DNA of 64,000 bases. It comes from Planctomyces sp. (GTDB lineage: Bacteria; Planctomycetota; Planctomycetia; Planctomycetales; Planctomycetaceae). Numbering within the stretch: the stretch's first letter is position 1; each line of letters starts with the position of its first letter. Below are positions 1-64,000 of this stretch, in pieces. The position numbers and the translations under genes were made by a program. A model generated the notes under the pieces. It saw only the letters and a list, made by a program, of their open reading frames with translations. It was not told the origin of the DNA and ran no database searches. The stretch lies in assembly GCA_019636235.1 (NCBI GenBank), contig JAHBXW010000001.1, forward strand, positions 62,001 through 126,000, in the 5' to 3' direction.

Positions 1-621
1 ACGGACCTGCAGCCCCTTCTCCTGGGGCTCGATGTGGATGTCGCTGGACCGCTGGTCGAGCGCTTCGACCAGCAGCTCGTTCACCAGCCGGATGACGGAC
101 GGCGCCTGGGCGGATTCGGCGAGTTCGCCGAGCTCGTCCGGAAGCTCATCGAGCAGCTCGACGCCTTCCTCGATCTGCTGCGCCACGAGCTGGGTGATCG
201 TGTCGCCGCCGACGCCCAGGCTCTGCTTGATGAGTTCGATGATTTCATCGCGGCAGGCCAGCACCGGATCGAGCCGGACGTTGCCCAGCGAGCCGAGTTC
301 ATCGAGCGATTCGAGGTCGAAGGGATCGCTGGTGGCGATCGTGACGTGGCCGTTGCTGCGGGACAACGGCATGACCGCGTGGCGAAACACAGCCGTCGCG
401 GGAAACAAAGAAATGACGGCGGGATCGACCTTCGTCCCCTTGAGGGGCACGAACGTCATCTGCAGTTCGTCAGCGAAGGCTCGGAGAACCGCCTCCTCGC
501 TGACCACGCCCTGCGCGACGAGCGCCTGGTCGACGCGCTTCCCGGCGGCCTGAGATCTGGCGTCCGCGACCTGCTCCGGAGTGACCAGCCCGCGCTTCAC
601 GAGCAGCGACGCGATGTCCAT
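1..621 (-). CDS. gspE: Type II/IV pilus-type secretion ATPase GspE/PilB, N-terminal part (cut by window edge)
   Basis: This frame starts at the ATG complementary to 619-621 and stays open to base 1, giving the first 207 residues. The start reads MDIASLLVKRGLVTPEQV, a typical GspE/PilB N-terminal (MshEN-like) module. The last visible residues contain SSDIHIEP, the conserved entry to the ATPase core of GspE/PilB proteins. By family, this is the cytoplasmic hexameric ATPase that powers pseudopilus or pilus assembly. The Walker A and B motifs would lie outside the window. It begins 126 bases downstream of the secretin-like gene on the same strand, so the two are probably co-transcribed. PilB and GspE cannot be told apart from this fragment. 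Confidence 0.88.
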   Translation of the reverse strand, partial: MDIASLLVKRGLVTPEQVADARSQAAGKRVDQALVAQGVVSEEAVLRAFADELQMTFVPLKGTKVDPAVISLFPATAVFRHAVMPLSRSNGHVTIATSDPFDLESLDELGSLGNVRLDPVLACRDEIIELIKQSLGVGGDTITQLVAQQIEEGVELLDELPDELGELAESAQAPSVIRLVNELLVEALDQRSSDIHIEPQEKGLQVR

Positions 622-747
622 GAACCCTCAACGACTGAAACCCACCACACGCCTGCCCGTCGATTGCCGCCGCGAGACGATTCGCCCGGCGCGAAGCGCC
701 GCCGTTCACGGGCCGTCGGATTGGCCATCGCGGCTAAGCGGCCGCGA

Positions 748-3700
748 TCAGCGACCACCCCGACCGCCGCCTCCTCGGCCGCCGCCGCCTCCCCCACCGC
801 CGCCCCCTCGACCGCCGCCGCCGCCGCCGAAGTTGAATCCGCCGCGGTTGCCGCCTCCAAACTGCTGGCCGCCGCGATTGCCGCCGAACTGTCCCCCTCC
901 AAACTGACCGCCGCCAAACTGGCCGCCCCGGTTCCCGCCCTGCTGACCTCCGAAGGGACTGCCGCCCTGGCCGCCCCCCTGCTGGCCGCCGCGCATCTGC
1001 TGAAACGCGCGTCGCATCTCGTCGGGGCTCTGACCGCCGCCCGGCTGCGTGTCGCCGCCCCGCGCCGCGCCTTCATCGCGCCGCGTCGGCCGCGTGCCCG
1101 CTGCCGTCACGTTCACCTTGGGAAGCATCGACCCCAGCGTCGAGGTCAACAGCCCGGGATCGACATGATCGACCGACAGCACCCGCACCGATCGTCGCGC
1201 CTCCTGGGCCTGACGGTCCAGCGTCCGCACCAGCGCCTGCACCTGCTGGAACATGTCCTCGTTCGCGGACACGATCAGGTGGCTCGTCCGGCGGTCCACG
1301 GCCAGCGCCAGCTGGGCCTGTGAATTCGCCGAGTCGCGGTTGTTGCCGCCGCGCCCGCCGCCTCCGCCTCCGCCGCCCCCCATCATCTGGGCGAGCACGT
1401 TCGCGCCGTTCCGCTGCTGGCGGGACTGTTCGCTTTCCAGATAGTCGCGATACGTATCGCGGACGATCGTGTGCACTTCGTCCACGTCCGCGTATTCGAC
1501 CGGAATCGTCCGCGGCACCCGCATCCGATAGTTGTCCGGCCAGTCGGTCGCATCCAGGATCTGCAGCATCTCCTCGACGTCCCGCACCTTGCCGGCCGGG
1601 CCGGACACGAACAGCGCGTTCAACCGTCCGTCCGGAATGATCGTCAGCGTCGTGGCGCTCATGGCCGACGACATGCCCGTCATGCTCATCAGGCTGGAAC
1701 CGAACGACGACACCCCGCTGCTGAACATGCCCATCATGCCCGAACTGGAGGAAGCCGCCGAGGTGGACACCGAGCTGTCCGGGAACAGCTGTTCAAGCAG
1801 AATGGCTGTTTCGTATGCGTCGGCGGACTGCAGGGTGAAGATCGTCCAGCCCGTACGGGGCGGAACGGCCTGCATGGCCGACTGCAGCATGTCCTCAAGC
1901 TGATCCAGCGCCTGCTCGTCGCTGGACGACAGAACCAGTTCGTCCCCCATCACGATGATCTGCACCTGAGCGCCGAAGCTCTCGACGTTCTGCGGGGACC
2001 GTCCGCCCCGGGGGCCATCGGCCCGCGGCACGACGTCAATTCCCGTAGGCGCGGGCGCCGGATCGTCAGCCTCGGCGCTCTCCTCCTCCTGGTAAACGGC
2101 TGTCTCGTGCGTTTCGACTTCCTCGGGCTGCGCGGCCAGCAGACCGCTGATGGCGCCGCCCGGAAGCGATTTCTGCAGAGTCGGAGCGGTCGTCGCCCGC
2201 GGGCGGTCCGGCTCCATTCCGCGGTCGCGTCGCGGAGGCAGCCCTGCCGGCTCCGTCGACGTCGGATTGCCATTCATCAGGTCCAGGCCTGGAGACCGCA
2301 CCCCGCGAACCGGCCCGCGGTCGCGCGGATTCACGATCCGGATCTGCGAGCGACCGGTCGAACCCCACATGTCCTCCAGCAACGGCAGAATTTCATCGGC
2401 ATCGCGCCCGCTCAGCGGGAACGTGCGGAGCCGTCCCCCCTGCGAAGCCATCCGCTGCCCCGTGCCGTCCTCGCCGAGGCTGGTCAGCAGCGCCTTCACC
2501 TGGGCGACCTGTTCCATCGAGCCGCGGACCATGATCTGCCGGCCGAAGATGTCGGGTTCAATCGTCGGCGCCGAGTTCCCGTCCCGAATGAACATCGACC
2601 GCAGACTGGACACGGCCGTCGCCGGATCCATCTTCACCAGCGGAATGACGACGACCTGCTGGCTGCCGGTCCCCAGGCCATCCAGCTGGGCGATGAGTTC
2701 CGCGACCTTCTGATGCTGCGTCTCCGTGCCCATGATGTGCACCTTGCGGTTGCCCCGGTCCTCATTGACCACGACGCCCGGCATGATCGCGTCGATCGTC
2801 TTGCTGACATCGCGGGGATCGGACGTGTTCAGGGAATACACCCGGAGGTAGGGCCGACGATTGCCCCCCTGCAGGACGTTGCCAGCGCCGTCCGTTCCGA
2901 CGTCGATGACTTTCAACACGTCTTCGACGATCTTGTGCTGGGCCGCGGTGGCCGTGACAAGCAGGCGGTTGGTTCGCTCATCCGAGGTGATCTGCGGGCT
3001 GCTGCTGGTGCTGGACGGGGACCGCGAGAAGTCCATTCGCTCGCCGCCGCCGCGCTGGGGAGGTCCGCCGGGACCTCCGCCGCCTCCGCGCATCGCGTTG
3101 CGGAACTGGGCTTCGAAATTCGAAGAGCTGACGTTCTGCGACGTGACAGGAATGCCAAGCTGAGCCCGGACGACGGCCTCCGCGTCCTCCGCAGTGATGT
3201 GATCCAGCTCGTAGGGCTTGAATGTCAGGTCGCCGGGGACCATGGGGGACAATCCCAGCAGCATGTCATTGATCCGCTTCAGGTTCGAACCGATGTCGGT
3301 GACCATCAGCGAATTCGTCGAGGGCAGGCCATGCACCGAGCCCAGCGGCCCTTTGATGAGATCGATCTCCGCGGCAACCTGTTTGACGTCGACGCCCTCC
3401 AGCGGCACGACGATGGTCAGCAGTTCGTTCCGGCCGCGCTGCGGCAGTTCCTCGGCGGAGATGTTGGGGATCAGGTTGGGGGGGATCGGGTTCGTGTCCC
3501 AGTTGATGCACACGAGCGCCTGATCGCGGCGGACCAGGATGTAGCCCCGCTGGATCAGGAAGCCGTTGATGATGTCCAGCGCCTCGGTCGGCGAGTAGAC
3601 GCCGGAGTCGTAATAGGTGAAGGTCCCCGGCGGCATATCGCGGATGTCGAGCGAAAGGTTGGACGTCTTGGCGAACAACTGCAGGACGTCCAGCCACAGC

Positions 3701-4707
3701 GCGAACCGGAAGTTGAATGAGATTTTCGCATCGGCCGGCGTGGCTGATGGCGATGACGTGACGACGCCCCCGCCGGGCAGGCCAGCCGGCGCCATCGACA
3801 GAATTGGCGGCGCATCGGGAACGGGCTCGTAGCCGGGCGAGAGGCGTCGCTGCTGATTGCTGTCCGGCGTCGCGTTCCGCGCCTGCGGCAGATTGCCGGA
3901 CGCGCCGCCCCCCGCGACGTCCGTCGGCGGCGGACCAATCCGGCTCTGCCACCGCGACTGCTGATCGGGCGTCAGCACGGCCATGAACTTCTCGTCGAAC
4001 TCCGCGCGGAGCGCATCACGGTCTTCCTGGCTGGCCCGGAAGCCGAGGTCGCGCAGCGCGGTCATGTACTCCTGCGTCACGCCGCTCAGCGATTCGCGCT
4101 GATCCTCCGTGAGTTTGAATTCGCCAGCGAGATCATCCCGGGCCAGAGCCGAGGGGCCGGTGCGGTGCAGCGAGATCTGCTGCAGCCGGTTCCATTGCTC
4201 TTCGCTGAGGATGCTCTGAATCTGCGATTCGCTTTCCGCCTGCTGGCGGGCCATCATCTGCTGCATTTCTTCGCGGAGCGCTGCTCGTTCCTCGTCGTCC
4301 GCATTGCGCATCCTCTCGAAAATCTCGCCCATTTCCGGCCCGGGATTTCGGCGGGCCTGCATGAGTTCGTCGATCTGCTCCTGCTGCTCGTCGGTGACGC
4401 CAATCTCCTGTTTGGTGGATTCCCGGAAGAGTTCTCCCATGGCGCCGCCGCCCGGGCCTCCGAATCCGCCGCGGCCGGGACCGCCAAAACCACCGCCGCC
4501 GGGACCGCCGAAGCCACCGCCGCCGAAGCCGCCTCGTCCGCCTCGGCCGCCGCGATCACCGCCGCTGGAGTCCGTGTCATTGCCGCGGTTTCCGCCGCCG
4601 CGGCGGCCACCCTGGGCGAGCGCATCGCCGGCCAAAAGTCCCACGAGGGCCAGCAGCCACAACGCGGTGACGGCACGGCGGATGTTCGCGGTCAGTCGCA
4701 AGGTCAT
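748..4707 (-). CDS. Secretin N-domain repeat protein with glycine-rich ends and LTxxQ-like helical region
   Basis: The protein has 1319 residues from the ATG at 4707. That start is preceded by GGAGG at good spacing and by a possible -10 element TAGAAT at 4749-4754; an upstream in-frame ATG at 4770 is less likely. Order: signal peptide ending in a LAQ site (about 1-32); Gly-rich stretch (34-89); a helical charged region (about 95-260) with LSEEQ, LTEDQ and LTPDQ motifs resembling the Spy/CpxP family; an STN-like segment; about seven or eight secretin-N-like repeats (about 340-1190); and a Gly/Arg-rich tail. I do not see the C-terminal secretin barrel domain. It is adjacent to gspE, so a periplasmic or outer-membrane secretion role is likely. 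The missing barrel leaves its exact role open. Confidence 0.8.
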   Translation of the reverse strand: MTLRLTANIRRAVTALWLLALVGLLAGDALAQGGRRGGGNRGNDTDSSGGDRGGRGGRGGFGGGGFGGPGGGGFGGPGRGGFGGPGGGAMGELFRESTKQEIGVTDEQQEQIDELMQARRNPGPEMGEIFERMRNADDEERAALREEMQQMMARQQAESESQIQSILSEEQWNRLQQISLHRTGPSALARDDLAGEFKLTEDQRESLSGVTQEYMTALRDLGFRASQEDRDALRAEFDEKFMAVLTPDQQSRWQSRIGPPPTDVAGGGASGNLPQARNATPDSNQQRRLSPGYEPVPDAPPILSMAPAGLPGGGVVTSSPSATPADAKISFNFRFALWLDVLQLFAKTSNLSLDIRDMPPGTFTYYDSGVYSPTEALDIINGFLIQRGYILVRRDQALVCINWDTNPIPPNLIPNISAEELPQRGRNELLTIVVPLEGVDVKQVAAEIDLIKGPLGSVHGLPSTNSLMVTDIGSNLKRINDMLLGLSPMVPGDLTFKPYELDHITAEDAEAVVRAQLGIPVTSQNVSSSNFEAQFRNAMRGGGGGPGGPPQRGGGERMDFSRSPSSTSSSPQITSDERTNRLLVTATAAQHKIVEDVLKVIDVGTDGAGNVLQGGNRRPYLRVYSLNTSDPRDVSKTIDAIMPGVVVNEDRGNRKVHIMGTETQHQKVAELIAQLDGLGTGSQQVVVIPLVKMDPATAVSSLRSMFIRDGNSAPTIEPDIFGRQIMVRGSMEQVAQVKALLTSLGEDGTGQRMASQGGRLRTFPLSGRDADEILPLLEDMWGSTGRSQIRIVNPRDRGPVRGVRSPGLDLMNGNPTSTEPAGLPPRRDRGMEPDRPRATTAPTLQKSLPGGAISGLLAAQPEEVETHETAVYQEEESAEADDPAPAPTGIDVVPRADGPRGGRSPQNVESFGAQVQIIVMGDELVLSSSDEQALDQLEDMLQSAMQAVPPRTGWTIFTLQSADAYETAILLEQLFPDSSVSTSAASSSSGMMGMFSSGVSSFGSSLMSMTGMSSAMSATTLTIIPDGRLNALFVSGPAGKVRDVEEMLQILDATDWPDNYRMRVPRTIPVEYADVDEVHTIVRDTYRDYLESEQSRQQRNGANVLAQMMGGGGGGGGGRGGNNRDSANSQAQLALAVDRRTSHLIVSANEDMFQQVQALVRTLDRQAQEARRSVRVLSVDHVDPGLLTSTLGSMLPKVNVTAAGTRPTRRDEGAARGGDTQPGGGQSPDEMRRAFQQMRGGQQGGGQGGSPFGGQQGGNRGGQFGGGQFGGGQFGGNRGGQQFGGGNRGGFNFGGGGGGRGGGGGGGGGGRGGGGRGGR

Positions 4708-4977
4708 GGGATATCGCCTCCGCGGGCTGCTGACGCTGTCGGACATTGATTCTATCGCCAGAACACGCAACAGGTTATGCTGAATTTGCGGAATTTGCGA
4801 CGAAGCGGGGTTCTCCGCACCGATTCACAAAGTGCCGGAATTCCATCGGGCGTTCGGATTTTCTCGACCCCCCGGCGGACGGGCCGGGGTTGGATGTTTG
4901 CACATGGTCGCGCGCCGACAATCATGACTATAAAACACCGGGGGCCGAGCCGCCGGGTCGCGCTTCTCCGAGGATTC

Positions 4978-6225
4978 ATGAACCTGAGCCGAACAGTTTG
5001 GACACGTAGCGCGATTCTGACGTGCGTGCTGCTCCATGCGCCTCTCGCCGTAGCACAGAATGGGCCGGGACGGGGTTCCGGCCAGGAACGGGGCGGCCGT
5101 TTGATGCAGCAGATGCGGGAACGCGGCGCCGAAGGGGGCCGGGATTCGAATCGTGGCGGCGGCGAGGGTGGCGGCCGGATGCGGTTTGTCGACCAGTCCA
5201 GCGGCGAGAACGGCGGCGGAGCCCCGATGTCCGGCGGTCGCCAGTTTGGCGGACCGGGCATGCTGCGTGGCCGCGTCGACGGAGGCCAGGATTCGCCGAC
5301 GCGCGGCGAATCGGGCGGCGGACGCGGCCCCTGGGGCGGCGAGTCCGGCGGCGGTCGTGGACAATGGAACAACGAGAATTCCGAGTCAGGTGGGCGCGGG
5401 AACTGGCCTCCTCAGGGGGGTGATTTCGGCAGCCGTGGACCTGAAGGCGGGCGCTGGGGCGGCGGAAACGGCGGTGGAGGGAATTGGGGCGGCGATGAGG
5501 CAGGCGAGTCCCGGAGCCGGGAAGGGGGTCGCAGTGGAAGCGCCCGTGGCGGAAACAACGCCACCGGAGAACGGGCCGTCGAGAAGAAGCCCCGCGAGCG
5601 GTACACCGTCGATCTGCCCGCGTCACTCGCGGATCTCGATACGGACAATGACGGTCAGATCGGGTTGTATGAGTGGAAACGCGGCAAGTCGGGCACCGTC
5701 GCTGAGTTTCAGCGCATCGATGCGGATGGCGATGGGTTCCTGACGCCTTTCGAGATCGTTCGCAGCGGATATTCGCGCCGGTCGTCGACCGCGAACATCG
5801 CCGCGAATGGCGGAAACGGCGGGAATGGAGGCAACGGCAACAACGGCGACGCTGCCGTCGCGAACAGCGGCGCTGGCAATGGTCGCGGCGATTCCGGTTC
5901 GCGGTCGGCCGCATCGGGCCCGGCGACCGCCAATGTGCCGGCATCCGGCCGTTCCGCGCCGCCGAGCCGGCAGCCGGCGTTCGCCGCCATGGCATCCGAC
6001 GTCGAGCGCGTGGAGATCGACGAGTCGTCGCCGCAGGCCCGGCAGGCGACTCGTTCGTTCAATCTGCTGGATCGCGACGGCGACGGCACGGTCAGCGCCG
6101 AAGAGTGGCGCGCGGCGACGAACCTGCGTCCGCTGTTCGAGAAGGCCGGCGTCGATCTCTCCGAGCCGATGTCCCGCGATCAGTTCGTGTCGCACTACGT
6201 CCGGCTGAACGGTCCCCGCAGCTGA
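4978..6225 (+). CDS. Secreted glycine-rich EF-hand protein
   Basis: The protein has 415 residues from the ATG at 4978, chosen because GAGG precedes it and a signal peptide ending in VAQ follows at once. A TATAAA box at 4929-4934 fits a transcript start just upstream and argues against the in-frame ATGs at 4777 and 4924. Residues 30-200 are Gly/Arg/Ser-rich and low in complexity. Three canonical EF-hand loops follow at about 221-232 (DTDNDG), 248-259 (DADGDG) and 365-376 (DRDGDG), each with Asp at position 1 and Glu at 12. A second Gly/Asn-rich linker separates loops two and three. By family it should bind calcium outside the cytoplasm; its target is unknown. It is divergent from the secretin gene. 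Confidence 0.82.
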   Translation: MNLSRTVWTRSAILTCVLLHAPLAVAQNGPGRGSGQERGGRLMQQMRERGAEGGRDSNRGGGEGGGRMRFVDQSSGENGGGAPMSGGRQFGGPGMLRGRVDGGQDSPTRGESGGGRGPWGGESGGGRGQWNNENSESGGRGNWPPQGGDFGSRGPEGGRWGGGNGGGGNWGGDEAGESRSREGGRSGSARGGNNATGERAVEKKPRERYTVDLPASLADLDTDNDGQIGLYEWKRGKSGTVAEFQRIDADGDGFLTPFEIVRSGYSRRSSTANIAANGGNGGNGGNGNNGDAAVANSGAGNGRGDSGSRSAASGPATANVPASGRSAPPSRQPAFAAMASDVERVEIDESSPQARQATRSFNLLDRDGDGTVSAEEWRAATNLRPLFEKAGVDLSEPMSRDQFVSHYVRLNGPRS

Positions 6226-6269
6226 GCTGGGCGGCGGACGATTTTGGCTCCTGGAACGCACGCGGCCGC

Positions 6270-6809
6270 TTACCGCTTGGTCTGCTGCGCAATCACGCTG
6301 AGCATGCCGCGGCAGAAGGCGGGCAGATCGTCAGGCTTGCGGCTCGATACGAAGTGCCGGTCAACGACGACCGGCGTATCCTCCCAGATCGCGCCGGCGT
6401 TGATCAGGTCGTCTTTGATGCCTGGCGAACCCGTGACGCGCACGCCCCGATAGACCTTCGCCGAAATCGGGATCCAGCCCCCATGGCAGATCGCGGCGAT
6501 CAGTTTCTGCTGTTCGTGGAACGCCTGGACGAGGCTCAGGACGTCCGGGTCGCGACGCAACTTGTCCGGCATGAAGCCGCCCGGACAGATGACCCCGTGG
6601 AAATCGTCGACGAGCATGTCGGCGATGGCGGCGTCTGAGACGCAGGGGTAGCCGTGCTTGCCCGCGTACTTCCTGTTGGCTTCCGGACCGGCCAGCGTGA
6701 CGTGCGCCCCGGCCTCTTCCAGGCGCAGCTTGGGATACCAGAGTTCGAGGTCTTCGTAGACGTCGGCGACGAAGCACAGGAATCGCAGTCCATCGAGCGG
6801 CAGGCTCAT
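6270..6809 (-). CDS. DJ-1/PfpI family protein (class I glutamine amidotransferase-like)
   Basis: The protein has 179 residues from the ATG at 6809; an upstream in-frame start at 6896 would add a non-conserved leader. GGAG lies 12 bases upstream. The fold signature is clear: an acidic residue near E19, a Gly-rich PGGF loop at about 76-79, and the nucleophile elbow AICHGG with Cys108 and His109. The length matches bacterial PfpI/YhbO-type proteins. Members act as glutamine amidotransferase-like hydrolases, proteases or deglycases/chaperones; the exact activity cannot be assigned from sequence. It converges with the EF-hand gene and no partner gene is evident. Confidence 0.88.
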   Translation of the reverse strand: MSLPLDGLRFLCFVADVYEDLELWYPKLRLEEAGAHVTLAGPEANRKYAGKHGYPCVSDAAIADMLVDDFHGVICPGGFMPDKLRRDPDVLSLVQAFHEQQKLIAAICHGGWIPISAKVYRGVRVTGSPGIKDDLINAGAIWEDTPVVVDRHFVSSRKPDDLPAFCRGMLSVIAQQTKR

Positions 6810-6995
6810 GCGTCGGATCTCCGGCGGGGACAGGCGGTGGAAGGCATTTCGATCGGCCCGTGCGGCAGAATGGCAATTCCCGCGCCGCGACGCCACGAAC
6901 CCGGCCGGCCTGTTTGTGGACGGACGCGCTCGCGGCGTTCATGATCGCCGAAACGCGGCGCACGCGCGACGCGGCCCGAACCCGGAAAGGCGCGG

Positions 6996-9362
6996 ATGTC
7001 CTTCGGATTTGTTCAGCAGATGATGCTTCTGGGACTGGCGGCCGTGGCCCTGCCGGTCATCGCGCACCTGCTGAGCAAGCGCAAGTTCGACGTCATATTC
7101 TGGGGGGCGATGCAGTTTCTGGAGCTGGGCCGCCGGACGCGCCGACGCATCCGCCTGGAAGAACTGCTGCTGCTGCTATTGCGCATCGGGGTGATTGCGG
7201 CGCTGGTGTTCGCATTCGCCCGCCCGTGGGGCAAAGGGGGGCCGTTCCGCGCGCTCAGCCAGTCCGTGCGGCGGGACGTGGCGTTCGTCATCGACAGTTC
7301 GTACAGCATGGGCTGGGCGGCGGATGGTTCAACGCCGCATGCGGCAGCCCGGCAATGGGTCCATCAGGCGCTGCAGCATCTCGAGCCCGGGGACACGGTG
7401 ACGCTGATCGACGCCCGCGACTCGGTGCAGACGCTGATCGATCAGCCAACGACGGACCTGCGGCTGGTCCGGGAGGCGCTTGACCGACTGGCGTCGCCTT
7501 CCGGTTCGTCGCAGCTCGCGCCGGCCGCGAGCCGCGCCGTGCAACTGCTGAGCCGGGGCGCGAATCCGATCCGCGAGGTGATGATTCTGACGGACGGGCA
7601 GGCCTTCCCGTGGTCGGCAGGCGATGCGGCGCTGTGGGCCCGGTTCGACGACCTGGTATCGCAGCAGACGCTGAAGCCGCGGGTGTGGGCGATCAATCTT
7701 TCCGCGGCGCGTGAAGATTCGGTGAATCGGTCGATCGACCGGTTGGAGCTGTCGCGGCCGACGACGGTCGCGGAGTTTCCGGTTCGGATCCGCACGACGG
7801 TGCGCCAGTCGGGAGGGGCTTCCGAGCGGGTCGCGGTCTGGCTGTCGGTCAACGGGCAGCGTCTCAACGATCAGACGACGGTGGTCACACTTCCAGCGGG
7901 AGGCGAAGCGCCGGTTGAGTTCGAGCATCGGTTTCCGGCGGTTGGCTCGTACCTGGCGACGGTCTCGATCGAGCCGGATGCGCTGCCCGGTGACAACGAC
8001 GCGCATGCGGTTGTCGTCGTGGCGCCGCCCGCTCCGGTGCTGCTGGTGGACGGTCGTCCGCGGCTGGACGCTTCCCGGGGGGCGGCGTATTTCGCGCGGG
8101 CGGCGCTGACCGCGGCCGGAAACGCGGCGCCATGGATCCGGGCGAAGACGGTCGCCGCGTCCGACCTGCAGGCGTCCGACCTGGATGACAAGGACGTAGT
8201 GGTTTTGCTGGACGTCGCCGACCTGCCGGAAGACCGGTTGCGGGAACTGACGAATTTCGTCGGCCAGGGGGGCGGGCTGATCATCGCACCCGGGCCGAGC
8301 GCGGCGCCGAACTTCTACAACGGCGCCTTTTGGAACGCCGGGCAGGGACTGCTGCCGGCGCGGCTGGAATCGCCCCCGGCGGAGGAACTGGCGGCCGGTC
8401 CCGTCGTTCTCGACGCGGACAGTTTCGACGCTCCGTGGATGGCCCGGTTTCGAGCGGGCGTGGGGGTCGATCTGGCGGGAACGCGCATCAGCCGCTGGTG
8501 GAAGCTGCTGCCGATGGAGGAGTCGGAGAAGCCCGCCGATCCGGGGGACGCGCAGCCCGTGCCTCCGGCGACTGCGAAGCACTCCGCGGTGGGGGAGGCC
8601 GTCGTCGCGGGGCGCCTCAAGACGGGCGCGCCCTGGATCGTGACGCGGCGGTTCGGCGCCGGGCAGACCGGTGTGATCGCGACGCCGCTCGACGCCGAGT
8701 GGAGCACGCTGCCGTCGCGGACCGACTTCGTGCCCTTCCTGCACGAGTTCGTGTTTTCGCTGCTGTCGCGCGACAGCGGACGGAACGTCGATGCGGGGAT
8801 GCCGCTGGAGCTGCCGTTGCCCGAGCACGTTCCGCTGGCGAGCGTGGCGTTCCGCACCCCTGACGGGCGGGAGCTGGCGGCCCAGCGCGGCGGGAACGAG
8901 CGGCGTCCGACGGCGCGGCTGGACGCGGCATTGATCCCCGGGGTGTATCAGGCGATCCGGAAATCGCGTCCGCAGGACCCTCCGGAGTATTTCGCCGTCG
9001 AATTCGACCGCCGCGAGGCGGACCTGACGCCGCTGGACGAGGCGTCGCTGGCGCAGTTGACGGGCGCGGAACGGATGTCGTCGATTCGCGGCGTCGACGA
9101 GTGGTCGGCGGCAGTGGCCGGGGATGCGCCCCGTTCGGAAATCTGGTGGCTGCTGCTGCTGGCGGTGCTGGGACTGCTGGTGTTCGAGGTGGTGATGACG
9201 CGGCGGCTGATCAAGGGCGGACATGAGCTGACGGAGTCGGAGGATGCGGCGGGGGAGGCGTTCGGGCAGTCCAGCGACGCCGCGCCGGGGACGCCGGGGA
9301 GACGGTCGCCGCGCGGAGTTGCTGTCGGCGGCGGGAACGCTCACACTCCGACCGACGGCTGA
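6996..9362 (+). CDS. BatA-like VWA-domain membrane protein
   Basis: The protein has 788 residues, with GGAAAGG upstream of the ATG. The N-terminus is the BatA-type membrane module: a hydrophobic helix at about 8-25 followed by LLSKRKFD, and a second helix at about 57-76. A von Willebrand A domain follows, with the MIDAS motif DSSYS at 100-104. The central part contains Ig-like and glutamine-amidotransferase-like beta-rich regions. A C-terminal helix at about 707-727 anchors the protein again. In the Bacteroides aerotolerance (Bat) and planctomycete relatives, such proteins sit with MoxR and DUF58 genes; those are not next to it here. The MMPL exporter begins 90 bases downstream and is probably co-transcribed. 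Confidence 0.85.
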   Translation: MSFGFVQQMMLLGLAAVALPVIAHLLSKRKFDVIFWGAMQFLELGRRTRRRIRLEELLLLLLRIGVIAALVFAFARPWGKGGPFRALSQSVRRDVAFVIDSSYSMGWAADGSTPHAAARQWVHQALQHLEPGDTVTLIDARDSVQTLIDQPTTDLRLVREALDRLASPSGSSQLAPAASRAVQLLSRGANPIREVMILTDGQAFPWSAGDAALWARFDDLVSQQTLKPRVWAINLSAAREDSVNRSIDRLELSRPTTVAEFPVRIRTTVRQSGGASERVAVWLSVNGQRLNDQTTVVTLPAGGEAPVEFEHRFPAVGSYLATVSIEPDALPGDNDAHAVVVVAPPAPVLLVDGRPRLDASRGAAYFARAALTAAGNAAPWIRAKTVAASDLQASDLDDKDVVVLLDVADLPEDRLRELTNFVGQGGGLIIAPGPSAAPNFYNGAFWNAGQGLLPARLESPPAEELAAGPVVLDADSFDAPWMARFRAGVGVDLAGTRISRWWKLLPMEESEKPADPGDAQPVPPATAKHSAVGEAVVAGRLKTGAPWIVTRRFGAGQTGVIATPLDAEWSTLPSRTDFVPFLHEFVFSLLSRDSGRNVDAGMPLELPLPEHVPLASVAFRTPDGRELAAQRGGNERRPTARLDAALIPGVYQAIRKSRPQDPPEYFAVEFDRREADLTPLDEASLAQLTGAERMSSIRGVDEWSAAVAGDAPRSEIWWLLLLAVLGLLVFEVVMTRRLIKGGHELTESEDAAGEAFGQSSDAAPGTPGRRSPRGVAVGGGNAHTPTDG

Positions 9363-9452
9363 ATCGCCGGTCTCCGGTGGCGGAGGCCAGTCCGTCGAGA
9401 TTGCGGGCTGGCAGAGAAGCTCGAGCAGTCGTCGTGTGCAAGGAGGGAGGAC

Positions 9453-11711
9453 ATGTCGGATGCGGTCGCCGGTGCGGAGCGGGAACCGCCGCCGACGCAT
9501 TCGAGGCTGGAGCGGGTCGGGGGCTGGCTGGCGAGGCGACGTGTGCTGCTGCTGCTGACGGCCGTGGTTCTGACGGCGCTGGCGGCCGTGCCGGCGTCGC
9601 GATTGTCGCTGGATGAGTCGATCGAGTCGTTCTTCCCGCCCGGCGATCCGCTGCTGGAGCAGTACCTGGCGAGCCGCGAGGCGTTCGGCGGGGACGAGTT
9701 CGTGCTCGTCGCGTACCCGGAACAGAATCCGACGCATTCGGACCAGCTGACCTCGCTACAGGAGTTCTCAGACCAGTTGAGCGCGGCGCCGGGCGTGCTG
9801 GCGGAGAGCACGCAGGACCTGGCGCGGACGCTGCGCGTTTCGACCGGCCCGGTCCTGAACCTGCTTCCGCGGATTCCGGCCCGGTTGGCGCGGCGCACGA
9901 TCCGCGACCGGCTGATCGAGTTCTCCCGCAGGCTGTTGATCGACGACGAGAACAGCGTGTCGGCGATTGTGTTGCGGCTGGCGCCGGAGTCCGAGTCGCC
10001 GGTTTCCCGGCGTCAAACGTTGCGGGAGATCCGTCGGCTGGCGGACGCGCACGACCCTCCGGCGTATGTCGCGGGCGAACCAGTGCAGGTCAACGACATG
10101 TTCCGGTATGTAGAGCGGGACAGCCGCGTGCTGGGGCTGGCGTCCACCGGGCTGATGGTGCTGGCGATTCTGCTGATTTTCCGCCGTCTGCGGTGGGTGC
10201 TGCTGCCGCTGGCGATCGTGCATGCGACGCTGCTGTGGACGAAGGCCGTGCTGTATTTCGCGGATTTCAAGTTGAGCATGGTGAGCTCGATGCTGACGTC
10301 GCTGTTGACGATCATCGGCATCGCGACGTGCACGCACATCATCGTGCAGTACCGCGAGTTGCGGTTGCGCCTGAGTCGGGAAGACGCGTTCCGGCGGGTG
10401 TTCGGTCTGGCGGCGGGGCCGATCTTCTGGATCACCGTGACGACGATGATGGGCTTCGGCGCGTTGCTGACGAGCGAGATCACTCCGGTCCGCAGCTTCA
10501 GCTGGATGATGACCATCGGGACGGGGCTGTTGCTGGTGGCGTTTCCGCTGATCCTGCCGGCCGGCGTCCTGTCGGGGCCGACGCGGGACGAGCCGTCGCC
10601 GGGGCTGATCGAACGGCGGGCGGAGGCGACGCTGGGCCGCGTATCCGCATGGGTCGACCGGCATTCGGCGGCGACGCTGACGTTGACGCTGGTCGCGGCG
10701 GCCGCGGCGGCGATCGGCTGCTTCCTGCAGCGCGTGGAAACCGACTTCAGCAAGAATTTCCGGTCGGGGAGCCCGATCGTGAAGTCGATCCGGTTCTTCG
10801 AATCGAACCTGGGCGGCGTGGGAAGTTGGGAGGTGACGTTTCCCGCGCCTCAGGAATTGACGACGGAATACGTCGGCGAAGTCCGCAAGCTGGCGCAGAG
10901 GCTGCGGGAGCTGGAACTCGAAGACGGCACGCGGCTGACGAAGGTCATCGCGCTGACTGACGGGCTCGACCTGATTCCGCAGATCATCGCGGAGGACTGG
11001 ATCATCAAGCGGGACTGGCTGCGGCGACTGCAACCGGAGTTCGAGCCCTCGCTGTACAACCCAGAACGCAAACGGATGCGGATTCTGCTGCGGGCTTACG
11101 AGCAGCAGCCGGCGGAACAGAAGCTGGCGCTGATCGCCGCGGTTCGCCGGACGGCGCGGGAGATATTTCCGGATGCCGACACGACGGGGCTGTATGTCCT
11201 GCTGTCGAACCTGATCACCAGCATCCTGGGGGACCAGTTGCGGAGCGCGTGGATCGCCGGACTGGGGATTCTGCTGTCGACGTTTCTCGCGTTTCGCAAC
11301 TGGCGGATCGCGCTGCTCGCACTGATGCCGAACGTGCTGCCGATTCTGTTGGTGGTGGGGGGCATCGGCTGGTCGGGCGTGCCGGTGAACATCGGAGCCG
11401 CGATGGTGGCGAGCGTGTCGCTGGGTCTGACGGTGGACGCGAGCATTCTATACCTGACGGACTACCGCCGGGCCCGTCGCCGCGGATTGCCGCATGCCGA
11501 GGCGGTCCGGGAAACGCAGGAGGGGGCGGGGCTGGCCGTCATCCTGGCGAGCCTGGCGCTGATGTCCGGATTCGCGGTGCTGACGCTGTCGGAGTTCATC
11601 CCGCTGGTCTACTTCGGGGCGCTGGTCAGCGTGGCGATGGCCGTGGGGCTGGCGGGCAACCTGGTGCTGTTGCCCGTGCTGCTGAAATGGATTCCCAAAG
11701 CGGCCGAATAG
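9453..11711 (+). CDS. RND/MMPL superfamily exporter
   Basis: The protein has 752 residues and starts at an ATG with a strong AGGAGGGAGGAC ribosome site. Architecture is the usual RND layout: one helix at about 31-50, a large extracytoplasmic loop, five helices, a second large loop, then a final helix bundle. The second bundle contains the segment GLTVDASILYLTDY, where the Asp is a plausible proton-relay residue. The matching first-bundle segment has ATCTH in place of an acidic pair, so the relay may be asymmetric. Members of this group export lipids such as hopanoids, or other hydrophobic compounds; the substrate here is unknown. It follows the BatA-like gene on the same strand. Confidence 0.85.
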   Translation: MSDAVAGAEREPPPTHSRLERVGGWLARRRVLLLLTAVVLTALAAVPASRLSLDESIESFFPPGDPLLEQYLASREAFGGDEFVLVAYPEQNPTHSDQLTSLQEFSDQLSAAPGVLAESTQDLARTLRVSTGPVLNLLPRIPARLARRTIRDRLIEFSRRLLIDDENSVSAIVLRLAPESESPVSRRQTLREIRRLADAHDPPAYVAGEPVQVNDMFRYVERDSRVLGLASTGLMVLAILLIFRRLRWVLLPLAIVHATLLWTKAVLYFADFKLSMVSSMLTSLLTIIGIATCTHIIVQYRELRLRLSREDAFRRVFGLAAGPIFWITVTTMMGFGALLTSEITPVRSFSWMMTIGTGLLLVAFPLILPAGVLSGPTRDEPSPGLIERRAEATLGRVSAWVDRHSAATLTLTLVAAAAAAIGCFLQRVETDFSKNFRSGSPIVKSIRFFESNLGGVGSWEVTFPAPQELTTEYVGEVRKLAQRLRELELEDGTRLTKVIALTDGLDLIPQIIAEDWIIKRDWLRRLQPEFEPSLYNPERKRMRILLRAYEQQPAEQKLALIAAVRRTAREIFPDADTTGLYVLLSNLITSILGDQLRSAWIAGLGILLSTFLAFRNWRIALLALMPNVLPILLVVGGIGWSGVPVNIGAAMVASVSLGLTVDASILYLTDYRRARRRGLPHAEAVRETQEGAGLAVILASLALMSGFAVLTLSEFIPLVYFGALVSVAMAVGLAGNLVLLPVLLKWIPKAAE

Positions 11712-11751
11712 GCCGCCAGCATCGGCGTGGGCTGGGCGGCGGTCGCTGAGA

Positions 11752-12408
11752 TCAGCTGGTCGCCTTGCCGCGAGCCGTGGCCATCGCGGCGACGAACCGT
11801 CGGGCCTGCTCGGTGATGCGGTCCAGGTTGCGGGACTCGAGCGCCTGCTTTTCGACCAGCGCCGTGCCGAGTCCGACGGCGCAGGCGCCGGCTTTGACGA
11901 ACTCGCCGAGCGTTTCGAGGTTCACGCCGCCGGTGGGCAGCAAACGGATCTGCGGGAACGGGCCTTTGAGCGCCCTCAGGTGGCCGGGACCGCCGATCTC
12001 CGCGGGGAACAATTTGACGACGTCCGCTCCCGCCTCCCAGGCCGTCAGGACCTCCGTGGGCGTGAACGCGCCCGGCATGACGACCTTGTCATAGCGGCGA
12101 CAGAGTTCAATGACGCGCGGGTTGACGGTCGGCGTGACCAGGAACTCGGCGCCGGCCAGCAGCGCGGCCCGCGCTGTCTCGGGATCGAGAATCGTTCCGG
12201 CCCCGAGCAGGATCCGGTCCCCCAGTGCCTGGCGGACGTCGGAAATCACCTGCAGGGCGTTGGGGACCGTCAGCGTGACTTCGATGACCTCAATGCCTCC
12301 CGCAAGGAGCGCCTGCGCGACGTCGACGAGCAGTTCGCCGGACGGCGCGCGGATGATGGCCACCAGGCCGGAGTCCAGGACGCGTTGAAGTTGTTGTTCA
12401 CGACTCAT
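11752..12408 (-). CDS. eda: Bifunctional KDPG/KHG aldolase
   Basis: The protein has 218 residues, the normal length for the family. The (beta/alpha)8 barrel motifs are intact: IEVTLTVPNAL with Glu43, LLGAGTI at about 67-73, FLVTPTVNP at 89-97, and the Schiff-base lysine Lys132 in VVKLFPAE. PTGGVN at 158-163 binds the phosphate. It cleaves 2-keto-3-deoxy-6-phosphogluconate to pyruvate and glyceraldehyde 3-phosphate (Entner-Doudoroff) or 4-hydroxy-2-oxoglutarate to pyruvate and glyoxylate. It converges with the MMPL gene, and the small hypothetical gene lies 68 bases upstream on the same strand. No Entner-Doudoroff dehydratase or sugar kinase is nearby. Confidence 0.93.
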   Translation of the reverse strand: MSREQQLQRVLDSGLVAIIRAPSGELLVDVAQALLAGGIEVIEVTLTVPNALQVISDVRQALGDRILLGAGTILDPETARAALLAGAEFLVTPTVNPRVIELCRRYDKVVMPGAFTPTEVLTAWEAGADVVKLFPAEIGGPGHLRALKGPFPQIRLLPTGGVNLETLGEFVKAGACAVGLGTALVEKQALESRNLDRITEQARRFVAAMATARGKATS

Positions 12409-12476
12409 CGGGAGTGCTTTCGAGACCGCCGGGGGAAGCGGCGAATTGAGGGGGCCTACGAGTCTGACCTGCGCAT

Positions 12477-12962
12477 TCAGCCCTGGGCGGCGAACTGTTC
12501 GGCGTAATCGAGAACCCAGGCGTCGATCTGCGCATTGAACGCCTGCAGGTCGAGTTCGATGAGCCGCTGAAAGTGCCGGCGATGGAAGGCCTCGCGGTTG
12601 CGGATCGTGCCCTTGCAGACGACTTCCAGAATGCTGGCCGTGCTGCGGGGGGTGACGAACACCTCGAGTCGGCTGTACTGCGTTTCATGGGGCCGACCCG
12701 GCCGGGCGATGAGGTCGTCCCGCGTGATTTTCGCGCCCCAGCCTTCATCGCCCAGGATCGAAGCGTAATTGAAGCCCGGGAAGTGATTGACGAGCCGGCG
12801 CAGGCAGTGCTCGATGTGCTCGGACAGCTCGAGTCGCCCGCGGGAATAGACGTCGCGAAGCTCTTCGGCGGAGAGATGGCGTTCAGCGTCGACGCGATCG
12901 GCCGCGGCGCGGGCTTTCTCGCCCCGTTCGATGGCTCGCTGGAGTCGTTTTTCAAAGTCCAT
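12477..12962 (-). CDS. Conserved hypothetical protein, 161 residues
   Basis: I do not recognise a named domain. The protein starts with a charged helical stretch (MDFEKRLQRAIERGEKAR) rich in Arg, Glu and Ala, continues with a mixed alpha/beta body containing HIEHCLRRL and YSRLEVFVTPRST, and ends in acidic and aromatic residues. There is no signal peptide or membrane helix, so it should be cytoplasmic. The composition and hydrophobic spacing favour this frame over a competing Ser/Pro/Arg-rich frame at 12398-12955. It lies just upstream of the KDPG aldolase gene on the same strand and may share its transcript. No function is proposed. Confidence 0.65.
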   Translation of the reverse strand: MDFEKRLQRAIERGEKARAAADRVDAERHLSAEELRDVYSRGRLELSEHIEHCLRRLVNHFPGFNYASILGDEGWGAKITRDDLIARPGRPHETQYSRLEVFVTPRSTASILEVVCKGTIRNREAFHRRHFQRLIELDLQAFNAQIDAWVLDYAEQFAAQG

Positions 12963-13175
12963 AAGTCAGTCCTGCGCGAAGGCGCAGCCGTGCGGCGCCG
13001 GGCGTGCGATGCGTCGGCGCGTCAGGGCCGCCCGGCCCGCGCATCCGCTGAATCGCTCGTTGTGCTGCACAGTGACGCAGGGGTAAACTGACGTCAACCG
13101 CCGGGACGGCGAGTGATTCGCTTCGTGTTCCGCGCGCCGAGAGCCGTGAGGCATTCTTCGCTTGGGAATGGCGAA

Positions 13176-16100
13176 ATGAAGACCGAGGCATCGACACGCG
13201 TGCTCGAACCGATTGAACAACGGCTGGATGCGCTGGGCGGGGCGCTGCAGCGAACGGCGATCGTACGGGGTCTGGCGACGACGCTGTGCATCCTGGTCGC
13301 CGCCGCAGCGCTGGCCATGATCGTCGATTCCCAATGGAGCCTGCCGCTGTGGCTGCGGGTGGCGCTGTTGGCGGCAAGCGGGCTGGCCGTCGCCGGGGCG
13401 TTCGCCTGGTGCGTTGTGCGTCCAGCGCTGCGCAAGCCATCTGCGGCGGACCTCGCGGCCCTGGTCGAGCTCAGCCATCCCGAGCTGGAGGAGCGGCTGG
13501 TCTCCGCGCTGGAGCTGTCAAAGATCGGCGGCAACGGCTCGCCCGTGATGCGGGAATGGCTGTACCGGCAGACGGCGAAGTCGTCGCAGGCGATCGATTT
13601 CGACGACTCGGTCGATACGCGTCCCGCGTTCCGCAGGGCGCTCGCGGCCTGCGCCGGCATTCTGCTGCTGCTGTTGCCGTTTCTGTTTCTGGGGGACGGG
13701 TACTCGAACCTGTGGGCGCGATACCTGAACCCCTGGGGCAACCATCCGCGGGGGATGGGCCTGATGTTTGATGTGGTGCCCGGGGATCACGTGCTGCCGC
13801 GCGGGGAGGACCTGTCGATCGCTGCCGCTCCGAAATCCCGAACGGGAGGCGAGGCGAAGGTCCGGGAGGCGACGCTGCGCTGGCGGCGCGAGGACGGAAC
13901 GCGGGATGAGCGGGCGCTTCGCTGGGACGACGATGCGGGTCGGTTCACCGCCGTGCTGCCGCAACTGCTGCAGGGACTGACGTACCGCATCGAGGCGCGG
14001 GGCGGGGAATCGCGGGAGTATGCGGTGCGGGTCGTCGACCGGCCGGCGCTCGCGGCGTTGACGCTGGAGATTGATCCGCCGGCGTATTGCGGCCGGGCCG
14101 TCGAAAGGATCGACGGCGTCGTGGGGGAGGTGCGGGCCTTCGAGCACAGCCAGTTGACGTTCCGTGCGGAGTTCACGCAGCCCCTGGAAGGGGCCTGGTG
14201 GCTGTGGGTCGACGACCTGCGGCGGCGGCAGTCGCAGCCCGGCCCGGCCCGGCAGGACGAAACGGGGCTGCATTCGACGTTCGTTCCGGGGGCCGTGATC
14301 GCGGCGGATGACGTGCGTCCGCTGGAGCTGTCCGAAGATCGCCGCCGTGCTGTCTGGACGATGCCGGCAGACCGCGAGGGGCAGTTTGAAATCCTTGTGC
14401 GCAGCCAGGACGGCATCCAGGGGCCGGCCGAACCGCACCGGGCGCTGCGGCTGATTCCGGATTCCGCGCCGCTGATCGCCTGGGCTGATGGCGGCGACCA
14501 TCCGCAGGCGAAGACGGACGACGTGCTGACCTTCAGCGTTCACGCGCTCGATGACATCGGCCTCGCGTCGGTGGAGCTGCATTATTCGGTGCTGCCGAAC
14601 CGGGTGGGCGGGCAGGTGATTACGGCGGATGCGGGGCTTTTGGGCGGGCGTGAACTGCAGACGTCGTTCGCGCTGGACCTGCGGGAGTTGTTGCTGCCAG
14701 TGGGGGCGCTGGTGGCGGTCAAGGCGCGAGCGGCGGATGAGCGGGCGCAGCCGGGCCCGAATGAGGCCTGGACGGGCGAGCGGATCATCGCCATCACCCG
14801 GGACGCGCGGCCTTATGGGGCGAATCAACTGGCGGAACGGCATCAGCGCGTGCGGGAATCGCTGACCCGGCTGCGCGAGGAGACTACCGCGCGGGAGCAC
14901 GAGGCGCAGGAGCTGCGAGACCGGGCCCGGGATGAGGCGCCGGCGAATGATCCCGGGGCAGCGCTCCCCGATGCCATCGGGCGGACCGCCGACCGGCAGG
15001 AACGCCTCGCGGAAAAAATCGAGCAGTTGACGGCTCGTCTGGAAGAGGATGGCCTGTTGGCCCATCTGGCTTCGCCGCTGCGGGAAATCACACAGTCGGA
15101 CATGCGGCCGGCGATCGACGCTGCAAGGGGGGCGCAGCGCGCTCAGCCCGCCGAACGCCCCGAGCTGCTCGATCAATCCCGCAACGAACTGCACGAAGCG
15201 GAAGAGCGTTTTCGACAGATCGAAAAGCAGTTTGAGGAGCTGGCGAAGTTCGAACAGGATCTGCTGGACCTGAACCGGCTGGCGGATCGCACGGATCGCC
15301 TGGCGTCGGATGTCGGCCACTTCGAGCAACGGCAGCGGGACGTCGCCCAGTTGCCTCCGCAGGAGCAGGACGCAACCGAGCACGACCGGTTGAGCCAGCA
15401 GCGCCAGTCGCTGCAGCGGGAACAGGAGCAGTTGTCGCGAAATCTCCAGGACCTGATGAACCGCCGTCCGGAACTCATCGAGGCGGCGCGGTCGGGCCTG
15501 CTGGAGCATCTGAACCAGCTGGCGGAACAGGCGGAACGGCTGGCGGCCCGCGAGGATCAGTTGGCGGAGGCGATGCGCGACGCGGGTCGGGAGAACGCAA
15601 ACGGTCTGCAGGACTCAGCACAACGACAGCGGGAACTGCTCGAAGCGGCGGAGCGGTTGGCCGCGGAAGCGGAACTGCAGCAGGGGCGACTGGCGGTCGC
15701 GCCGCTGGAAACGGACGACGCGCGGCAGGCGCTGCGGAACCTTGAACAGGGCAATCCGCAGGCGGCGCGGGCCGACCAGGAACGGGCGGCGCGCGAACTG
15801 GAAGCCCTCGCCGAAGCGCTGGAGCGAAACCGCGCCTTGCCGACCGATCCGCAGGCCGCGGCCCGGGAACTCATGCAGCGGCAGCAGGCCGTCAAAGATC
15901 AAATGGCCGCGGCGGCTCAGAAGGCCCAGCAGGCGCAGGAACGACAGGGGTTCAATCCGGAACTGCGCGAACAGCCGCTGGCCCCGGAACTTCGGGAGGC
16001 GGCCGCGGAACAGGCGTCCATCCAGGCGGCGACGGCGCGCCTCGATGTGCCGCATCAAAACACCTGGCGTCGGCGGGACGCGGCGAATGATGCCAGCGAG

Positions 16101-19100
16101 GCGCTGCGGAATCTGCTGTCGAACGCGCCGCAGCAGGCCGCGGAGGCGGCCGATCGGGCTCGGCAGAACCTCGAACAACTGGCCAACGACCTGGGCTCGC
16201 CCGAAGAACGGGCGCGGCGCGCCCGGGATGAAGTCGGCCATCTGAAGCACATGCAATCGGGGCTGGCCAGTCACTTCGAGCATCTGCGAAACGAGGAGCA
16301 ACAGGGGCGGCAGAACGCCGAGCAGTTGGCCGGCCAGTTCGAGCAGCATCGGCCGCAGCAGGCGGAGATCGCGCGGCGGGCCGCGGACCTGAAGACGTCC
16401 GATGCGGCGCGGGAACAATGGGAGGCTGTGCGGCAGGCGGCCCGGGCCCTAACGGCGCTGCAGAACGAACGGACGCCGGAAGCCTCAGCGGCGACGCGCG
16501 CGGCCGAGCAGGCGCTGGCGGATCTGTCCCGGGCACTCGAGGGCAGGCCGTCGACCGCCGAGGAAGCGCGCGCGCTGAATGAGCGCCAGCAGGCGGATGC
16601 GGCGGCCGCACAGGCGGCGCTTGAAGCCAGGGATCAGGCTGCCCTGCGGCAAGTGCAGGACTCGCAGCGGCAGCTGAGCGACGAGTTCCGGCGATTCGAT
16701 CTGGCCGGGGCCCGGCCGCTGGCCGAGGCCGCCGCCCGCGCGTCGGATGAGGCGGCTGGACTGTTGGATCAGGCTCGGAACGACCCGCAGCGGACGCCGC
16801 TCGCGGAGGCTGGACTGGAGCGGGCCCGGGCCGCCGCGGAGGAACTGGCGCGTTCGCTCACGCCCGACGATGCGCCGGCCAGCGAACGGGCACGGGCGCT
16901 GGCGAATCGGCAGCAGCGGTCCGCCGAGCAGGCGGAGTCCCGCGCCGAGGCGGGTCTGACTCCGCCCCCGGCGCAGGCGGCGCAATCGGTCGACGAGTTG
17001 CAGGCGCTGGCGCGGGAGCTCAGCGGACTTCCCGCCGGGGCCGCGGCCGGCGACCAGCGATCCGCGGCTGAGGCGCTGGCGGCGGCACGCGAGGCGCAGG
17101 AGCGGGTGGAACAGTTCGCACGAAGCCAGACGCCGGACAACCCATCGGCGCCGTCCCCCGCCGGCGAAGAGCTGGCCTCGGCGATGCGGGCCGGGGCCGA
17201 GGCACAGCGCGCCGCCGCAGACGCTCTGGGACAGTTCGCGGATGCGGTGAATCGCCCCGACGCGGCGATGGCCGGGATGGAGGCGGCGGCGAGCGATCTG
17301 CAGAACGCCGTCGCGGCGCGCGAACCGGGGTTGCAGGATCTGCAGCGCCTCGCCGAACAGGCCGAAACGCTGGCCGACCGTCAGCAGGCCGCGATCGAGA
17401 AGACGCAGCAATTGGCCGCAGGCATTGCCGATGAGCAGGCCCGCAATCAGGCGCTCGCCGAGGCCCGCGACGCCCAACATCAGATCAATGGCGACATGTG
17501 GCAGCTTCCGCGCTCGGTCGCGCCGAGTCTCCGAGCCGCCGCGCAACAGCACACTCAGTTCGCCGCGGACGCACTCGGCTGGGATCGGCCGCAGCGGGCG
17601 CTCGCGGAGCAGCAGGCGGCGGAATCGCGGCTGCGTGAACTGGCGAACCAGGCGCGGACGCAGGCGGGACTGACGGACGCGGCGGCCCGAGCGGCATCGG
17701 AGTCGCCCCCGGGAGCGAACGGCGGCGCCAGCGTCGCAGCCACGGAATCAGGGACGGCGGGAGAGTCCGGCGGAACATCTGGGGAGGGCGGTTCGAATGC
17801 CGACGGGCCGTCCGGCGCGGAGGACTCGCCCGTGGATGCGGCCCGCCAATCGCTGGCTGCCCGCGCGCGGGAACTCGCGGACGCCCAACGCGCGCTGGCT
17901 TCGGGGGCAGCGTCAGGAACGGCGGGCGAGATGCCTTCTCCGGCCGGGGGAGCGGGAGACAGTCTCGCCGCCAGTCCCGGGGCGTCCGCGGCCGGCCAAT
18001 CCGGTGAGGCGTCGCCGCCCGGCGGGGAGTCCGGCGCATCGCCGCAACTGGCGGCTTCATCGGCAGGGGAAACACCATCGCCCGCGGGAACTCCGACGGA
18101 TTCATCACCGCAGTCGGGGCAGTCGCCGCCGTCGGGGCCGTCACAGTCGGGGGGGGACCCGGCTGCCGCGGCGGTCGCGGAACGGTCCGGCGAGGCTGTC
18201 CGCCGGCAGCAGGAACTGGCCGAGCGCGCCGCTGAACTGGCCTTTGACGCCGCGGCCCTGGCGCCCGAATCCGACGCCGCGCAGCAGGCTCGCCAAATGG
18301 CCGAACAGGCTCAGTCCGCCGCCAGTGCAGCGGCCTCGGGGCGGTTTCAGTCCGCGGGCGAAGCGGGTCAGTCGGCAGCGGATGCCGCACGCGGCGCCTC
18401 CCGGCAGCTCGAAGACAACCCGGTCGCAACGGGAGGCTCGCAGCCGGAACTCGCGGCCGCGGCCGAACAGCTCGCCGAGGATCAGTCGCAACTCGCCGAT
18501 CAAATGCGGGAACTGGCCGCATCGCCGGACGCCCGCAACGCCGCGCAGTCGCAGGGCCAGCGATCGCTGGCGCGCGAAACGAATCAACTTTCGCAGCAAC
18601 TTGCGGAGCTGTCGGAGCAGCTCCGCACCTCGCCTGTGGATCGGCATCAGCAGTCGCAGCAGGCGGCGCAGGCCGGCCAGCGCAGCGGAGAGGCGCAGCA
18701 GGAAATGAGCCGCGCCGCGCAGAACGCCCGGCAGGGCAATGCGCAGTCCGCGTCCCAGTCGGCGGAACGCGCGGCCGAGGCGCTGCGCCAGGCGGCGGGG
18801 CAGGCGCGGGCGAACGCCGGCGAGCCCGCCTCGGACGGGCGTCGAAACCCCGTCCCGGGCAATGTCGGGCGACGCGTGACCGAAGCCCAGCGCCAATTGC
18901 AGGACGCGGGGCGGACGTTGTCCCAGTCCGCGGCTTCGCCCGGTCAGGGGCAGGCGCCCGGCCAGGGCCAGGGACAGGGGCAATCTCAGCAGTCCGGAGA
19001 GCAGAGCGGCACGAATCCCGGCCAGGCTTCGGGAAGCGGCGAAAGTCCGGGGGGCGAGGAACTCGCCGACGCCGAGTCGGGGGATTCGCCCGGCGGGCGT

Positions 19101-19490
19101 CAACGACCGTCGACAGCGTCGGAATCGCTGCGACAGGGCGCGCAGGCGCTGCGCCAGGCGGCATCGCAACTGAAGCTGCGTCCGGGCAGTTCGTCGATGG
19201 AAGAACAGATGGCCGGCCAGTCCGGCGAGCCCGGCCAATCCGGCAGCGAACCGGGAGAGAATTCGAACCAGGAACGGAACCGGGGGGGCAGCGGTCCGCC
19301 GCGAATCGTCGATCTCGATTCTCATCTCGAACAACTGTCGACGCGCAACTGGGGGCAGCTGCCCGGCACGCTGCAGACCGAGATCCTGCAGTCGACTCGC
19401 AAGCGCGCGGACGGCGATTACGCGCGGCTGATCAAGCTGTACTTCGATGAAATCTCGCGGAGCGCGCCGGCGGACGGCTCGGAAGAATGA
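13176..19490 (+). CDS. Giant membrane-anchored Ig-like/coiled-coil protein (2104 residues)
   Basis: I chose the ATG at 13176 because the sequence between 13113 and it looks like untranslated leader. Three membrane helices are visible at about 32-50, 59-81 and 153-173. The motif YLNPWGNHP follows at 183-191. Residues about 200-560 look beta-rich and Ig-like, including a DPPAYCG segment. From about 575 to the C-terminus the protein is extremely Ala/Gln/Glu/Arg-rich, predicted as long coiled coil, with Gly/Ser/Pro/Gln-rich low-complexity patches after about residue 1530. The end ([13 protein letters not shown]) returns to ordinary composition. Most of it should lie in the periplasm. It is related to the 1010-residue protein at 39101-42133. 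The function is unknown. Confidence 0.78.
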
Positions 19491-19560
19491 CGGCGGAATT
19501 CCGGCCGGGCGGCGCGCACTGCCGCCGCCGTCCGTTGAAGCGAGTTTGCGGCGCCGCGGA

Positions 19561-20466
19561 TCACGGGCGGGTCACGCGGACCCAGTCGACTTCCATTCGC
19601 AGCTGGCCGTCCCGGATCGCCTGGACGGTCGATTCCGGCAGGCCATTGTGCGGCTCGCGGATGCCGTTTGTCTTGAACGGGTACGCGCCCCCCAAGGCGA
19701 AGTTCAGAATCAGGAACTTGGGCTCGTCAAACGCCCAGCGGCCGTAGTGTTCGACCATCGGCCGCGTGGCGCGGTAAGCCAGCCGGTCGTCGACCTTGAA
19801 CAGGAACTGCTCGGCGGTCCACTCGACCGAGTAAACATGCCAGTCCGAGGCGTCCTCGCCGGGAGGAAAATAGAACTTGTTGACCAGCGGCGTCTCGCCG
19901 GAATAGCCCGGTCCGTGCAGCGCGACGCCGATCCAGTCCTTCTCCCCGACGTATTCCATGATGTCCACTTCGCCCGTTTCGGGCCAGCGGCCGTTGCCCA
20001 GCATCCAGAACGCCGGCCAGACCCCGACCGCGTCCGGCATGCGGATTCGCGCCGCGGCTGTCCCGTGCGTGAACTCGAAGCGGTCCCGCGTGTTGAGCCG
20101 CGCCGAAACGAAGTCGTAGCTGCGTCCCCGCGTCGACCGCGTGCCCGGGCGGTGGTGCGGCTGAATGACCAGCGCGCCCCCCGTGCTGCCCGGCGCCTCG
20201 TCGCTGCTGACGAGCCGGGCCGTTTCCTCGGAGTCGATGTAGCACTGCCGTTCGTTGTTGTGGACGTCGCCGCTGACTTCGGCGTTCCATCTGGTCCGGT
20301 CGAGCCGGTCGCCGGAGAAGTCGTCGAAGAACAGGACTTCGGCGCCGCCGGTCTCGTCGTCGCCGAACAGAGCGGCAATTGACGCTGTCGATGCGAACAG
20401 CGCCGCCGCGATCAGGACGACCGACAGCAGCAGACGCAGTGGAAACGAGGGGCCAGGTCGCGGCAT
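19561..20466 (-). CDS. Secreted glycoside hydrolase family 16 (laminarinase/lichenase type)
   Basis: The protein has 301 residues with GGGAG before the ATG and a signal peptide or anchor at about 10-31. The catalytic GH16 motif is intact as EVDIMEYVG, with Glu166 as nucleophile, Asp168 as helper and Glu171 as acid/base. WPAFWMLG before it and the DWHVYSVEW segment after it are further family hallmarks. The enzyme should act outside the cytoplasm on beta-1,3 or mixed beta-1,3/1,4-glucans, or related marine galactans; the subfamily cannot be fixed by eye. It converges with the giant coiled-coil gene and is divergent from mdh. No carbohydrate-uptake genes adjoin it. Confidence 0.9.
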   Translation of the reverse strand: MPRPGPSFPLRLLLSVVLIAAALFASTASIAALFGDDETGGAEVLFFDDFSGDRLDRTRWNAEVSGDVHNNERQCYIDSEETARLVSSDEAPGSTGGALVIQPHHRPGTRSTRGRSYDFVSARLNTRDRFEFTHGTAAARIRMPDAVGVWPAFWMLGNGRWPETGEVDIMEYVGEKDWIGVALHGPGYSGETPLVNKFYFPPGEDASDWHVYSVEWTAEQFLFKVDDRLAYRATRPMVEHYGRWAFDEPKFLILNFALGGAYPFKTNGIREPHNGLPESTVQAIRDGQLRMEVDWVRVTRP

Positions 20467-20637
20467 GGGACTCTCCCGACGGGTCGGCGGACGGCTCTCC
20501 CGGGCGCCGGCAGCGGACTTCGTCCGGCGTCATGCGAGGCCGCCGGGGCTGAGTATCCGCGCCGGAGCGGGCGGGAGCAACGCAGCGCCGCGCGCAGGCG
20601 GGCGGTTCGATTGATGGCGGGACGGGCTGGCACTAAA

Positions 20638-20663
20638 AACGCGCTCAATCCCGAAGGCGCGTT
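20638..20663 (-). terminator. Terminator-like hairpin between GH16 and mdh (minus-strand orientation)
   Basis: A 7-base perfect stem (AACGCGC at 20638-20644, GCGCGTT at 20657-20663) encloses a 12-base loop. Read on the minus strand, the stem is followed by further T residues (20635-20637). No minus-strand gene ends here, so it may block antisense transcription or be chance. It lies between two divergent genes. Confidence 0.3.
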
Positions 20664-20735
20664 GGCTCCGGACCTGCTTGTCGCCGCTGTCGGCGGAACG
20701 GCGCCCGTCGCCGCCCCGCCAAAAGAGAAAGCGTC

Positions 20736-21728
20736 ATGAAAGCCCCCATTCGAGTCGCCGTCACCGGCGCGGCCGGGAACATCGGCTACGCGCTGATTTT
20801 CCGGATCGCCAGCGGCGAGGTGTTCGGCCCCGATCAGCCCGTCATCCTGCATCTTGTCGAAGTGCCGCCGGTTCTCAAGGCGCTCGACGGCATCGAGATG
20901 GAGCTGGACGACTGTGCTTTCGACACGCTGGCCGGCGTGCAGAAGGCCGCCAGCGACAATCTGGAAGCGGCCTTCGCGGGCTGCAACTGGGTGCTGTGCG
21001 TGGGCAGCATCCCGCGCAAGGAAGGCATGGAGCGCGGCGACCTGATCCGCATCAACGGCCCGATTTTCACGAGCACGGGCAAGGCCATCGAGGCCGCGGC
21101 GGCGAAGGGCGTGCGCGTCGTGGTCGTTGGCAATCCCTGCAACACCAACTGCCTGATCGCCATGAACCACGCCCCGGGCGTCCCCCGCGACCGCTGGTTC
21201 GCCATGACGATGCTGGATCAGAACCGCGCGGCGTCGCAGCTCGCTTACAAGGCGGGCCAGCCGGTCGCCGCCGTCCGGCATGTCGGCATCTGGGGGAACC
21301 ACTCCGCGACGCAGTTTCCGGACTACCAGCATGCGACGATCAACGGCCAGCCGGCGCCGAAAGTCATTTCGGACACGGCCTGGCTGAAGACCACGTTCGT
21401 CGAATCGGTCCAGAAGCGCGGGGCGGCCGTGATCAAGGCCCGCGGAGCGTCGAGCGCCGCGTCCGCCGCGAACGCCGTTCTGGACACCGTGAAGGGCATC
21501 GTCCGTCCGACCGCGCAGGGGGACTGCTTCAGCGCGGCCGTCTGCTCGCAGGGGGACTACGGCGTCGACGAGGGGCTGATCTTCGGTTATCCGCTCGTCT
21601 CCGACGGCTCGAACTGGAAGATCGTGCAGGGGTTGGAGCATGACGACGACGCCCGGCAGCGGATTCAGGTCACGCTGGACGAGTTGAAGAGCGAGCGGGA
21701 CACGATTCGCGATCTGCTCCCTAACTGA
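20736..21728 (+). CDS. mdh: Malate dehydrogenase
   Basis: The protein has 330 residues, typical of the cytosolic-type (type 2) malate dehydrogenases. The Rossmann motif [10 protein letters not shown] sits at 11-20. Substrate-binding arginines are in [12 protein letters not shown] (about 92-103), [11 protein letters not shown] binds cofactor at about 128-139, and the catalytic Asp161/Arg164 and His189 pair are seen in LDQNRA and WGNHS. It interconverts malate and oxaloacetate with NAD(H) in the TCA cycle. AGAGAAAG precedes the ATG at good spacing. The glycosylasparaginase-like gene begins 75 bases downstream on the same strand; that enzyme releases aspartate, which is metabolically adjacent to oxaloacetate, but a functional link is only inference. 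Confidence 0.95.
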
Positions 21729-21803
21729 AAGTTTCGCGGCAGCGCGGCCGCTCCAGGGCGTGAATGCGCCCGTCCGATTGCGGTTCCAGGCGAGAGGTGC
21801 GCG

Positions 21804-22838
21804 GTGACGACGTCCGTCGGTTCGGCAAATGGATTGCAGGCCTGTGCGCTGGCGGTGGAGCGGCTGCGCGGCGGAGCGGATCCGCTGGATGCGGTCGTGT
21901 CCGGCATCACGCTGATCGAGGACGACCCCCTGGATCGGACGGTGGGCTATGGCGGCCTGCCGAACGAGGACGGCGTGGTTGAACTCGACGCCGCCGTGAT
22001 GGACGGCGCGACGCATCGGGCGGGCGCCGTGGCGGGGTTGCGCAATGTGCGGCATGCCGCGCAGCTGGCGCGGCTTGTGATGCGGCAGACGAATCATGTG
22101 CTGCTGGCGGGGGAGGGGGCGTTGGCCTTCGCCCGCGCCAACGGTTTCCCCGAGGAAAACCTGTTGACCGAGGAGTCCCGGAAGATCTGGCTGCACTGGA
22201 AGCGGACGCGATCCGATCGGGACGACTGGCTGGCGCCGGCGCTCGATCAGGCGGATCCGGTCGTGCAGCAATTCTTTCGGCACGTCGACGACCACGATCC
22301 CGGGGGGCGTGCGCCGGCCTATGCCCGTTCGGAGGCGGATCGCGAACCAGAGCCGCAGCCCTCCGCGCCGCGACGGCCTACGGGGACCGTCCACTGTGCG
22401 GCCCTGGACGCGAACGGCGACATCGCCTGCTGCACGTCGACGAGCGGCCTGGCGTTCAAGATTCCCGGGCGGGTCGGCGATTCGCCGATCGTGGGAGCCG
22501 GCCTGTACGCGGACAACGACGTCGGCTCGTGCGGGTCGACGGGACGCGGCGAGTGCAACCTCGAGCATTCGTCGTCGGCCGTGGCGGTGGAACTGATGCG
22601 GCAGGGACTGGAACCGGCGGAGGCCGGACTGGAGGTTCTGCGGCGGATCGTGAAACACACGACACAGCCGCATCTGCTGCGCAGCGACGGGACGCCCGCA
22701 TTCGGCCTGAAGCTGTACCTGCTGCGGAAAGACGGCGCGCATGCGGGCGTGTCGCTGTGGGGGCCGTCGGTGTACGCGGCGGCGGACGAACGCGGAGCGC
22801 GGCTGGAGGCCTGCCGGCATCTGTTCACGCGGCGCTGA
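21804..22838 (+). CDS. Glycosylasparaginase/isoaspartyl peptidase family Ntn hydrolase
   Basis: The protein has 344 residues from a GTG start; no in-frame ATG gives a better N-terminus. The sequence tracks the N4-(beta-N-acetylglucosaminyl)-L-asparaginase family: VGYGGLPNE at about 47-55, LDAAVMDGAT at 61-70, and the autocleavage site before Thr195 in PTGTVHC. It continues with CTSTSGLAFKIPGRVGDSPI and the GAGLYAD segment. By family the precursor self-cleaves into alpha and beta chains, and Thr195 becomes the N-terminal nucleophile. Unusually for a glycosylasparaginase, no signal peptide is visible, and the residue before the nucleophile is Gly rather than Asp. It could instead act on isoaspartyl peptides in the cytoplasm. 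Confidence 0.85.
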   Translation: MTTSVGSANGLQACALAVERLRGGADPLDAVVSGITLIEDDPLDRTVGYGGLPNEDGVVELDAAVMDGATHRAGAVAGLRNVRHAAQLARLVMRQTNHVLLAGEGALAFARANGFPEENLLTEESRKIWLHWKRTRSDRDDWLAPALDQADPVVQQFFRHVDDHDPGGRAPAYARSEADREPEPQPSAPRRPTGTVHCAALDANGDIACCTSTSGLAFKIPGRVGDSPIVGAGLYADNDVGSCGSTGRGECNLEHSSSAVAVELMRQGLEPAEAGLEVLRRIVKHTTQPHLLRSDGTPAFGLKLYLLRKDGAHAGVSLWGPSVYAAADERGARLEACRHLFTRR

Positions 22839-22904
22839 GCTTCCCGCCGGGGCGCGACCGGACCGCTCCGCCGCGACAGGTTCAATCCGGCGAGGGATTC
22901 CGAG

Positions 22905-23924
22905 ATGGCGGAACGCGACATCGCCGTCCCCGCGCCCGCGGCTGAAGACTCGCTGCTGCGCGCGCTCATCGGCGATGGCCGGCCGTTCATTACGCTGACG
23001 GGGCTGGCGTTATTGCTGTCGGGCGTGTTCGCCTTCTTCCTGTCCGCCACGAAGCATTTCCTGCCGCACGACGTCGCCTACCTGGGGATGACGGCGGACG
23101 CGCTGTGCGGCCTCAATGAATGCCGGATCGTGCATTTCATGATTCACGACCGCGTTGCGTTTGGCGGGGCGATCTCCGCCGTCGGCGTGCTGTACCTGTG
23201 GCTGGCGGCATTCCCGCTCCGCACCCGCGAACCCTGGGCCTGGCAGCTGTTGATCGTCAGCGGAGTCATCGGGTTCGGCAGCTTCCTGGCCTATCTGGGT
23301 TATGGGTATCTCGACACATGGCATGGCGCGGCGACTTTGGCGCTGTTGCCGGCCTACATCGCCGGGACATGGATCCTGAAGTCGCGCTTTCCCAAGTCGC
23401 CCCCCGGCGCGCTGCTGCGCCCCTGGCGGCCGGGGCCGGACGGGCTCGATCCCCGCACGCGGCTGGGGCGTACGCTGCTGATCGTCACCGCGGCGGCCAT
23501 CGCACTGGGCGGGCTGATTATCCTCAGCGTGGGCGTAACGTCGGTGTTCGTCCCGCAGGATCTGGCCTACATGCGAGTCACGGTGGAGGAACTCGACGCC
23601 GTCAATCCGCGACTGGTCCCGCTGATCGCCCATGACCGCGCCGGATTTGGCGGCGGCGTCTGCTGCTGCGGAGTGATGATGTTCTTCGCCCTGTGGTGTT
23701 CAGCGCCGTCTCGACATTTGTGGGAGGCCGTGACGGTCGCCGGGACGCTGGGCTTCGCGACGGCGATCTTCATCCACCCGGCGGTGGGCTACAACGACGC
23801 GGTGCATCTCGCCCCCGCCGTGCTGGGGAGCGTGTTGTTCGTGGCGGGCGTGGTGCTGAGCCGTCGCGGCATGCTGATCGCGTCGCGGGCGACGCCGCGA
23901 ATCAGATCAGGGAACGAGGCCTGA
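22905..23924 (+). CDS. Polytopic membrane protein with an internal duplication
   Basis: The protein has 339 residues and about eight hydrophobic helices. I do not recognise a named family. The two halves match each other: FLPHDVAYL (52-60) with FVPQDLAYM (215-223), and HDRVAFGG (81-88) with HDRAGFGG (243-250), a constant offset of about 163 residues. Further histidines (HF before HDR in the first copy, HPAVGYNDAVH near the end) sit at membrane borders and could bind metal or heme; that is inference. It follows the glycosylasparaginase gene by 66 bases on the same strand, so co-transcription is possible. Confidence 0.72.
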   Translation: MAERDIAVPAPAAEDSLLRALIGDGRPFITLTGLALLLSGVFAFFLSATKHFLPHDVAYLGMTADALCGLNECRIVHFMIHDRVAFGGAISAVGVLYLWLAAFPLRTREPWAWQLLIVSGVIGFGSFLAYLGYGYLDTWHGAATLALLPAYIAGTWILKSRFPKSPPGALLRPWRPGPDGLDPRTRLGRTLLIVTAAAIALGGLIILSVGVTSVFVPQDLAYMRVTVEELDAVNPRLVPLIAHDRAGFGGGVCCCGVMMFFALWCSAPSRHLWEAVTVAGTLGFATAIFIHPAVGYNDAVHLAPAVLGSVLFVAGVVLSRRGMLIASRATPRIRSGNEA

Positions 23925-23984
23925 CGATGCGCCCGTGGACTGGCGCGCAGGGGCGTCCGTTCGCTTGTCGGCTGACGTCTCTTT

Positions 23985-24857
23985 TCAGTCGCCGAGACTT
24001 TCGAGCGGCGTGGGCTTCCAGTCGGGCGCCGCGGCCGGCGGTTCCGGAAGCGTCATCGAGCCGCGGAGCTTGACGTCGGTGTTCTCCGTGTCGCCGCCGG
24101 TCGCCAGCAGGAACAGGCCATCGACGACCTTCGCGTTGATCGTCAGGGCCGGATTCGAATCGGCCGTGAACTGGGTTCGCGTCAACGGTTTCCATTCGCC
24201 GCCGTCGAGCGACCAGGCGTTTCCGAATCGGGCGACGCGGGCCTGCCCGGCGGAGGCGCGGTTCCGCCGAAAATCCTCGATGAACGAGTAGAAGCTTCGC
24301 AGCCGTTCCGGCTCCGGAGTCGGCGTGGCGAAAGTCATCAGTCGCAGCCATGCCTGTCGCTCGGGATGGAAGAACCAGCCGGAATAGGCCGTGCGGCCGC
24401 CGATGACCTGCGTCGACACGCAGAACTTGTACGTTTCACCGATCTTCCAGTCATAATCGAAGAACGACTGCCCGCCCGAGCCCTCATTGCCGAAACGCTT
24501 GACCCGTACGCCCTCCGCGGGCTCGAACTCCTGCACGCGCTCCTCCAGCGGCGTGGCGTTCGGGTCGTCCGCCTGGGAATCCCAGACGGAGAACAGGATC
24601 AGTTTTTTGCCGTTCGCCAGCTCCTGAATGCCGAAGTAGCCGCGGCTCCACCCGCAGACCATGAAGTACGTCCCCGGCGCGGACTGGTCGACAGTGATCT
24701 CGTTGTAGAACGCTTCAGATTCCGGCCCCGGAAATCGCAGGTGCACCGAGCGGCAGGCGATGCCCGCCAGTTTCTCATCGCCAGCGGCCGTTCCCGCCCA
24801 CAGACACATCGCCATTGCCAGCGCGCAAGCCGCGCCGCGAGTCGCCAGAACGTTCAT
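23985..24857 (-). CDS. Secreted DUF3472-like protein
   Basis: The protein has 290 residues from the ATG at 24857, where a signal peptide (MNVLATRG, hydrophobic core, ending AGD) begins; the longer frame from 24980 adds a leader without protein-like features. The body contains segments typical of DUF3472 proteins: FYNEITVDQSAPGTYFMVCGWSRGYFGIQ (in parts), an FSVWDS strand, a Gly-rich GNEGSGGQSF loop and a GWFFHPE segment. These proteins are beta-sandwich-like and secreted; some are found with carbohydrate-binding modules. The biochemical role is unknown. It converges with the membrane protein upstream and is followed, in transcription order, by nothing on its own strand until the GH16 gene. 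Confidence 0.72.
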   Translation of the reverse strand: MNVLATRGAACALAMAMCLWAGTAAGDEKLAGIACRSVHLRFPGPESEAFYNEITVDQSAPGTYFMVCGWSRGYFGIQELANGKKLILFSVWDSQADDPNATPLEERVQEFEPAEGVRVKRFGNEGSGGQSFFDYDWKIGETYKFCVSTQVIGGRTAYSGWFFHPERQAWLRLMTFATPTPEPERLRSFYSFIEDFRRNRASAGQARVARFGNAWSLDGGEWKPLTRTQFTADSNPALTINAKVVDGLFLLATGGDTENTDVKLRGSMTLPEPPAAAPDWKPTPLESLGD

Positions 24858-24992
24858 ATCAGCCGCCAGTCCATCCGCAAGACAAGTGGTCGAGCGCTGT
24901 GTCTCCGGGAGATTACCGCGGGCCGACGCCGCGCGAAAGCGCGGGCCCTGTGCGTGAAAGCCGCCTGGCCGGAGCGGCATGTCCGCGCGCCG

Positions 24993-25784
24993 TCAGTCGT
25001 GCGACGGGCGCCCGGCGTGTGTGGCCGCGTGTTCGTGAGGCTGCAACGCGGCGGATGCCGCATTGCGTCGACGTTCGGCCTCCTCCGCCCGGGCCTGCGT
25101 CAGCGCCGAGGTGACGAGCCCCGCCGGCACCGCCACGATGCCCAGCCCGATCATCAGGATCAGGAACGTGAAGAATCGCCCGCCGCCCGTGATCGGATAC
25201 AGGTCGCCATAGCCGACGGTCGACAGCGTCGCCACCGCCCACCACAGGCAATCCACGATCGATCGGAACTTGTCCGGCTGAGCCTCATGTTCGAAGTGGT
25301 AGATGCCGGTCGCCGAGATGAACAGCAGCAGCACGGCGATGAACATGAACATCAGAAACTCGTCCTTCGCCAGCGACCAGGCCCGATGCAGCCGCTGCAG
25401 CGCTCCGTTGTAGCGCGCCAGCTTCAGGATCCGGAACAGGCGCAGCAGTCGCAGCACCCGCAGCGAACGGAACTCGCTGGCCAGCGACAGGTAGAACGGG
25501 GCGATGGCGATCAGGTCGATCAGCCCCCAGCCGCTGCGAAAGTAGGCCAGCCGGTCGTCGGCGACGTACAGCCGCGCGGCGTATTCCAGGGTGAACGTCG
25601 CCACGACGACGATCTCGATGAGCGCCAGCGACCGCTGCATCCCCGACGACAGCTCCGGGAATGTTCCGACCGCGTACGAGACCAGCCAGACGATGATCAG
25701 CCCTTCGCTGAACAGCTCGAACACCCGCCCCGAGAACGTGGACTGGTCCTCGAGCAATCGCTTGACCCGGGCCCGCAAGTTCAA
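24993..25784 (-). CDS. Six-helix voltage-gated-type potassium channel
   Basis: The protein has 263 residues. The best start is TTG at 25784 with GCGGAG upstream. Helices S1-S3 lie at about 24-42, 53-74 and 85-103. S4 (about 106-124) carries regularly spaced arginines (RSLRVLRLLRLFRILK), as in voltage sensors. S5 is at about 142-160. The pore loop has the potassium filter TVGYGD at 189-194, and S6 is at about 203-226. A short charged C-terminal tail follows, with no obvious ligand-binding domain. It should conduct K+ across the cytoplasmic membrane. It is 90 bases downstream of the UDP-glucose dehydrogenase gene on the same strand. Confidence 0.92.
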   Translation of the reverse strand: MNLRARVKRLLEDQSTFSGRVFELFSEGLIIVWLVSYAVGTFPELSSGMQRSLALIEIVVVATFTLEYAARLYVADDRLAYFRSGWGLIDLIAIAPFYLSLASEFRSLRVLRLLRLFRILKLARYNGALQRLHRAWSLAKDEFLMFMFIAVLLLFISATGIYHFEHEAQPDKFRSIVDCLWWAVATLSTVGYGDLYPITGGGRFFTFLILMIGLGIVAVPAGLVTSALTQARAEEAERRRNAASAALQPHEHAATHAGRPSHD

Positions 25785-25874
25785 GGCGGTGATCTCCGCA
25801 AGGCTGCGTGGAAATGACGAACCGACCTGTCTCCAGGCCGGTTCGATACCTCAAAACGACGGGGCCGCCAAGGA

Positions 25875-27188
25875 TCAGGCCGGCGCCGGCCCGTTGAGTC
25901 CGATGCCGCTGTAGATGAACCCGTCCCGGGTGAGCTTCGCGGGATCGTACAGATTCCGTCCGTCGAAGATCACGGGGGATTTCATCTTGTGCTTCAGGTA
26001 AGCGAAGTCCGGCGTGCGGTATTCGTTCCACTCGGTGACGATCGCCAGGGCGTCGGCGCCTTCGAGCGCCTCGTAGTGGTGTCCGCAATAGTGAATGCGG
26101 TCTCCCAGTTCCTTGCGGACGTTGTCCATGGCCACCGGGTCGTGGGCGTGGACAACCGCGCCGTCCTCCAGCAGCGATCGAATCAGCACCAGCGACGGCG
26201 CCTCGCGGATGTCGTCCGTGCGCGGTTTGAAGGCCAGCCCCCAGACGGCGATCTTCTTGCCCTTGAGGCTGCCGAAGTGCTTCTTCAGCTTGCCGAACAG
26301 CACATGTTTCTGGCGGTCGTTGACGGCGTCGACCGCTTTCAGCATCTCGGTGGCGAAACCCTTCTGCGAGGCCACGTGCGACATGGCGCGCACGTCCTTG
26401 GGGAAGCACGAACCGCCGTACCCGACTCCCGGAAACAGGAACGAGAAGCCGATTCGCTGGTCGTGTCCGATGCCGCGACGGACGTCGTTGATGTCCGCCC
26501 CCACGACTTCGCAGACGTTGGCCATCTCATTGATGAAGCTGATTTTCGTGGCCAGCATGCAGTTGGCCACGTATTTCGTCATTTCGGCGCTTTCGAGGCC
26601 CATCACCAGGAACGGGTGATCGGTGCGCAGGAAGGGCTGATACAGCTCGCGGAGAACCTCGCCGACCTCCGGGCTGGTGACGCCGACGACGACGCGATCC
26701 GGCTTGGTGAAGTCGTCGATGGCGCAGCCTTCTTTGAGGAACTCGGGGTTCGAGCAGACATGAACTTCCCGGCCCGTGAGTTCCCGGAGGCGCTTGTAGA
26801 CGGCGCGATTCGTCCCGACGGGGACGGTGCTCTTGATGATGACGACCGCGTCCGGCTTGAGATGCGGGGCGATTGATTCGGCGGCCTTGAAGACGTACGT
26901 CAGGTCGGCGGACCCGTCATCGCTCTGCGGCGTGCCGACGGCGATGAACACGCACTTCGCCTGGGAGACCGGTCCGGCGAGTTCGGTGGTGAACGTGATC
27001 CGTCCGGCCTTCGCGTTGCGGACGATCATCTCCGTGAGGCCCGGCTCGTAGATCGGCACGTCCCCCTGGTTCAGGCGATCGATCTTCTTCTGGTCGATGT
27101 CGACGCAGGCGACATCATTTCCGCTGTCGGCGAAACAGGTGCCGGTTACGAGGCCCACGTAACCGGTGCCGATCATGACGATTCTCAC
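25875..27188 (-). CDS. UDP-glucose 6-dehydrogenase family protein
   Basis: The protein has 437 residues from a GTG at 27188, preceded by GGAG; longer in-frame extensions to 27431 lack family features. The Rossmann motif GTGYVG is at 7-12, FIAVGTP at 81-87, STVPVGT at 120-126 and NPEFLKEG at 147-154. The active-site Cys261 lies in [10 protein letters not shown]. All three domains (NAD-binding, central, UDP-binding) are present. It oxidises UDP-glucose twice to UDP-glucuronate, a precursor of exopolysaccharide or lipopolysaccharide; closely related GDP-mannose or UDP-sugar dehydrogenases cannot be excluded. The neighbouring K+ channel gene follows on the same strand. Confidence 0.93.
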
Positions 27189-27478
27189 GACGCTGACTCC
27201 AACTCGGACAAAGTTCTTCAGGGGGCGGGAACGCTGCGCGTCGCCGCGTGATCCACGAGGCCGCGCTCCGGTATCGTAGATCATGCGCTCGCCGTCGAGC
27301 GACGGACAGCGGCGTCCCGCCTTCCATGCCCCGGAGCGGACAGCCTGGGGGCCGTCGACTCTACCCCTGACGGTTGCAACGTTTACAATGATGGATTGCG
27401 ACCCGCCGGAAGCAGCGGTCGCGGCAATCATCCGGGGCCTCGCGAGCCTCAGCCGGAGTCAGTCGAAAGCGTCCTAAC

Positions 27479-28270
27479 ATGATTCCCCGTCGAGAGTTGT
27501 TTCCCAACGTCATCGAGATGAACTACCAGGCGCGGCGCCGTCTCGGCTGTTGCGTGTACCTGGTGCACGATCGGGGCGCCTGGGGGCTGATCGACATCGG
27601 TTACGAAGACACGCTGGACGACATTGTCGACCTGATTCGGAAAATGGACTTCCGACTGGCGGACTGCCGGTATCTGGTGGCCACGCATGCGGACGTCGAC
27701 CACATTCAGGGGTTGAAGCGGGCCAAGGAAATCATGCCGCAGGCGAAAGTCGTGGGACACCGCCAGGCGGCCCGGCTGCTGGCGGAGGGCGAACGCATCA
27801 TGACCTATGCGGAAATCGCCGCGCAGGGCATTTCGATCGACCTGCCCAAGGTCGAGTTCGACGGCGTGATCGACGAAGGGGATGTCCTCGAAATCGGCGG
27901 GCTGAAGCTGGATGTCTGGCATACGCCGGGGCACGCGCCGGCGCAGCTGTCGTTCCGGATGGGGGAGCTGTTGTTTTCCGGGGACAACATTTACCGGGAC
28001 GGAGCGGTGGGGAACATCGACGCCCACCACGGCTCGGACCTGCCGGCCTTCATTAAATCGCTGGAACGCATTCGCGACAGCGACGTGAAATGGCTGCTGC
28101 CCAGCCACGGACCGGTGTTTCGGAAGGATTCCGTGCACATTCAGAAGACAATTGACCGGCTGACGACGTATCTGCACCTGGCCGATTTCGGGACGTGTGC
28201 GATCGACTGGCCGCTGCTCGAGGAATGGGACGCGGAACTCGTACGGGATTTCGATCCGGCGAAGGCCTGA
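27479..28270 (+). CDS. MBL-fold metallo-hydrolase
   Basis: The protein has 263 residues. The metal-binding motif is [10 protein letters not shown], in which the second canonical His of HxHxDH is Asp; this HxDxDH variant is known in some family members. The later ligands are present as TPGHAP (about 142-147), a GDN motif at about 164-166 and a C-terminal SHGPV histidine. It is cytoplasmic, without a signal peptide. Substrate is unknown; lactonases, glyoxalase II-like thioesterases and flavodiiron-type proteins share this fold. It starts the plus-strand run leading to ribH and nusB, 74 bases before ribH. A TACAAT element at 27384-27389 may be a weak -10, without a convincing -35. Confidence 0.85.
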
Positions 28271-28344
28271 AGCGCCGGGCAGCAGTTTCCGTTTCACCGA
28301 TGCATGCCCCTGTGATGTCCACCTGTTGAGCCCGCCGCACTGCC

Positions 28345-28815
28345 ATGTCCACGCTTGAAGGCAATTTGCTCGTGGGGCCGGACGACCGGTTCGCGATCGC
28401 CGTGTCCCGCTTCAACGACCTCGTGACAACGCGGCTGCTGGAAGGGGCCGTTTCGACCTTCCGGCGGCACGGGGCGGAGGAATCGCAATTGACGGTGGCC
28501 TGGGCGCCCGGCGCGTTTGAGTTGCCGTTGATTGCCGAGCGGCTGGCGTCGACGGGGCGGTTTTCGGCCATTTTGGCGCTGGGGGCGGTGATTCAGGGGG
28601 AAACGTCGCACCACGAGGCGATCAACATGGCGATGTCGCAGGGACTGATGCAAACCGGGCTGAAGCACGGATTGCCCGTCTTGTTCGGCGTGTTGACCTG
28701 CCATAGCATGGAGCAGGCGATCGATCGCGCTGGGGGCAAAGCCGGCAACAAGGGGATGGAGGCTGCGCTGGCGGCGATCGAAACGGTCAACCTGCTGAAG
28801 CAGATCGCCCGCTGA
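28345..28815 (+). CDS. ribH: 6,7-dimethyl-8-ribityllumazine synthase
   Basis: The protein has 156 residues, the usual length. Characteristic segments are VSRFNDLVTTRLLEGA, WAPGAFELP at about 53-61, LGAVIQGETSHHE at about 79-91 with the proton-transfer histidine, and DRAGGKAGNKG near 127-137, which holds the phosphate-binding Arg. The enzyme condenses ribityl-aminouracil with dihydroxybutanone phosphate in riboflavin synthesis and usually forms pentamers or 60-mer capsids. nusB starts 42 bases downstream, a pairing seen in many bacteria. No FMN riboswitch is visible upstream. The ribosome site is weak, so the start is chosen by alignment with the family. Confidence 0.95.
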   Translation: MSTLEGNLLVGPDDRFAIAVSRFNDLVTTRLLEGAVSTFRRHGAEESQLTVAWAPGAFELPLIAERLASTGRFSAILALGAVIQGETSHHEAINMAMSQGLMQTGLKHGLPVLFGVLTCHSMEQAIDRAGGKAGNKGMEAALAAIETVNLLKQIAR

Positions 28816-28857
28816 AGCAGACGTCGTCGGCGGACCTGCGCCGGCTCTGAGAGATTC

Positions 28858-29457
28858 ATGGCACGTCGCAGTAAAGCTCGTGAAGTCGTCCTGCAGATGC
28901 TTTATCAGGTCGACCTGAACTCCGACGTTCCGCGGGAAGCGATTCGTCTGATGATGGCGGAGCGGCTCGATGAGCCGGAGCTGCTGGAATTCGCGTGGGG
29001 CCTGTTCACGGGCGTGCTGGAGTTCCGGACGCTGCTGGACGAGAAGATCCAGACGATCGCACCGCACTGGAAGCTGTCGCGGATGCCGGCGACCGATCGG
29101 AACACGTTGCGTCTGGGGGCTTTCGAGCTGATTCAAACGACCACGCCGCACCGGGTCGTGATCAACGAGGCGCTTGAGCTGGCGCGGAAATTCGGCAATC
29201 AGCAGTCGGCCCAGTTTGTGAACGGCGTGCTGGACAAGCTGGTTCCCCCGGAGAAGCGCACGGGCGTGGCGGTTGGTTCGGGGGACGAGGGCGGGAGTGA
29301 AAGCGAGGAGGAGGGGCCGCTGCCGTGGTCTGAGGGGGAGACGGGCGAGGACGCGGTGATGCTCGGCGAGGAGACGGAGGCGCCGTCTTTGCCCTCCGCG
29401 GACGATGCCGCCGACGCGGACGACGAGGGGTTCACACGGCCGGGCGATGGCCTGTAG
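28858..29457 (+). CDS. nusB: Transcription antitermination factor NusB with acidic C-terminal tail
   Basis: The protein has 199 residues; residues 1 to about 133 are a full all-helical NusB domain starting ARRSKAREVVLQMLYQVD and ending QFVNGVLDKLV. NusB binds boxA RNA with NusE (S10) in rRNA antitermination. The remaining 65 residues are an extension rich in Glu, Asp, Gly and Ser (for example SESEEEG, EETEAP), with no recognisable domain. GAGAGATTC precedes the ATG. It follows ribH closely and is likely its operon partner. The tail is unusual for NusB, which is normally 130-150 residues, and is probably disordered. Confidence 0.93.
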   Translation: MARRSKAREVVLQMLYQVDLNSDVPREAIRLMMAERLDEPELLEFAWGLFTGVLEFRTLLDEKIQTIAPHWKLSRMPATDRNTLRLGAFELIQTTTPHRVVINEALELARKFGNQQSAQFVNGVLDKLVPPEKRTGVAVGSGDEGGSESEEEGPLPWSEGETGEDAVMLGEETEAPSLPSADDAADADDEGFTRPGDGL

Positions 29458-29704
29458 AGCCGGTCCGGAGAGTTTTCTGGATCGTGCAGACTGAGAAGTC
29501 TGAGAGCGCCGAACCTGACCGAATCGCGCCTTCCGCCTCCGCGACCGATTCCGCTCGCTTTTTTCCGAGGTCGTTTCGGAATAGCTTGTGTGTCACGCGC
29601 CCCGGCGCGCTTTGGGCCTCAGGAGCATTCGCGGATTCCCGTTGCCCGCAAAGAGTTGCGACACCTTTTGCTGAACCGCATTCAGGGCTGCCTGGCAGGA
29701 ACCG

Positions 29705-32278
29705 ATGTACGACCGTCTCGGCGACGCGATCAGCCGCCGCCCATGGCGCGTGGTGTTCGGCTGGGCCATACTTCTGGCAGCGCTGCTGTACTGGGCGCCG
29801 GCGCCTCAGCGCGTCGCGAAAGACGGCGTGTTCACGTTTCTGCCTGAGGGCTCACCCAGCCTGCAGGCGGAACGCCTGTTCCGTGAGGCCTTCCCCAACG
29901 CCGCGGGCGACCAGCAGGACCCGCTGGGCAGCAACGTCGTCATCGTCATTCGCCGCGAAGATCAACGGGGCGGATTGACCGATGCGGATCGGCACTTCGT
30001 CAATGAAGTCCTGACGCCGCTGCTGGATCAGATCCGACTGACGACGCCCGCGGGGCGGGACCTCACTCCCGGGATGACGTTCGAAAAGTCTCTCCCGGCG
30101 GAGGAGCGCCGCGTCCGGGCCATCTGGACGGCGGAACACGACCGCACCGGCCCGCTGCTGAACAGCGTCGACGGCCACTCCACGCTGGTCGTCATGGAGC
30201 TCAATGGCGAGTTCTTGAACTACGGCAATGCGCTGGTGATTTCGCGGATTGAGCATCTGCTGGCCTCGCGCGACCTGCAGGAACAGATTCCGCCCGGCCT
30301 GGACCTGGCGATCAGCGGATCGGCCACAGTTGGCCGGGACATGTTGAACGCCGAGCAGAAGAGCGCCAGCAGCACCGATCACTGGACGAAGGCGCTGGTG
30401 ATCATCCTGTTGCTGCTGATTTACCGGGCGCCGATCGTGGCGATGATTCCGCTGTTGACCGTGGGGGTGGCGGTGGCCTCGGCCGTGCGATTGCTGTCGC
30501 TGATGGCGAGCTGGGAGTGGATTGGCTTTTTCGCCGGGATGCAGGTGTACGTGCTGGTGGTGGCCTATGGGGCGGGCGTCGACTACTGCCTGTTTCTGAT
30601 CGCGCGGTTCCGCGAGCAGTTGTCCCACGGAGCGACGTACGAAGACGCCGTGAGCCACGCGGTGAAGCACGTGGGGGTCGCGCTGACGGCTAGCGCCGGG
30701 GCGAGCATCTGCGGCATTCTGATGATGATGTTCGCGGAGTTCGGAAAGTTCCGGCAGGCGGGCTTCGCGATTTCGTTCGGGCTGTTCGTCGTGCTGCTGT
30801 GCGCTTTGACGCTGACTCCCGCGATGCTGCGGCTGGTGGCGAAGTGGGCGTTCTGGCCGGATGTCCGGCGGGAGCACATTTCCGCGGGGGAGGGGTGGAT
30901 TCCCTCGCCGGGCCTGCTGGAGTCGCTGCAGGAGACGCGGTGGTTCGACCATGCCTGGCGATGGATCGCGCGGCTGCTGGAGGCGAGGCCCCTGGCCGTG
31001 TTCCTGACGTCGATGCTCGTGATGCTGCCGTTCGCCATCGCTGGCGCGGTGTTTCATGACCACCTGAGTTACGGGTTGCTGACCGATCTGCCTCAGCAGG
31101 ACGCGAGCGTTGTCGGGGCGCGAGCCATTCAGCGGCACTTTCCGGCCGGCGTGACGGGCGTGGCCACGGTGCTGTTGAAACACGAGGGGTTTGGCCGGCC
31201 GGCGCCGCCGGAGGGGGCGGAGGGCGAACCTCGCGAGGGCTCGGAATCGGTTCCGCGCACGGTGCTGATGCGTCATCAGGAGCGCATCGCCTCGGAGATC
31301 ACCGAGAATCTGCAGCCGCAGTTCGAGGAGATCGGGCTGATGGACCTGCGGTCGCAGCGTCACCCGCTGGGGCTGATGAAGAACGCCCAGGACTACTTCC
31401 GGGCGATGCCCCGGACCCGTCAGGGCGCCCGCCGGCTGATCGCTCACAAGTCGTACGCCAGCGACAGCGGCCCGCATGCGGGCACGGTGATTCGGCTGGA
31501 CCTGGTGTTCGATGAAGACCCGTTTTCGCGGGACAGCATCGCCCACTTGTCGTTGGCCGAGGAGGCCGTCCGCAAGGCAATCCCGCCAGAGTACGCCGGC
31601 GCGGAACTGTACACGCTGGGGCCCACCGCGGGGATTCGCGACCTGAAGTCGACGACCGACCGCGATCAGGTCCGGATCGCCGTGCTGGTCGTCGCGGCGG
31701 TGTACCTGGTGCTGCTGCTTCTGCTGCGTCAGCCGGCGGTGTGCCTGTATTTGATCATCAGCGTCGTGTTCAGCTACCTGGTGACGATCGGCGTGGCCCA
31801 CATGGTGTTCTATCTGAAGGACCCGGCGAATTTTGCGGGGCTGGACTGGAAGGTGCCGATCTTCACGTTCACTTTGCTGATCGCGCTGGGCGAGGACTAC
31901 AACATTCTGCTGATGGCCCGCGTCATGGAGGAGCAGCGCAAGCATGGGCTGATCCCCGGCGTGCTGATCGCCCTGCAGCGGACGGGGGGCATCATTTCCA
32001 GCTGCGGGATCATCATGGCGGGCACGTTCTGCTCGCTGATGACGGGCAGCATGGCGGGGATGGTGCAGCTGGGGTTCGCGGTCGCATTCGGCGTGCTGCT
32101 CGATACATTTGTGGTGCGGCCGGTGCTGGTGCCGGCGTACCTGTTGCTGCTGTACTCGGACCGGTTCGGCCGCTTCGGGCGATGGCTGGGCAAGCCCCGG
32201 TCTCTGCCTGAACCTTCGGCTCTGGAGCACGCGCTCGCCGAAGCGGCCGACGATGAAACTCCGACGACGCCCGAATGA
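29705..32278 (+). CDS. MmpL-type RND transporter
   Basis: The protein has 857 residues, with AGGAACCG before the ATG. One helix at about 17-35 is followed by a large periplasmic loop and a five-helix bundle; the second half repeats this. Both halves carry the MmpL Asp-Tyr pair: Asp293-Tyr294 in GAGVDYCLF and Asp731-Tyr732 in LGEDYNILL, the proton-relay residues in this family. The pattern is closer to the actinobacterial MmpL transporters than the exporter at 9453-11711. Members export lipids and other amphiphiles; the substrate is unknown. The secreted LamG-like gene follows within about 20 bases. The C-terminal 40 residues are charged and cytoplasmic. Confidence 0.9.
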   Translation: MYDRLGDAISRRPWRVVFGWAILLAALLYWAPAPQRVAKDGVFTFLPEGSPSLQAERLFREAFPNAAGDQQDPLGSNVVIVIRREDQRGGLTDADRHFVNEVLTPLLDQIRLTTPAGRDLTPGMTFEKSLPAEERRVRAIWTAEHDRTGPLLNSVDGHSTLVVMELNGEFLNYGNALVISRIEHLLASRDLQEQIPPGLDLAISGSATVGRDMLNAEQKSASSTDHWTKALVIILLLLIYRAPIVAMIPLLTVGVAVASAVRLLSLMASWEWIGFFAGMQVYVLVVAYGAGVDYCLFLIARFREQLSHGATYEDAVSHAVKHVGVALTASAGASICGILMMMFAEFGKFRQAGFAISFGLFVVLLCALTLTPAMLRLVAKWAFWPDVRREHISAGEGWIPSPGLLESLQETRWFDHAWRWIARLLEARPLAVFLTSMLVMLPFAIAGAVFHDHLSYGLLTDLPQQDASVVGARAIQRHFPAGVTGVATVLLKHEGFGRPAPPEGAEGEPREGSESVPRTVLMRHQERIASEITENLQPQFEEIGLMDLRSQRHPLGLMKNAQDYFRAMPRTRQGARRLIAHKSYASDSGPHAGTVIRLDLVFDEDPFSRDSIAHLSLAEEAVRKAIPPEYAGAELYTLGPTAGIRDLKSTTDRDQVRIAVLVVAAVYLVLLLLLRQPAVCLYLIISVVFSYLVTIGVAHMVFYLKDPANFAGLDWKVPIFTFTLLIALGEDYNILLMARVMEEQRKHGLIPGVLIALQRTGGIISSCGIIMAGTFCSLMTGSMAGMVQLGFAVAFGVLLDTFVVRPVLVPAYLLLLYSDRFGRFGRWLGKPRSLPEPSALEHALAEAADDETPTTPE

Positions 32279-32298
32279 CCGCCGAGGAGGAAACCACG

Positions 32299-33075
32299 AT
32301 GCCCACTGGGATTCCCGACGACTCCGCGATGGCGACGCGCGTCCAGCGAGCGCGGCGCGGCGTCCGGCTGCGCGGCGCCAGCGTTCTGATCGCCGCGATT
32401 GTCAGCAGCTCGCTGAGCGCGGTCCGGTCGGACGATGCGAAGTTTCCCGACTGGCCGCCGCTGCTCGAGGAGCGGTTCGAAGACAAACAGGCGCTCGACC
32501 GCTGGGAACCCAGCGACCCCCAGGCCTGGAAACTGACCCGGCAGGGGGACAATCAGGTCGCCAGCCAGTTCCAGCAGAGCGAGGTGGAGACGCCCGTTCG
32601 TTCGCCGTTCAACCGATCTGTCGCGAAAGACCTTGTCGTGTCGGACTTCGTCCTGGACGTCGATCTGCAGTCCACGGCCAGGGACTACCCCCACCGCAGC
32701 CTGTGCCTGTTCTTCGGATACCAGGATCCGGCGCACCTGTACTACGTTCATTTCGGCCAGCAAGCGGACGAGCACGCCAATCAGATCTTCATCGTCAACG
32801 GCGCGCCGCGGACGAAGATTTCGACGCGCACCACCCAGGGGACTCCCTGGGACGACAAATGGCATCGCGCCCGGATCGTGCGTCGCGTCGCCGAAGGGAC
32901 GATCGAAGTCTACTTCGACGATCTCACGACGCCCGTCATGACGGCGACCGACACGACCTTCGGCTGGGGTCAGGTCGGCATCGGATCGTTCGACGACACG
33001 GGCCACTTCGACAACGTGATTGTGAGGGGCGTTCGCGTGGAGCGTCCCGACCAGCCCTCGAAGCCGGCCGAGTAA
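32299..33075 (+). CDS. Secreted LamG/concanavalin-like (DUF1080-type) protein
   Basis: The protein has 258 residues from the ATG at 32299, which is preceded by GAGGAGGAAACC; an ATG at 32275 overlaps the preceding stop but lacks that site. A signal or anchor helix lies at about 24-45. The rest looks like a beta-jelly-roll: LFFGYQDPAHLYYVHFG, IFIVNG, DDKWHRARIVR, and GWGQVGIGSFDDTGHFDN are typical of glycan-associated concanavalin-like domains. No catalytic residues are obvious. It is likely translated with the MmpL gene. A similar domain forms the C-terminal part of the propeller protein at 52921-55494. Confidence 0.68.
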   Translation: MPTGIPDDSAMATRVQRARRGVRLRGASVLIAAIVSSSLSAVRSDDAKFPDWPPLLEERFEDKQALDRWEPSDPQAWKLTRQGDNQVASQFQQSEVETPVRSPFNRSVAKDLVVSDFVLDVDLQSTARDYPHRSLCLFFGYQDPAHLYYVHFGQQADEHANQIFIVNGAPRTKISTRTTQGTPWDDKWHRARIVRRVAEGTIEVYFDDLTTPVMTATDTTFGWGQVGIGSFDDTGHFDNVIVRGVRVERPDQPSKPAE

Positions 33076-33129
33076 ACCCGCTGCCTGTTCTCAATTCGAC
33101 GTTCACTGACCCTTTCAGCGATCTCTGCC

Positions 33130-33900
33130 ATGGAAACACTGCGTTCCCGCCTCGCCCGCGATGAGCGGGTCATCGTCTGCGGCATCGGCCGGGTGCTGCA
33201 TCCGAATTTCGTCCAGTGCCTGGGCATCAACGGCGGCTTTCATGGCGTGTGGATCGACCAGGAGCACTGCGGCCTGACGATGCGGGAAATGGAAGTCGCG
33301 ACGGCTTGCGCCCGCTCGGTCGGTCTGGATTCCTTTGTCCGCATCGCCCCCACCGATTACGCGCTCGTCACCCGCTGCTTCGAGGCGGGGGCGGGAGGCA
33401 TCATGGCGGCGCAGGTCAGCACGGCGGAGGAGGCGCAGCGGATCGTCCGCTGGAGCAAGTTCGCGCCGCGCGGCATCCGGGGACTGAACAACGGCGGTTA
33501 CGACGGCCGGTTCGGCACGCTGGGGACCAAAGAGTTCTGCGAGACGGCCAACCGCGAGGGGCTGGTCATCGTGCAGATCGAAACCGAGCAGGCCGTGACC
33601 GAGGCGGAGGCGATCGCCGCGGTGGACGGGGTCGACATGCTGTTCGTCGGCCCGTTCGATCTCAGCCAGGCGCTGGGCGTGACGGGCGATTTCTTCCATC
33701 CCCGCTGCCTGGAGGCGATCGAGCGCGTCGCGCTGGCCTGCCGGCATGCGGGCAAGAAGTGGGGCGGACTGACGACGACCCCGGATCACTGCCAGATGCT
33801 GATCGACCAGGGCTGCAGCATGCTGTCGCCGGCGACCGACATGCGGCTGGTGAACGCGGGCATCAGCGCCATCAAGCACACCTTCAAGGACCTGTTCTAA
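33130..33900 (+). CDS. HpcH/HpaI aldolase family protein
   Basis: The protein has 256 residues. The TIM-barrel signatures of the HpcH/HpaI class II pyruvate aldolases are present: WIDQEHCG at 41-48, the catalytic Arg71 in VRIAP, the metal ligand Glu151 in QIETEQAV, and Asp177 in VGPFDLSQ. Such enzymes cleave 4-hydroxy-2-oxoacids to pyruvate and an aldehyde with a divalent metal; related members cleave citramalyl- or 2-keto-3-deoxy-sugar compounds. It is cytoplasmic. It lies between a secreted protein gene and a Rieske gene on the same strand, in a run that may be co-transcribed. The substrate is not predictable here. Confidence 0.92.
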   Translation: METLRSRLARDERVIVCGIGRVLHPNFVQCLGINGGFHGVWIDQEHCGLTMREMEVATACARSVGLDSFVRIAPTDYALVTRCFEAGAGGIMAAQVSTAEEAQRIVRWSKFAPRGIRGLNNGGYDGRFGTLGTKEFCETANREGLVIVQIETEQAVTEAEAIAAVDGVDMLFVGPFDLSQALGVTGDFFHPRCLEAIERVALACRHAGKKWGGLTTTPDHCQMLIDQGCSMLSPATDMRLVNAGISAIKHTFKDLF

Positions 33901-33923
33901 CGTCGCGCGGCGTGTGGAGCATC

Positions 33924-34274
33924 ATGGCGGATTTTCAGACGGTCGCCCGTGTGGGCGAGATTCCCAAAGGAGAAGGCCGGCCGTATCCCGTGAACGGCCG
34001 GATCGTCGGCGTGTTTCATGTCGACGACGGTTACTTCGCGATCAACGACTTCTGCCCGCACATGGGCGCGTCGTTGTCCAGCGGATATGTCGAGGGGACG
34101 ACCGTCTATTGCCCCTGGCATGCCTGGCGGTTCTGCATCCGGGACGGAACGTGGCTGGACAACCCCAGCTCGAAGGTTCGAACCGACAGCTACGAAGTCC
34201 GGCTGCAGGGGGATGAGATCCAGGTGCTCGTTCCCGATCCGCCACCCCGAACGCCATTGTCGACGGCGACCTGA
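33924..34274 (+). CDS. Rieske [2Fe-2S] protein, small ferredoxin type
   Basis: The protein has 116 residues from the ATG at 33924, with GTGGAG upstream. The Rieske cluster ligands are Cys44 and His46 in FCPHMG and Cys63 and His66 in YCPWHAW. The length fits stand-alone Rieske ferredoxins that pass electrons to ring-hydroxylating oxygenases, or the small subunit of nitrite reductases (NirD). No oxygenase or nitrite reductase gene is nearby. There is no signal peptide, so it should be cytoplasmic. It starts 23 bases after the HpaI-type gene. Confidence 0.93.
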   Translation: MADFQTVARVGEIPKGEGRPYPVNGRIVGVFHVDDGYFAINDFCPHMGASLSSGYVEGTTVYCPWHAWRFCIRDGTWLDNPSSKVRTDSYEVRLQGDEIQVLVPDPPPRTPLSTAT

Positions 34275-34339
34275 ACCCGCCTCGAACCTCGCCCCCTTCC
34301 ACTCAGCGTTCTGACGCGCTTCCCCGGAGAACGACCACC

Positions 34340-36073
34340 ATGTTCCGCATCGGCCTGCTGCTGCTGGCTATTGTCGTCGGCGTCGCCGCGCCCGCCCAGG
34401 CGCAGCGCGAGTCCTATCCCGATCATCCGGATTCCGTCCGACAGCCGGGCGTTCCTGAAGGCAAGGTTGAGGGCCCGTTGGACTGGTCGAGTTCCATCTA
34501 CCCCGGCACGCAGCGGCAGTTCTGGATTTATGTGCCGGCGCAGTACGACGCCGCCAAACCCGCGTGCGTGCTGGTCACTCAGGATGGCCTGGGCATGGCG
34601 AACGGCTGGAAGCTGCCGGTCGTCATGGACAATCTGATCCACTCGGGGGAGATGCCGGTGACCATCGGCATCTTCATTAGCCCCGGCGTGGTCCCCGCGC
34701 CGCATGAAAACGCGCAGCCGCGGTTCAACCGCAGCTTTGAATACGATGCGCTGGGCGACCGCTACGCGCGGTTTCTGCTCGAGGAGATCCTGCCCGAGGT
34801 GGGGGGCCGGTACAACCTCAGCCAGGATCCGAACGATCGGGCCATCGCCGGCGCCAGCAGCGGAGCGATCTGTGCCTTCACTGTCGCCTGGGAACGCCCG
34901 GACGCGTTCCGCCGCGTGCTCAGCAGCATCGGCACGTATGTCGGCCTGCGCGGAGGGAATGAGTACCCCGTCCTCGTCCGCAAGACGGAGCCCAAGCCGA
35001 TCCGCGTGTTCCTGCAGGACGGATCGAACGATCTCGACATTTATGCGGGAAGCTGGTGGGTCGCGAATCAGGACATGCTCTCAGCGCTGACCTGGGCCGG
35101 GTACGACGTGCATCACATCTGGGGCGAAGGCGGCCACAATGGCCAGCACACGGCCGCCATCCTGCCCGACGCGCTGCGCTGGCTGTGGCGCGATTACCCG
35201 GAGCCGATCCGCGCGGCGCATCCCGACAAGCATCGCGTCGACGTCCTGATTCCCGGCCAGAGTTGGGAACTCGTCAGCGAGGGGTACAAGTTCACCGAGG
35301 GAGGCGCGGTCAACGCGGCCGGCGAAGTGTTCTTCACCGACATCCCCAACAATCGCATTCACCGGATCGCCGTGGACGGGACGGTCAGCGTGTTCGCGGA
35401 GAACACGCAGGGCGCGAACGGCCTGAAATTCGGACCGGACGGACGGTTGTACGCCTGCCAGGACGGCGCCCGGCAGATCGGCCGGTATGACGACGCCGGG
35501 AACGTGGAAGCGGTTGTTTCCGGGGTGAACTGCAACGACCTGGTCATGATGCACGACGGGCAGGGCTACTTCACTGATCCGACGAATCGCAAGCTGTGGT
35601 GGTTCAACACGGCGGGCGAGAAGAAGATCGTCGACGAGGAGGGGCTGGAGTTCCCCAACGGGCTGGCGACATCGACGGACCAGACGCTGCTGTTCGTCGC
35701 CGATACGCGGACGCGGTTTGTCCTCAGCTATCAGATCCAGCCGGATGGTTCGCTGGCGCACAAGCAGCCGTACGGCTGGCTGCACTGTCCGGACGACACG
35801 ACGCAGTCGGGCGCGGACGGCATGACGGTCGATGTGGCGGGCCGACAGTACGTGACGACGAAACTGGGCCTGCAGGTGCTGGATCAGACGGGGCGCGTGA
35901 ACCTGATCCTGCCGACGCCGAACCGGCGCTGGCTGGCGAACGTGGCGTTCGGCGGCGTGGAGCGGGACGTGATCTACATTTTCTGCAGCGACAAGGTGTA
36001 CCGCCGCAGACTGAACACGCGCGGCGCGGTCGGCGCCGAGCCTCCCTTCCAGCCGCCGCGGCCGCAGCTGTAG
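34340..36073 (+). CDS. Secreted esterase fused to SMP-30/gluconolactonase-like propeller
   Basis: The protein has 577 residues with a signal peptide ending in QAQ (about 1-22). Residues about 45-290 are an esterase D/enterochelin-esterase-like alpha/beta hydrolase with the nucleophile elbow GASSG (Ser173), an acid in QDGSNDLD (about 227-231) and His266 in GEGGHNG. Residues about 300-570 form an SMP-30/gluconolaconase-type six-bladed propeller, with FTEGGAVNAAGEVFFTD (in parts), NGLKFGPDGRLY and LEFPNGLATS. It probably acts in the periplasm on sugar esters or lactones; the combination suggests sequential hydrolysis but this is inference. It is the last gene of the plus-strand run from 29705. 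Confidence 0.87.
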   Translation: MFRIGLLLLAIVVGVAAPAQAQRESYPDHPDSVRQPGVPEGKVEGPLDWSSSIYPGTQRQFWIYVPAQYDAAKPACVLVTQDGLGMANGWKLPVVMDNLIHSGEMPVTIGIFISPGVVPAPHENAQPRFNRSFEYDALGDRYARFLLEEILPEVGGRYNLSQDPNDRAIAGASSGAICAFTVAWERPDAFRRVLSSIGTYVGLRGGNEYPVLVRKTEPKPIRVFLQDGSNDLDIYAGSWWVANQDMLSALTWAGYDVHHIWGEGGHNGQHTAAILPDALRWLWRDYPEPIRAAHPDKHRVDVLIPGQSWELVSEGYKFTEGGAVNAAGEVFFTDIPNNRIHRIAVDGTVSVFAENTQGANGLKFGPDGRLYACQDGARQIGRYDDAGNVEAVVSGVNCNDLVMMHDGQGYFTDPTNRKLWWFNTAGEKKIVDEEGLEFPNGLATSTDQTLLFVADTRTRFVLSYQIQPDGSLAHKQPYGWLHCPDDTTQSGADGMTVDVAGRQYVTTKLGLQVLDQTGRVNLILPTPNRRWLANVAFGGVERDVIYIFCSDKVYRRRLNTRGAVGAEPPFQPPRPQL

Positions 36074-36105
36074 GGCCGCGCGAGGCCGGCCGCGTGGCGA
36101 GCCCG

Positions 36106-37503
36106 TCACACGGCCACTGAAGATGACCGCAATCGTCGCAAACGGTCGAAGCAGGCTGAGATGAACAGCGGCGGCAGGAACAGCCCGGCGGCGTCCGTCA
36201 TCCGTCCCAGCGGAGGACACACCGGAACCACGACGGCCAGGCTGAATACGGAATACAGAAACGCGATCAGGAACAGCACCTTCGTGCCGCGCGAGGGGGC
36301 CGCCGTTGTGTGCCGGCCTCGCAGGATCACGGCGAGTTCCAGGCTGATCAGCAGCAGCGCCGCCAGCAGCGACCACGGGTTGAGAATGAAATCGGCGGCG
36401 AGCTTCCGCGCCGCCTGCCGCGACGCCTTCGTCAGCCACGTCGCGTAGTCGCGCGAGCGCGCGCGAATGATGGACGTCGCCAGCTCCCGCAGTCGGCTGT
36501 TGACCTCGGCGTTGTTGCCGTCCGAGCGCTCTTCCGCGATCGGCGCGTAGACTTTCCAGATCGTGTCGTCGTAGCGCGCCTCGAGCCGCGCGTAGTTCAG
36601 CCGGTCTTCATGTGCGCCGGGATGATCGGCGGGCCAGAGCGCGGACTGCCGCTCGACAGCGGCCTCGGCCAGCGGACGCATCCTGTCCGGCAGCAGCTTG
36701 ACGTGCTGCGCGTCCAGGAACTGTCCGGCGACGCCGATCAGGTTGTAGCCGCCGAAGGACACGATTCCGAATCGGCCCACGACCGCCGCCCGCAGAGAAC
36801 AATAGGCCAGCAGCGGAAACGCTCCCGCGATCATCAGGACCACGAAGTCCCGACGGAGGCGGTTCCATGGCAGATGCGCGTGCAGCACGCGCCGCAACGC
36901 CAGCGACAGCACCGGAATCAGCGCGATCAAAAACACCATCGCCGGTCGCACCAGCCAGGCCGCGGCGACCACGCCGGCGATCAGCAGCGTGCTGCCCCGG
37001 GACGGATGCTCAAACACCGCGCGTCGCAGCACCAGCGCGACGACGGTCAGCCCCAAAGCGGCCGCGAGAAAATCCGTCGCGACGGCGGCGACTGTCGCCT
37101 CCGGTCCGATGACGATGTTCGCTCCCAGCAACCACAGCCCGCAGGTCGCCGCCTTGCCGGTCCGCGCCACGGTGGCGAATGCCGAGGCGAACAACAGCAC
37201 CGCCATGCAGTACAGGACATATTGCAACAGGGGCACGGCCCGCCAGTGCGAGGCGACTTTGCCGGCGAATTTCAGGAACAGCGGATAGCCGGGCGTCCGG
37301 TAGTGCTCCAGCGCCGCGGACAACGGCCGGAACGGGAACTCCGTGTATCCGGACGTGTCGGGCACGATGACCGGCGACAGCCGCCCCCGGGCGTACAGCG
37401 CCGCGCCGAACACCAGCATGATGCCCAGCATCAGCAGCACGGCCGGGGCGCGGAGGCGTCGCGGCTGCAGGACGATCGCAACGTCGGCGGCCGGGTCAGC
37501 CAA
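36106..37503 (-). CDS. GT-C-like polytopic membrane glycosyltransferase candidate
   Basis: The protein has about 465 residues with a TTG start at 37503, chosen because AGGA precedes it and it sits beyond the decarboxylase stop; a frame open further upstream would overlap that gene. About ten hydrophobic helices are visible. The first periplasmic loop contains PDTSGY and HYRTPGYPLFL, typical of the GT-C/ArnT/PMT superfamily, where the Asp is catalytic and the RTPGYP motif is common. It would move a sugar from a polyprenyl carrier on the outer side of the membrane. The start is uncertain. It follows the decarboxylase gene after 80 bases on the same strand. Confidence 0.68.
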   Translation of the reverse strand: MADPAADVAIVLQPRRLRAPAVLLMLGIMLVFGAALYARGRLSPVIVPDTSGYTEFPFRPLSAALEHYRTPGYPLFLKFAGKVASHWRAVPLLQYVLYCMAVLLFASAFATVARTGKAATCGLWLLGANIVIGPEATVAAVATDFLAAALGLTVVALVLRRAVFEHPSRGSTLLIAGVVAAAWLVRPAMVFLIALIPVLSLALRRVLHAHLPWNRLRRDFVVLMIAGAFPLLAYCSLRAAVVGRFGIVSFGGYNLIGVAGQFLDAQHVKLLPDRMRPLAEAAVERQSALWPADHPGAHEDRLNYARLEARYDDTIWKVYAPIAEERSDGNNAEVNSRLRELATSIIRARSRDYATWLTKASRQAARKLAADFILNPWSLLAALLLISLELAVILRGRHTTAAPSRGTKVLFLIAFLYSVFSLAVVVPVCPPLGRMTDAAGLFLPPLFISACFDRLRRLRSSSVAV

Positions 37504-37583
37504 GGGGACGGGTCCTGGAGGTCGAGCGGAGGGAAGGCAAACGCCGGTTGTATCAGACGGCGCGGCCGGGAGCCGCTGAAAAA

Positions 37584-39104
37584 TCAGAGCCCCGCGACCT
37601 GCCGGCCGATGTCCCGAAGGGCCTCCAGCAGCCCGGCGAAGTGGGCCTCCACGGTCAGCGGATTCATGACGGTGCAGCGCAGCGCCCCCGCGCCCCCCAG
37701 AGATGTCTGCGTCAGGTAATACCGGCCGGAGAGAATCAGGCGCCGGCGGATCTCCCGGTTCGCGTCGCCAATCGCCTCCAACGACTGGCCGCGCAGCCAG
37801 TCTGGAACGTGCCGGAAGACAACGATGTTTCCCTGCGGCTCGTGCAGGGGTTCGAAATCGTCCGCCTCGACGATCAGCGAGTGCAGCCGCAACGCTCCGT
37901 CGCACGTCGCGTCGACGAGATCGCCGAAGATTCGCGAGCCGAACAGCGACCACACGCCCCACAGTCCGAATGCCGCGGCCCGCTTGGTGCATTCGACGGT
38001 CATCAGCCCGACGTCGTAGTCGGCCGCCGCAGGCGCCGAGGGATCGAACAGATACGGGGCCTCCTGGCGAAACGCCTCAAACCGATGCTCCGGGCGCTTG
38101 TAAAACACGAACGCGCACAGCGCCGGGACGAACAGCATTTTGTGGGCGTCGCAGATGAAGCTGTCGGCCCGGGCCAGGCCGTCGAGCAGCCCGCGGCGCG
38201 TTTCGCTGAAGATCATTCCGCCGCCATGCGCGGCGTCCACATGCAGCCACACGCCATGCCGCTCGCAGACGTCGGCGATCTGCGGCAGCGAATCGAACGC
38301 GCCGATGGGCGTCGCGCATGAGCACGCCACGACAGCCACAACCGGCGTGCCGTCCCGCGCCAAACCCGCCAGGATCGCATCCAGAGCGTCGGGATCCATC
38401 CGCCGCCGCTCATCCAGCGGCGCCCGGATCACCTGCTGCGTGCCCAGTCCGAGCATGCCGGCCGAGCGGGCGATTCCGTAATGGGCATCGGCATGCACGA
38501 CGAGCGCCGGCCGCGGCCCCTCCTGCGGCAGTCCGTGCTCCCAGGCCTCGGGGAGCGCGACGTTCCGCGCGGTCAGCAGGGCCGTCAGATTCGCCAGCGA
38601 GCCGCCGCTGGTGATGAGTCCTGCGAACCGGCCCGCGGGGAGACCCAGCGCCTCGCCCCAGCGGTGGATCAGCGCGCGTTCCACGGCCGTCGCCCAGGGG
38701 CCCATTTCGTAGACCGCCATCACCTGGTTGGTGACCGTGCCGAGCGCATCGAACAGGCCGGCGATGGGGGAGGGGGGCGGAACCTGATGCCCGATGTAGC
38801 GTGGGTCATGAAGGTTCTGACCGCGCGACAGACACTGCTCCGCGAGTTCCTGAAACCGCGCTTCCAGTTGGTCGCCCGCGACGGGGCTGCCCTCCCCAGC
38901 GGCCAGTTGGCGCTCCGCCTCCCGCACGTTGACTTCGGGTGGATTCCAGTTGAGAACCTTGCCGGACGAGCTTTCCACGGAACGCAGGTGCGACGTCAAC
39001 AGCCGCCGCCAGGTCTCGGCCAGTTCCCCGAAACGCTCTGGCGAATACAGCTCGTCGATGCGCCGTCGCGCTTCCGAGGCAGCGTCCTGTTCAGCAGCGC
39101 TCAC
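37584..39104 (-). CDS. PLP-dependent (group II) amino-acid decarboxylase
   Basis: The protein has 506 residues, normal for the glutamate/aspartate/aromatic-amino-acid decarboxylase group. The phosphate-binding TSGGSLANLTAL is at about 165-176, HVDAAHGG with the ring-stacking Asp290 at 288-295, and the Schiff-base Lys322 in CDAHKML. The GXXS and HxxY-like motifs are present, so the fold is intact. Substrate cannot be fixed by reading; aspartate, glutamate, tyrosine and tryptophan decarboxylases share these motifs. Its start codon overlaps the stop of the coiled-coil gene upstream (ATGA, 39101-39104), so it is translationally coupled to it. Confidence 0.9.
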   Translation of the reverse strand: MSAAEQDAASEARRRIDELYSPERFGELAETWRRLLTSHLRSVESSSGKVLNWNPPEVNVREAERQLAAGEGSPVAGDQLEARFQELAEQCLSRGQNLHDPRYIGHQVPPPSPIAGLFDALGTVTNQVMAVYEMGPWATAVERALIHRWGEALGLPAGRFAGLITSGGSLANLTALLTARNVALPEAWEHGLPQEGPRPALVVHADAHYGIARSAGMLGLGTQQVIRAPLDERRRMDPDALDAILAGLARDGTPVVAVVACSCATPIGAFDSLPQIADVCERHGVWLHVDAAHGGGMIFSETRRGLLDGLARADSFICDAHKMLFVPALCAFVFYKRPEHRFEAFRQEAPYLFDPSAPAAADYDVGLMTVECTKRAAAFGLWGVWSLFGSRIFGDLVDATCDGALRLHSLIVEADDFEPLHEPQGNIVVFRHVPDWLRGQSLEAIGDANREIRRRLILSGRYYLTQTSLGGAGALRCTVMNPLTVEAHFAGLLEALRDIGRQVAGL

Positions 39105-42100
39105 TTCGGCGTCCGCTCCTCAGCCAGCCGTCGGAAGTAGGCCTCCGCGGCGTCACGATAGCCGACCGGCACGCCTCGCAACTGGCCCCCGGATGAGCCG
39201 CTGAATCGGCGCGATTCCGGATTCAGCGATTCATTGTCGGCGGGCAGCGCGACGCCTTCCGGCGCGATGCCGCGGCCACGGCCGTCGCTCTGCATCGACG
39301 TGTTCTTTGCCGACTCGCGGGCATCCTGCGTGCGGGGCCCGGCGACCTGCATGTTCGCCTGCGATCCGGGGAACGACTGGCCGGGACGCCACAGTCCGTC
39401 TCCCTGGCCACCCTGACCCTGTCCCTGGGCCTGTCCTTCGCCCTGGCCGCCCGACGTCCCGCCTTCGCCCTGGCCCTGACCCTGGCCGCGTTTTCCAAGC
39501 CCGGGCACGCGACGCCCTTGCGACATCTGCTGCAGGCACTGGCCCAGCCGCTGCCGCGACAGGCTCAGCGGCCCATCCAGGCCGTCCTGCAGGCCCTGGC
39601 ATTGCTGACACTGCCCCGCCTCGGCCTGCAGCGACTCCAGTTTGCGGGCGGCGTTCTCCGCATGGCGGTGCGCCTGGTCCCCGTTTCCGTCGCGGGACGC
39701 CTGAGCCGCGGTTTGCTGGTCGGCGGGAATCTGCAGTTCGCCGATCTTCTCACAGATCGAATCCGCGCTGTCGGACATTTTGGGAAGCCGCTCCCGCCCC
39801 GCGTCCGCCGCCTCCTGAAGATCCTTCTGCAGCGATTCCAACTCCTGCTGCAGCAGTTCCTGCTCTTTGGCGAACCGCTCCGCCCGGGCCTCTTCGTCCG
39901 CGGACAGCGAGGTCTTGCCGGCCAGCTCGGCCATGCGATTCGCGAGGTCGCGCTGTTGCGTGATGACCGCCTGCAGGCGATCGATCTGCGCCAGCATGCT
40001 GTCCGCCAGCCGCATCAGTTCGAGGTCCTGCGACATCGAGTCCAGATGTTCGCGGGAGGCGTCGTCAAACGGCTCCTGCTCCTTGCGGAACTTCTCCTCA
40101 GCATTCTGAAACTGTTTCCGCGCGTCGTCCGGATCGCCGGAGGACTGCCGCATCCGCGACAGGGACTGCGCCACCTCGGACGAGTTCTGCGACTGCTGCT
40201 GGAGATGCTTCGCGAGCTTCTGCAGTTCCTCGCCGTACTCCTTTTCCAGCTCGTACAACTGCAACTGCTGGGCGCGGTCTTCGAGGTTCTTCTCCAGCCG
40301 CTCGGAGTCCCGGGCGAACTGCTCCAGCTGCTTTTCGAGCTGTTCCAGCCGCTCGGAGTCTTCGTCTCCCAGCGTGCCGGCCTCCGCCTGCTTGCGAAGC
40401 TCATCGAGCTGCTGCAGCAGTTCCTCGCGCTCGGCGCCCAGGCGATCGAGTTCCTTGCGGAAGGTCTCGAACTCCTCGGCGAGATCGTCCATCTGATACT
40501 GCTGACGCGCGAACTCGCGGTACTCGTCCTGCGAGATCACCTGCAGCGTATGCATCCTGGAGTCGGCGGAGCGGGGGCCGCCGGGGAAGTTGTCCTCGGC
40601 GGTGGCGTAATAGGTGATGACGTCGCCGGCCTGGGCTCCGAGTTGATCCAGGTCGAATTCATAAGCCGCCCGGCCGACGTGCGGCTGGCCCGGCTGCCGT
40701 TCCAGATCGACCGGCACGGGGATCCAACCGTTGACCGTCCGGAACACTCGCATCCGCGAAATTGCGACGTCGTCGACCGCCTCGACTGTGACCGGGACTT
40801 TCCAGCCCTCCACCGCGACGAGGTACTCGTCCGGATTGGTGATGCTGACCTGCGGGCCGCGATCCGGAATGGCCGTCAGGGGGCCGGCAATCGGCTCCTG
40901 CGAATCAACGCCGGCGCGCGACGTCAGGCTGAGTTCAAACCGGCCATTGAACTCCAGCGGGAACTCCCCCTCGACGCGCCGCGGATCATCGGCGGCGGGC
41001 GTCAGCTTCACCGCGATCGGATCGGGCGCCGCTTGTCCTTTGGCCGCCGCCGGGTGCAGCAGCAGTCGCCCCGCGGACAGCTCCAGGTTGCTGCGCGCCG
41101 CGACGCGGACGCGCGACCCGACGATGCCGCGCAGGCCCCGCTGATTCAGCGGCTGATCCTGGGCCTTCCAGCCGGTATACGCGGGGGGCTCGAGGCGGGC
41201 CTTCGCCTCCTCGAAGAAGGGAACTTCTGTCACCTGGAGTTCGAAGCGTTCGCTGCGGCCGCGAGGCGTTTCCACGTGGAAGGCCGTCGAGCGGACGGCC
41301 CGGGCGATCTCGGCGACGAAGGTGCGATCCTCGGTGCGGAACATCGGAATCGAAACGTTCAGCGCATCGCCCCCCTGCGGGTCGTGCTGAAAGACCAGCC
41401 GGGCCTCTTCGACACGGTCCGGCCCGCGGACTTCGACGGTGATCGTCGCGGGTCGAGAATGGAAAACGGGTTCGGGAGCGATGCGCGCCTCGAAACTCAG
41501 CAGTGTGTACGGCGGGTGGTCTCCCCACGGGTCAAGAAACCGCGGCAGGACCATCCCGAACAGCTTGGGCGCTGCGAGAAACGCCATCCCGAAGGCCACA
41601 GCCGCTATCACTGCGGCCCCGCCCGCGCGCACGGCCGGCCGCGCGGGGAGCACGTCCATGACGGCCGTCTCACGCACCGATTCCTCCGCCATGCGGATCA
41701 CGCGGGCGCGCAGCACCGGGCTGCCCCCGAGGGCGTCCGACTGAAAGCTGACCGCGTTGATCAACAGGCTGTCTGAACGTCCCAGCCGCTCTTCCGCGAG
41801 CCGCGCCGTCCGCGAGGCGTCGTAGCGCCGTCGCCACAGATCGATTCCCTGGGCGATTCCCGCTGCCGCCAGCAATCCCAGCGCGGCCGCATCGATCGCG
41901 ATTCGAACGGGAACGGACCAGGCGAACGCGGCATCCGACAGAATCGCGAGGAACGCCGCCGCAACGGCCGCAACGCACAACCAGCCGACATGCGTCAGCG
42001 TCCGCAGCGTATTCCGCCACAGACTGACGCGCCGCAAAAAGTCGTCCAGGACGGATTCGCGGCGGGCGGAATGGGCGAGTCCGGAACGCTCGGGGCGGGC

Positions 42101-42133
42101 CCGCCCGAGGGCGGTGGTCTGGGGATGATTCAT
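39101..42133 (-). CDS. Membrane-anchored Ig-like/coiled-coil protein, 1010 residues
   Basis: The protein begins MNHPQTTALG, with GAGGGGAAG upstream. Three helices lie at about 46-66, 77-95 and 169-188. The motif FLDPWGDHP at 199-207 matches YLNPWGNHP of the giant protein at 13176-19490, and a PPAYTGW segment matches its DPPAYCG. Residues about 210-530 are beta-rich and Ig-like. About 540-880 form a long Glu/Gln/Leu coiled coil. The end is Gly/Gln-rich (GQGQGEGG type) before a basic tail. Planctomycete proteins of this shape are known but uncharacterised. It shares a 4-base overlap with the decarboxylase gene. The function is unknown. Confidence 0.8.
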   Translation of the reverse strand: MNHPQTTALGRARPERSGLAHSARRESVLDDFLRRVSLWRNTLRTLTHVGWLCVAAVAAAFLAILSDAAFAWSVPVRIAIDAAALGLLAAAGIAQGIDLWRRRYDASRTARLAEERLGRSDSLLINAVSFQSDALGGSPVLRARVIRMAEESVRETAVMDVLPARPAVRAGGAAVIAAVAFGMAFLAAPKLFGMVLPRFLDPWGDHPPYTLLSFEARIAPEPVFHSRPATITVEVRGPDRVEEARLVFQHDPQGGDALNVSIPMFRTEDRTFVAEIARAVRSTAFHVETPRGRSERFELQVTEVPFFEEAKARLEPPAYTGWKAQDQPLNQRGLRGIVGSRVRVAARSNLELSAGRLLLHPAAAKGQAAPDPIAVKLTPAADDPRRVEGEFPLEFNGRFELSLTSRAGVDSQEPIAGPLTAIPDRGPQVSITNPDEYLVAVEGWKVPVTVEAVDDVAISRMRVFRTVNGWIPVPVDLERQPGQPHVGRAAYEFDLDQLGAQAGDVITYYATAEDNFPGGPRSADSRMHTLQVISQDEYREFARQQYQMDDLAEEFETFRKELDRLGAEREELLQQLDELRKQAEAGTLGDEDSERLEQLEKQLEQFARDSERLEKNLEDRAQQLQLYELEKEYGEELQKLAKHLQQQSQNSSEVAQSLSRMRQSSGDPDDARKQFQNAEEKFRKEQEPFDDASREHLDSMSQDLELMRLADSMLAQIDRLQAVITQQRDLANRMAELAGKTSLSADEEARAERFAKEQELLQQELESLQKDLQEAADAGRERLPKMSDSADSICEKIGELQIPADQQTAAQASRDGNGDQAHRHAENAARKLESLQAEAGQCQQCQGLQDGLDGPLSLSRQRLGQCLQQMSQGRRVPGLGKRGQGQGQGEGGTSGGQGEGQAQGQGQGGQGDGLWRPGQSFPGSQANMQVAGPRTQDARESAKNTSMQSDGRGRGIAPEGVALPADNESLNPESRRFSGSSGGQLRGVPVGYRDAAEAYFRRLAEERTPK

Positions 42134-42399
42134 CTGGCCGGCTTCCCCTCAAAGGCGAGTTGCCCAGCGGGCTCGGTCGCATGACGCGCCCCGGGCCGCA
42201 CAACGATTGAGTTTACCGCTTGCGCGGCCCGGACGCGAAGTCTGAACCTCCAATGTTCATCGGCGGCGGGCCAGGCGAAATGGGACGATTCCCGGCGCCG
42301 CCTGCAAGCCGCCGCCGAATCCGCGCGGATGCGGCATTGAATTGATCCGGGGTTCGACTAACACTGGCTACGGTTCATTCCCCACCCTGCGGAGTCCGC

Positions 42400-42855
42400 A
42401 TGGCCGTCTTCGAAGACACGCTGTGGCTGCCCTGCGCCCCGAGCAGCCTGTACGAGTTCCTGTTGCGCCCGGCGAACGTCTCCCGGATCAGCGATCCGCG
42501 GCTGGGTCTGAATATGGTTTCCGCGCCCGACGTGGTCAGCGTTGGCAGCCGGATTGTCTTCCAGGTGCAGGGTTTCGGCATCGTGCAGACGCTGGAGCAT
42601 GAAATCATCGCGGTCGAGGCGCCGCGGCTGATCATCGAAGAGCAGGTGAAAGGGCCGATGAAGGCCTGGCGGCACGAACACCACTTCGAGGCCGAGGAAA
42701 CGGGCGTGCGCATGGTCGATCGCGTGATCTTCGAACCGCCTGGCGGCGTACTGGGGTTCCTGGTGAAGGAATCGAAGATTCTGGAGTCGCTGGAAGAAGG
42801 CTTCCTGCATCGGGAGGAGGAGCTGCGGCGACTGGCGGAACAGGGAGCGTTCTAA
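42400..42855 (+). CDS. SRPBCC-fold (polyketide cyclase/START-like) protein
   Basis: The protein has 151 residues with GGAG before the ATG. It shows the START/Bet-v-1-like order: an N-terminal strand, LYEFLLRPANVSRIS, an antiparallel sheet with FEAEETGVRMVDRVIFEPPGG (in parts), and a C-terminal helix ending in HREEELRRL. Such proteins bind hydrophobic ligands or lipids. The ligand is unknown. Its stop codon overlaps the start codon of the next gene (TAATG), so the two are co-translated. Confidence 0.8.
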   Translation: MAVFEDTLWLPCAPSSLYEFLLRPANVSRISDPRLGLNMVSAPDVVSVGSRIVFQVQGFGIVQTLEHEIIAVEAPRLIIEEQVKGPMKAWRHEHHFEAEETGVRMVDRVIFEPPGGVLGFLVKESKILESLEEGFLHREEELRRLAEQGAF

Positions 42856-43172
42856 TGACGGACGCCCCGCAGCGCCCGCGGTTGCCGTCTCGGGCGCGGA
42901 CGTCGGCCGACAATGGCAGCGCCACATGGCTGGCGGTGATCGTGGCCATCATGGTGGTGACAGGCCTGATCTCTTTGATGGCGATGGTCCTCCCGGAAAT
43001 CCGGGTGGCGATCCTGCTGCTCGGCGGGTTCGTGGTCGTGTTCGGGGGGCACTACATCGTCTGGGGGCACTGGCTGGAGAGATCGCTGTCGAACGGCGGT
43101 CGGCGTCAGCAGGTCGATTTCTGGAAACACGCCGCTCCGCCGCAGGAGCTGCCGCGCGACGACGAGTCCTGA
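42855..43172 (+). CDS. Small two-helix membrane protein
   Basis: The protein has 105 residues. After a charged N-terminal 20 residues it has two hydrophobic helices at about 25-46 and 49-66, and a basic/polar C-terminal tail with DFWKHAAPP. I do not recognise a family. It is translationally coupled to the SRPBCC gene. A role together with that lipid-binding-type protein in the envelope is possible but is inference. No other partner is within 200 bases. Confidence 0.65.
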   Translation: MTDAPQRPRLPSRARTSADNGSATWLAVIVAIMVVTGLISLMAMVLPEIRVAILLLGGFVVVFGGHYIVWGHWLERSLSNGGRRQQVDFWKHAAPPQELPRDDES

Positions 43173-43383
43173 GCGCTGAACGCGTGAGTGCGCCCACGCA
43201 GACCGTCGCGAGCACGTTGACCCGCGATGGGGCCGCCTTCATAATCGCAACCAGGGGAACCGTGGTCGGGGCCTCTCACGGGCGTCGTCATCACAGTCGA
43301 CAGGTCGCTTCCAGGCGCGATCAGCGCATTGGCGGGAGCGATCCCGGCTGGGCAGCGCTCGACGAATTGCCGGGTTCCGATTC

Positions 43384-44511
43384 ATGCCTGACGCGCCAGC
43401 GCCTGTACTGCGATATGCGGTGGGGAATGCCACGCCGATCCGGCTGCTCGTGCGCAATGGCAGCGGTCAGCCGCACGAGATGGATCTGCCGGCGCCCTAT
43501 GCGATCATCGGCCGTGCCCGCGACTGCGATGTCGTGCTGCCGCAGGATGGCGTCGGCTTCCGGCACGCCTACCTGCAGGTGATCGGCGGCCGGCTGGCCT
43601 GCATCGATCTGCTCAGCGGCCGCGGAATTCAATGGGATGGGCCGCAGTTCGGAGGCTGGGTGTCCGCGGCGCACCGGTTTCGGATCGGGGACGCCTGGCT
43701 GCAGGTGTTCGACGACGGCTGGATTGCCGATGCGGAACTCCCCCCGCCGACGGAGTTCAAACCCCGCGCCGAGCAGCGGATGGAGTATGGAGCGCTGCCG
43801 CACGTCGATCTGGAACTGCTGAACTCCAGCGCCCAGGGGACAATGTGGCCGATCAACCGGGTGATCACGCTGGTCGGCCGGGACGAGCGCTGCCGGATCA
43901 CATGCGCGGACGAGAACATTTCGCGCGTGCACTGCAGCCTGCTGCTGCTGCCGACCGGCCTGTGGGTCATCGACCTGCTGGGCAAGGGGGGCGTGCGGGT
44001 GAACGGGGAGCCGGTCCGCTGCAACCTGCTGTCGCCCGACGCCGAATTTGAAATCGGCCGATATCGACTCCGGGCGCGATATACGACGGCTTCGCCCCAG
44101 ATGCCGGCCGCGCCCAGCGACGTCGCGGCGGATCCGGACAAGGCCACCTTCCTCACCAAGTTGAACAAGCTGTTCAAGGTCGAGCCCTATGGGGACGCGC
44201 TCCTGCTGTTTCCGATCGCCGAGGCCTCCACGCTGAAGTACAAGGAAATCCACGTGGAGATCAGTCGCATTTCGGAGCTGCTGACGGCCCACGGCTTTCG
44301 GCACCTGGTGGTCGACGGCGCGTTCGCGCCGATCCTGTCGTCGATGGTGCTGGACGCGATCATCGGTTTCGGGCGCTCGGCCCGCGGCCGCGTGGCGTTC
44401 TGCCATCTCATGCCCGATCTGCTGGAGTCGGTGCGCAGCATGAACCTAGATCGCATCTGGCCGGTGTTCATGACGCGGGCCGAAGCGCTGCAATACGTGT
44501 TCAGCGCGTGA
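43384..44511 (+). CDS. FHA-FHA-STAS-like protein
   Basis: The protein has 375 residues. The first FHA domain spans about 35-108 (IIGRARDCDV...VGFRHAYL) and lacks the Ser of the usual SxxH motif. The second spans about 160-235 (LVGRDERCRI...ISRVHCSL), with Gly-Arg, Ser and His all present, so it should bind phosphothreonine. The C-terminal part (about 262-375) has alternating helices and strands like a STAS/anti-anti-sigma domain (GDALLLFPI, HLVVDGAF, GRVAFCHLM). It is probably a cytoplasmic signalling protein linking Ser/Thr kinase output to another partner. Its stop region overlaps the GT4 gene (GTGA). No kinase is encoded next to it. Confidence 0.78.
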   Translation: MPDAPAPVLRYAVGNATPIRLLVRNGSGQPHEMDLPAPYAIIGRARDCDVVLPQDGVGFRHAYLQVIGGRLACIDLLSGRGIQWDGPQFGGWVSAAHRFRIGDAWLQVFDDGWIADAELPPPTEFKPRAEQRMEYGALPHVDLELLNSSAQGTMWPINRVITLVGRDERCRITCADENISRVHCSLLLLPTGLWVIDLLGKGGVRVNGEPVRCNLLSPDAEFEIGRYRLRARYTTASPQMPAAPSDVAADPDKATFLTKLNKLFKVEPYGDALLLFPIAEASTLKYKEIHVEISRISELLTAHGFRHLVVDGAFAPILSSMVLDAIIGFGRSARGRVAFCHLMPDLLESVRSMNLDRIWPVFMTRAEALQYVFSA

Positions 44512-44522
44512 GTGCGGGCTGC

Positions 44523-45719
44523 ATGAACGTCGCCCATGTCATCACACGCCTGATCGTCGGCGGCGCGCAGGAGAACACGCTGCTCACCTGCGAGGAGCAG
44601 CACCGGGCCTACGGCGATCGCGTGGCGCTCATCACGGGGCCGCCGCTGGGGCCTGAGGGCAGCCTGTTGGAACGCGCACAGGCGGCGGGCTTCAAAGTCA
44701 TCGTCGTTGACGAACTGAGGCGCAGCATCCATCCCTGGCGGGACTGGCGAGCTTGGCGGCGGCTGGCGTCGGAACTGGCCGCTCTCCGGCCGGACATCGT
44801 CCACACGCACAGTTCCAAGGCCGGCATCCTGGGGCGGGCGGCGGCGGAGCGAGTGGGGCTGCCAGCCGTCCACACGATCCACGGCGCCGCATTTCATTAC
44901 GGCCAGAGCCGTCTGGCCTACGAGGCCTTTCGCCGGGCCGAGCGCTGGGCCGCCCGCCGCACAGCGCACTTCATCAGCGTCGCCGACGCGATGACCAGTG
45001 AATACGCCACGGCCGGCGTCGCTGCGCCCGAGCGGTTCACGACCGTTTACAGCGGCTTTGACGTCGAGCCGTTCCTGAATCCACCCGCGCCGCCTATCGA
45101 TGTGCGCCGCGGCTGGGGCATTCGCGATGGCGAACTCGTGGTCGGCAAAATCGCACGCCTGTTTCCGCTGAAGGGGCACGACGAACTTCTGAGGGCCGCA
45201 CCGGAGATCGTTCGCCGCTGCCCCAACGTCCGCTTCGTGCTGGTGGGCGACGGAATCCTGCGGCAGTCGCTGGAGCGCGAGATCGCGGCCCTCGGGTTGA
45301 CGGACCGCTTCCACTTCACCGGACTGGTGCGCCCGGAGCAGATCCCGGGGCTGATTCCCGGCATGGACGTCGTCGTTCATGCCAGCCAGTGGGAGGGGTT
45401 GGCCCGCGTGCTGCCGCAGGCGCTGATCGCGGGGCGTCCGGTTGTGTCATTCGATGTGGGCGGCGCGCGCGAGGTCGTTTTGCCGGGTGTGACGGGCGAA
45501 CTGGCGCCGCTGAACGACGCCGCGGGACTGGCGGAGGGCGTCCTCCGTCTGCTGGGCGATGCGGACCTGCGCACGCGGTTGGGCGAGGAGGGGCGTCGCC
45601 GGTTCACCGATACGTTTCGCTATCAGACGATGACGCGCCGGATCCGTGAGATTCATGCGAACGTGCTGGAGGGTCGGCGAACGGCGCCTGGCGAGCATCC
45701 TGCTGATCGCGCGGGCTGA
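44523..45719 (+). CDS. GT4 family glycosyltransferase
   Basis: The protein has 398 residues from the ATG at 44523; a GTG at 44508 overlaps the FHA gene and is an alternative. It has the GT-B fold: a Gly-rich RLIVGGAQENT at the N-terminus, HTHSSKAG, KIARLFPLKGHDE at the start of the second half, FVLVGDG and the C-terminal EGLARVLPQAL. The usual E-x7-E motif reads E-x7-Q here. Such enzymes transfer a nucleotide-sugar unit with retention of configuration, usually in lipopolysaccharide or exopolysaccharide synthesis. It lies in a plus-strand run before the HlyD-like adaptor gene. Confidence 0.9.
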   Translation: MNVAHVITRLIVGGAQENTLLTCEEQHRAYGDRVALITGPPLGPEGSLLERAQAAGFKVIVVDELRRSIHPWRDWRAWRRLASELAALRPDIVHTHSSKAGILGRAAAERVGLPAVHTIHGAAFHYGQSRLAYEAFRRAERWAARRTAHFISVADAMTSEYATAGVAAPERFTTVYSGFDVEPFLNPPAPPIDVRRGWGIRDGELVVGKIARLFPLKGHDELLRAAPEIVRRCPNVRFVLVGDGILRQSLEREIAALGLTDRFHFTGLVRPEQIPGLIPGMDVVVHASQWEGLARVLPQALIAGRPVVSFDVGGAREVVLPGVTGELAPLNDAAGLAEGVLRLLGDADLRTRLGEEGRRRFTDTFRYQTMTRRIREIHANVLEGRRTAPGEHPADRAG

Positions 45720-45820
45720 TGGACTTCACGAGACGCAGCGTCGCATGGCTGCGGCGACGCGCGAATCTGCTATCCTCCACAAAGCTCGGCAATTTCGGAA
45801 CTCTGAGTTGGAGACGGACG

Positions 45821-47254
45821 ATGCGACAGGCTGTGCTGCTGTTGGTCTCGGTGGCGTTGGCGATTCCAAACCCCTGCCTTCTGGCTCAGGATTCGGCCGC
45901 CCCGAAGACGCACACGGTGGAGACAGCTCCCTTTCGTGTGACGGTCGATCTCAGCGGTGTGTTCGAGCAGGACTCGATGACCGAACTGCGGTTGACGCCG
46001 AAGGCGTGGTCGAAGTTCGTGGTGAAGTCCGTCGTCCCGCAGGGGACGCGGGTCGCCGCCGGCGACGCCGTGCTGGTGCTGGAGTCGGACGACCTGGAGA
46101 ACGCGATTCGGGATGCCGAGTATGCGGTGACTTTGGGTCGGCTGTCGCTGTCGCAGGCTCAGGAGGAGATGAAGGTTCTGGAGGCGTCGCTGCCGCTGGA
46201 TCTTGAGGCCGCGGAGCGGGCCAAGAAGTACTCCGATGAGGACCTCGAATACTACCGGACTGTCGGGGCCGAATTGCAGAAGCGGTTGGCGGAGCGCAGC
46301 ATGCGCATGGCCCAGGAGCAACTGGAATACGCGCAGGAGGAGCTGAACCAGTTGGAGAAGATGTACAAGGCGGACGATCTCACCGAAGAGACGGAAGAGA
46401 TCATCCTGCTGCGGACGCGCCGGGACGTCGAGCATGCGACGTTTTCTGCGGAGACCGCGAAACTGCGATTCGACAAGTCGACGAATCTCGACATGCCGCG
46501 TGAGAAGCTGCAGGCGGAGAATTCGGCCGTCCGGCAGAATCTGGCGCTGCAGCGCGCGAAGGTCGCGCTCCCCTCCGCCGTCGAACAGAAGCGGATTGAA
46601 CTCGAAAAGCAGACGCAGGCGCAGAAGCAGGCGGAACTGAACCGGGACAAGCTGCTCGCCGATCGCGAGCTGATGACGCTCGAGGCGCCGGTCGCCGGAG
46701 TCGTGCGTTACGGCCAGTGCGAGCGCGGCAGGTGGACCACCGGCGCGCAGTTGCAGTCGCAGCTTCGCGAAGGCGGAACGCTGACCGCCAATACGACGTT
46801 GTTCACGATCGTTTCCGGCGACCAGATGTTCATTCGGGTGGACGTCCCCGAGGCGCAGCTGCACCTGCTGACGCCCGGCAAGACGGGGACCGCGACGCCG
46901 ACCGCCAATTCCCGGCTGCGGCTGGCCGCGAAGCTGGAGTCGGTGGGCGACATCCCGGTCAAGGACGGGACGTTCGACGGCCGCGTCAGCTTCACCGGCG
47001 ACCGCGCGGGACTGACCGCCGGGATGAACTGCTCAGTGAAGCTCGTCGCCTATGCCAGCGAGAGCGCCCTCAGCGTGCCGACGTCCGCGATCTTCAGCGA
47101 CGACGGCGACGAGGCGTCGAAGCACGTGTTCATCGCCGGCGAGACGCCTGAAAAGCGGGCCGTCAAAACCGGTCATGTCCGCGGCGATGCGACGGAAATC
47201 CTCGACGGGCTGAAGGCCGGCGACGTGATCCTGCTGGAGAAGCCCAAGTCCTGA
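45821..47254 (+). CDS. HlyD-like periplasmic adaptor protein
   Basis: The protein has 477 residues from the ATG at 45821, preceded by GGAG; the in-frame ATG at 45719 would add a leader. A signal peptide (about 1-23) is followed by a barrel-sandwich half (VKSVVPQGTRVAAGDAVL, about 75-92), a long coiled coil (about 100-280) and the second half of the lipoyl-like domain at LEAPVAGVVRYGQ. A beta-barrel and a membrane-proximal domain end the protein. By family it links an inner-membrane pump to an outer-membrane channel. No RND pump gene lies next to it, so its partner is unknown; the MMPL genes are 15 kb and more away. Confidence 0.87.
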   Translation: MRQAVLLLVSVALAIPNPCLLAQDSAAPKTHTVETAPFRVTVDLSGVFEQDSMTELRLTPKAWSKFVVKSVVPQGTRVAAGDAVLVLESDDLENAIRDAEYAVTLGRLSLSQAQEEMKVLEASLPLDLEAAERAKKYSDEDLEYYRTVGAELQKRLAERSMRMAQEQLEYAQEELNQLEKMYKADDLTEETEEIILLRTRRDVEHATFSAETAKLRFDKSTNLDMPREKLQAENSAVRQNLALQRAKVALPSAVEQKRIELEKQTQAQKQAELNRDKLLADRELMTLEAPVAGVVRYGQCERGRWTTGAQLQSQLREGGTLTANTTLFTIVSGDQMFIRVDVPEAQLHLLTPGKTGTATPTANSRLRLAAKLESVGDIPVKDGTFDGRVSFTGDRAGLTAGMNCSVKLVAYASESALSVPTSAIFSDDGDEASKHVFIAGETPEKRAVKTGHVRGDATEILDGLKAGDVILLEKPKS

Positions 47255-47318
47255 GTCGGAACGCTCGCTGACTTTTCTTGGGGGGGACGGCCGGTCCCGC
47301 CGCACCTGGAGCCGCGCC

Positions 47319-48827
47319 GTGTCGCAACGTGATTTTGACGTCGCGATTCTCGGCGCCGGTTTTGGCGGCTCGTTGATGGCGATCCTGCTGCGCCGGCTCG
47401 GACGCTCGGTGCTGCTGCTGGACCGCCAACGGCATCCGCGATTCGCGATCGGCGAATCGTCGACGCCGGCGGCGGACTTCACGCTCGAGCGCATCTGCGA
47501 TGAGTTCGACCTGCCGCGCCTGCGGCCGCTGGCCCGCTACGGCAGCTGGAAGTCGGAGCTGCCGCAGATCGCCTGCGGACTGAAACGCGGATTCAGCTAC
47601 TTCCACCATGCCTCCGGACGCGAATTCGAGACGGACGCAGGCCACTCGCACGAACTGCTTGTTTCCGCCAGCCGCAACGACGCCGTCAGCGACACACACT
47701 GGTACCGGGCGGATGTCGATTCATACTTCTGTGAAGAGGCGGCGCGGGAGGGCGTCGTTGTCGAGGAAGGGGTGGAAACCGCTGTGGAACCGGGCGGGCA
47801 GTCCTGGCGAGTCCGCTGGTCGACCGCGTCGGGCGATCGCGGCGGAGAGGCCGCTGCGAACTTTCTGATCGACGCGTCCGGCGCCGGCGGAGTCCTGCCC
47901 CGCCTCCTGAAGATCGAAGATCGCTCGCACGAGTTGCAGACCCGGTCGCGATCGGTCTTCAAGCATGTGCTGCACCTCCCGCGCTGGTCGGACGAATTGG
48001 AACGGCTCGACATTTCGACGAAGGATCATCCCTATCCCTGCGACGACGCCGCGCTGCATCATGTCTTCGAGGGAGGCTGGATGTGGGTCTTGCGGTTCGA
48101 GAATGGGATCACGAGCGTTGGCATTTCGCTTGATCCGCGCCGGCCAGCCAATGACGCGTTGACGCCCGACGAGGAGTTTCAAGCGCTGCTCGTTGAGCAT
48201 CCGTCGCTCGAACGAACCTTTCGTCCGACGCGAATTCCGGAGTCGTTTCCGTCCCGATCGTGCATTCGGACCGGGCGCCTGCAGCGACTGTGGGGCGCGG
48301 CCGCAGGACCGAGCTGGTGTCTGCTGCCGAATTGCGCCGGATTCATCGATGCGTTCTACAGCACGGGAATCGCGCAGACGCTGTGCGGATTGAAACGGAT
48401 CGCTGAGGCGTTCCGGTCGTGGAACGACGGTCCCCGGTTCGATGCCGCGCTGGCCGGTTACAGCCGCGCGGTCGCCGACGAGATCATGCTGATCGACGAT
48501 CTCGTTTCGACGTCGTACGCCTGCATGGGGCGACATCCCGAATGGCTGCACGCGTGCTCGGCGGTGTATTTCGCCGCGGCGACGTCATTCGAGCGGCGAT
48601 TCCATGCGGAGCAGCGACCTCCCGGATTCCTGCTGGCGGATGACCCGCAGTTCCGGGCGACGGCCACTGCTGCCTGTGCCCGGATTCGAGAGGGGCTGGC
48701 GGCGGGGCCCGCCGCGGACGTGGCGGTCGGAATGGCGGATGTGGCGCGGACCATCGCCCCCTGGAACGTGGCGCGGCTTTTGGATCCGGCGAGCCGGCGG
48801 ATGTACCACTGCACGGCCGCGAAGTAG
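47319..48827 (+). CDS. FAD-dependent oxidoreductase of the tryptophan-halogenase/geranylgeranyl-reductase group
   Basis: The protein has 502 residues from a GTG at 47319, with GGAG upstream. The FAD-binding GAGFGG sits at 12-17 and GESSTP follows at about 45-50, as in flavin-dependent halogenases. The second halogenase motif WxWxIP reads WMWVLR (within GGWMWVLRFENG), so the proline and isoleucine are lost, and halogenation cannot be assumed. The middle contains GSWKS, where a Lys is near the expected catalytic position. It may hydroxylate or reduce an unknown substrate. It follows the HlyD-like gene by 64 bases and precedes the BBP7 gene. Confidence 0.82.
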   Translation: MSQRDFDVAILGAGFGGSLMAILLRRLGRSVLLLDRQRHPRFAIGESSTPAADFTLERICDEFDLPRLRPLARYGSWKSELPQIACGLKRGFSYFHHASGREFETDAGHSHELLVSASRNDAVSDTHWYRADVDSYFCEEAAREGVVVEEGVETAVEPGGQSWRVRWSTASGDRGGEAAANFLIDASGAGGVLPRLLKIEDRSHELQTRSRSVFKHVLHLPRWSDELERLDISTKDHPYPCDDAALHHVFEGGWMWVLRFENGITSVGISLDPRRPANDALTPDEEFQALLVEHPSLERTFRPTRIPESFPSRSCIRTGRLQRLWGAAAGPSWCLLPNCAGFIDAFYSTGIAQTLCGLKRIAEAFRSWNDGPRFDAALAGYSRAVADEIMLIDDLVSTSYACMGRHPEWLHACSAVYFAAATSFERRFHAEQRPPGFLLADDPQFRATATAACARIREGLAAGPAADVAVGMADVARTIAPWNVARLLDPASRRMYHCTAAK

Positions 48828-49041
48828 GGCTGCGCCTCCCAGCTTGCCCAGTCTCGTCAGGCGGCGGAATCCGGCGGGGACGGCCCGCGGAAATCCGTCA
48901 CGACCGTTGCGGTTTGACGGATCGTGCGATCCGGCACGGCCGATAACTCTCCTACAACCGATTCCGTCGGTCCCCGTATTGGCGTGCGCAGACGTACTGC
49001 GTCCGCTTGGGGGCTCCGCATCGTCGGGCGGATGGATGCGC

Positions 49042-50421
49042 ATGAGCAGTCGACCTGAACCACACACTGCACGACACGAGGGCGCGTTCCGGTCCGGCGC
49101 CCGAGGCCGATCGGCAATTGCCATCGCCGCGATCCGAGTCGTGATGATCGCCGGCGCGTGCCTCAGCGCGGGCAACGTCGCCCGAGCGCAGGGCGGATAT
49201 CCCTATACGCCCTATCCGACGCTGCACCCGTACGCAACGCCGCAGCCCTACGCGGGACAACCGCCGCAGCCGCAAATGCTGCCTCAGGACTCCGGCTTCT
49301 TCTACGACTTCGATTCCCGCGTCGACCTGATCATCCGCGAGACGATCCGCGGCACGTACATGCGGCTGGAGTACCTGAACTGGGACGTTCAGAAGCCGGG
49401 CCGGCACCTGCTCGGCGCGCCGGTCGACGGCGTCGACAATCCGCGGAACCCGTTCATCGTGCAGACTCCCTCCGGCTCGATTGGAGTCGCCGAGAGCCAG
49501 AGCACCGACGGCGTCGACTTCCGCGATCTCAACGGCATTCGAGGGACGATCGGAATTCCGCTGCAGGACGTCACGCTGGAAGGCAACGTGTGGGGCCTGG
49601 CGCCGGGCAGCCACCGCATTCAGGATCCGGCGTTTCTGCGCAACAACAGCGCCCAGTTCCCGCGGTTCATCGCCGTCGGGTTGTTGTCGGACGGCGACGT
49701 CAGCAGTCGCGTGCTGCTGTACGACGAAAGCTTCGTCGCCGACTACGACAACGACACGTGGGGCAGCGACATCAACATTTACTACCACCACTGGAACGCC
49801 AGCGAGGGCATTGCGATCCAGCCGCTGCTCGGTTTCCGGTACCTGCGCTACGACGAGCGGCTGAACATGCGGGGCGTGTTCAACAACAGTTCGGGCGCGA
49901 TTCCGGGCGGGATCATCTCGGACCCCGCGGTGTCGCAGATCAAGGCGTCGTCGATGAACAGCGTCTACAGTCTGCAGACCGGCTTCCGGTCTGAGCTGCG
50001 GCATCGCTGGTTCACGGTCGGCTTCGAACCCAAGATCGCTTTCGGCGCCAACGACTTCACGTCCCGGGTGATGACGGCCCATCTGCGGGACTTCGACGAC
50101 CCGAATATCGTCGACGGCCCGTTCGATGTGGACGATCCGCCGAACGCCCTCGACCCCGATCCGGTGCGCTCGTCCGTCAGCCGGCTGCTGTTCACGCCGA
50201 CGCTGGACCTCGGAGTGTACGCGAGCATCCCGCTCTCAAACTGGGCCAACCTGCGGGTGGGCTACAACTTCATGCTCGCCGGCAACATCGTGCGGGCGGA
50301 CCGGGCGATCTACTACAACGATGAGGGGATCGCGAATCCTCCCGCCGTCCGGGCCCGGGAGCGGACCGAGGCCATGTGGGTTCAGGGCCTGTCGGTTGGC
50401 GGCGAGATCATTCTCCCCTGA
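49042..50421 (+). CDS. BBP7 family outer-membrane beta-barrel protein
   Basis: The protein has 459 residues; the ATG at 49036 is an equally possible start. A signal peptide with a long charged N-region ends at about residue 50 (VARAQG). A Pro/Tyr-rich stretch follows (PYTPYPTLHPYATPQPY, in parts), then the typical BBP7 opening RGTYMRLEYLNWDVQKPG and alternating amphipathic strands. The last strands (MLAGNIVRAD, SVGGEIILP) end in the usual aromatic/hydrophobic C-terminus of barrel proteins. BBP7 proteins are widespread in planctomycetes; the cargo or ligand is unknown. It lies 214 bases after the FAD oxidoreductase. Confidence 0.83.
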   Translation: MSSRPEPHTARHEGAFRSGARGRSAIAIAAIRVVMIAGACLSAGNVARAQGGYPYTPYPTLHPYATPQPYAGQPPQPQMLPQDSGFFYDFDSRVDLIIRETIRGTYMRLEYLNWDVQKPGRHLLGAPVDGVDNPRNPFIVQTPSGSIGVAESQSTDGVDFRDLNGIRGTIGIPLQDVTLEGNVWGLAPGSHRIQDPAFLRNNSAQFPRFIAVGLLSDGDVSSRVLLYDESFVADYDNDTWGSDINIYYHHWNASEGIAIQPLLGFRYLRYDERLNMRGVFNNSSGAIPGGIISDPAVSQIKASSMNSVYSLQTGFRSELRHRWFTVGFEPKIAFGANDFTSRVMTAHLRDFDDPNIVDGPFDVDDPPNALDPDPVRSSVSRLLFTPTLDLGVYASIPLSNWANLRVGYNFMLAGNIVRADRAIYYNDEGIANPPAVRARERTEAMWVQGLSVGGEIILP

Positions 50422-50525
50422 TCGCGGACGTGCGGCTCGGAACAGCGTCCGCCCGGCGCGACGCTGCCGTAAGTGGAAGACTGCGGCTATTGTGAGGCGG
50501 CGTTCGCTGACCTCACTGCGGCCCG

Positions 50526-51956
50526 ATGCCGATGCCCGTTCCCGCCTCCGCGTGCTTTGACGAACTTCCGGCGCTCGCCGCGGGACTGGGCTCCGGCCGG
50601 TTCACATCTCGGGAGCTGACGGCGCTGAGCCTGGAACGCTGCGAGCGGCATGGACCCCGGTACAACGCGGTCGCCGCCGTGCTGCGGGATCAGGCGCTGG
50701 CTGCGGCCGACCGCGCGGATGCGGAGCGCGCCGCCGGGCGGAACCGCGGCCGGCTGCATGGGATCCCCTATGCGGCGAAGGACCTGCTGGCCTGGCCGGG
50801 GGCGCCGACAACCTGGGGCGCCGCGCCCTATGCGATGCAGATCATCGACCGGCAGGCGACGGTCCTGAAGCGACTTGCCGACGCGGGGGCCATCCTGTTC
50901 GCGAAGCTGGCGATGGTCGAGATCGCCGGCGGCCTCGGCTACCGCCAGGCGAACGCGTCGTTGACCGGACCGGGCCGGAACCCCTGGGGGACCGATCGCT
51001 GGAGCGGCGGTTCGTCGAGCGGTTCTGGGAGCGCCGTCGCGGGAGGATTGGTCCCGTTTGCGATCGGTTCGGAGACCTGGGGCTCCATCACGACTCCGGC
51101 CGGCTACTGCGGCATCACCGGGCTGCGGCCGACATTCGGACTCGTCAGCCGGGCAGGGGCCATGCCGTTGTCCTGGACGATGGACAAATTGGGCGTGTTG
51201 TCGCGAACGGCCGCGGATGCGCTGGACGTGCTGAACGTCATCGAAGGGCAGGACCCCGAGGACCCGGCGACCGTCGCCCGCCCCGCGGAGTCGGCCCGGG
51301 AAGCTGACGCGCCTTGCCGGTTCGCGGTCCTGCGCGGCGCGACGGAGCGCGTGCAGCCGGAAGTCGCGACCAATTTTGATGCGGCGCTCGACGTGCTTCG
51401 GGAATTCGGCCCGGTGACTGAAACGGAGCTGCCAGAGCTGCCGTTCAATGACGTCGCGAGCCTGATCATTTCCTGCGAGGGCGCGGCGGCTCATGAGAAT
51501 CTGCTTCGGGACGGCCGCATCGCGGAGATGACCGCGCCGGAGAATCGCTGGAGCCTGTACGCCAATCTGATGATTCCGGCGGTCGATTACCTGCGGGCGC
51601 TCAGGATCCTGCGCGTCATGCAGCGGGAGCTGAGCGAGTGGATGACGCGGTTCGACGTGGTGCTCACGCCGACGCTCGCGACGGTCGCCGGTCCGGTGAC
51701 GGAGCCGTTCAGCTCATGGGCTCAGGGATTCGAATCGACGCAGATCAGCGCGGCGTCGAATCTCGCCGGATTCCCGGCGCTGACTGTTCCGAGCGGCTTC
51801 GGCGCGGACGGACTGCCGACGGGGCTGCAACTCGTCGGTCCGGCGTTCAGCGAACGTCTGCTGGCCGACATCGCGGGTCGCTACCAGGCGGCCACGGACT
51901 GGCACCGTCGGACTCCGCCGCCGCTTCCGGACATCAACGGTCCACTCGAACCGTGA
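50526..51956 (+). CDS. Amidase-signature family hydrolase
   Basis: The protein has 476 residues. The catalytic triad of the amidase signature is intact: Lys85 in YAAKDLL, cis-Ser163 in GGSSSGSGSAVAGG and the nucleophile Ser187 in TWGSITTPAG. The C-terminal half has the usual DVVLTPTLATVAGP segment and ends in GLPTGLQLVGPAFSE. Related enzymes are aspartyl/glutamyl-tRNA amidotransferase A, fatty-acid amide hydrolases and allophanate hydrolases; the lack of gatB/C next to it makes GatA unlikely. It is cytoplasmic. The start is uncertain by a few codons. Confidence 0.92.
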   Translation: MPMPVPASACFDELPALAAGLGSGRFTSRELTALSLERCERHGPRYNAVAAVLRDQALAAADRADAERAAGRNRGRLHGIPYAAKDLLAWPGAPTTWGAAPYAMQIIDRQATVLKRLADAGAILFAKLAMVEIAGGLGYRQANASLTGPGRNPWGTDRWSGGSSSGSGSAVAGGLVPFAIGSETWGSITTPAGYCGITGLRPTFGLVSRAGAMPLSWTMDKLGVLSRTAADALDVLNVIEGQDPEDPATVARPAESAREADAPCRFAVLRGATERVQPEVATNFDAALDVLREFGPVTETELPELPFNDVASLIISCEGAAAHENLLRDGRIAEMTAPENRWSLYANLMIPAVDYLRALRILRVMQRELSEWMTRFDVVLTPTLATVAGPVTEPFSSWAQGFESTQISAASNLAGFPALTVPSGFGADGLPTGLQLVGPAFSERLLADIAGRYQAATDWHRRTPPPLPDINGPLEP

Positions 51957-52292
51957 CGACGCCCGTCGTCGCGGCCGGTCTGCCGCGATTTCCTTTTTCG
52001 AGCGAGACAGGCCTCCTCGGCGAAGGTCAGCCCAGTTCGCACAACTGGCCACATCGGGTTTATCGGCAAAGTCCCCCCCCGATTATGAAGTTTATCTTCA
52101 GCTCCACGTGCAAGCTGCGGTTGCTGACTTGGCGCTCGAGCGAGGCGAAGGGGCCTGTGCTTTCCCGATCCGTGTTTTCGCCGCGCAGATCGGGGCGACC
52201 GCGGAGCGACCGCCGGTGGCTTTGCGGCCTCGGAACAGGGGTCTATGATGACCGCGGCCGATTCGCAACATTGTTTGAAGGGATGCATTTCC
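51957..52292 (+). other. 336-base intergenic region between amidase and tpx
   Basis: No credible coding frame, hairpin terminator or RNA gene is visible. A run of C residues sits near 52073-52081. The only interpretable element is the promoter candidate at 52222-52249, listed separately. Confidence 0.5.
52222..52249 (+). promoter_or_regulatory. Sigma-70-type promoter candidate for tpx
   Basis: TTGCGG (52222-52227) and TATGAT (52244-52249, five of six bases of the -10 consensus) are separated by 16 bases. The transcript would start near 52256, leaving a leader of about 37 bases before the tpx ATG at 52293. The -35 is weak. Confidence 0.45.
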
Positions 52293-52796
52293 ATGCCGCA
52301 GATCACCCTGAAGGGGAACCCCGTCACGACTTCGGGACGGGAGATCAAAGTCGGGGATAAGGCGCCGGATTTCTCGCTGCAGAACACCGCCCTCGAAGAA
52401 GTCACGCTGGCTGCCAGCGCCGGCAAGACGCGGATCATCGCAGCCGTGCCATCGCTGGATACGCCCGTCTGCCACCAGGAATCCAAGCGATTCAATGACG
52501 AGGCCTCGAAGCTGGACGGCGTCGAGATTTTCGTCGTCAGCATGGATCTGCCGTTCGGCCAGAAGCGCTGGTGCGGCGCGGAAGACGCCAGCCGCATCAA
52601 GGCGCTCAGCGACCACCGGACGGGCAAGTTTGGCGAGGACTATGGCGTGTTGATCAAGGGGGGGCCGCTGGATCGCTGTCACGCCCGCGCGGTGTTCGTC
52701 ATCGGGCCGGACGGTGTCGTGCGGCATGTCGAGTATGTGAAGGAGATCGCGGAACACCCGAATTACGACGCGGTGCTGGCCGCCGCCCGCGGCTGA
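52293..52796 (+). CDS. tpx: Thiol peroxidase (Tpx)
   Basis: The protein has 167 residues. The peroxidatic Cys60 lies in PSLDTPVC and the resolving Cys94 in RWCG, 34 residues apart as in atypical two-Cys Tpx. KAPDFSLQN at about 23-31 is the conserved thioredoxin-fold opening. It reduces hydrogen peroxide and organic hydroperoxides with thioredoxin. The ATG at 52293 is chosen because family members start MPQxTLKGNP. A promoter candidate sits at 52222-52249. It runs into the propeller-protein gene 124 bases later. Confidence 0.95.
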   Translation: MPQITLKGNPVTTSGREIKVGDKAPDFSLQNTALEEVTLAASAGKTRIIAAVPSLDTPVCHQESKRFNDEASKLDGVEIFVVSMDLPFGQKRWCGAEDASRIKALSDHRTGKFGEDYGVLIKGGPLDRCHARAVFVIGPDGVVRHVEYVKEIAEHPNYDAVLAAARG

Positions 52797-52920
52797 AGCT
52801 GGAGATGCCGCATCGCGGCCAGGCTCCTGCCTCTGGCCCCTGTTCCGGCGCGGCCGATGCGATCCGCGCCGCGTCCCGCCCGTCGCCGTGCCCACCTGTT
52901 TCACGGATTGTCGTGTGTCC

Positions 52921-55494
52921 ATGATGAAACGTTCCCTGCTGCTTGCAATGAGCTGCGTATGCAGCCTCGTGTTTTCCGCTCCGCTGCTGGCGGCCGACGC
53001 TGACCCGCTCGACTGGCCGTACTGGCGCGGCGCGCGGTTCGATGGCACGTCGCCCGAGAAGGGGCTGCCGGACGAATGGAATCCCGAGGGCGGGGAGGGG
53101 AGCAACTTGCTGTGGAAGGCGCCCTTCGGCAGCCGGTCCACGCCCGTGCTGATGGCCGGCAAGCTGTATTTGATCACGACCGACAAGCCCGAGGTTCCCA
53201 CCGAGGAGCGGGAGAAAGTCGTTTGCCTCGACGCCCAGACGGGCGAGGTCAAATGGGAACGGGCGTTCAATGTCTACCTGACCGATGTGCCCCGCGAGCG
53301 GCTCGGCTGGTCGAGCGTCGTCGCCGATCCGGCCAGCGGAAACGTGTTCGTCCTGGGCGTGGCGGCGAACTTCCTGTGCCTCAACGGCGACACCGGCGAA
53401 GTCGTCTGGGAACGGTCGCTGTTCGAGGAATACGGCTTTCTGACGACTTACGGCGGACGGACGAACTTCCCGATCGTCCACGAGGACAACGTGATCATTT
53501 CGGCCGTCGTCATCGGCTGGGATGAAATGGCCAAGCCCGCGCACCGGTTCATCGCGTTTCACAAGTCGAACGGACAGCCGGTGTGGTTCCAGAGCACGCG
53601 TCTGCTGCCCGAGGACACGACCTACAGCGCCCCGGTGCTGTCGGTGGTGAACGGCCAACTGCAGCTGGTCGTGGGGGCGGGAGATGGCTCGATGTACGGC
53701 ATCCAGCCGCGGACGGGCAAGAAGATCTGGCAGTACGACGTGTCGTCGCACGGGCTGAACGTTTCGCCGCTGGTGGTGGACGGCCGCGTCTACTGCGGTC
53801 ACAGCGAGGAGAATCAGGACTCAAACGAATCCGGCGCGGTGTTCTGCCTCGATGCCACCAAGACCGGGAACATCACGAAGGACGGAGAGTTCTGGCGGCA
53901 GACGGAGCTGATGGTCGGCCGCGCGTCTCCCCTGATGCACGGGGGGCGGCTGTACGTCGCTTCCGACACCGGCAAGCTGTTCACGCTCGATCCCGAAACC
54001 GGCAAGGTGCTGGATCGCAAGACGATGGGCACGATGGTCCGCGCCAGTCCGCTGTTCGTGGACGGCAAGCTGTACATGAACGAAGTCAGCCGCGGCTGCT
54101 ACGTATATCGGCCGACGGAGAAGGGGCTGGAGCAGGTGTCCCGCGTCCGGCTGCCCTCGGGCGAGGAATGCCATGGATCGCCGATCTGTTCGCACGGGCG
54201 GATCTACCTGCCCAGCACGGGCGCGATGTACTGCATCGGCTTTGCGGAGTGGAGCAAGGAAGTCGACGAGCTGCCCGAGCCCGCGCGGGAATCGCCGCGT
54301 GAAGAGGACGAGGCGCCAGCCCAGGTGCAGGTCGTGCCCGTGGAAACGCAACTGCCTCCCGGCGCGCGCCAGACGTATCATGTCCGGTTGTACAACGACC
54401 GCGGGCAGTACCTGCGGCTGGCCGCGGCAGGCGACGTCGAATTCACGGCGACCGGCCCCGCGACGATCGACGCCGAAGGCGTGCTGACGGTTCCGAAGGA
54501 CCTCAGCGCAGCAGGGGCGGCGCTGGTGACGGCCAAGGTCGGCGAGCACAGCGGCGGCGCCCGCGTGCGGCTGTTCCCGCGGCTTCCATGGTCGTTCGAC
54601 TTCAATGACGGCGAAGTGCCCATCACGTGGGTCGGCGCCCAGTATCGGCATGTCGTCATCGACTTCGATCTGTGGCAGAAGCTGCGCCAGCAGGACGAGC
54701 GCGCGGCGGCGATGTACCTGTACCTGTACACGAACATCCGCAACGCCCCGAAGCCCGAACTCGTCATCGACGACTCCACGCCGCAGGAGAAATGGAAGGA
54801 GTTCCTGGCGTACCTGAAGCTGGCGACGGATGAGTCCCGGCCGCGCACGAAAGCAGACGCGGAGGCGCTGCTGGGGCCGTCGTTGAAGCTGCTGCAGGAT
54901 GAAAAGGTGTTCGACGTCGTCGAGTGGTCGACGTGGGACCGGCCGACCGGCGCGGAAGGGGCAACGGTCGCCGAGCCTCGGCTGCGAATCACCAAAGGCG
55001 AGCGCGGCGTGTCGGGCGAAGGCGTGTTGTGCAAACTGATGACGATCCCCAAGGGATCCCGCAGCCAGGGCACGATCGGTCCCGACGACATGCGGAATTA
55101 CACGTTCCAGGCGGATGTGTATGGCCTGGAACGGGACGGCAAGGTGGGAGACGTCGGCATCATCGCCCAGCGCTATGCCTGCGTGCTGATGGGCGCTCAT
55201 CAGCGTCTGGAGATCCGGACGTGGCATACGCAGCCGGAGCGGTTCTCGGCCGAGTATCCCTTCGCCTGGTCGCCGGACACCTGGTACACGATCAAGTTCC
55301 AGGCGTCGACCGAGGGGGACAAGGCCGTGCTGAAGGCGAAAGTCTGGAAGCGCGGGGAACCGGAGCCGTCCAACTGGATGGTGACAGGCGAGGATTCCGT
55401 CCCGAACCTGCAGGGCAGCCCCGGCCTGTTTGGAGACGCGAAGGTCGCGGAGTTCTTCTACGACAACATCAGCGTGGCTCCGAACGACGGATGA
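52921..55494 (+). CDS. Secreted PQQ-type beta-propeller protein with C-terminal LamG-like domain
   Basis: The protein has 857 residues from the ATG at 52921, where a signal peptide (MMKRSLLLAMSC, ending LLAAD) begins. Residues about 30-450 contain repeated blades with the PQQ/Trp-docking pattern (VCLDAQTGEVKWER, FLCLNGDTGEVVWER, LFTLDPETGKVLDR). The residues for PQQ and calcium binding typical of dehydrogenases are not evident, so it is probably a non-enzymatic propeller. An Ig-like segment at about 485-550 and a LamG/concanavalin-like domain at about 660-855 end it. Its stop overlaps a possible start of the TrpF gene (ATGA). Confidence 0.83.
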   Translation: MMKRSLLLAMSCVCSLVFSAPLLAADADPLDWPYWRGARFDGTSPEKGLPDEWNPEGGEGSNLLWKAPFGSRSTPVLMAGKLYLITTDKPEVPTEEREKVVCLDAQTGEVKWERAFNVYLTDVPRERLGWSSVVADPASGNVFVLGVAANFLCLNGDTGEVVWERSLFEEYGFLTTYGGRTNFPIVHEDNVIISAVVIGWDEMAKPAHRFIAFHKSNGQPVWFQSTRLLPEDTTYSAPVLSVVNGQLQLVVGAGDGSMYGIQPRTGKKIWQYDVSSHGLNVSPLVVDGRVYCGHSEENQDSNESGAVFCLDATKTGNITKDGEFWRQTELMVGRASPLMHGGRLYVASDTGKLFTLDPETGKVLDRKTMGTMVRASPLFVDGKLYMNEVSRGCYVYRPTEKGLEQVSRVRLPSGEECHGSPICSHGRIYLPSTGAMYCIGFAEWSKEVDELPEPARESPREEDEAPAQVQVVPVETQLPPGARQTYHVRLYNDRGQYLRLAAAGDVEFTATGPATIDAEGVLTVPKDLSAAGAALVTAKVGEHSGGARVRLFPRLPWSFDFNDGEVPITWVGAQYRHVVIDFDLWQKLRQQDERAAAMYLYLYTNIRNAPKPELVIDDSTPQEKWKEFLAYLKLATDESRPRTKADAEALLGPSLKLLQDEKVFDVVEWSTWDRPTGAEGATVAEPRLRITKGERGVSGEGVLCKLMTIPKGSRSQGTIGPDDMRNYTFQADVYGLERDGKVGDVGIIAQRYACVLMGAHQRLEIRTWHTQPERFSAEYPFAWSPDTWYTIKFQASTEGDKAVLKAKVWKRGEPEPSNWMVTGEDSVPNLQGSPGLFGDAKVAEFFYDNISVAPNDG

Positions 55495-55571
55495 GCGGAG
55501 CGCGGAACATCGAGCCGGCCCCGGCGGATCGCAGGATCGGCCGGGCCGGTTTCGCTTCGGGCGGTCGGCCG

Positions 55572-56213
55572 ATGTGGGTCAAGATTTGCGGAATCGGCGA
55601 TGTGGACATGGCTCGGCGCGTGGCCGAATTGAGGCCCGACGCCATCGGCCTCAACTTCTATCCCAACTCGCCGCGATTTGTGGATCCGCGGATGGCGGAG
55701 CGCATCTGTCGCGCGCTGCCGGTGGATGTCGAACCGGTCGGCGTGTTCGTCAATGAGCCCGCCGAGGACATCGCGCGCATCGCCGCGCATTGCGGGATTC
55801 GCACGGTGCAATTGCATGGCGATGAGCCGCCCGAGGACGCCGCCCGGCTGGGCGATGCGGGCCTGGACGTCATTCGCGCCTGGCGCGTCGATGCCGAGGC
55901 GCTGCCGCGCCTGGCGGACGAAATCGCCGCTCATCGGCCGCTGCGTCTCAAGGCGATCCTGGTCGATGCGCGTGTGGCGGGGCAGTATGGCGGCTCGGGA
56001 CAGGTTGCGCCCTGGCGGGAGCTCGCGACCGTCTGGGAGAAAGACTGGCCGCCGCTGATTCTGGCGGGGGGGCTGACGCCCCGGAATGTCGCCGAGGCCG
56101 TCAGCGCGACGCGTCCCTGGGGCGTGGACACGGCCAGCGGCGTGGAGAGTTCGCCCGGGGTGAAAGACCTGGATCAGGTCCGCGCGTTCCTGGCGGCCGC
56201 GCGCAGCGCGTAG
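55572..56213 (+). CDS. trpF: Phosphoribosylanthranilate isomerase
   Basis: The protein has 213 residues from the ATG at 55572, matching family length and the canonical MWVKICGI start; an ATG at 55491, overlapping the previous stop, would add 27 unconserved residues and could be the true start if translation is coupled. The catalytic general base Cys6 (KICGI) and acid Asp132 (ILVDA) are present, with VQLHGDE at 79-85 and LAGGLTPRNV as phosphate loop. It converts phosphoribosylanthranilate to CdRP in tryptophan synthesis. No other trp gene is near. Confidence 0.93.
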   Translation: MWVKICGIGDVDMARRVAELRPDAIGLNFYPNSPRFVDPRMAERICRALPVDVEPVGVFVNEPAEDIARIAAHCGIRTVQLHGDEPPEDAARLGDAGLDVIRAWRVDAEALPRLADEIAAHRPLRLKAILVDARVAGQYGGSGQVAPWRELATVWEKDWPPLILAGGLTPRNVAEAVSATRPWGVDTASGVESSPGVKDLDQVRAFLAAARSA

Positions 56214-56269
56214 GCGCGCGGGCTGCGATTTCTGCTCACGGGCCACGGGCGCGGCCAGCTCCGCGCAGC

Positions 56270-56299
56270 AAAGAAGCCCGACGGTTCTCGCCGGGCTTC
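56270..56299 (-). terminator. Rho-independent terminator of the small basic protein gene
   Basis: The arms CGGGCTTC/GAAGCCCG (56292-56299 and 56273-56280) form a perfect 8-bp stem with an 11-base loop, followed on the minus strand by TTT (56270-56272). It lies 45 bases beyond the stop of the minus-strand gene at 56344. It might also stop trpF from the other side, though no T-run follows on the plus strand. Confidence 0.65.
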
Positions 56300-56343
56300 G
56301 ATGTCTGTCGGATTCCGCGAGCCGCAGTCGCGGCGGGCGTGCG

Positions 56344-56682
56344 TCAGAGGCTGCGAATCTGCTCGACGGTGTCGAGCACGCGCTTGGCTTCCGCGATTCC
56401 GCCGGCGCTCTGAATCAGGGCGACGGCCGCTTCAAAATGGCCGAGTCCGCTCGGCGCCGCGGCAGTCGGCTTCTTGCGGATCACCGTCCGCGGACCGCCC
56501 CGCTTCTTGCCGCCGCGCGCCTTGCGGGCGGCGTTGCTCTTGATCGTCGACACATACTGCGGCGTGACGGAAAGTCCCTGATCAACCAGCAGCGCTGCGA
56601 TTTCGGAGGGAGACTTCGAAGGATTCGCGTCGCACGCGTCGCGAATGGCCTTGCTCTTGTTGATCGCCTGCTTCTTTGCCAT
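56344..56682 (-). CDS. Small basic conserved protein, probable DNA- or RNA-binding
   Basis: The protein has 112 residues. The first part (about 8-50) is a helix-turn-helix-like stretch: NKSKAIRDACDANP, PSEIAALLVDQGLSVTPQYVSTIKSN. A very basic segment follows (about 52-72, ARKARGGKKRGGPR), then an Ala/Gly-rich linker and a C-terminal helix (FEAAVALIQSAGG). From memory, proteins with this NP...STIKSN pattern recur in planctomycetes; I do not know a function. The net charge and HTH suggest nucleic-acid binding. It has its own promoter and terminator, so it is monocistronic. Confidence 0.75.
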   Translation of the reverse strand: MAKKQAINKSKAIRDACDANPSKSPSEIAALLVDQGLSVTPQYVSTIKSNAARKARGGKKRGGPRTVIRKKPTAAAPSGLGHFEAAVALIQSAGGIAEAKRVLDTVEQIRSL

Positions 56683-56715
56683 AGAGGTGTTCCTGTGGTG
56701 GATTACGAAAGACGC

Positions 56716-56743
56716 ATTCTGATGGGAGAAAACTGCTTGTCAA
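56716..56743 (-). promoter_or_regulatory. Sigma-70-type promoter for the small basic protein gene
   Basis: On the minus strand TTGACA (56743-56738, perfect consensus) is followed after 16 bases by CAGAAT (56721-56716, four of six). A start near 56709 gives a leader of about 27 bases to the ATG at 56682, which has AGGA upstream. Confidence 0.6.
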
Positions 56744-56946
56744 TGGGCGTGATTCGCAACTGTATCAGACGTCTGTACAGCACTGTTGCAGAATGACACG
56801 CCATGAGAAGCGGGGCCTCATACAACCGTTGCGAACGTCAACGACGCTGGTGAGTCAGCCGATGCGACGGGCCAGCACTGCCGCGCCGCGGCGATTCTTT
56901 CGTCGATGAATCGCAAATGCCGGAAAACATGAGCGACTGCAGCTGC

Positions 56947-59802
56947 TCATTCCGCTGCGTCGGCGTTCGCAGCGCGGCGCACATGCAACAGCACGGGACG
57001 CGTCGCATGCCCGCCTTCCACGTCCGTCTTGAGATGAAACAGACGCGATTGCTCCGGAACCCACTTGGCGGCCGTAATAAAAAATTCACGCTCCGACTGC
57101 GGCTCCAGGATCAGCAACCCATTGAGACCGATGTTGTCGACGTACAGACCATGCGGCAGATTGCGGCCTGATTCCGCATTGCCGAATGGGACCTGCCCGC
57201 CGTAATCGTGCCGGACCGCCCGGGCGTTCAACATGATGGTCTGCCCCGGCTCGATGACAAATTCCAGCAGCCCCTCGGGCGTTTCACCGACTGGCCGAGC
57301 GCCGCCCTCGCGCGCCTCAATTGCAATCTGCAGCTTCGGCCTGGAGCCCAGCTTGATCTCGCCCAGCGAATTGACCTCGTGAACAACCTCTCGGCCGTTG
57401 ATTTCAGCGGTCGCCGTCACTTTGCTGGCGCTGGCGTTCTCGGGCGTGGGCTCTGGAGCGTTCTCATCGGCCATCAACACGCCAAACGCGTCCAACTGGC
57501 CGGGCTGGATGATGACCGGAGTGGTCGCCGAAATGCCGGGAGGCAGCCCGTCAATGTCGACTCGGACGGGACCGTCGTAATCGTCTTTGCGGTGCACGAC
57601 GACGCGGAACTCGCGGGCGCTGCCCGCGGCGACGACAGGATTCGCGCCATGCAGCGTCACTGCGAAATCGGGACGACGCGGGCGAATCTGCAGCGAATAG
57701 GAATAGTTCTCCCCCTGGTGTCCGCGCACATCCGACACGCGCACCACGTATTCGCCGTCCTCCGGGGCCAGAAACGTCAACCGGGAATCCGCGCCGAGTT
57801 CCCGCCGCGCATCGTCGTCATTCTCATAATTCACCTCGAACACCGGCAGACCGTTGGGAATGAGCTCCGTTCCGGGAGGATGCGGTTCGACGATGTAACA
57901 GGGCTCTCCCAGGGCGTGCGCCAGGGGAGTCGTATCGAAGTAACCGTGCCGCGAACCCTCTCCCGGATACAGCATGAATCCGGAGTCCGGCCCCCGCGGA
58001 TACCGCCACAGCTTCACGACTTCGCCGTTGCAGTACAGGTATTGATTGAGCTCCATCTCCTCCCAGTTGAACAACCGGAAGTCGTCGGATTGAAACGCAT
58101 CCTTCCCGCGAAACGTGAACCAGGAGTCCTGCACCGCCTGCAGCAGGGCGCGCGGCACTGGCCGTCCGTCGGCCGTCAGCACTTCGAGATACGAATCCAG
58201 CGGCGAGCCGCTGCGCGACGCGTTGATCTCCAGAACCCACTCCTGACCCGCGCGGGCTTCGAAGCGGTAGGAGTCGACGTCGGGCCGGTCGACATCGCCG
58301 GAGTGAATCGTCCCCGTGGCGGTGGCTGGCAGCGTCAACGGATTCGCCCGGTTGACGTCGTCGTTGGGCTCCGTTTCGCTGATGGTCGTCATTTCTCCGT
58401 CGGGCGTTTCGGCGACGGCGACGTCCGCGCCTTCCGCCGCGCCGCGCGGCGCAGCATCGCCGATCTCGTACAGGCCGAACGTCCCGTCCATCCGCCCGAC
58501 CAGCAGCGATCGGCCGCCGTCAATGATCGCCAGAGCCGCGGCCGCCGCGGGTTGTTCCTCAAACAGTCGAATCTCAGTAAATGCCGTGGTTTCCCACAGT
58601 TTCAGCGTGCGGTCATCGGCCAGAGTCGCCAGCCGCTGGCCGTCGGGAGTCAGCGCCATCTGAACAATCGCGCCCTCGTGGGCGAATCGCGCATGGATCT
58701 GCGGATTAATGGTCTCCGAGGCCTTCGACAGAAAGCGCCATACGCGGATCCGGTTGTCCGCTCCCGATCCGAGAATCGACTGTCCGTCCGGCGTGAAGGC
58801 CACGCAGTACGCTTCCTTGAGCGGCTGCGGCAGCGTGTCCAGCCGCTGGCCGGTGGCCGTCAGCCAGATTTTGCAGGTGTCGTCGGCGCTGGCCGTGGCC
58901 AGGACGCTGCCATCCGGGCTGAAGGCGACGTCGTACACCGCGCCATTGTGTCCTTCCAGGGTGCGCAGCAAGACGCCCGTTTCGACGTCCCACAGCATCA
59001 CGTGGCGATCATAGCCGCAGGTTGCGAGGATGCGGCCATCGGGCGACAACTCGGCGTCGTACAGGGCGTCGCGGTGACCGACGAATTCGCGGGCCAGGGC
59101 GCCGTCCTCGACATTCCAGATCGTGGCCTGGCCCGCCAGTCCCGATACTCCGGAGGCCGCGACGAGTTGTGTCGAGTCTTGCGAGAAATGCAGCGCCTGC
59201 ACCTTTCCGGGCAGCCCTTTCAAAGACCGCACGGTGCGCCACTCTCCGAAATTCGGGCCCTCAATCGCTGCCGAGGGGCTGTCGGTCTTCGACAGAAGAT
59301 GCACGGTCTGGAACTCGCCGACCGCGATCCACTTTCCATCCGGCGATGCCGCGACGGAGTCCACCGGCAGCCTGGCAACGCGCGAAGGGACATCCGGGAC
59401 ATTGAGACGCATCCGGTCCGGCGCGGACCCGGAAGGCCCCGGCGCTCCGCCGTCGATCCAGACCCGCAGCAGCGCCAGCTCGTCCGCCGTCGGAGCGGCT
59501 TCTCCCTCGGGCGGCATTTTTGGTTCCGCCTCCCCCGTCAGGACGCGAATCAGCCGACTCGAGCCCGCGTCGCCGGGCAGGATCGCGGGACCGCGTTCGC
59601 CGCCGGCGGCCAGTTCGTCGAAACTGCTGACGGAGAGTTTCCCCTCGGCGTCATCGGTGTTGTGACAGCCGGCGCAGTAGCGGGTCAGCAACGGAGCGAT
59701 GCTGGTCTCGTAGTCCGGAACGGCGGCGGATTCCGCGCTGGCAGCGGACGCCGCGCACAACGACAGCAGGCACGCCAGACTTCGAACGCACAGTGAATTC
59801 AT
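56947..59802 (-). CDS. Secreted WD40 protein with N-terminal c-type cytochrome domain and C-terminal PPC-like domain
   Basis: The protein has 951 residues. A signal peptide (about 1-23, ending ASA) precedes a planctomycete-type cytochrome domain: the heme site CAGCH at 43-47 and a likely axial Met96 in PKMPPEG. WD40 blades fill about 145-455 (for example DGRILATCGYDRHVMLWD, in parts, and DGSVLATASADDTCKIW). After an acidic linker (SETEPNDD, about 475-485) a PPC-like beta domain and further Ig-like domains run to the C-terminus. It is probably a periplasmic or surface redox protein. The combination is characteristic of planctomycetes. The partner is unknown. Confidence 0.87.
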   Translation of the reverse strand: MNSLCVRSLACLLSLCAASAASAESAAVPDYETSIAPLLTRYCAGCHNTDDAEGKLSVSSFDELAAGGERGPAILPGDAGSSRLIRVLTGEAEPKMPPEGEAAPTADELALLRVWIDGGAPGPSGSAPDRMRLNVPDVPSRVARLPVDSVAASPDGKWIAVGEFQTVHLLSKTDSPSAAIEGPNFGEWRTVRSLKGLPGKVQALHFSQDSTQLVAASGVSGLAGQATIWNVEDGALAREFVGHRDALYDAELSPDGRILATCGYDRHVMLWDVETGVLLRTLEGHNGAVYDVAFSPDGSVLATASADDTCKIWLTATGQRLDTLPQPLKEAYCVAFTPDGQSILGSGADNRIRVWRFLSKASETINPQIHARFAHEGAIVQMALTPDGQRLATLADDRTLKLWETTAFTEIRLFEEQPAAAAALAIIDGGRSLLVGRMDGTFGLYEIGDAAPRGAAEGADVAVAETPDGEMTTISETEPNDDVNRANPLTLPATATGTIHSGDVDRPDVDSYRFEARAGQEWVLEINASRSGSPLDSYLEVLTADGRPVPRALLQAVQDSWFTFRGKDAFQSDDFRLFNWEEMELNQYLYCNGEVVKLWRYPRGPDSGFMLYPGEGSRHGYFDTTPLAHALGEPCYIVEPHPPGTELIPNGLPVFEVNYENDDDARRELGADSRLTFLAPEDGEYVVRVSDVRGHQGENYSYSLQIRPRRPDFAVTLHGANPVVAAGSAREFRVVVHRKDDYDGPVRVDIDGLPPGISATTPVIIQPGQLDAFGVLMADENAPEPTPENASASKVTATAEINGREVVHEVNSLGEIKLGSRPKLQIAIEAREGGARPVGETPEGLLEFVIEPGQTIMLNARAVRHDYGGQVPFGNAESGRNLPHGLYVDNIGLNGLLILEPQSEREFFITAAKWVPEQSRLFHLKTDVEGGHATRPVLLHVRRAANADAAE

Positions 59803-60037
59803 GGGCCGGATCGCCAGTCAGGGAGTCGCAGAACGCCCTGAGCGTAAACCGCGGCCGGGCGACGGTCGAGGCATCGAGACCCGCTGATGAGTCCGGCGCC
59901 GCGTTCCAGCCGCAGCGCGACCCCTGAGTCCGCGTCCGGCGGGCGGGTCCGATTCGCGCCGGTCCGTGCGAATCGGTATCTTCGCAGTTCGCTGCACCGC
60001 TGCCGGCGGCGCGCCCGTTCCTGCCATCCGCCCGAAC

Positions 60038-61942
60038 ATGATCCTGCTTGCCGCCCGGGAACTCGCCCGCCAGTTCGACGTCGAGCCGATCTTTCGGGAC
60101 GTCTCGTTCGAGGTCCGTCCCGGCGAGAAGATCGGTCTCGTCGGACCGAACGGCAGCGGCAAGACGACGCTGATGCACATACTGGCCGGACTGGATGACC
60201 CGGATCACGGGGCGGTCGAAAGGCATCCCGGAGCGCGAATCGGCATCCTCGAACAGGTGCAGGAGTTCCCGGCGGGCTGGACGCTGCGAGATGAAGCCCG
60301 CAGGGGGCTGTCGCATCTGTTCGAATTGCAGGACCAGGCGCATCGGCTGGCCGAACAGATCGCGGTCGCGGCCGATTCCCGGGAGCTGCAGCGCCTGCAA
60401 CAGCGATATGACGCGCTGCACAACGAATTGGAACGCCAGGACGCGTATCACATCGACCATCGGATCGATCAGGTGCTGGAGGGGTTGGGCTTCACGCGCG
60501 CCGTTTACGGGCGTCCGCTGTCGACATTCAGCGGCGGCCAGCAGAACCGCGCCGTGCTGGCCAGACTGCTGCTTTCCGAGCCGGACGTCTTGCTGCTCGA
60601 TGAGCCGACCAACCACCTGGACATCGAAACGACCGAGTGGCTGGAGGGTTGGCTGAACCGCAGCAGCCGGGCGATGGTGCTGGTCAGCCACGACCGCTAT
60701 TTCCTGGATCGAGTGACGGAGCGGACGCTGGAGATCACGCGGAGCGGCGTGCAGGACTATGTGGGAGGCTTCTCGCACTACTGGCGGCAGCGGCACGAGC
60801 GCATCGAGCTGATGCGGAAGACCTACGACAAGCAGCAGGAGTACATCGCGCGGACCGAGGAGTTCATTCGCCGCAACTTCGCGGGTCAGAAATCCTCGCA
60901 GGCGAAAGACCGGGAGAAGAAGCTGGAGCGGGTCGAGCTGGCGGCGCCGCCGCCGGACATCGAAGCGCCGCCGATGGCGTTTCCCGAACCTCGTCGAACG
61001 GGGGACTGGGTGTTCGACGCCGCAGGGATCTCACAGGGTTTCAGCGGCGAGCCGCTGTTCAGGGACCTTTCGCTGCAGGTGCTGCGGGGCGATCGGATCG
61101 GCATTTTCGGGCCGAACGGCGCCGGGAAGACGACGCTGATCCGGACGCTCACCGGCGAACTGGCGCCGCGCTCCGGAGCGGTGCGGATCGGGACGCACGT
61201 GCACACCGGCTATTTCGATCAGCAACTGACGAGCGTTGGCGCGAGCGAAACGGCGGTCGACGCCGTGCGCCCCCCCGGCAAGCCGCAGATGACGCCCGGG
61301 GAACTGCGCAGCCTGGTCGCGCGATTCGGAGTCCGCGGAGAACTCGCGCTGCAGACGGTCGGCAGCATGAGCGGCGGCGAGAAGACCAAAACGGCGCTCG
61401 CCCGGCTGGCTGCCATGGACGCCAATGTCCTGATCCTCGACGAGCCGACGAACCATCTCGATTTCTGGTCCTGCGAGGCGCTGGAGCGCGCGCTGCGGGA
61501 ATTCCCGGGCACGGTGCTGTTCGTCAGCCATGATCGCTACTTTCTGGACCAGGTGGCGACGCGCGTCATCGCGTTCGCTCCCGGACGATGCGACGTCTAC
61601 GACGGCAACTATTCGGCGTATCACTGGGCACAGGAGCAACGGGTTTCGGCGGCGGCGCCGCCAACTCCCGGGGCGCCGGGGCCCGAACTGGAGTCCGCGC
61701 CGCGGCGACGGGAAGAGCCCGCCCGGCGCAAGCGCAAGTTCCCCTATCGCAAAGTCGCCGATATCGAAGCTGACATCACCGCTGCGGAGATCCGTCTCGC
61801 GGAGCTGCAGCAGGACCTGGCCGATCCCGCGGTGTTGAGAGACGGAGATCGGGCGCGGACCGTCCACGAAGACTACGAGGAGACGGAGCAACGCCTCGCG
61901 CAGCTCATGGAGCACTGGGAAGAAGCGCTGGAGCTGAACTGA
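60038..61942 (+). CDS. ABC-F family ATPase
   Basis: The protein has 634 residues from the ATG at 60038. Two ABC domains are present without membrane helices: Walker A GPNGSGKT (36-43) and GPNGAGKT (358-365), signatures FSGGQQN (about 164-170) and MSGGEKT (444-450), and LDEPTNHLD in both halves (about 187-195 and 467-475). The inter-domain linker (about 269-300) holds the charged helix typical of ABC-F proteins. A C-terminal coiled coil (about 575-634) resembles Uup/EttA extensions. Such proteins act on the ribosome; some confer antibiotic resistance. The subfamily is not assigned. Confidence 0.93.
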   Translation: MILLAARELARQFDVEPIFRDVSFEVRPGEKIGLVGPNGSGKTTLMHILAGLDDPDHGAVERHPGARIGILEQVQEFPAGWTLRDEARRGLSHLFELQDQAHRLAEQIAVAADSRELQRLQQRYDALHNELERQDAYHIDHRIDQVLEGLGFTRAVYGRPLSTFSGGQQNRAVLARLLLSEPDVLLLDEPTNHLDIETTEWLEGWLNRSSRAMVLVSHDRYFLDRVTERTLEITRSGVQDYVGGFSHYWRQRHERIELMRKTYDKQQEYIARTEEFIRRNFAGQKSSQAKDREKKLERVELAAPPPDIEAPPMAFPEPRRTGDWVFDAAGISQGFSGEPLFRDLSLQVLRGDRIGIFGPNGAGKTTLIRTLTGELAPRSGAVRIGTHVHTGYFDQQLTSVGASETAVDAVRPPGKPQMTPGELRSLVARFGVRGELALQTVGSMSGGEKTKTALARLAAMDANVLILDEPTNHLDFWSCEALERALREFPGTVLFVSHDRYFLDQVATRVIAFAPGRCDVYDGNYSAYHWAQEQRVSAAAPPTPGAPGPELESAPRRREEPARRKRKFPYRKVADIEADITAAEIRLAELQQDLADPAVLRDGDRARTVHEDYEETEQRLAQLMEHWEEALELN

Positions 61943-61963
61943 CGACGCAGGCCACGCGGCGAG

Positions 61964-62599
61964 TCACCGCGCCTGGCGCTCGTTGCGGTAGATGGCCTGA
62001 ATCAGCTCATCAATGCTTTTGATCTTGGGATTCGCGCGGATCGCCTGCTCGATCTTCTCGCGTGCGTCAGCCGGGGAATGGCCCAGCGCGATCAGCGCGT
62101 CGTGGCAGTCGTTGAGCAGGTTGCGGTCGGCGTCGGCGTCCACGGCCGGCCCGGACCGTTCGACCATCAGCGCGAACCGCGTCATCTTGCGACGCAGTTT
62201 GGCGATGATCCGCTCCGCCATCGCGGGCCCGATGCCCGGCAGCGAGGCGAGCAACCGCAGGTCCTGCTCCTCGATGGCCAGGGCGACATCCCGAACGGGA
62301 CGGACCATCGCGTTCAGAGCTTTCTTCACGCCGACGCCATCCACGGAGCAGAAGACTTCGAAGAACTCGAGTTCCGCTTCCGTTTGAAAGCCGATCAGCC
62401 GGGGAACCATGCGGCCCCCCTTCTGCGGATTCCCTTCGATGTAGTCGAGCGTCCGCAGCGACACCGGCTGCTGGAGCAGCGACTGCAGATGCCGTCGCAC
62501 GAACTCGGGGACGAACACGTGGTATTCGAGCGCGCCCACTTCGATGTAGGCGTCGAGGCCGTCGAGCCGCACCAGCGTGCCGGTAATCCGGGAAATCAT
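61964..62599 (-). CDS. ruvA: Holliday junction branch migration protein RuvA
   Basis: The protein has 211 residues from the ATG at 62599. The N-terminal OB-fold begins [14 protein letters not shown]. Two helix-hairpin-helix motifs follow, [13 protein letters not shown] (about 87-98) and [16 protein letters not shown] (about 120-135), which contact the DNA backbone. The C-terminal domain (about 160-211) is the RuvB-binding helical part. The fold is complete, though the sequence is diverged from the gamma-proteobacterial form. ruvB and ruvC are not visible in the window. It converges with the ABC-F gene and lies 59 bases downstream of the D-aminoacylase. Confidence 0.93.
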
Positions 62600-62658
62600 C
62601 GGGCAATTCCAGCGAACAAAGACATCGGACGGGGGCAGACTGTATCGCCCCGCCAGCC

Positions 62659-64000
62659 TCATTCGCCACGCGCGCGATGCCGCAATGCGACTCCTGCCAG
62701 CGCTCCCGTCGGCTCTCCGCGATCGATGGCAATCACACCGTTGATCCAGCAGTAGCGAATTCCCCGGGAGTAGCGGGCCGGATCCTCGAACGTGGCGACG
62801 TCGATCAGTTCGTCGGGGTCGAAGACGACCACATCCGCCGCGAATCCCGGCCGCAGATAGCCCCGCGGCAGCAAACGCAGATCGGGTTCGGATCCCTGCG
62901 GCCCGTCGGGCGGAAGCTGGAATCGTTCGGCGTCCGAAAGTCCCAGGATGTCGGCGGGCAACCCCGTGCAACTGTGAATGGCGGCCTCCAGGCTGATCAC
63001 TCCCTCGCGGACGGCATAGTGGCCGATCTTCCGCGGGAACGTCCCATAGAGCCGCGGGTGGGGCCTGTCGGCTCCGGGAAGATCGGCGCGTCCATCCGAG
63101 GCGGTTGCCATCCAGGGTCGCTGCATGATGTCGCGGACCTCGTCTTCGTTCATGCTGAAATTGACGATCGCCGCGCCCCCCTGTTCGATGATCGTCCGCA
63201 CCACGTCGATGGTCGCACGCTGCTCGCGCTCGGCGATGTCCGCGAGGCTCAGTCCAATCCATTCGGGACGCGGCGCAAAGCGGGCCAGCCGGACCGCGTG
63301 CCCATCGTCCTTCTGACGGATCTCCTCTTCAATTTCCGAGGCAATCGTGCGGCCGGTCTGGGGATCGTCCCAGCGTTCCAGCAGCTTGCGGCTGCCCCCG
63401 GCCCGCGCCCACGCCGGCACGACGGTGGCCTCCAACGAGGTGCTGGAAGCAATATACGGGTACTGATCGGCCGTGACCCTCAGCCCCCGGGCGCGGCCCT
63501 GTTCCACCAGCGCCAGCGCCCGGCTGGCCAGCCCCCAGGCATCCCGGCCGCTGCATTTGAAATGGGAGATGTGCGCGGCAGCATTCGCGGAACGGGCGAT
63601 CGTCAGCACTTCCTCCACCGACGCGAGCAGTTCGACCCCCTCGCCGCGAATATGGCTGACGTACAGCCCGCCGCGTCGCGCGGAGACCGCTGCCAGCGCC
63701 GTCAGCTCGGCGGTCGTCGCGTAGCTGCTGGGGACATAAATCAGCCCGGTGGAGATGCCCCAAGCGCCCTGCTGCATCCCCAGGTCGATCAGCCGCTGCA
63801 TCTCCTGCAGCTCTTCGGGCCGCGCTTTGCGGTCGTCCAACCCCACCACGAGTTCGCGAAGCGCTCCCTGCGGCAGCAAGTGCCCCACATTCGTCCCCGC
63901 GCCATGCAGATCGACCTTCGCCAGATAAGCGCCGACGTTGACCGGCCCGGCGCCGCAGTTGCCGGTGATGATCGTCGTGCATCCCTGGCGGAGGTAGTTC
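62659..64000 (-). CDS. D-aminoacylase/N-acyl-D-amino-acid deacylase, C-terminal part (cut by window edge)
   Basis: The frame is open through base 63999, so the N-terminus lies outside the window; the GTG near 63888 is an internal valine codon, not a start. The visible sequence begins [16 protein letters not shown], the family signature of D-aminoacylases. Later motifs are [18 protein letters not shown] and ISHFKCSG (His and Lys of the metal site), and a MATASDG segment with the conserved catalytic Asp. The C-terminal [11 protein letters not shown] is the beta-sandwich part of amidohydrolases. It deacylates N-acyl-D-amino acids with zinc, or acts as a dihydroorotase-like hydrolase. ruvA follows on the same strand. 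Confidence 0.9.

Follow-up and report, generated by a model that had tools for sequence, protein, structure and literature searches.

A DUF4175-related membrane protein family of Planctomycetota as candidate extracytoplasmic arm of MoxR-VWA envelope machines

Two large open reading frames (ORFs) in a 64,000-nucleotide stretch of Planctomyces sp. DNA (hereafter the window) raise the question of whether the proteins they encode, here named P1 and P2, descend from a common ancestor, and in which cellular system such proteins would work. The cell envelope of planctomycetes is unusual and has been little charted. A preliminary description, made from the sequence of the window alone, had taken the two proteins for paralogues with conserved anchors and variable arms. 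The positions of the features discussed here are collected in Table 1, in which C numbers denote contigs of this genome and L numbers denote loci.

Table 1. Features of P1, P2 and their neighbours in the window, and related genes at other loci
Feature	Position	Strand	Remarks
BatA N-terminal domain + VWA protein	6996..9362	+	upstream of P2, same strand
MMPL-family membrane protein	9453..11711	+	between BatA-VWA and P2
P2 ORF	13113..19490	+	2125 aa from GTG; 2104 aa from ATG at 13176
P2 TM helices	residues 53-71, 83-101, 176-194		three hydrophobic segments
PLP-dependent decarboxylase (PF00282)	37584..39104	-	4-bp overlap with P1
P1 ORF	39101..42133	-	ATG start, open, 1010 aa; DUF4175-like membrane protein
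P1 TM helices	residues 52-70, 76-94, 170-188		three hydrophobic segments
Motif FLDPWGDHP	41513..41539	-	P1 residues 199-207
P1 Ig-like domains, about three	residues 213-533		AlphaFold2 beta domains
P1 helical arm	residues 535-843		AlphaFold2 helices
P1 Q/G-rich stretch	residues 876-986		AlphaFold2 confidence low over most
P1 C-terminal helix	residues 990-1007		AlphaFold2
Family members in the genome	P1, P2 (C1), C1:492684, C8:22332, C23:331793, C42:72107, C42:114796		
GATase-like + BatA-like pair	C13, L151:8497-12951		GATase-like 47-48% (next 28%), BatA-like 42%
DUF4159, then thioredoxin-like	C44, L168:8782-10582		DUF4159 71% (next 33%); thioredoxin-like 38%; order as in L045
DUF58	C3, L166:9701-10981		57% (next 33%)
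MoxR	C41, L179:3631-5160		71% (next 54%)
Downstream tail ORFs	L066, L076, L084, L088, L091, L097, L153:13694-14446 (own genome)		

The N-terminal ~550 residues of P1 and P2 are homologous. A P1-clade profile of 8 sequences and a P2-clade profile of 7 aligned collinearly over 531 columns (probability 100, E=2.1e-47), and BLASTP of the N-terminal parts of the two proteins gave E=8e-19 with 24% identity over 457 columns. The preliminary description had named a lack of HMM similarity outside a short motif as the result that would speak against kinship; P1 taken from residue 212 on (4 sequences), without the TM helices and the motif, still matched the P2 profile with a probability of 99.7 (E=6.9e-26, 315 columns). 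The three helices are placed alike in both proteins, and the PPAY[TC]G segment that had been pointed out is found as PPAYTG at P1 residues 316-321 and as PPAYCG at P2 residues 322-327. The low identity, together with the absence of the exact motif from the rest of the family, could suggest a merely compositional resemblance of TM, Ig-like and low-complexity sequence with no common descent. However, the long collinear match, its persistence without TM helices and motif, and the matches of other family members to DUF4175 described below speak against such an explanation, which the profile comparisons refute and to which we give next to no credence.

The motif itself, [FY]L[DN]PWG[DN]HP, proved less general than had been thought. 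It is common to P1 and P2, in the latter of which it reads YLNPWGNHP at residues 204-212 (2125-aa numbering), but the exact form occurs in only these 2 of 61 members, and it was therefore rejected as a family signature; a looser form, [FY][LF]xPxG[DN], is present in 11 of the 61. Elsewhere in the genome the DNA pattern of the motif was found at two places, on C4 and C5, neither of them among the family members.

With a profile of 32 N-terminal regions, seven members were found in this genome, and two further matches with E of about 0.07 (C33 and C23:31309) were set aside. Across an even draw of the phylum, at least one member was detected in 139 of 149 genomes at E<=1e-20 (own genome included), and P1 alone as query gave matches in 58 of 59 genomes (again with its own included), the named records of its relatives including Planctomycetales, Planctomycetaceae, Candidatus Hydrogenedentota and Verrucomicrobia subdivision 3 bins. 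When 61 members were placed in a maximum-likelihood tree, P1 fell in a clade of 8 rows (support 100/99) and P2 in a separate set of 13 rows (98/96), while a P2 clade of 10 was weak in the careful tree (73/27). Since each of the two has its own clade, with orthologues outside the genus, they are old paralogues, in agreement with the preliminary description, and their origin by local tandem duplication was ruled out. The expanded family proposed there is thus borne out by the seven members in the genome, but the nearness of P1 and P2 in the window reflects no local expansion.

The domain databases cover this family poorly. At E<=0.01, 16 of the 32 members matched Pfam DUF4175 (PF13779), the best of them with 1.3e-14; P1 had no Pfam match to it, and P2 scored below the gathering cut-off (16.2 versus 27.3 bits). 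No protein of this genome exceeded that cut-off for DUF4175, and just one of its five sub-threshold matches, which cover profile positions 503-772 (the C-terminal part), overlaps a family member, namely that on C8. At E<=0.01 no NCBIfam model matched more than one of the 32 members, and neither BatD nor any other Bat-named Pfam model matched any of them. The collinear N-terminal anchor, made of three TM helices and the Ig-like region, is present in both P1 and P2. The seven paralogues to which they belong are related to DUF4175 and, in the envelope-machine reading set out below, would be inner-membrane proteins.

The AlphaFold2 model of P1, built with nine sequences, has a mean pLDDT of 76 and a pTM of 0.43 and consists of helices up to residue ~200, followed by the beta domains and the helical arm. 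A Foldseek search with this model returned 383 matches at E<=0.001, and the best 50 of the 383 were mostly multi-domain proteins of Ig or FN3 type; the top match had E=2.2e-9 over 351 columns with a low TM-score. Given that these Ig-type matches have low TM-scores, they support an Ig array in P1 and point to no specific relative. Among solved structures searched by sequence, a chitodextrinase was best (E=4e-4), and the remainder, all at E>=0.08, were of mixed kinds. The coiled-coil C-termini claimed earlier are supported in P1 as no more than a predicted helical arm, those of P2 were read from composition, and on a crude heptad measure both proteins came out uneven. P2 carries an N-terminal anchor as in P1, followed by an arm of ~1500 residues, and the length of the members ranges from ~825 aa to 2638 aa. 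The picture of conserved anchors with variable arms fits. In six family proteins, the 15 residues after TM2 contain 3-5 K/R and those after TM1 contain 0-2; by the positive-inside rule the TM2-TM3 loop of ~75 residues is probably cytosolic, which, with three TM helices, would place the Ig region and the arm on the extracytoplasmic side.

Three results go beyond the preliminary description, namely the C-terminal tail, the operon context and a scattered P1-type gene set. P2 ends in the tail WGxLPxxLxxEILxxxxxxxxxDYxxLIKLYFxEIS. Of the 61 members, 33, P1 and P2 included, have the pattern Yx(4-6)[YF][FY]xx[LIVMA] in their last 70 residues, versus 0 of 1115 windows in other parts of these proteins and 3 of 785 other ORFs of at least 300 aa, one of which lies directly downstream of a tail-less member. 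When a tail profile was run against 8707 locus ORFs, the matches at E<0.01 were family members and ORFs downstream of tail-less members only. A tail model trained without the P1 clade detected seven such downstream ORFs (Table 1) at 2e-12 to 7e-6, and weaker ones at L093, L051, L089 and L100 at 7e-4 to 6e-2; the ten of these downstream tail ORFs outside this genome follow the ten members of a single clade (support 100/99). Because tail ORFs stand downstream of tail-less members, the tail behaves as a module, which is either fused or separate. The tail of P1 may be a shorter version of the family tail: the model trained without the P1 clade did not detect P1 itself at E<=0.1 and did detect its relatives L135 (2e-4), L049 (8e-3) and L045 (2e-2), and a model of seven P1-clade tails did not find P2 at E<=0.1. 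On C42 of this genome, a 250-aa ORF with the family tail (L153) is located directly downstream of a tail-less member.

The gene context of the family points to a MoxR system. The C23 paralogue of this genome is found in the order TPR/peptidase-DUF4159-MoxR-DUF58-BatA/VWA-[family]-GATase. Loci of other genomes were chosen by taking those like P1 or P2 first and the remainder mainly from well-assembled genomes, with their neighbours disregarded; among the 60 fetched (counting L070 and L077, which have no family ORF by the criterion used), GATase-like genes were present in 35, BatA in 29, MoxR in 25 and DUF58 in 25. Where the locus measured 18 kb or more (53 loci), at least one of MoxR, DUF58, BatA and GATase-like was found in 33, and in the other 20, including the P2-like L054-L058, none of the four was in reach. 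For comparison, 12 AAA_3 matches were counted over the 5.6 Mb of this genome; were other genomes similar, ~0.04 would be expected per 19.5-kb locus.

Over 25 loci, including L103 with its MoxR on the other strand, the distances between family proteins correlated with those between the MoxR proteins (r=0.744), and they did so within one host family as well (r=0.832, 15 loci); in neither case did any of 5000 permutations reach r. Part of the species history is common to the MoxR tree and the family tree, so the correlation is not all coupling. At the family level, these distances show co-diversification of the family with MoxR. A simpler role may also be considered: the Ig-like domains, the long helical and partly low-confidence arm, the great range of member sizes and the tail conserved at the far end of many members would suit a structural envelope spacer, or a tether to peptidoglycan or the outer membrane, which the MoxR set just helps to fold or insert. 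We think this unlikely, though it deserves to be weighed, since co-diversification with MoxR suggests partner-specific contact and not a general chaperone client, and since seven forms are kept in this genome.

To place P1 in this context, 14 distinct loci of P1 relatives were compared, namely P1, L044-L050, L131 and L133-L137 (L132 repeats L045 and L138 repeats L047); of these, P1 and L044-L050 are in the tree, and the others were put on the P1 side by best match. MoxR, DUF58, BatA-like, GATase-like, P1 and DUF4159 genes occur together in 6 of the 14 (L045, L046, L049, L050, L135 and L136), and one of these six complete clusters is in Hydrogenedentota. L048, L133 and L137 end at contig ends and match the cluster as far as they reach, L131 has P1 and DUF4159 only, and among the 14 loci the partner genes are absent at L044, L047, L134 and the P1 of the window.

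When this genome was searched with L045 queries, best-matching relatives of the partner genes were found on C13, C44, C3 and C41 (Table 1), so that the P1-type set, with P1 on C1, lies at five loci. The C41 MoxR was the sister of the L045 operon MoxR in a quick tree of 36 (SH-aLRT 95), which used 36 of 79 loci, the others having no tblastn hit, a piece of <220 residues or a stop inside; this tree contains neither operon-bearing L136 nor two of this genome's 12 AAA_3 loci, L174 and L180. In calling the L045 and C13 genes GATase-like we go by their similarity to the C23 protein (PF07090); Pfam gave a sub-threshold VWA match for that of L045 only and nothing for that of C13. In the congener G001 the same split was observed, into GATase-like/BatA-like, DUF4159/thioredoxin-like, DUF58 and P1. 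As a further part of the envelope-machine reading, P1 would probably derive from an operon that relatives elsewhere still keep, its genes having been scattered yet retained in this genus.

The immediate neighbour of P1 suggests another possibility. The 4-bp overlap of P1 with the PLP decarboxylase gene is also present in the congener (L044), the decarboxylase being 67% identical between both genomes; in addition, none of ten nearby ORFs scanned by Pfam is a MoxR-set partner gene, and no AAA_3 match was found on C1. P1 may therefore have left the MoxR machine for a separate, genus-specific function with the coupled decarboxylase. Against this speak the other genes of the old set, retained as clear relatives, the C-terminal YRDAAEAYFRRLAE-type tail that P1 shares with its operon-encoded relatives, and the fact that no linkage of the decarboxylase with P1 was seen outside the genus among the loci fetched, where a decarboxylase match occurred in 2 of 60 (L044 and one more; the other one seen, L079, is 22%). 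We consider such a departure distinctly improbable. A MoxR protein linked with a decarboxylase is known from the RavA-LdcI system (PMC11834572). By analogy, a similar link for the decarboxylase overlapping P1 might be kept as a weak lead: that decarboxylase is of PF00282, and LdcI of a different family. Next to these genes, a 628-aa ORF without Pfam match (36106-37992, minus strand) partly overlaps the decarboxylase ORF, which makes its start unsure, and a putative esterase fused to an SMP-30/gluconolactonase-like domain is encoded at 34340-36073 (plus strand).

Around P2, a BatA-VWA gene and an MMPL-family gene precede the P2 gene on the same strand. An MMPL-family gene is also near the P2 orthologue of the congener (L054), and no BatA match was found near that orthologue. 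Farther upstream, a 1340-aa protein with five Secretin_N stretches, a long Gly-rich tail at its end and a weak LTXXQ match below the cut-off is encoded at 748-4770 (minus strand), and an EF-hand protein with Gly-rich stretches at 4777-6225 (plus strand).

Alphaproteobacterial TIGR02302 proteins, which we take to belong to PF13779 DUF4175, resemble the family in that half of its 32 members match this domain, whereas P1 is unmatched and P2 sub-threshold. Two hints link TIGR02302 to the envelope: one such gene is among the CenR-bound genes tabulated for Rhodobacter (PMC9275681), and a title in the reference list of another paper connects TIGR02302 with an exopolysaccharide-overproducing Azorhizobium mutant (PMC6842974). 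AdvA, a cell division protein of Acinetobacter baumannii, has an annotated DUF4175 domain as well as two TM helices by prediction (PMC7481262); that domain lies upstream of residue 203, and AdvA is likened to the family by the annotated domain name only. Accounts of the Bat (Bacteroides aerotolerance) operon list MoxR, DUF58, BatA-VWA membrane proteins and TPR (PMC5700661; PMC11834572), all in common with the planctomycete sets, which add the DUF4175-like protein. The MoxR set of the R. leguminosarum operon RL3499-RL3502, in which MoxR comes first, is called similar to the Bat region in one of these papers (PMC5700661). What sets the planctomycetes apart from it is the DUF4175-like arm, the occurrence of several sets paralogous to one another and the scattering of the P1-type set in this genus. 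A search of one limited literature collection returned nothing joining DUF4175 or MoxR and BatA with Planctomycetes, and nothing on DUF4159, alone or with MoxR and DUF58.

To our knowledge, no physical interaction or phenotype is known for any planctomycete member. MoxR and its VWA partners are described as chaperone-like machines (PMC12657314; PMC3893208), and the MoxR protein RL3499 as important for membrane integrity and morphology (PMC3893208); on the basis of these descriptions we take the family protein as an extracytoplasmic arm. It would work with a MoxR AAA+ ATPase and the VWA partners (DUF58, BatA-VWA and GATase-like) as an envelope machine, in which MoxR and DUF58 would sit on the cytosolic face and BatA-VWA and GATase-like proteins in the membrane. 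The DUF4175-like protein would be anchored by its three TM helices, with the ~75-residue TM2-TM3 loop in the cytosol, and beyond the anchor its three or so Ig-like domains, a helical arm rich in Q, E and A and of widely varying length, and often a short C-terminal helix would extend from the membrane to an envelope target via arm and tail. We hold it moderately probable that P1 serves a MoxR-VWA machine of this kind as its extracytoplasmic arm, encoded apart from the rest. A physical complex of these proteins, its reach across the envelope and a role in envelope integrity or assembly would follow from the same reading.

More tentatively, and with somewhat less than even confidence, we speculate that Planctomycetota possess parallel MoxR-VWA machines, each with a matched arm protein that keeps its anchor and tail but drifts in arm length; that the tail is separable and became its own downstream gene in one clade; and that the P1 operon, though scattered over five loci, has been kept whole, its parts working in trans. 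What the MoxR machine does in planctomycetes may, by analogy, be an envelope function. A multi-copy family that is present in 139 of 149 genomes of the phylum, tied to MoxR and poorly covered by Pfam and NCBIfam offers a concrete entry point to this envelope, and the genus with the scattered yet retained P1-type operon offers a test made by nature of how its parts rely on each other, and shows which partners to consider.
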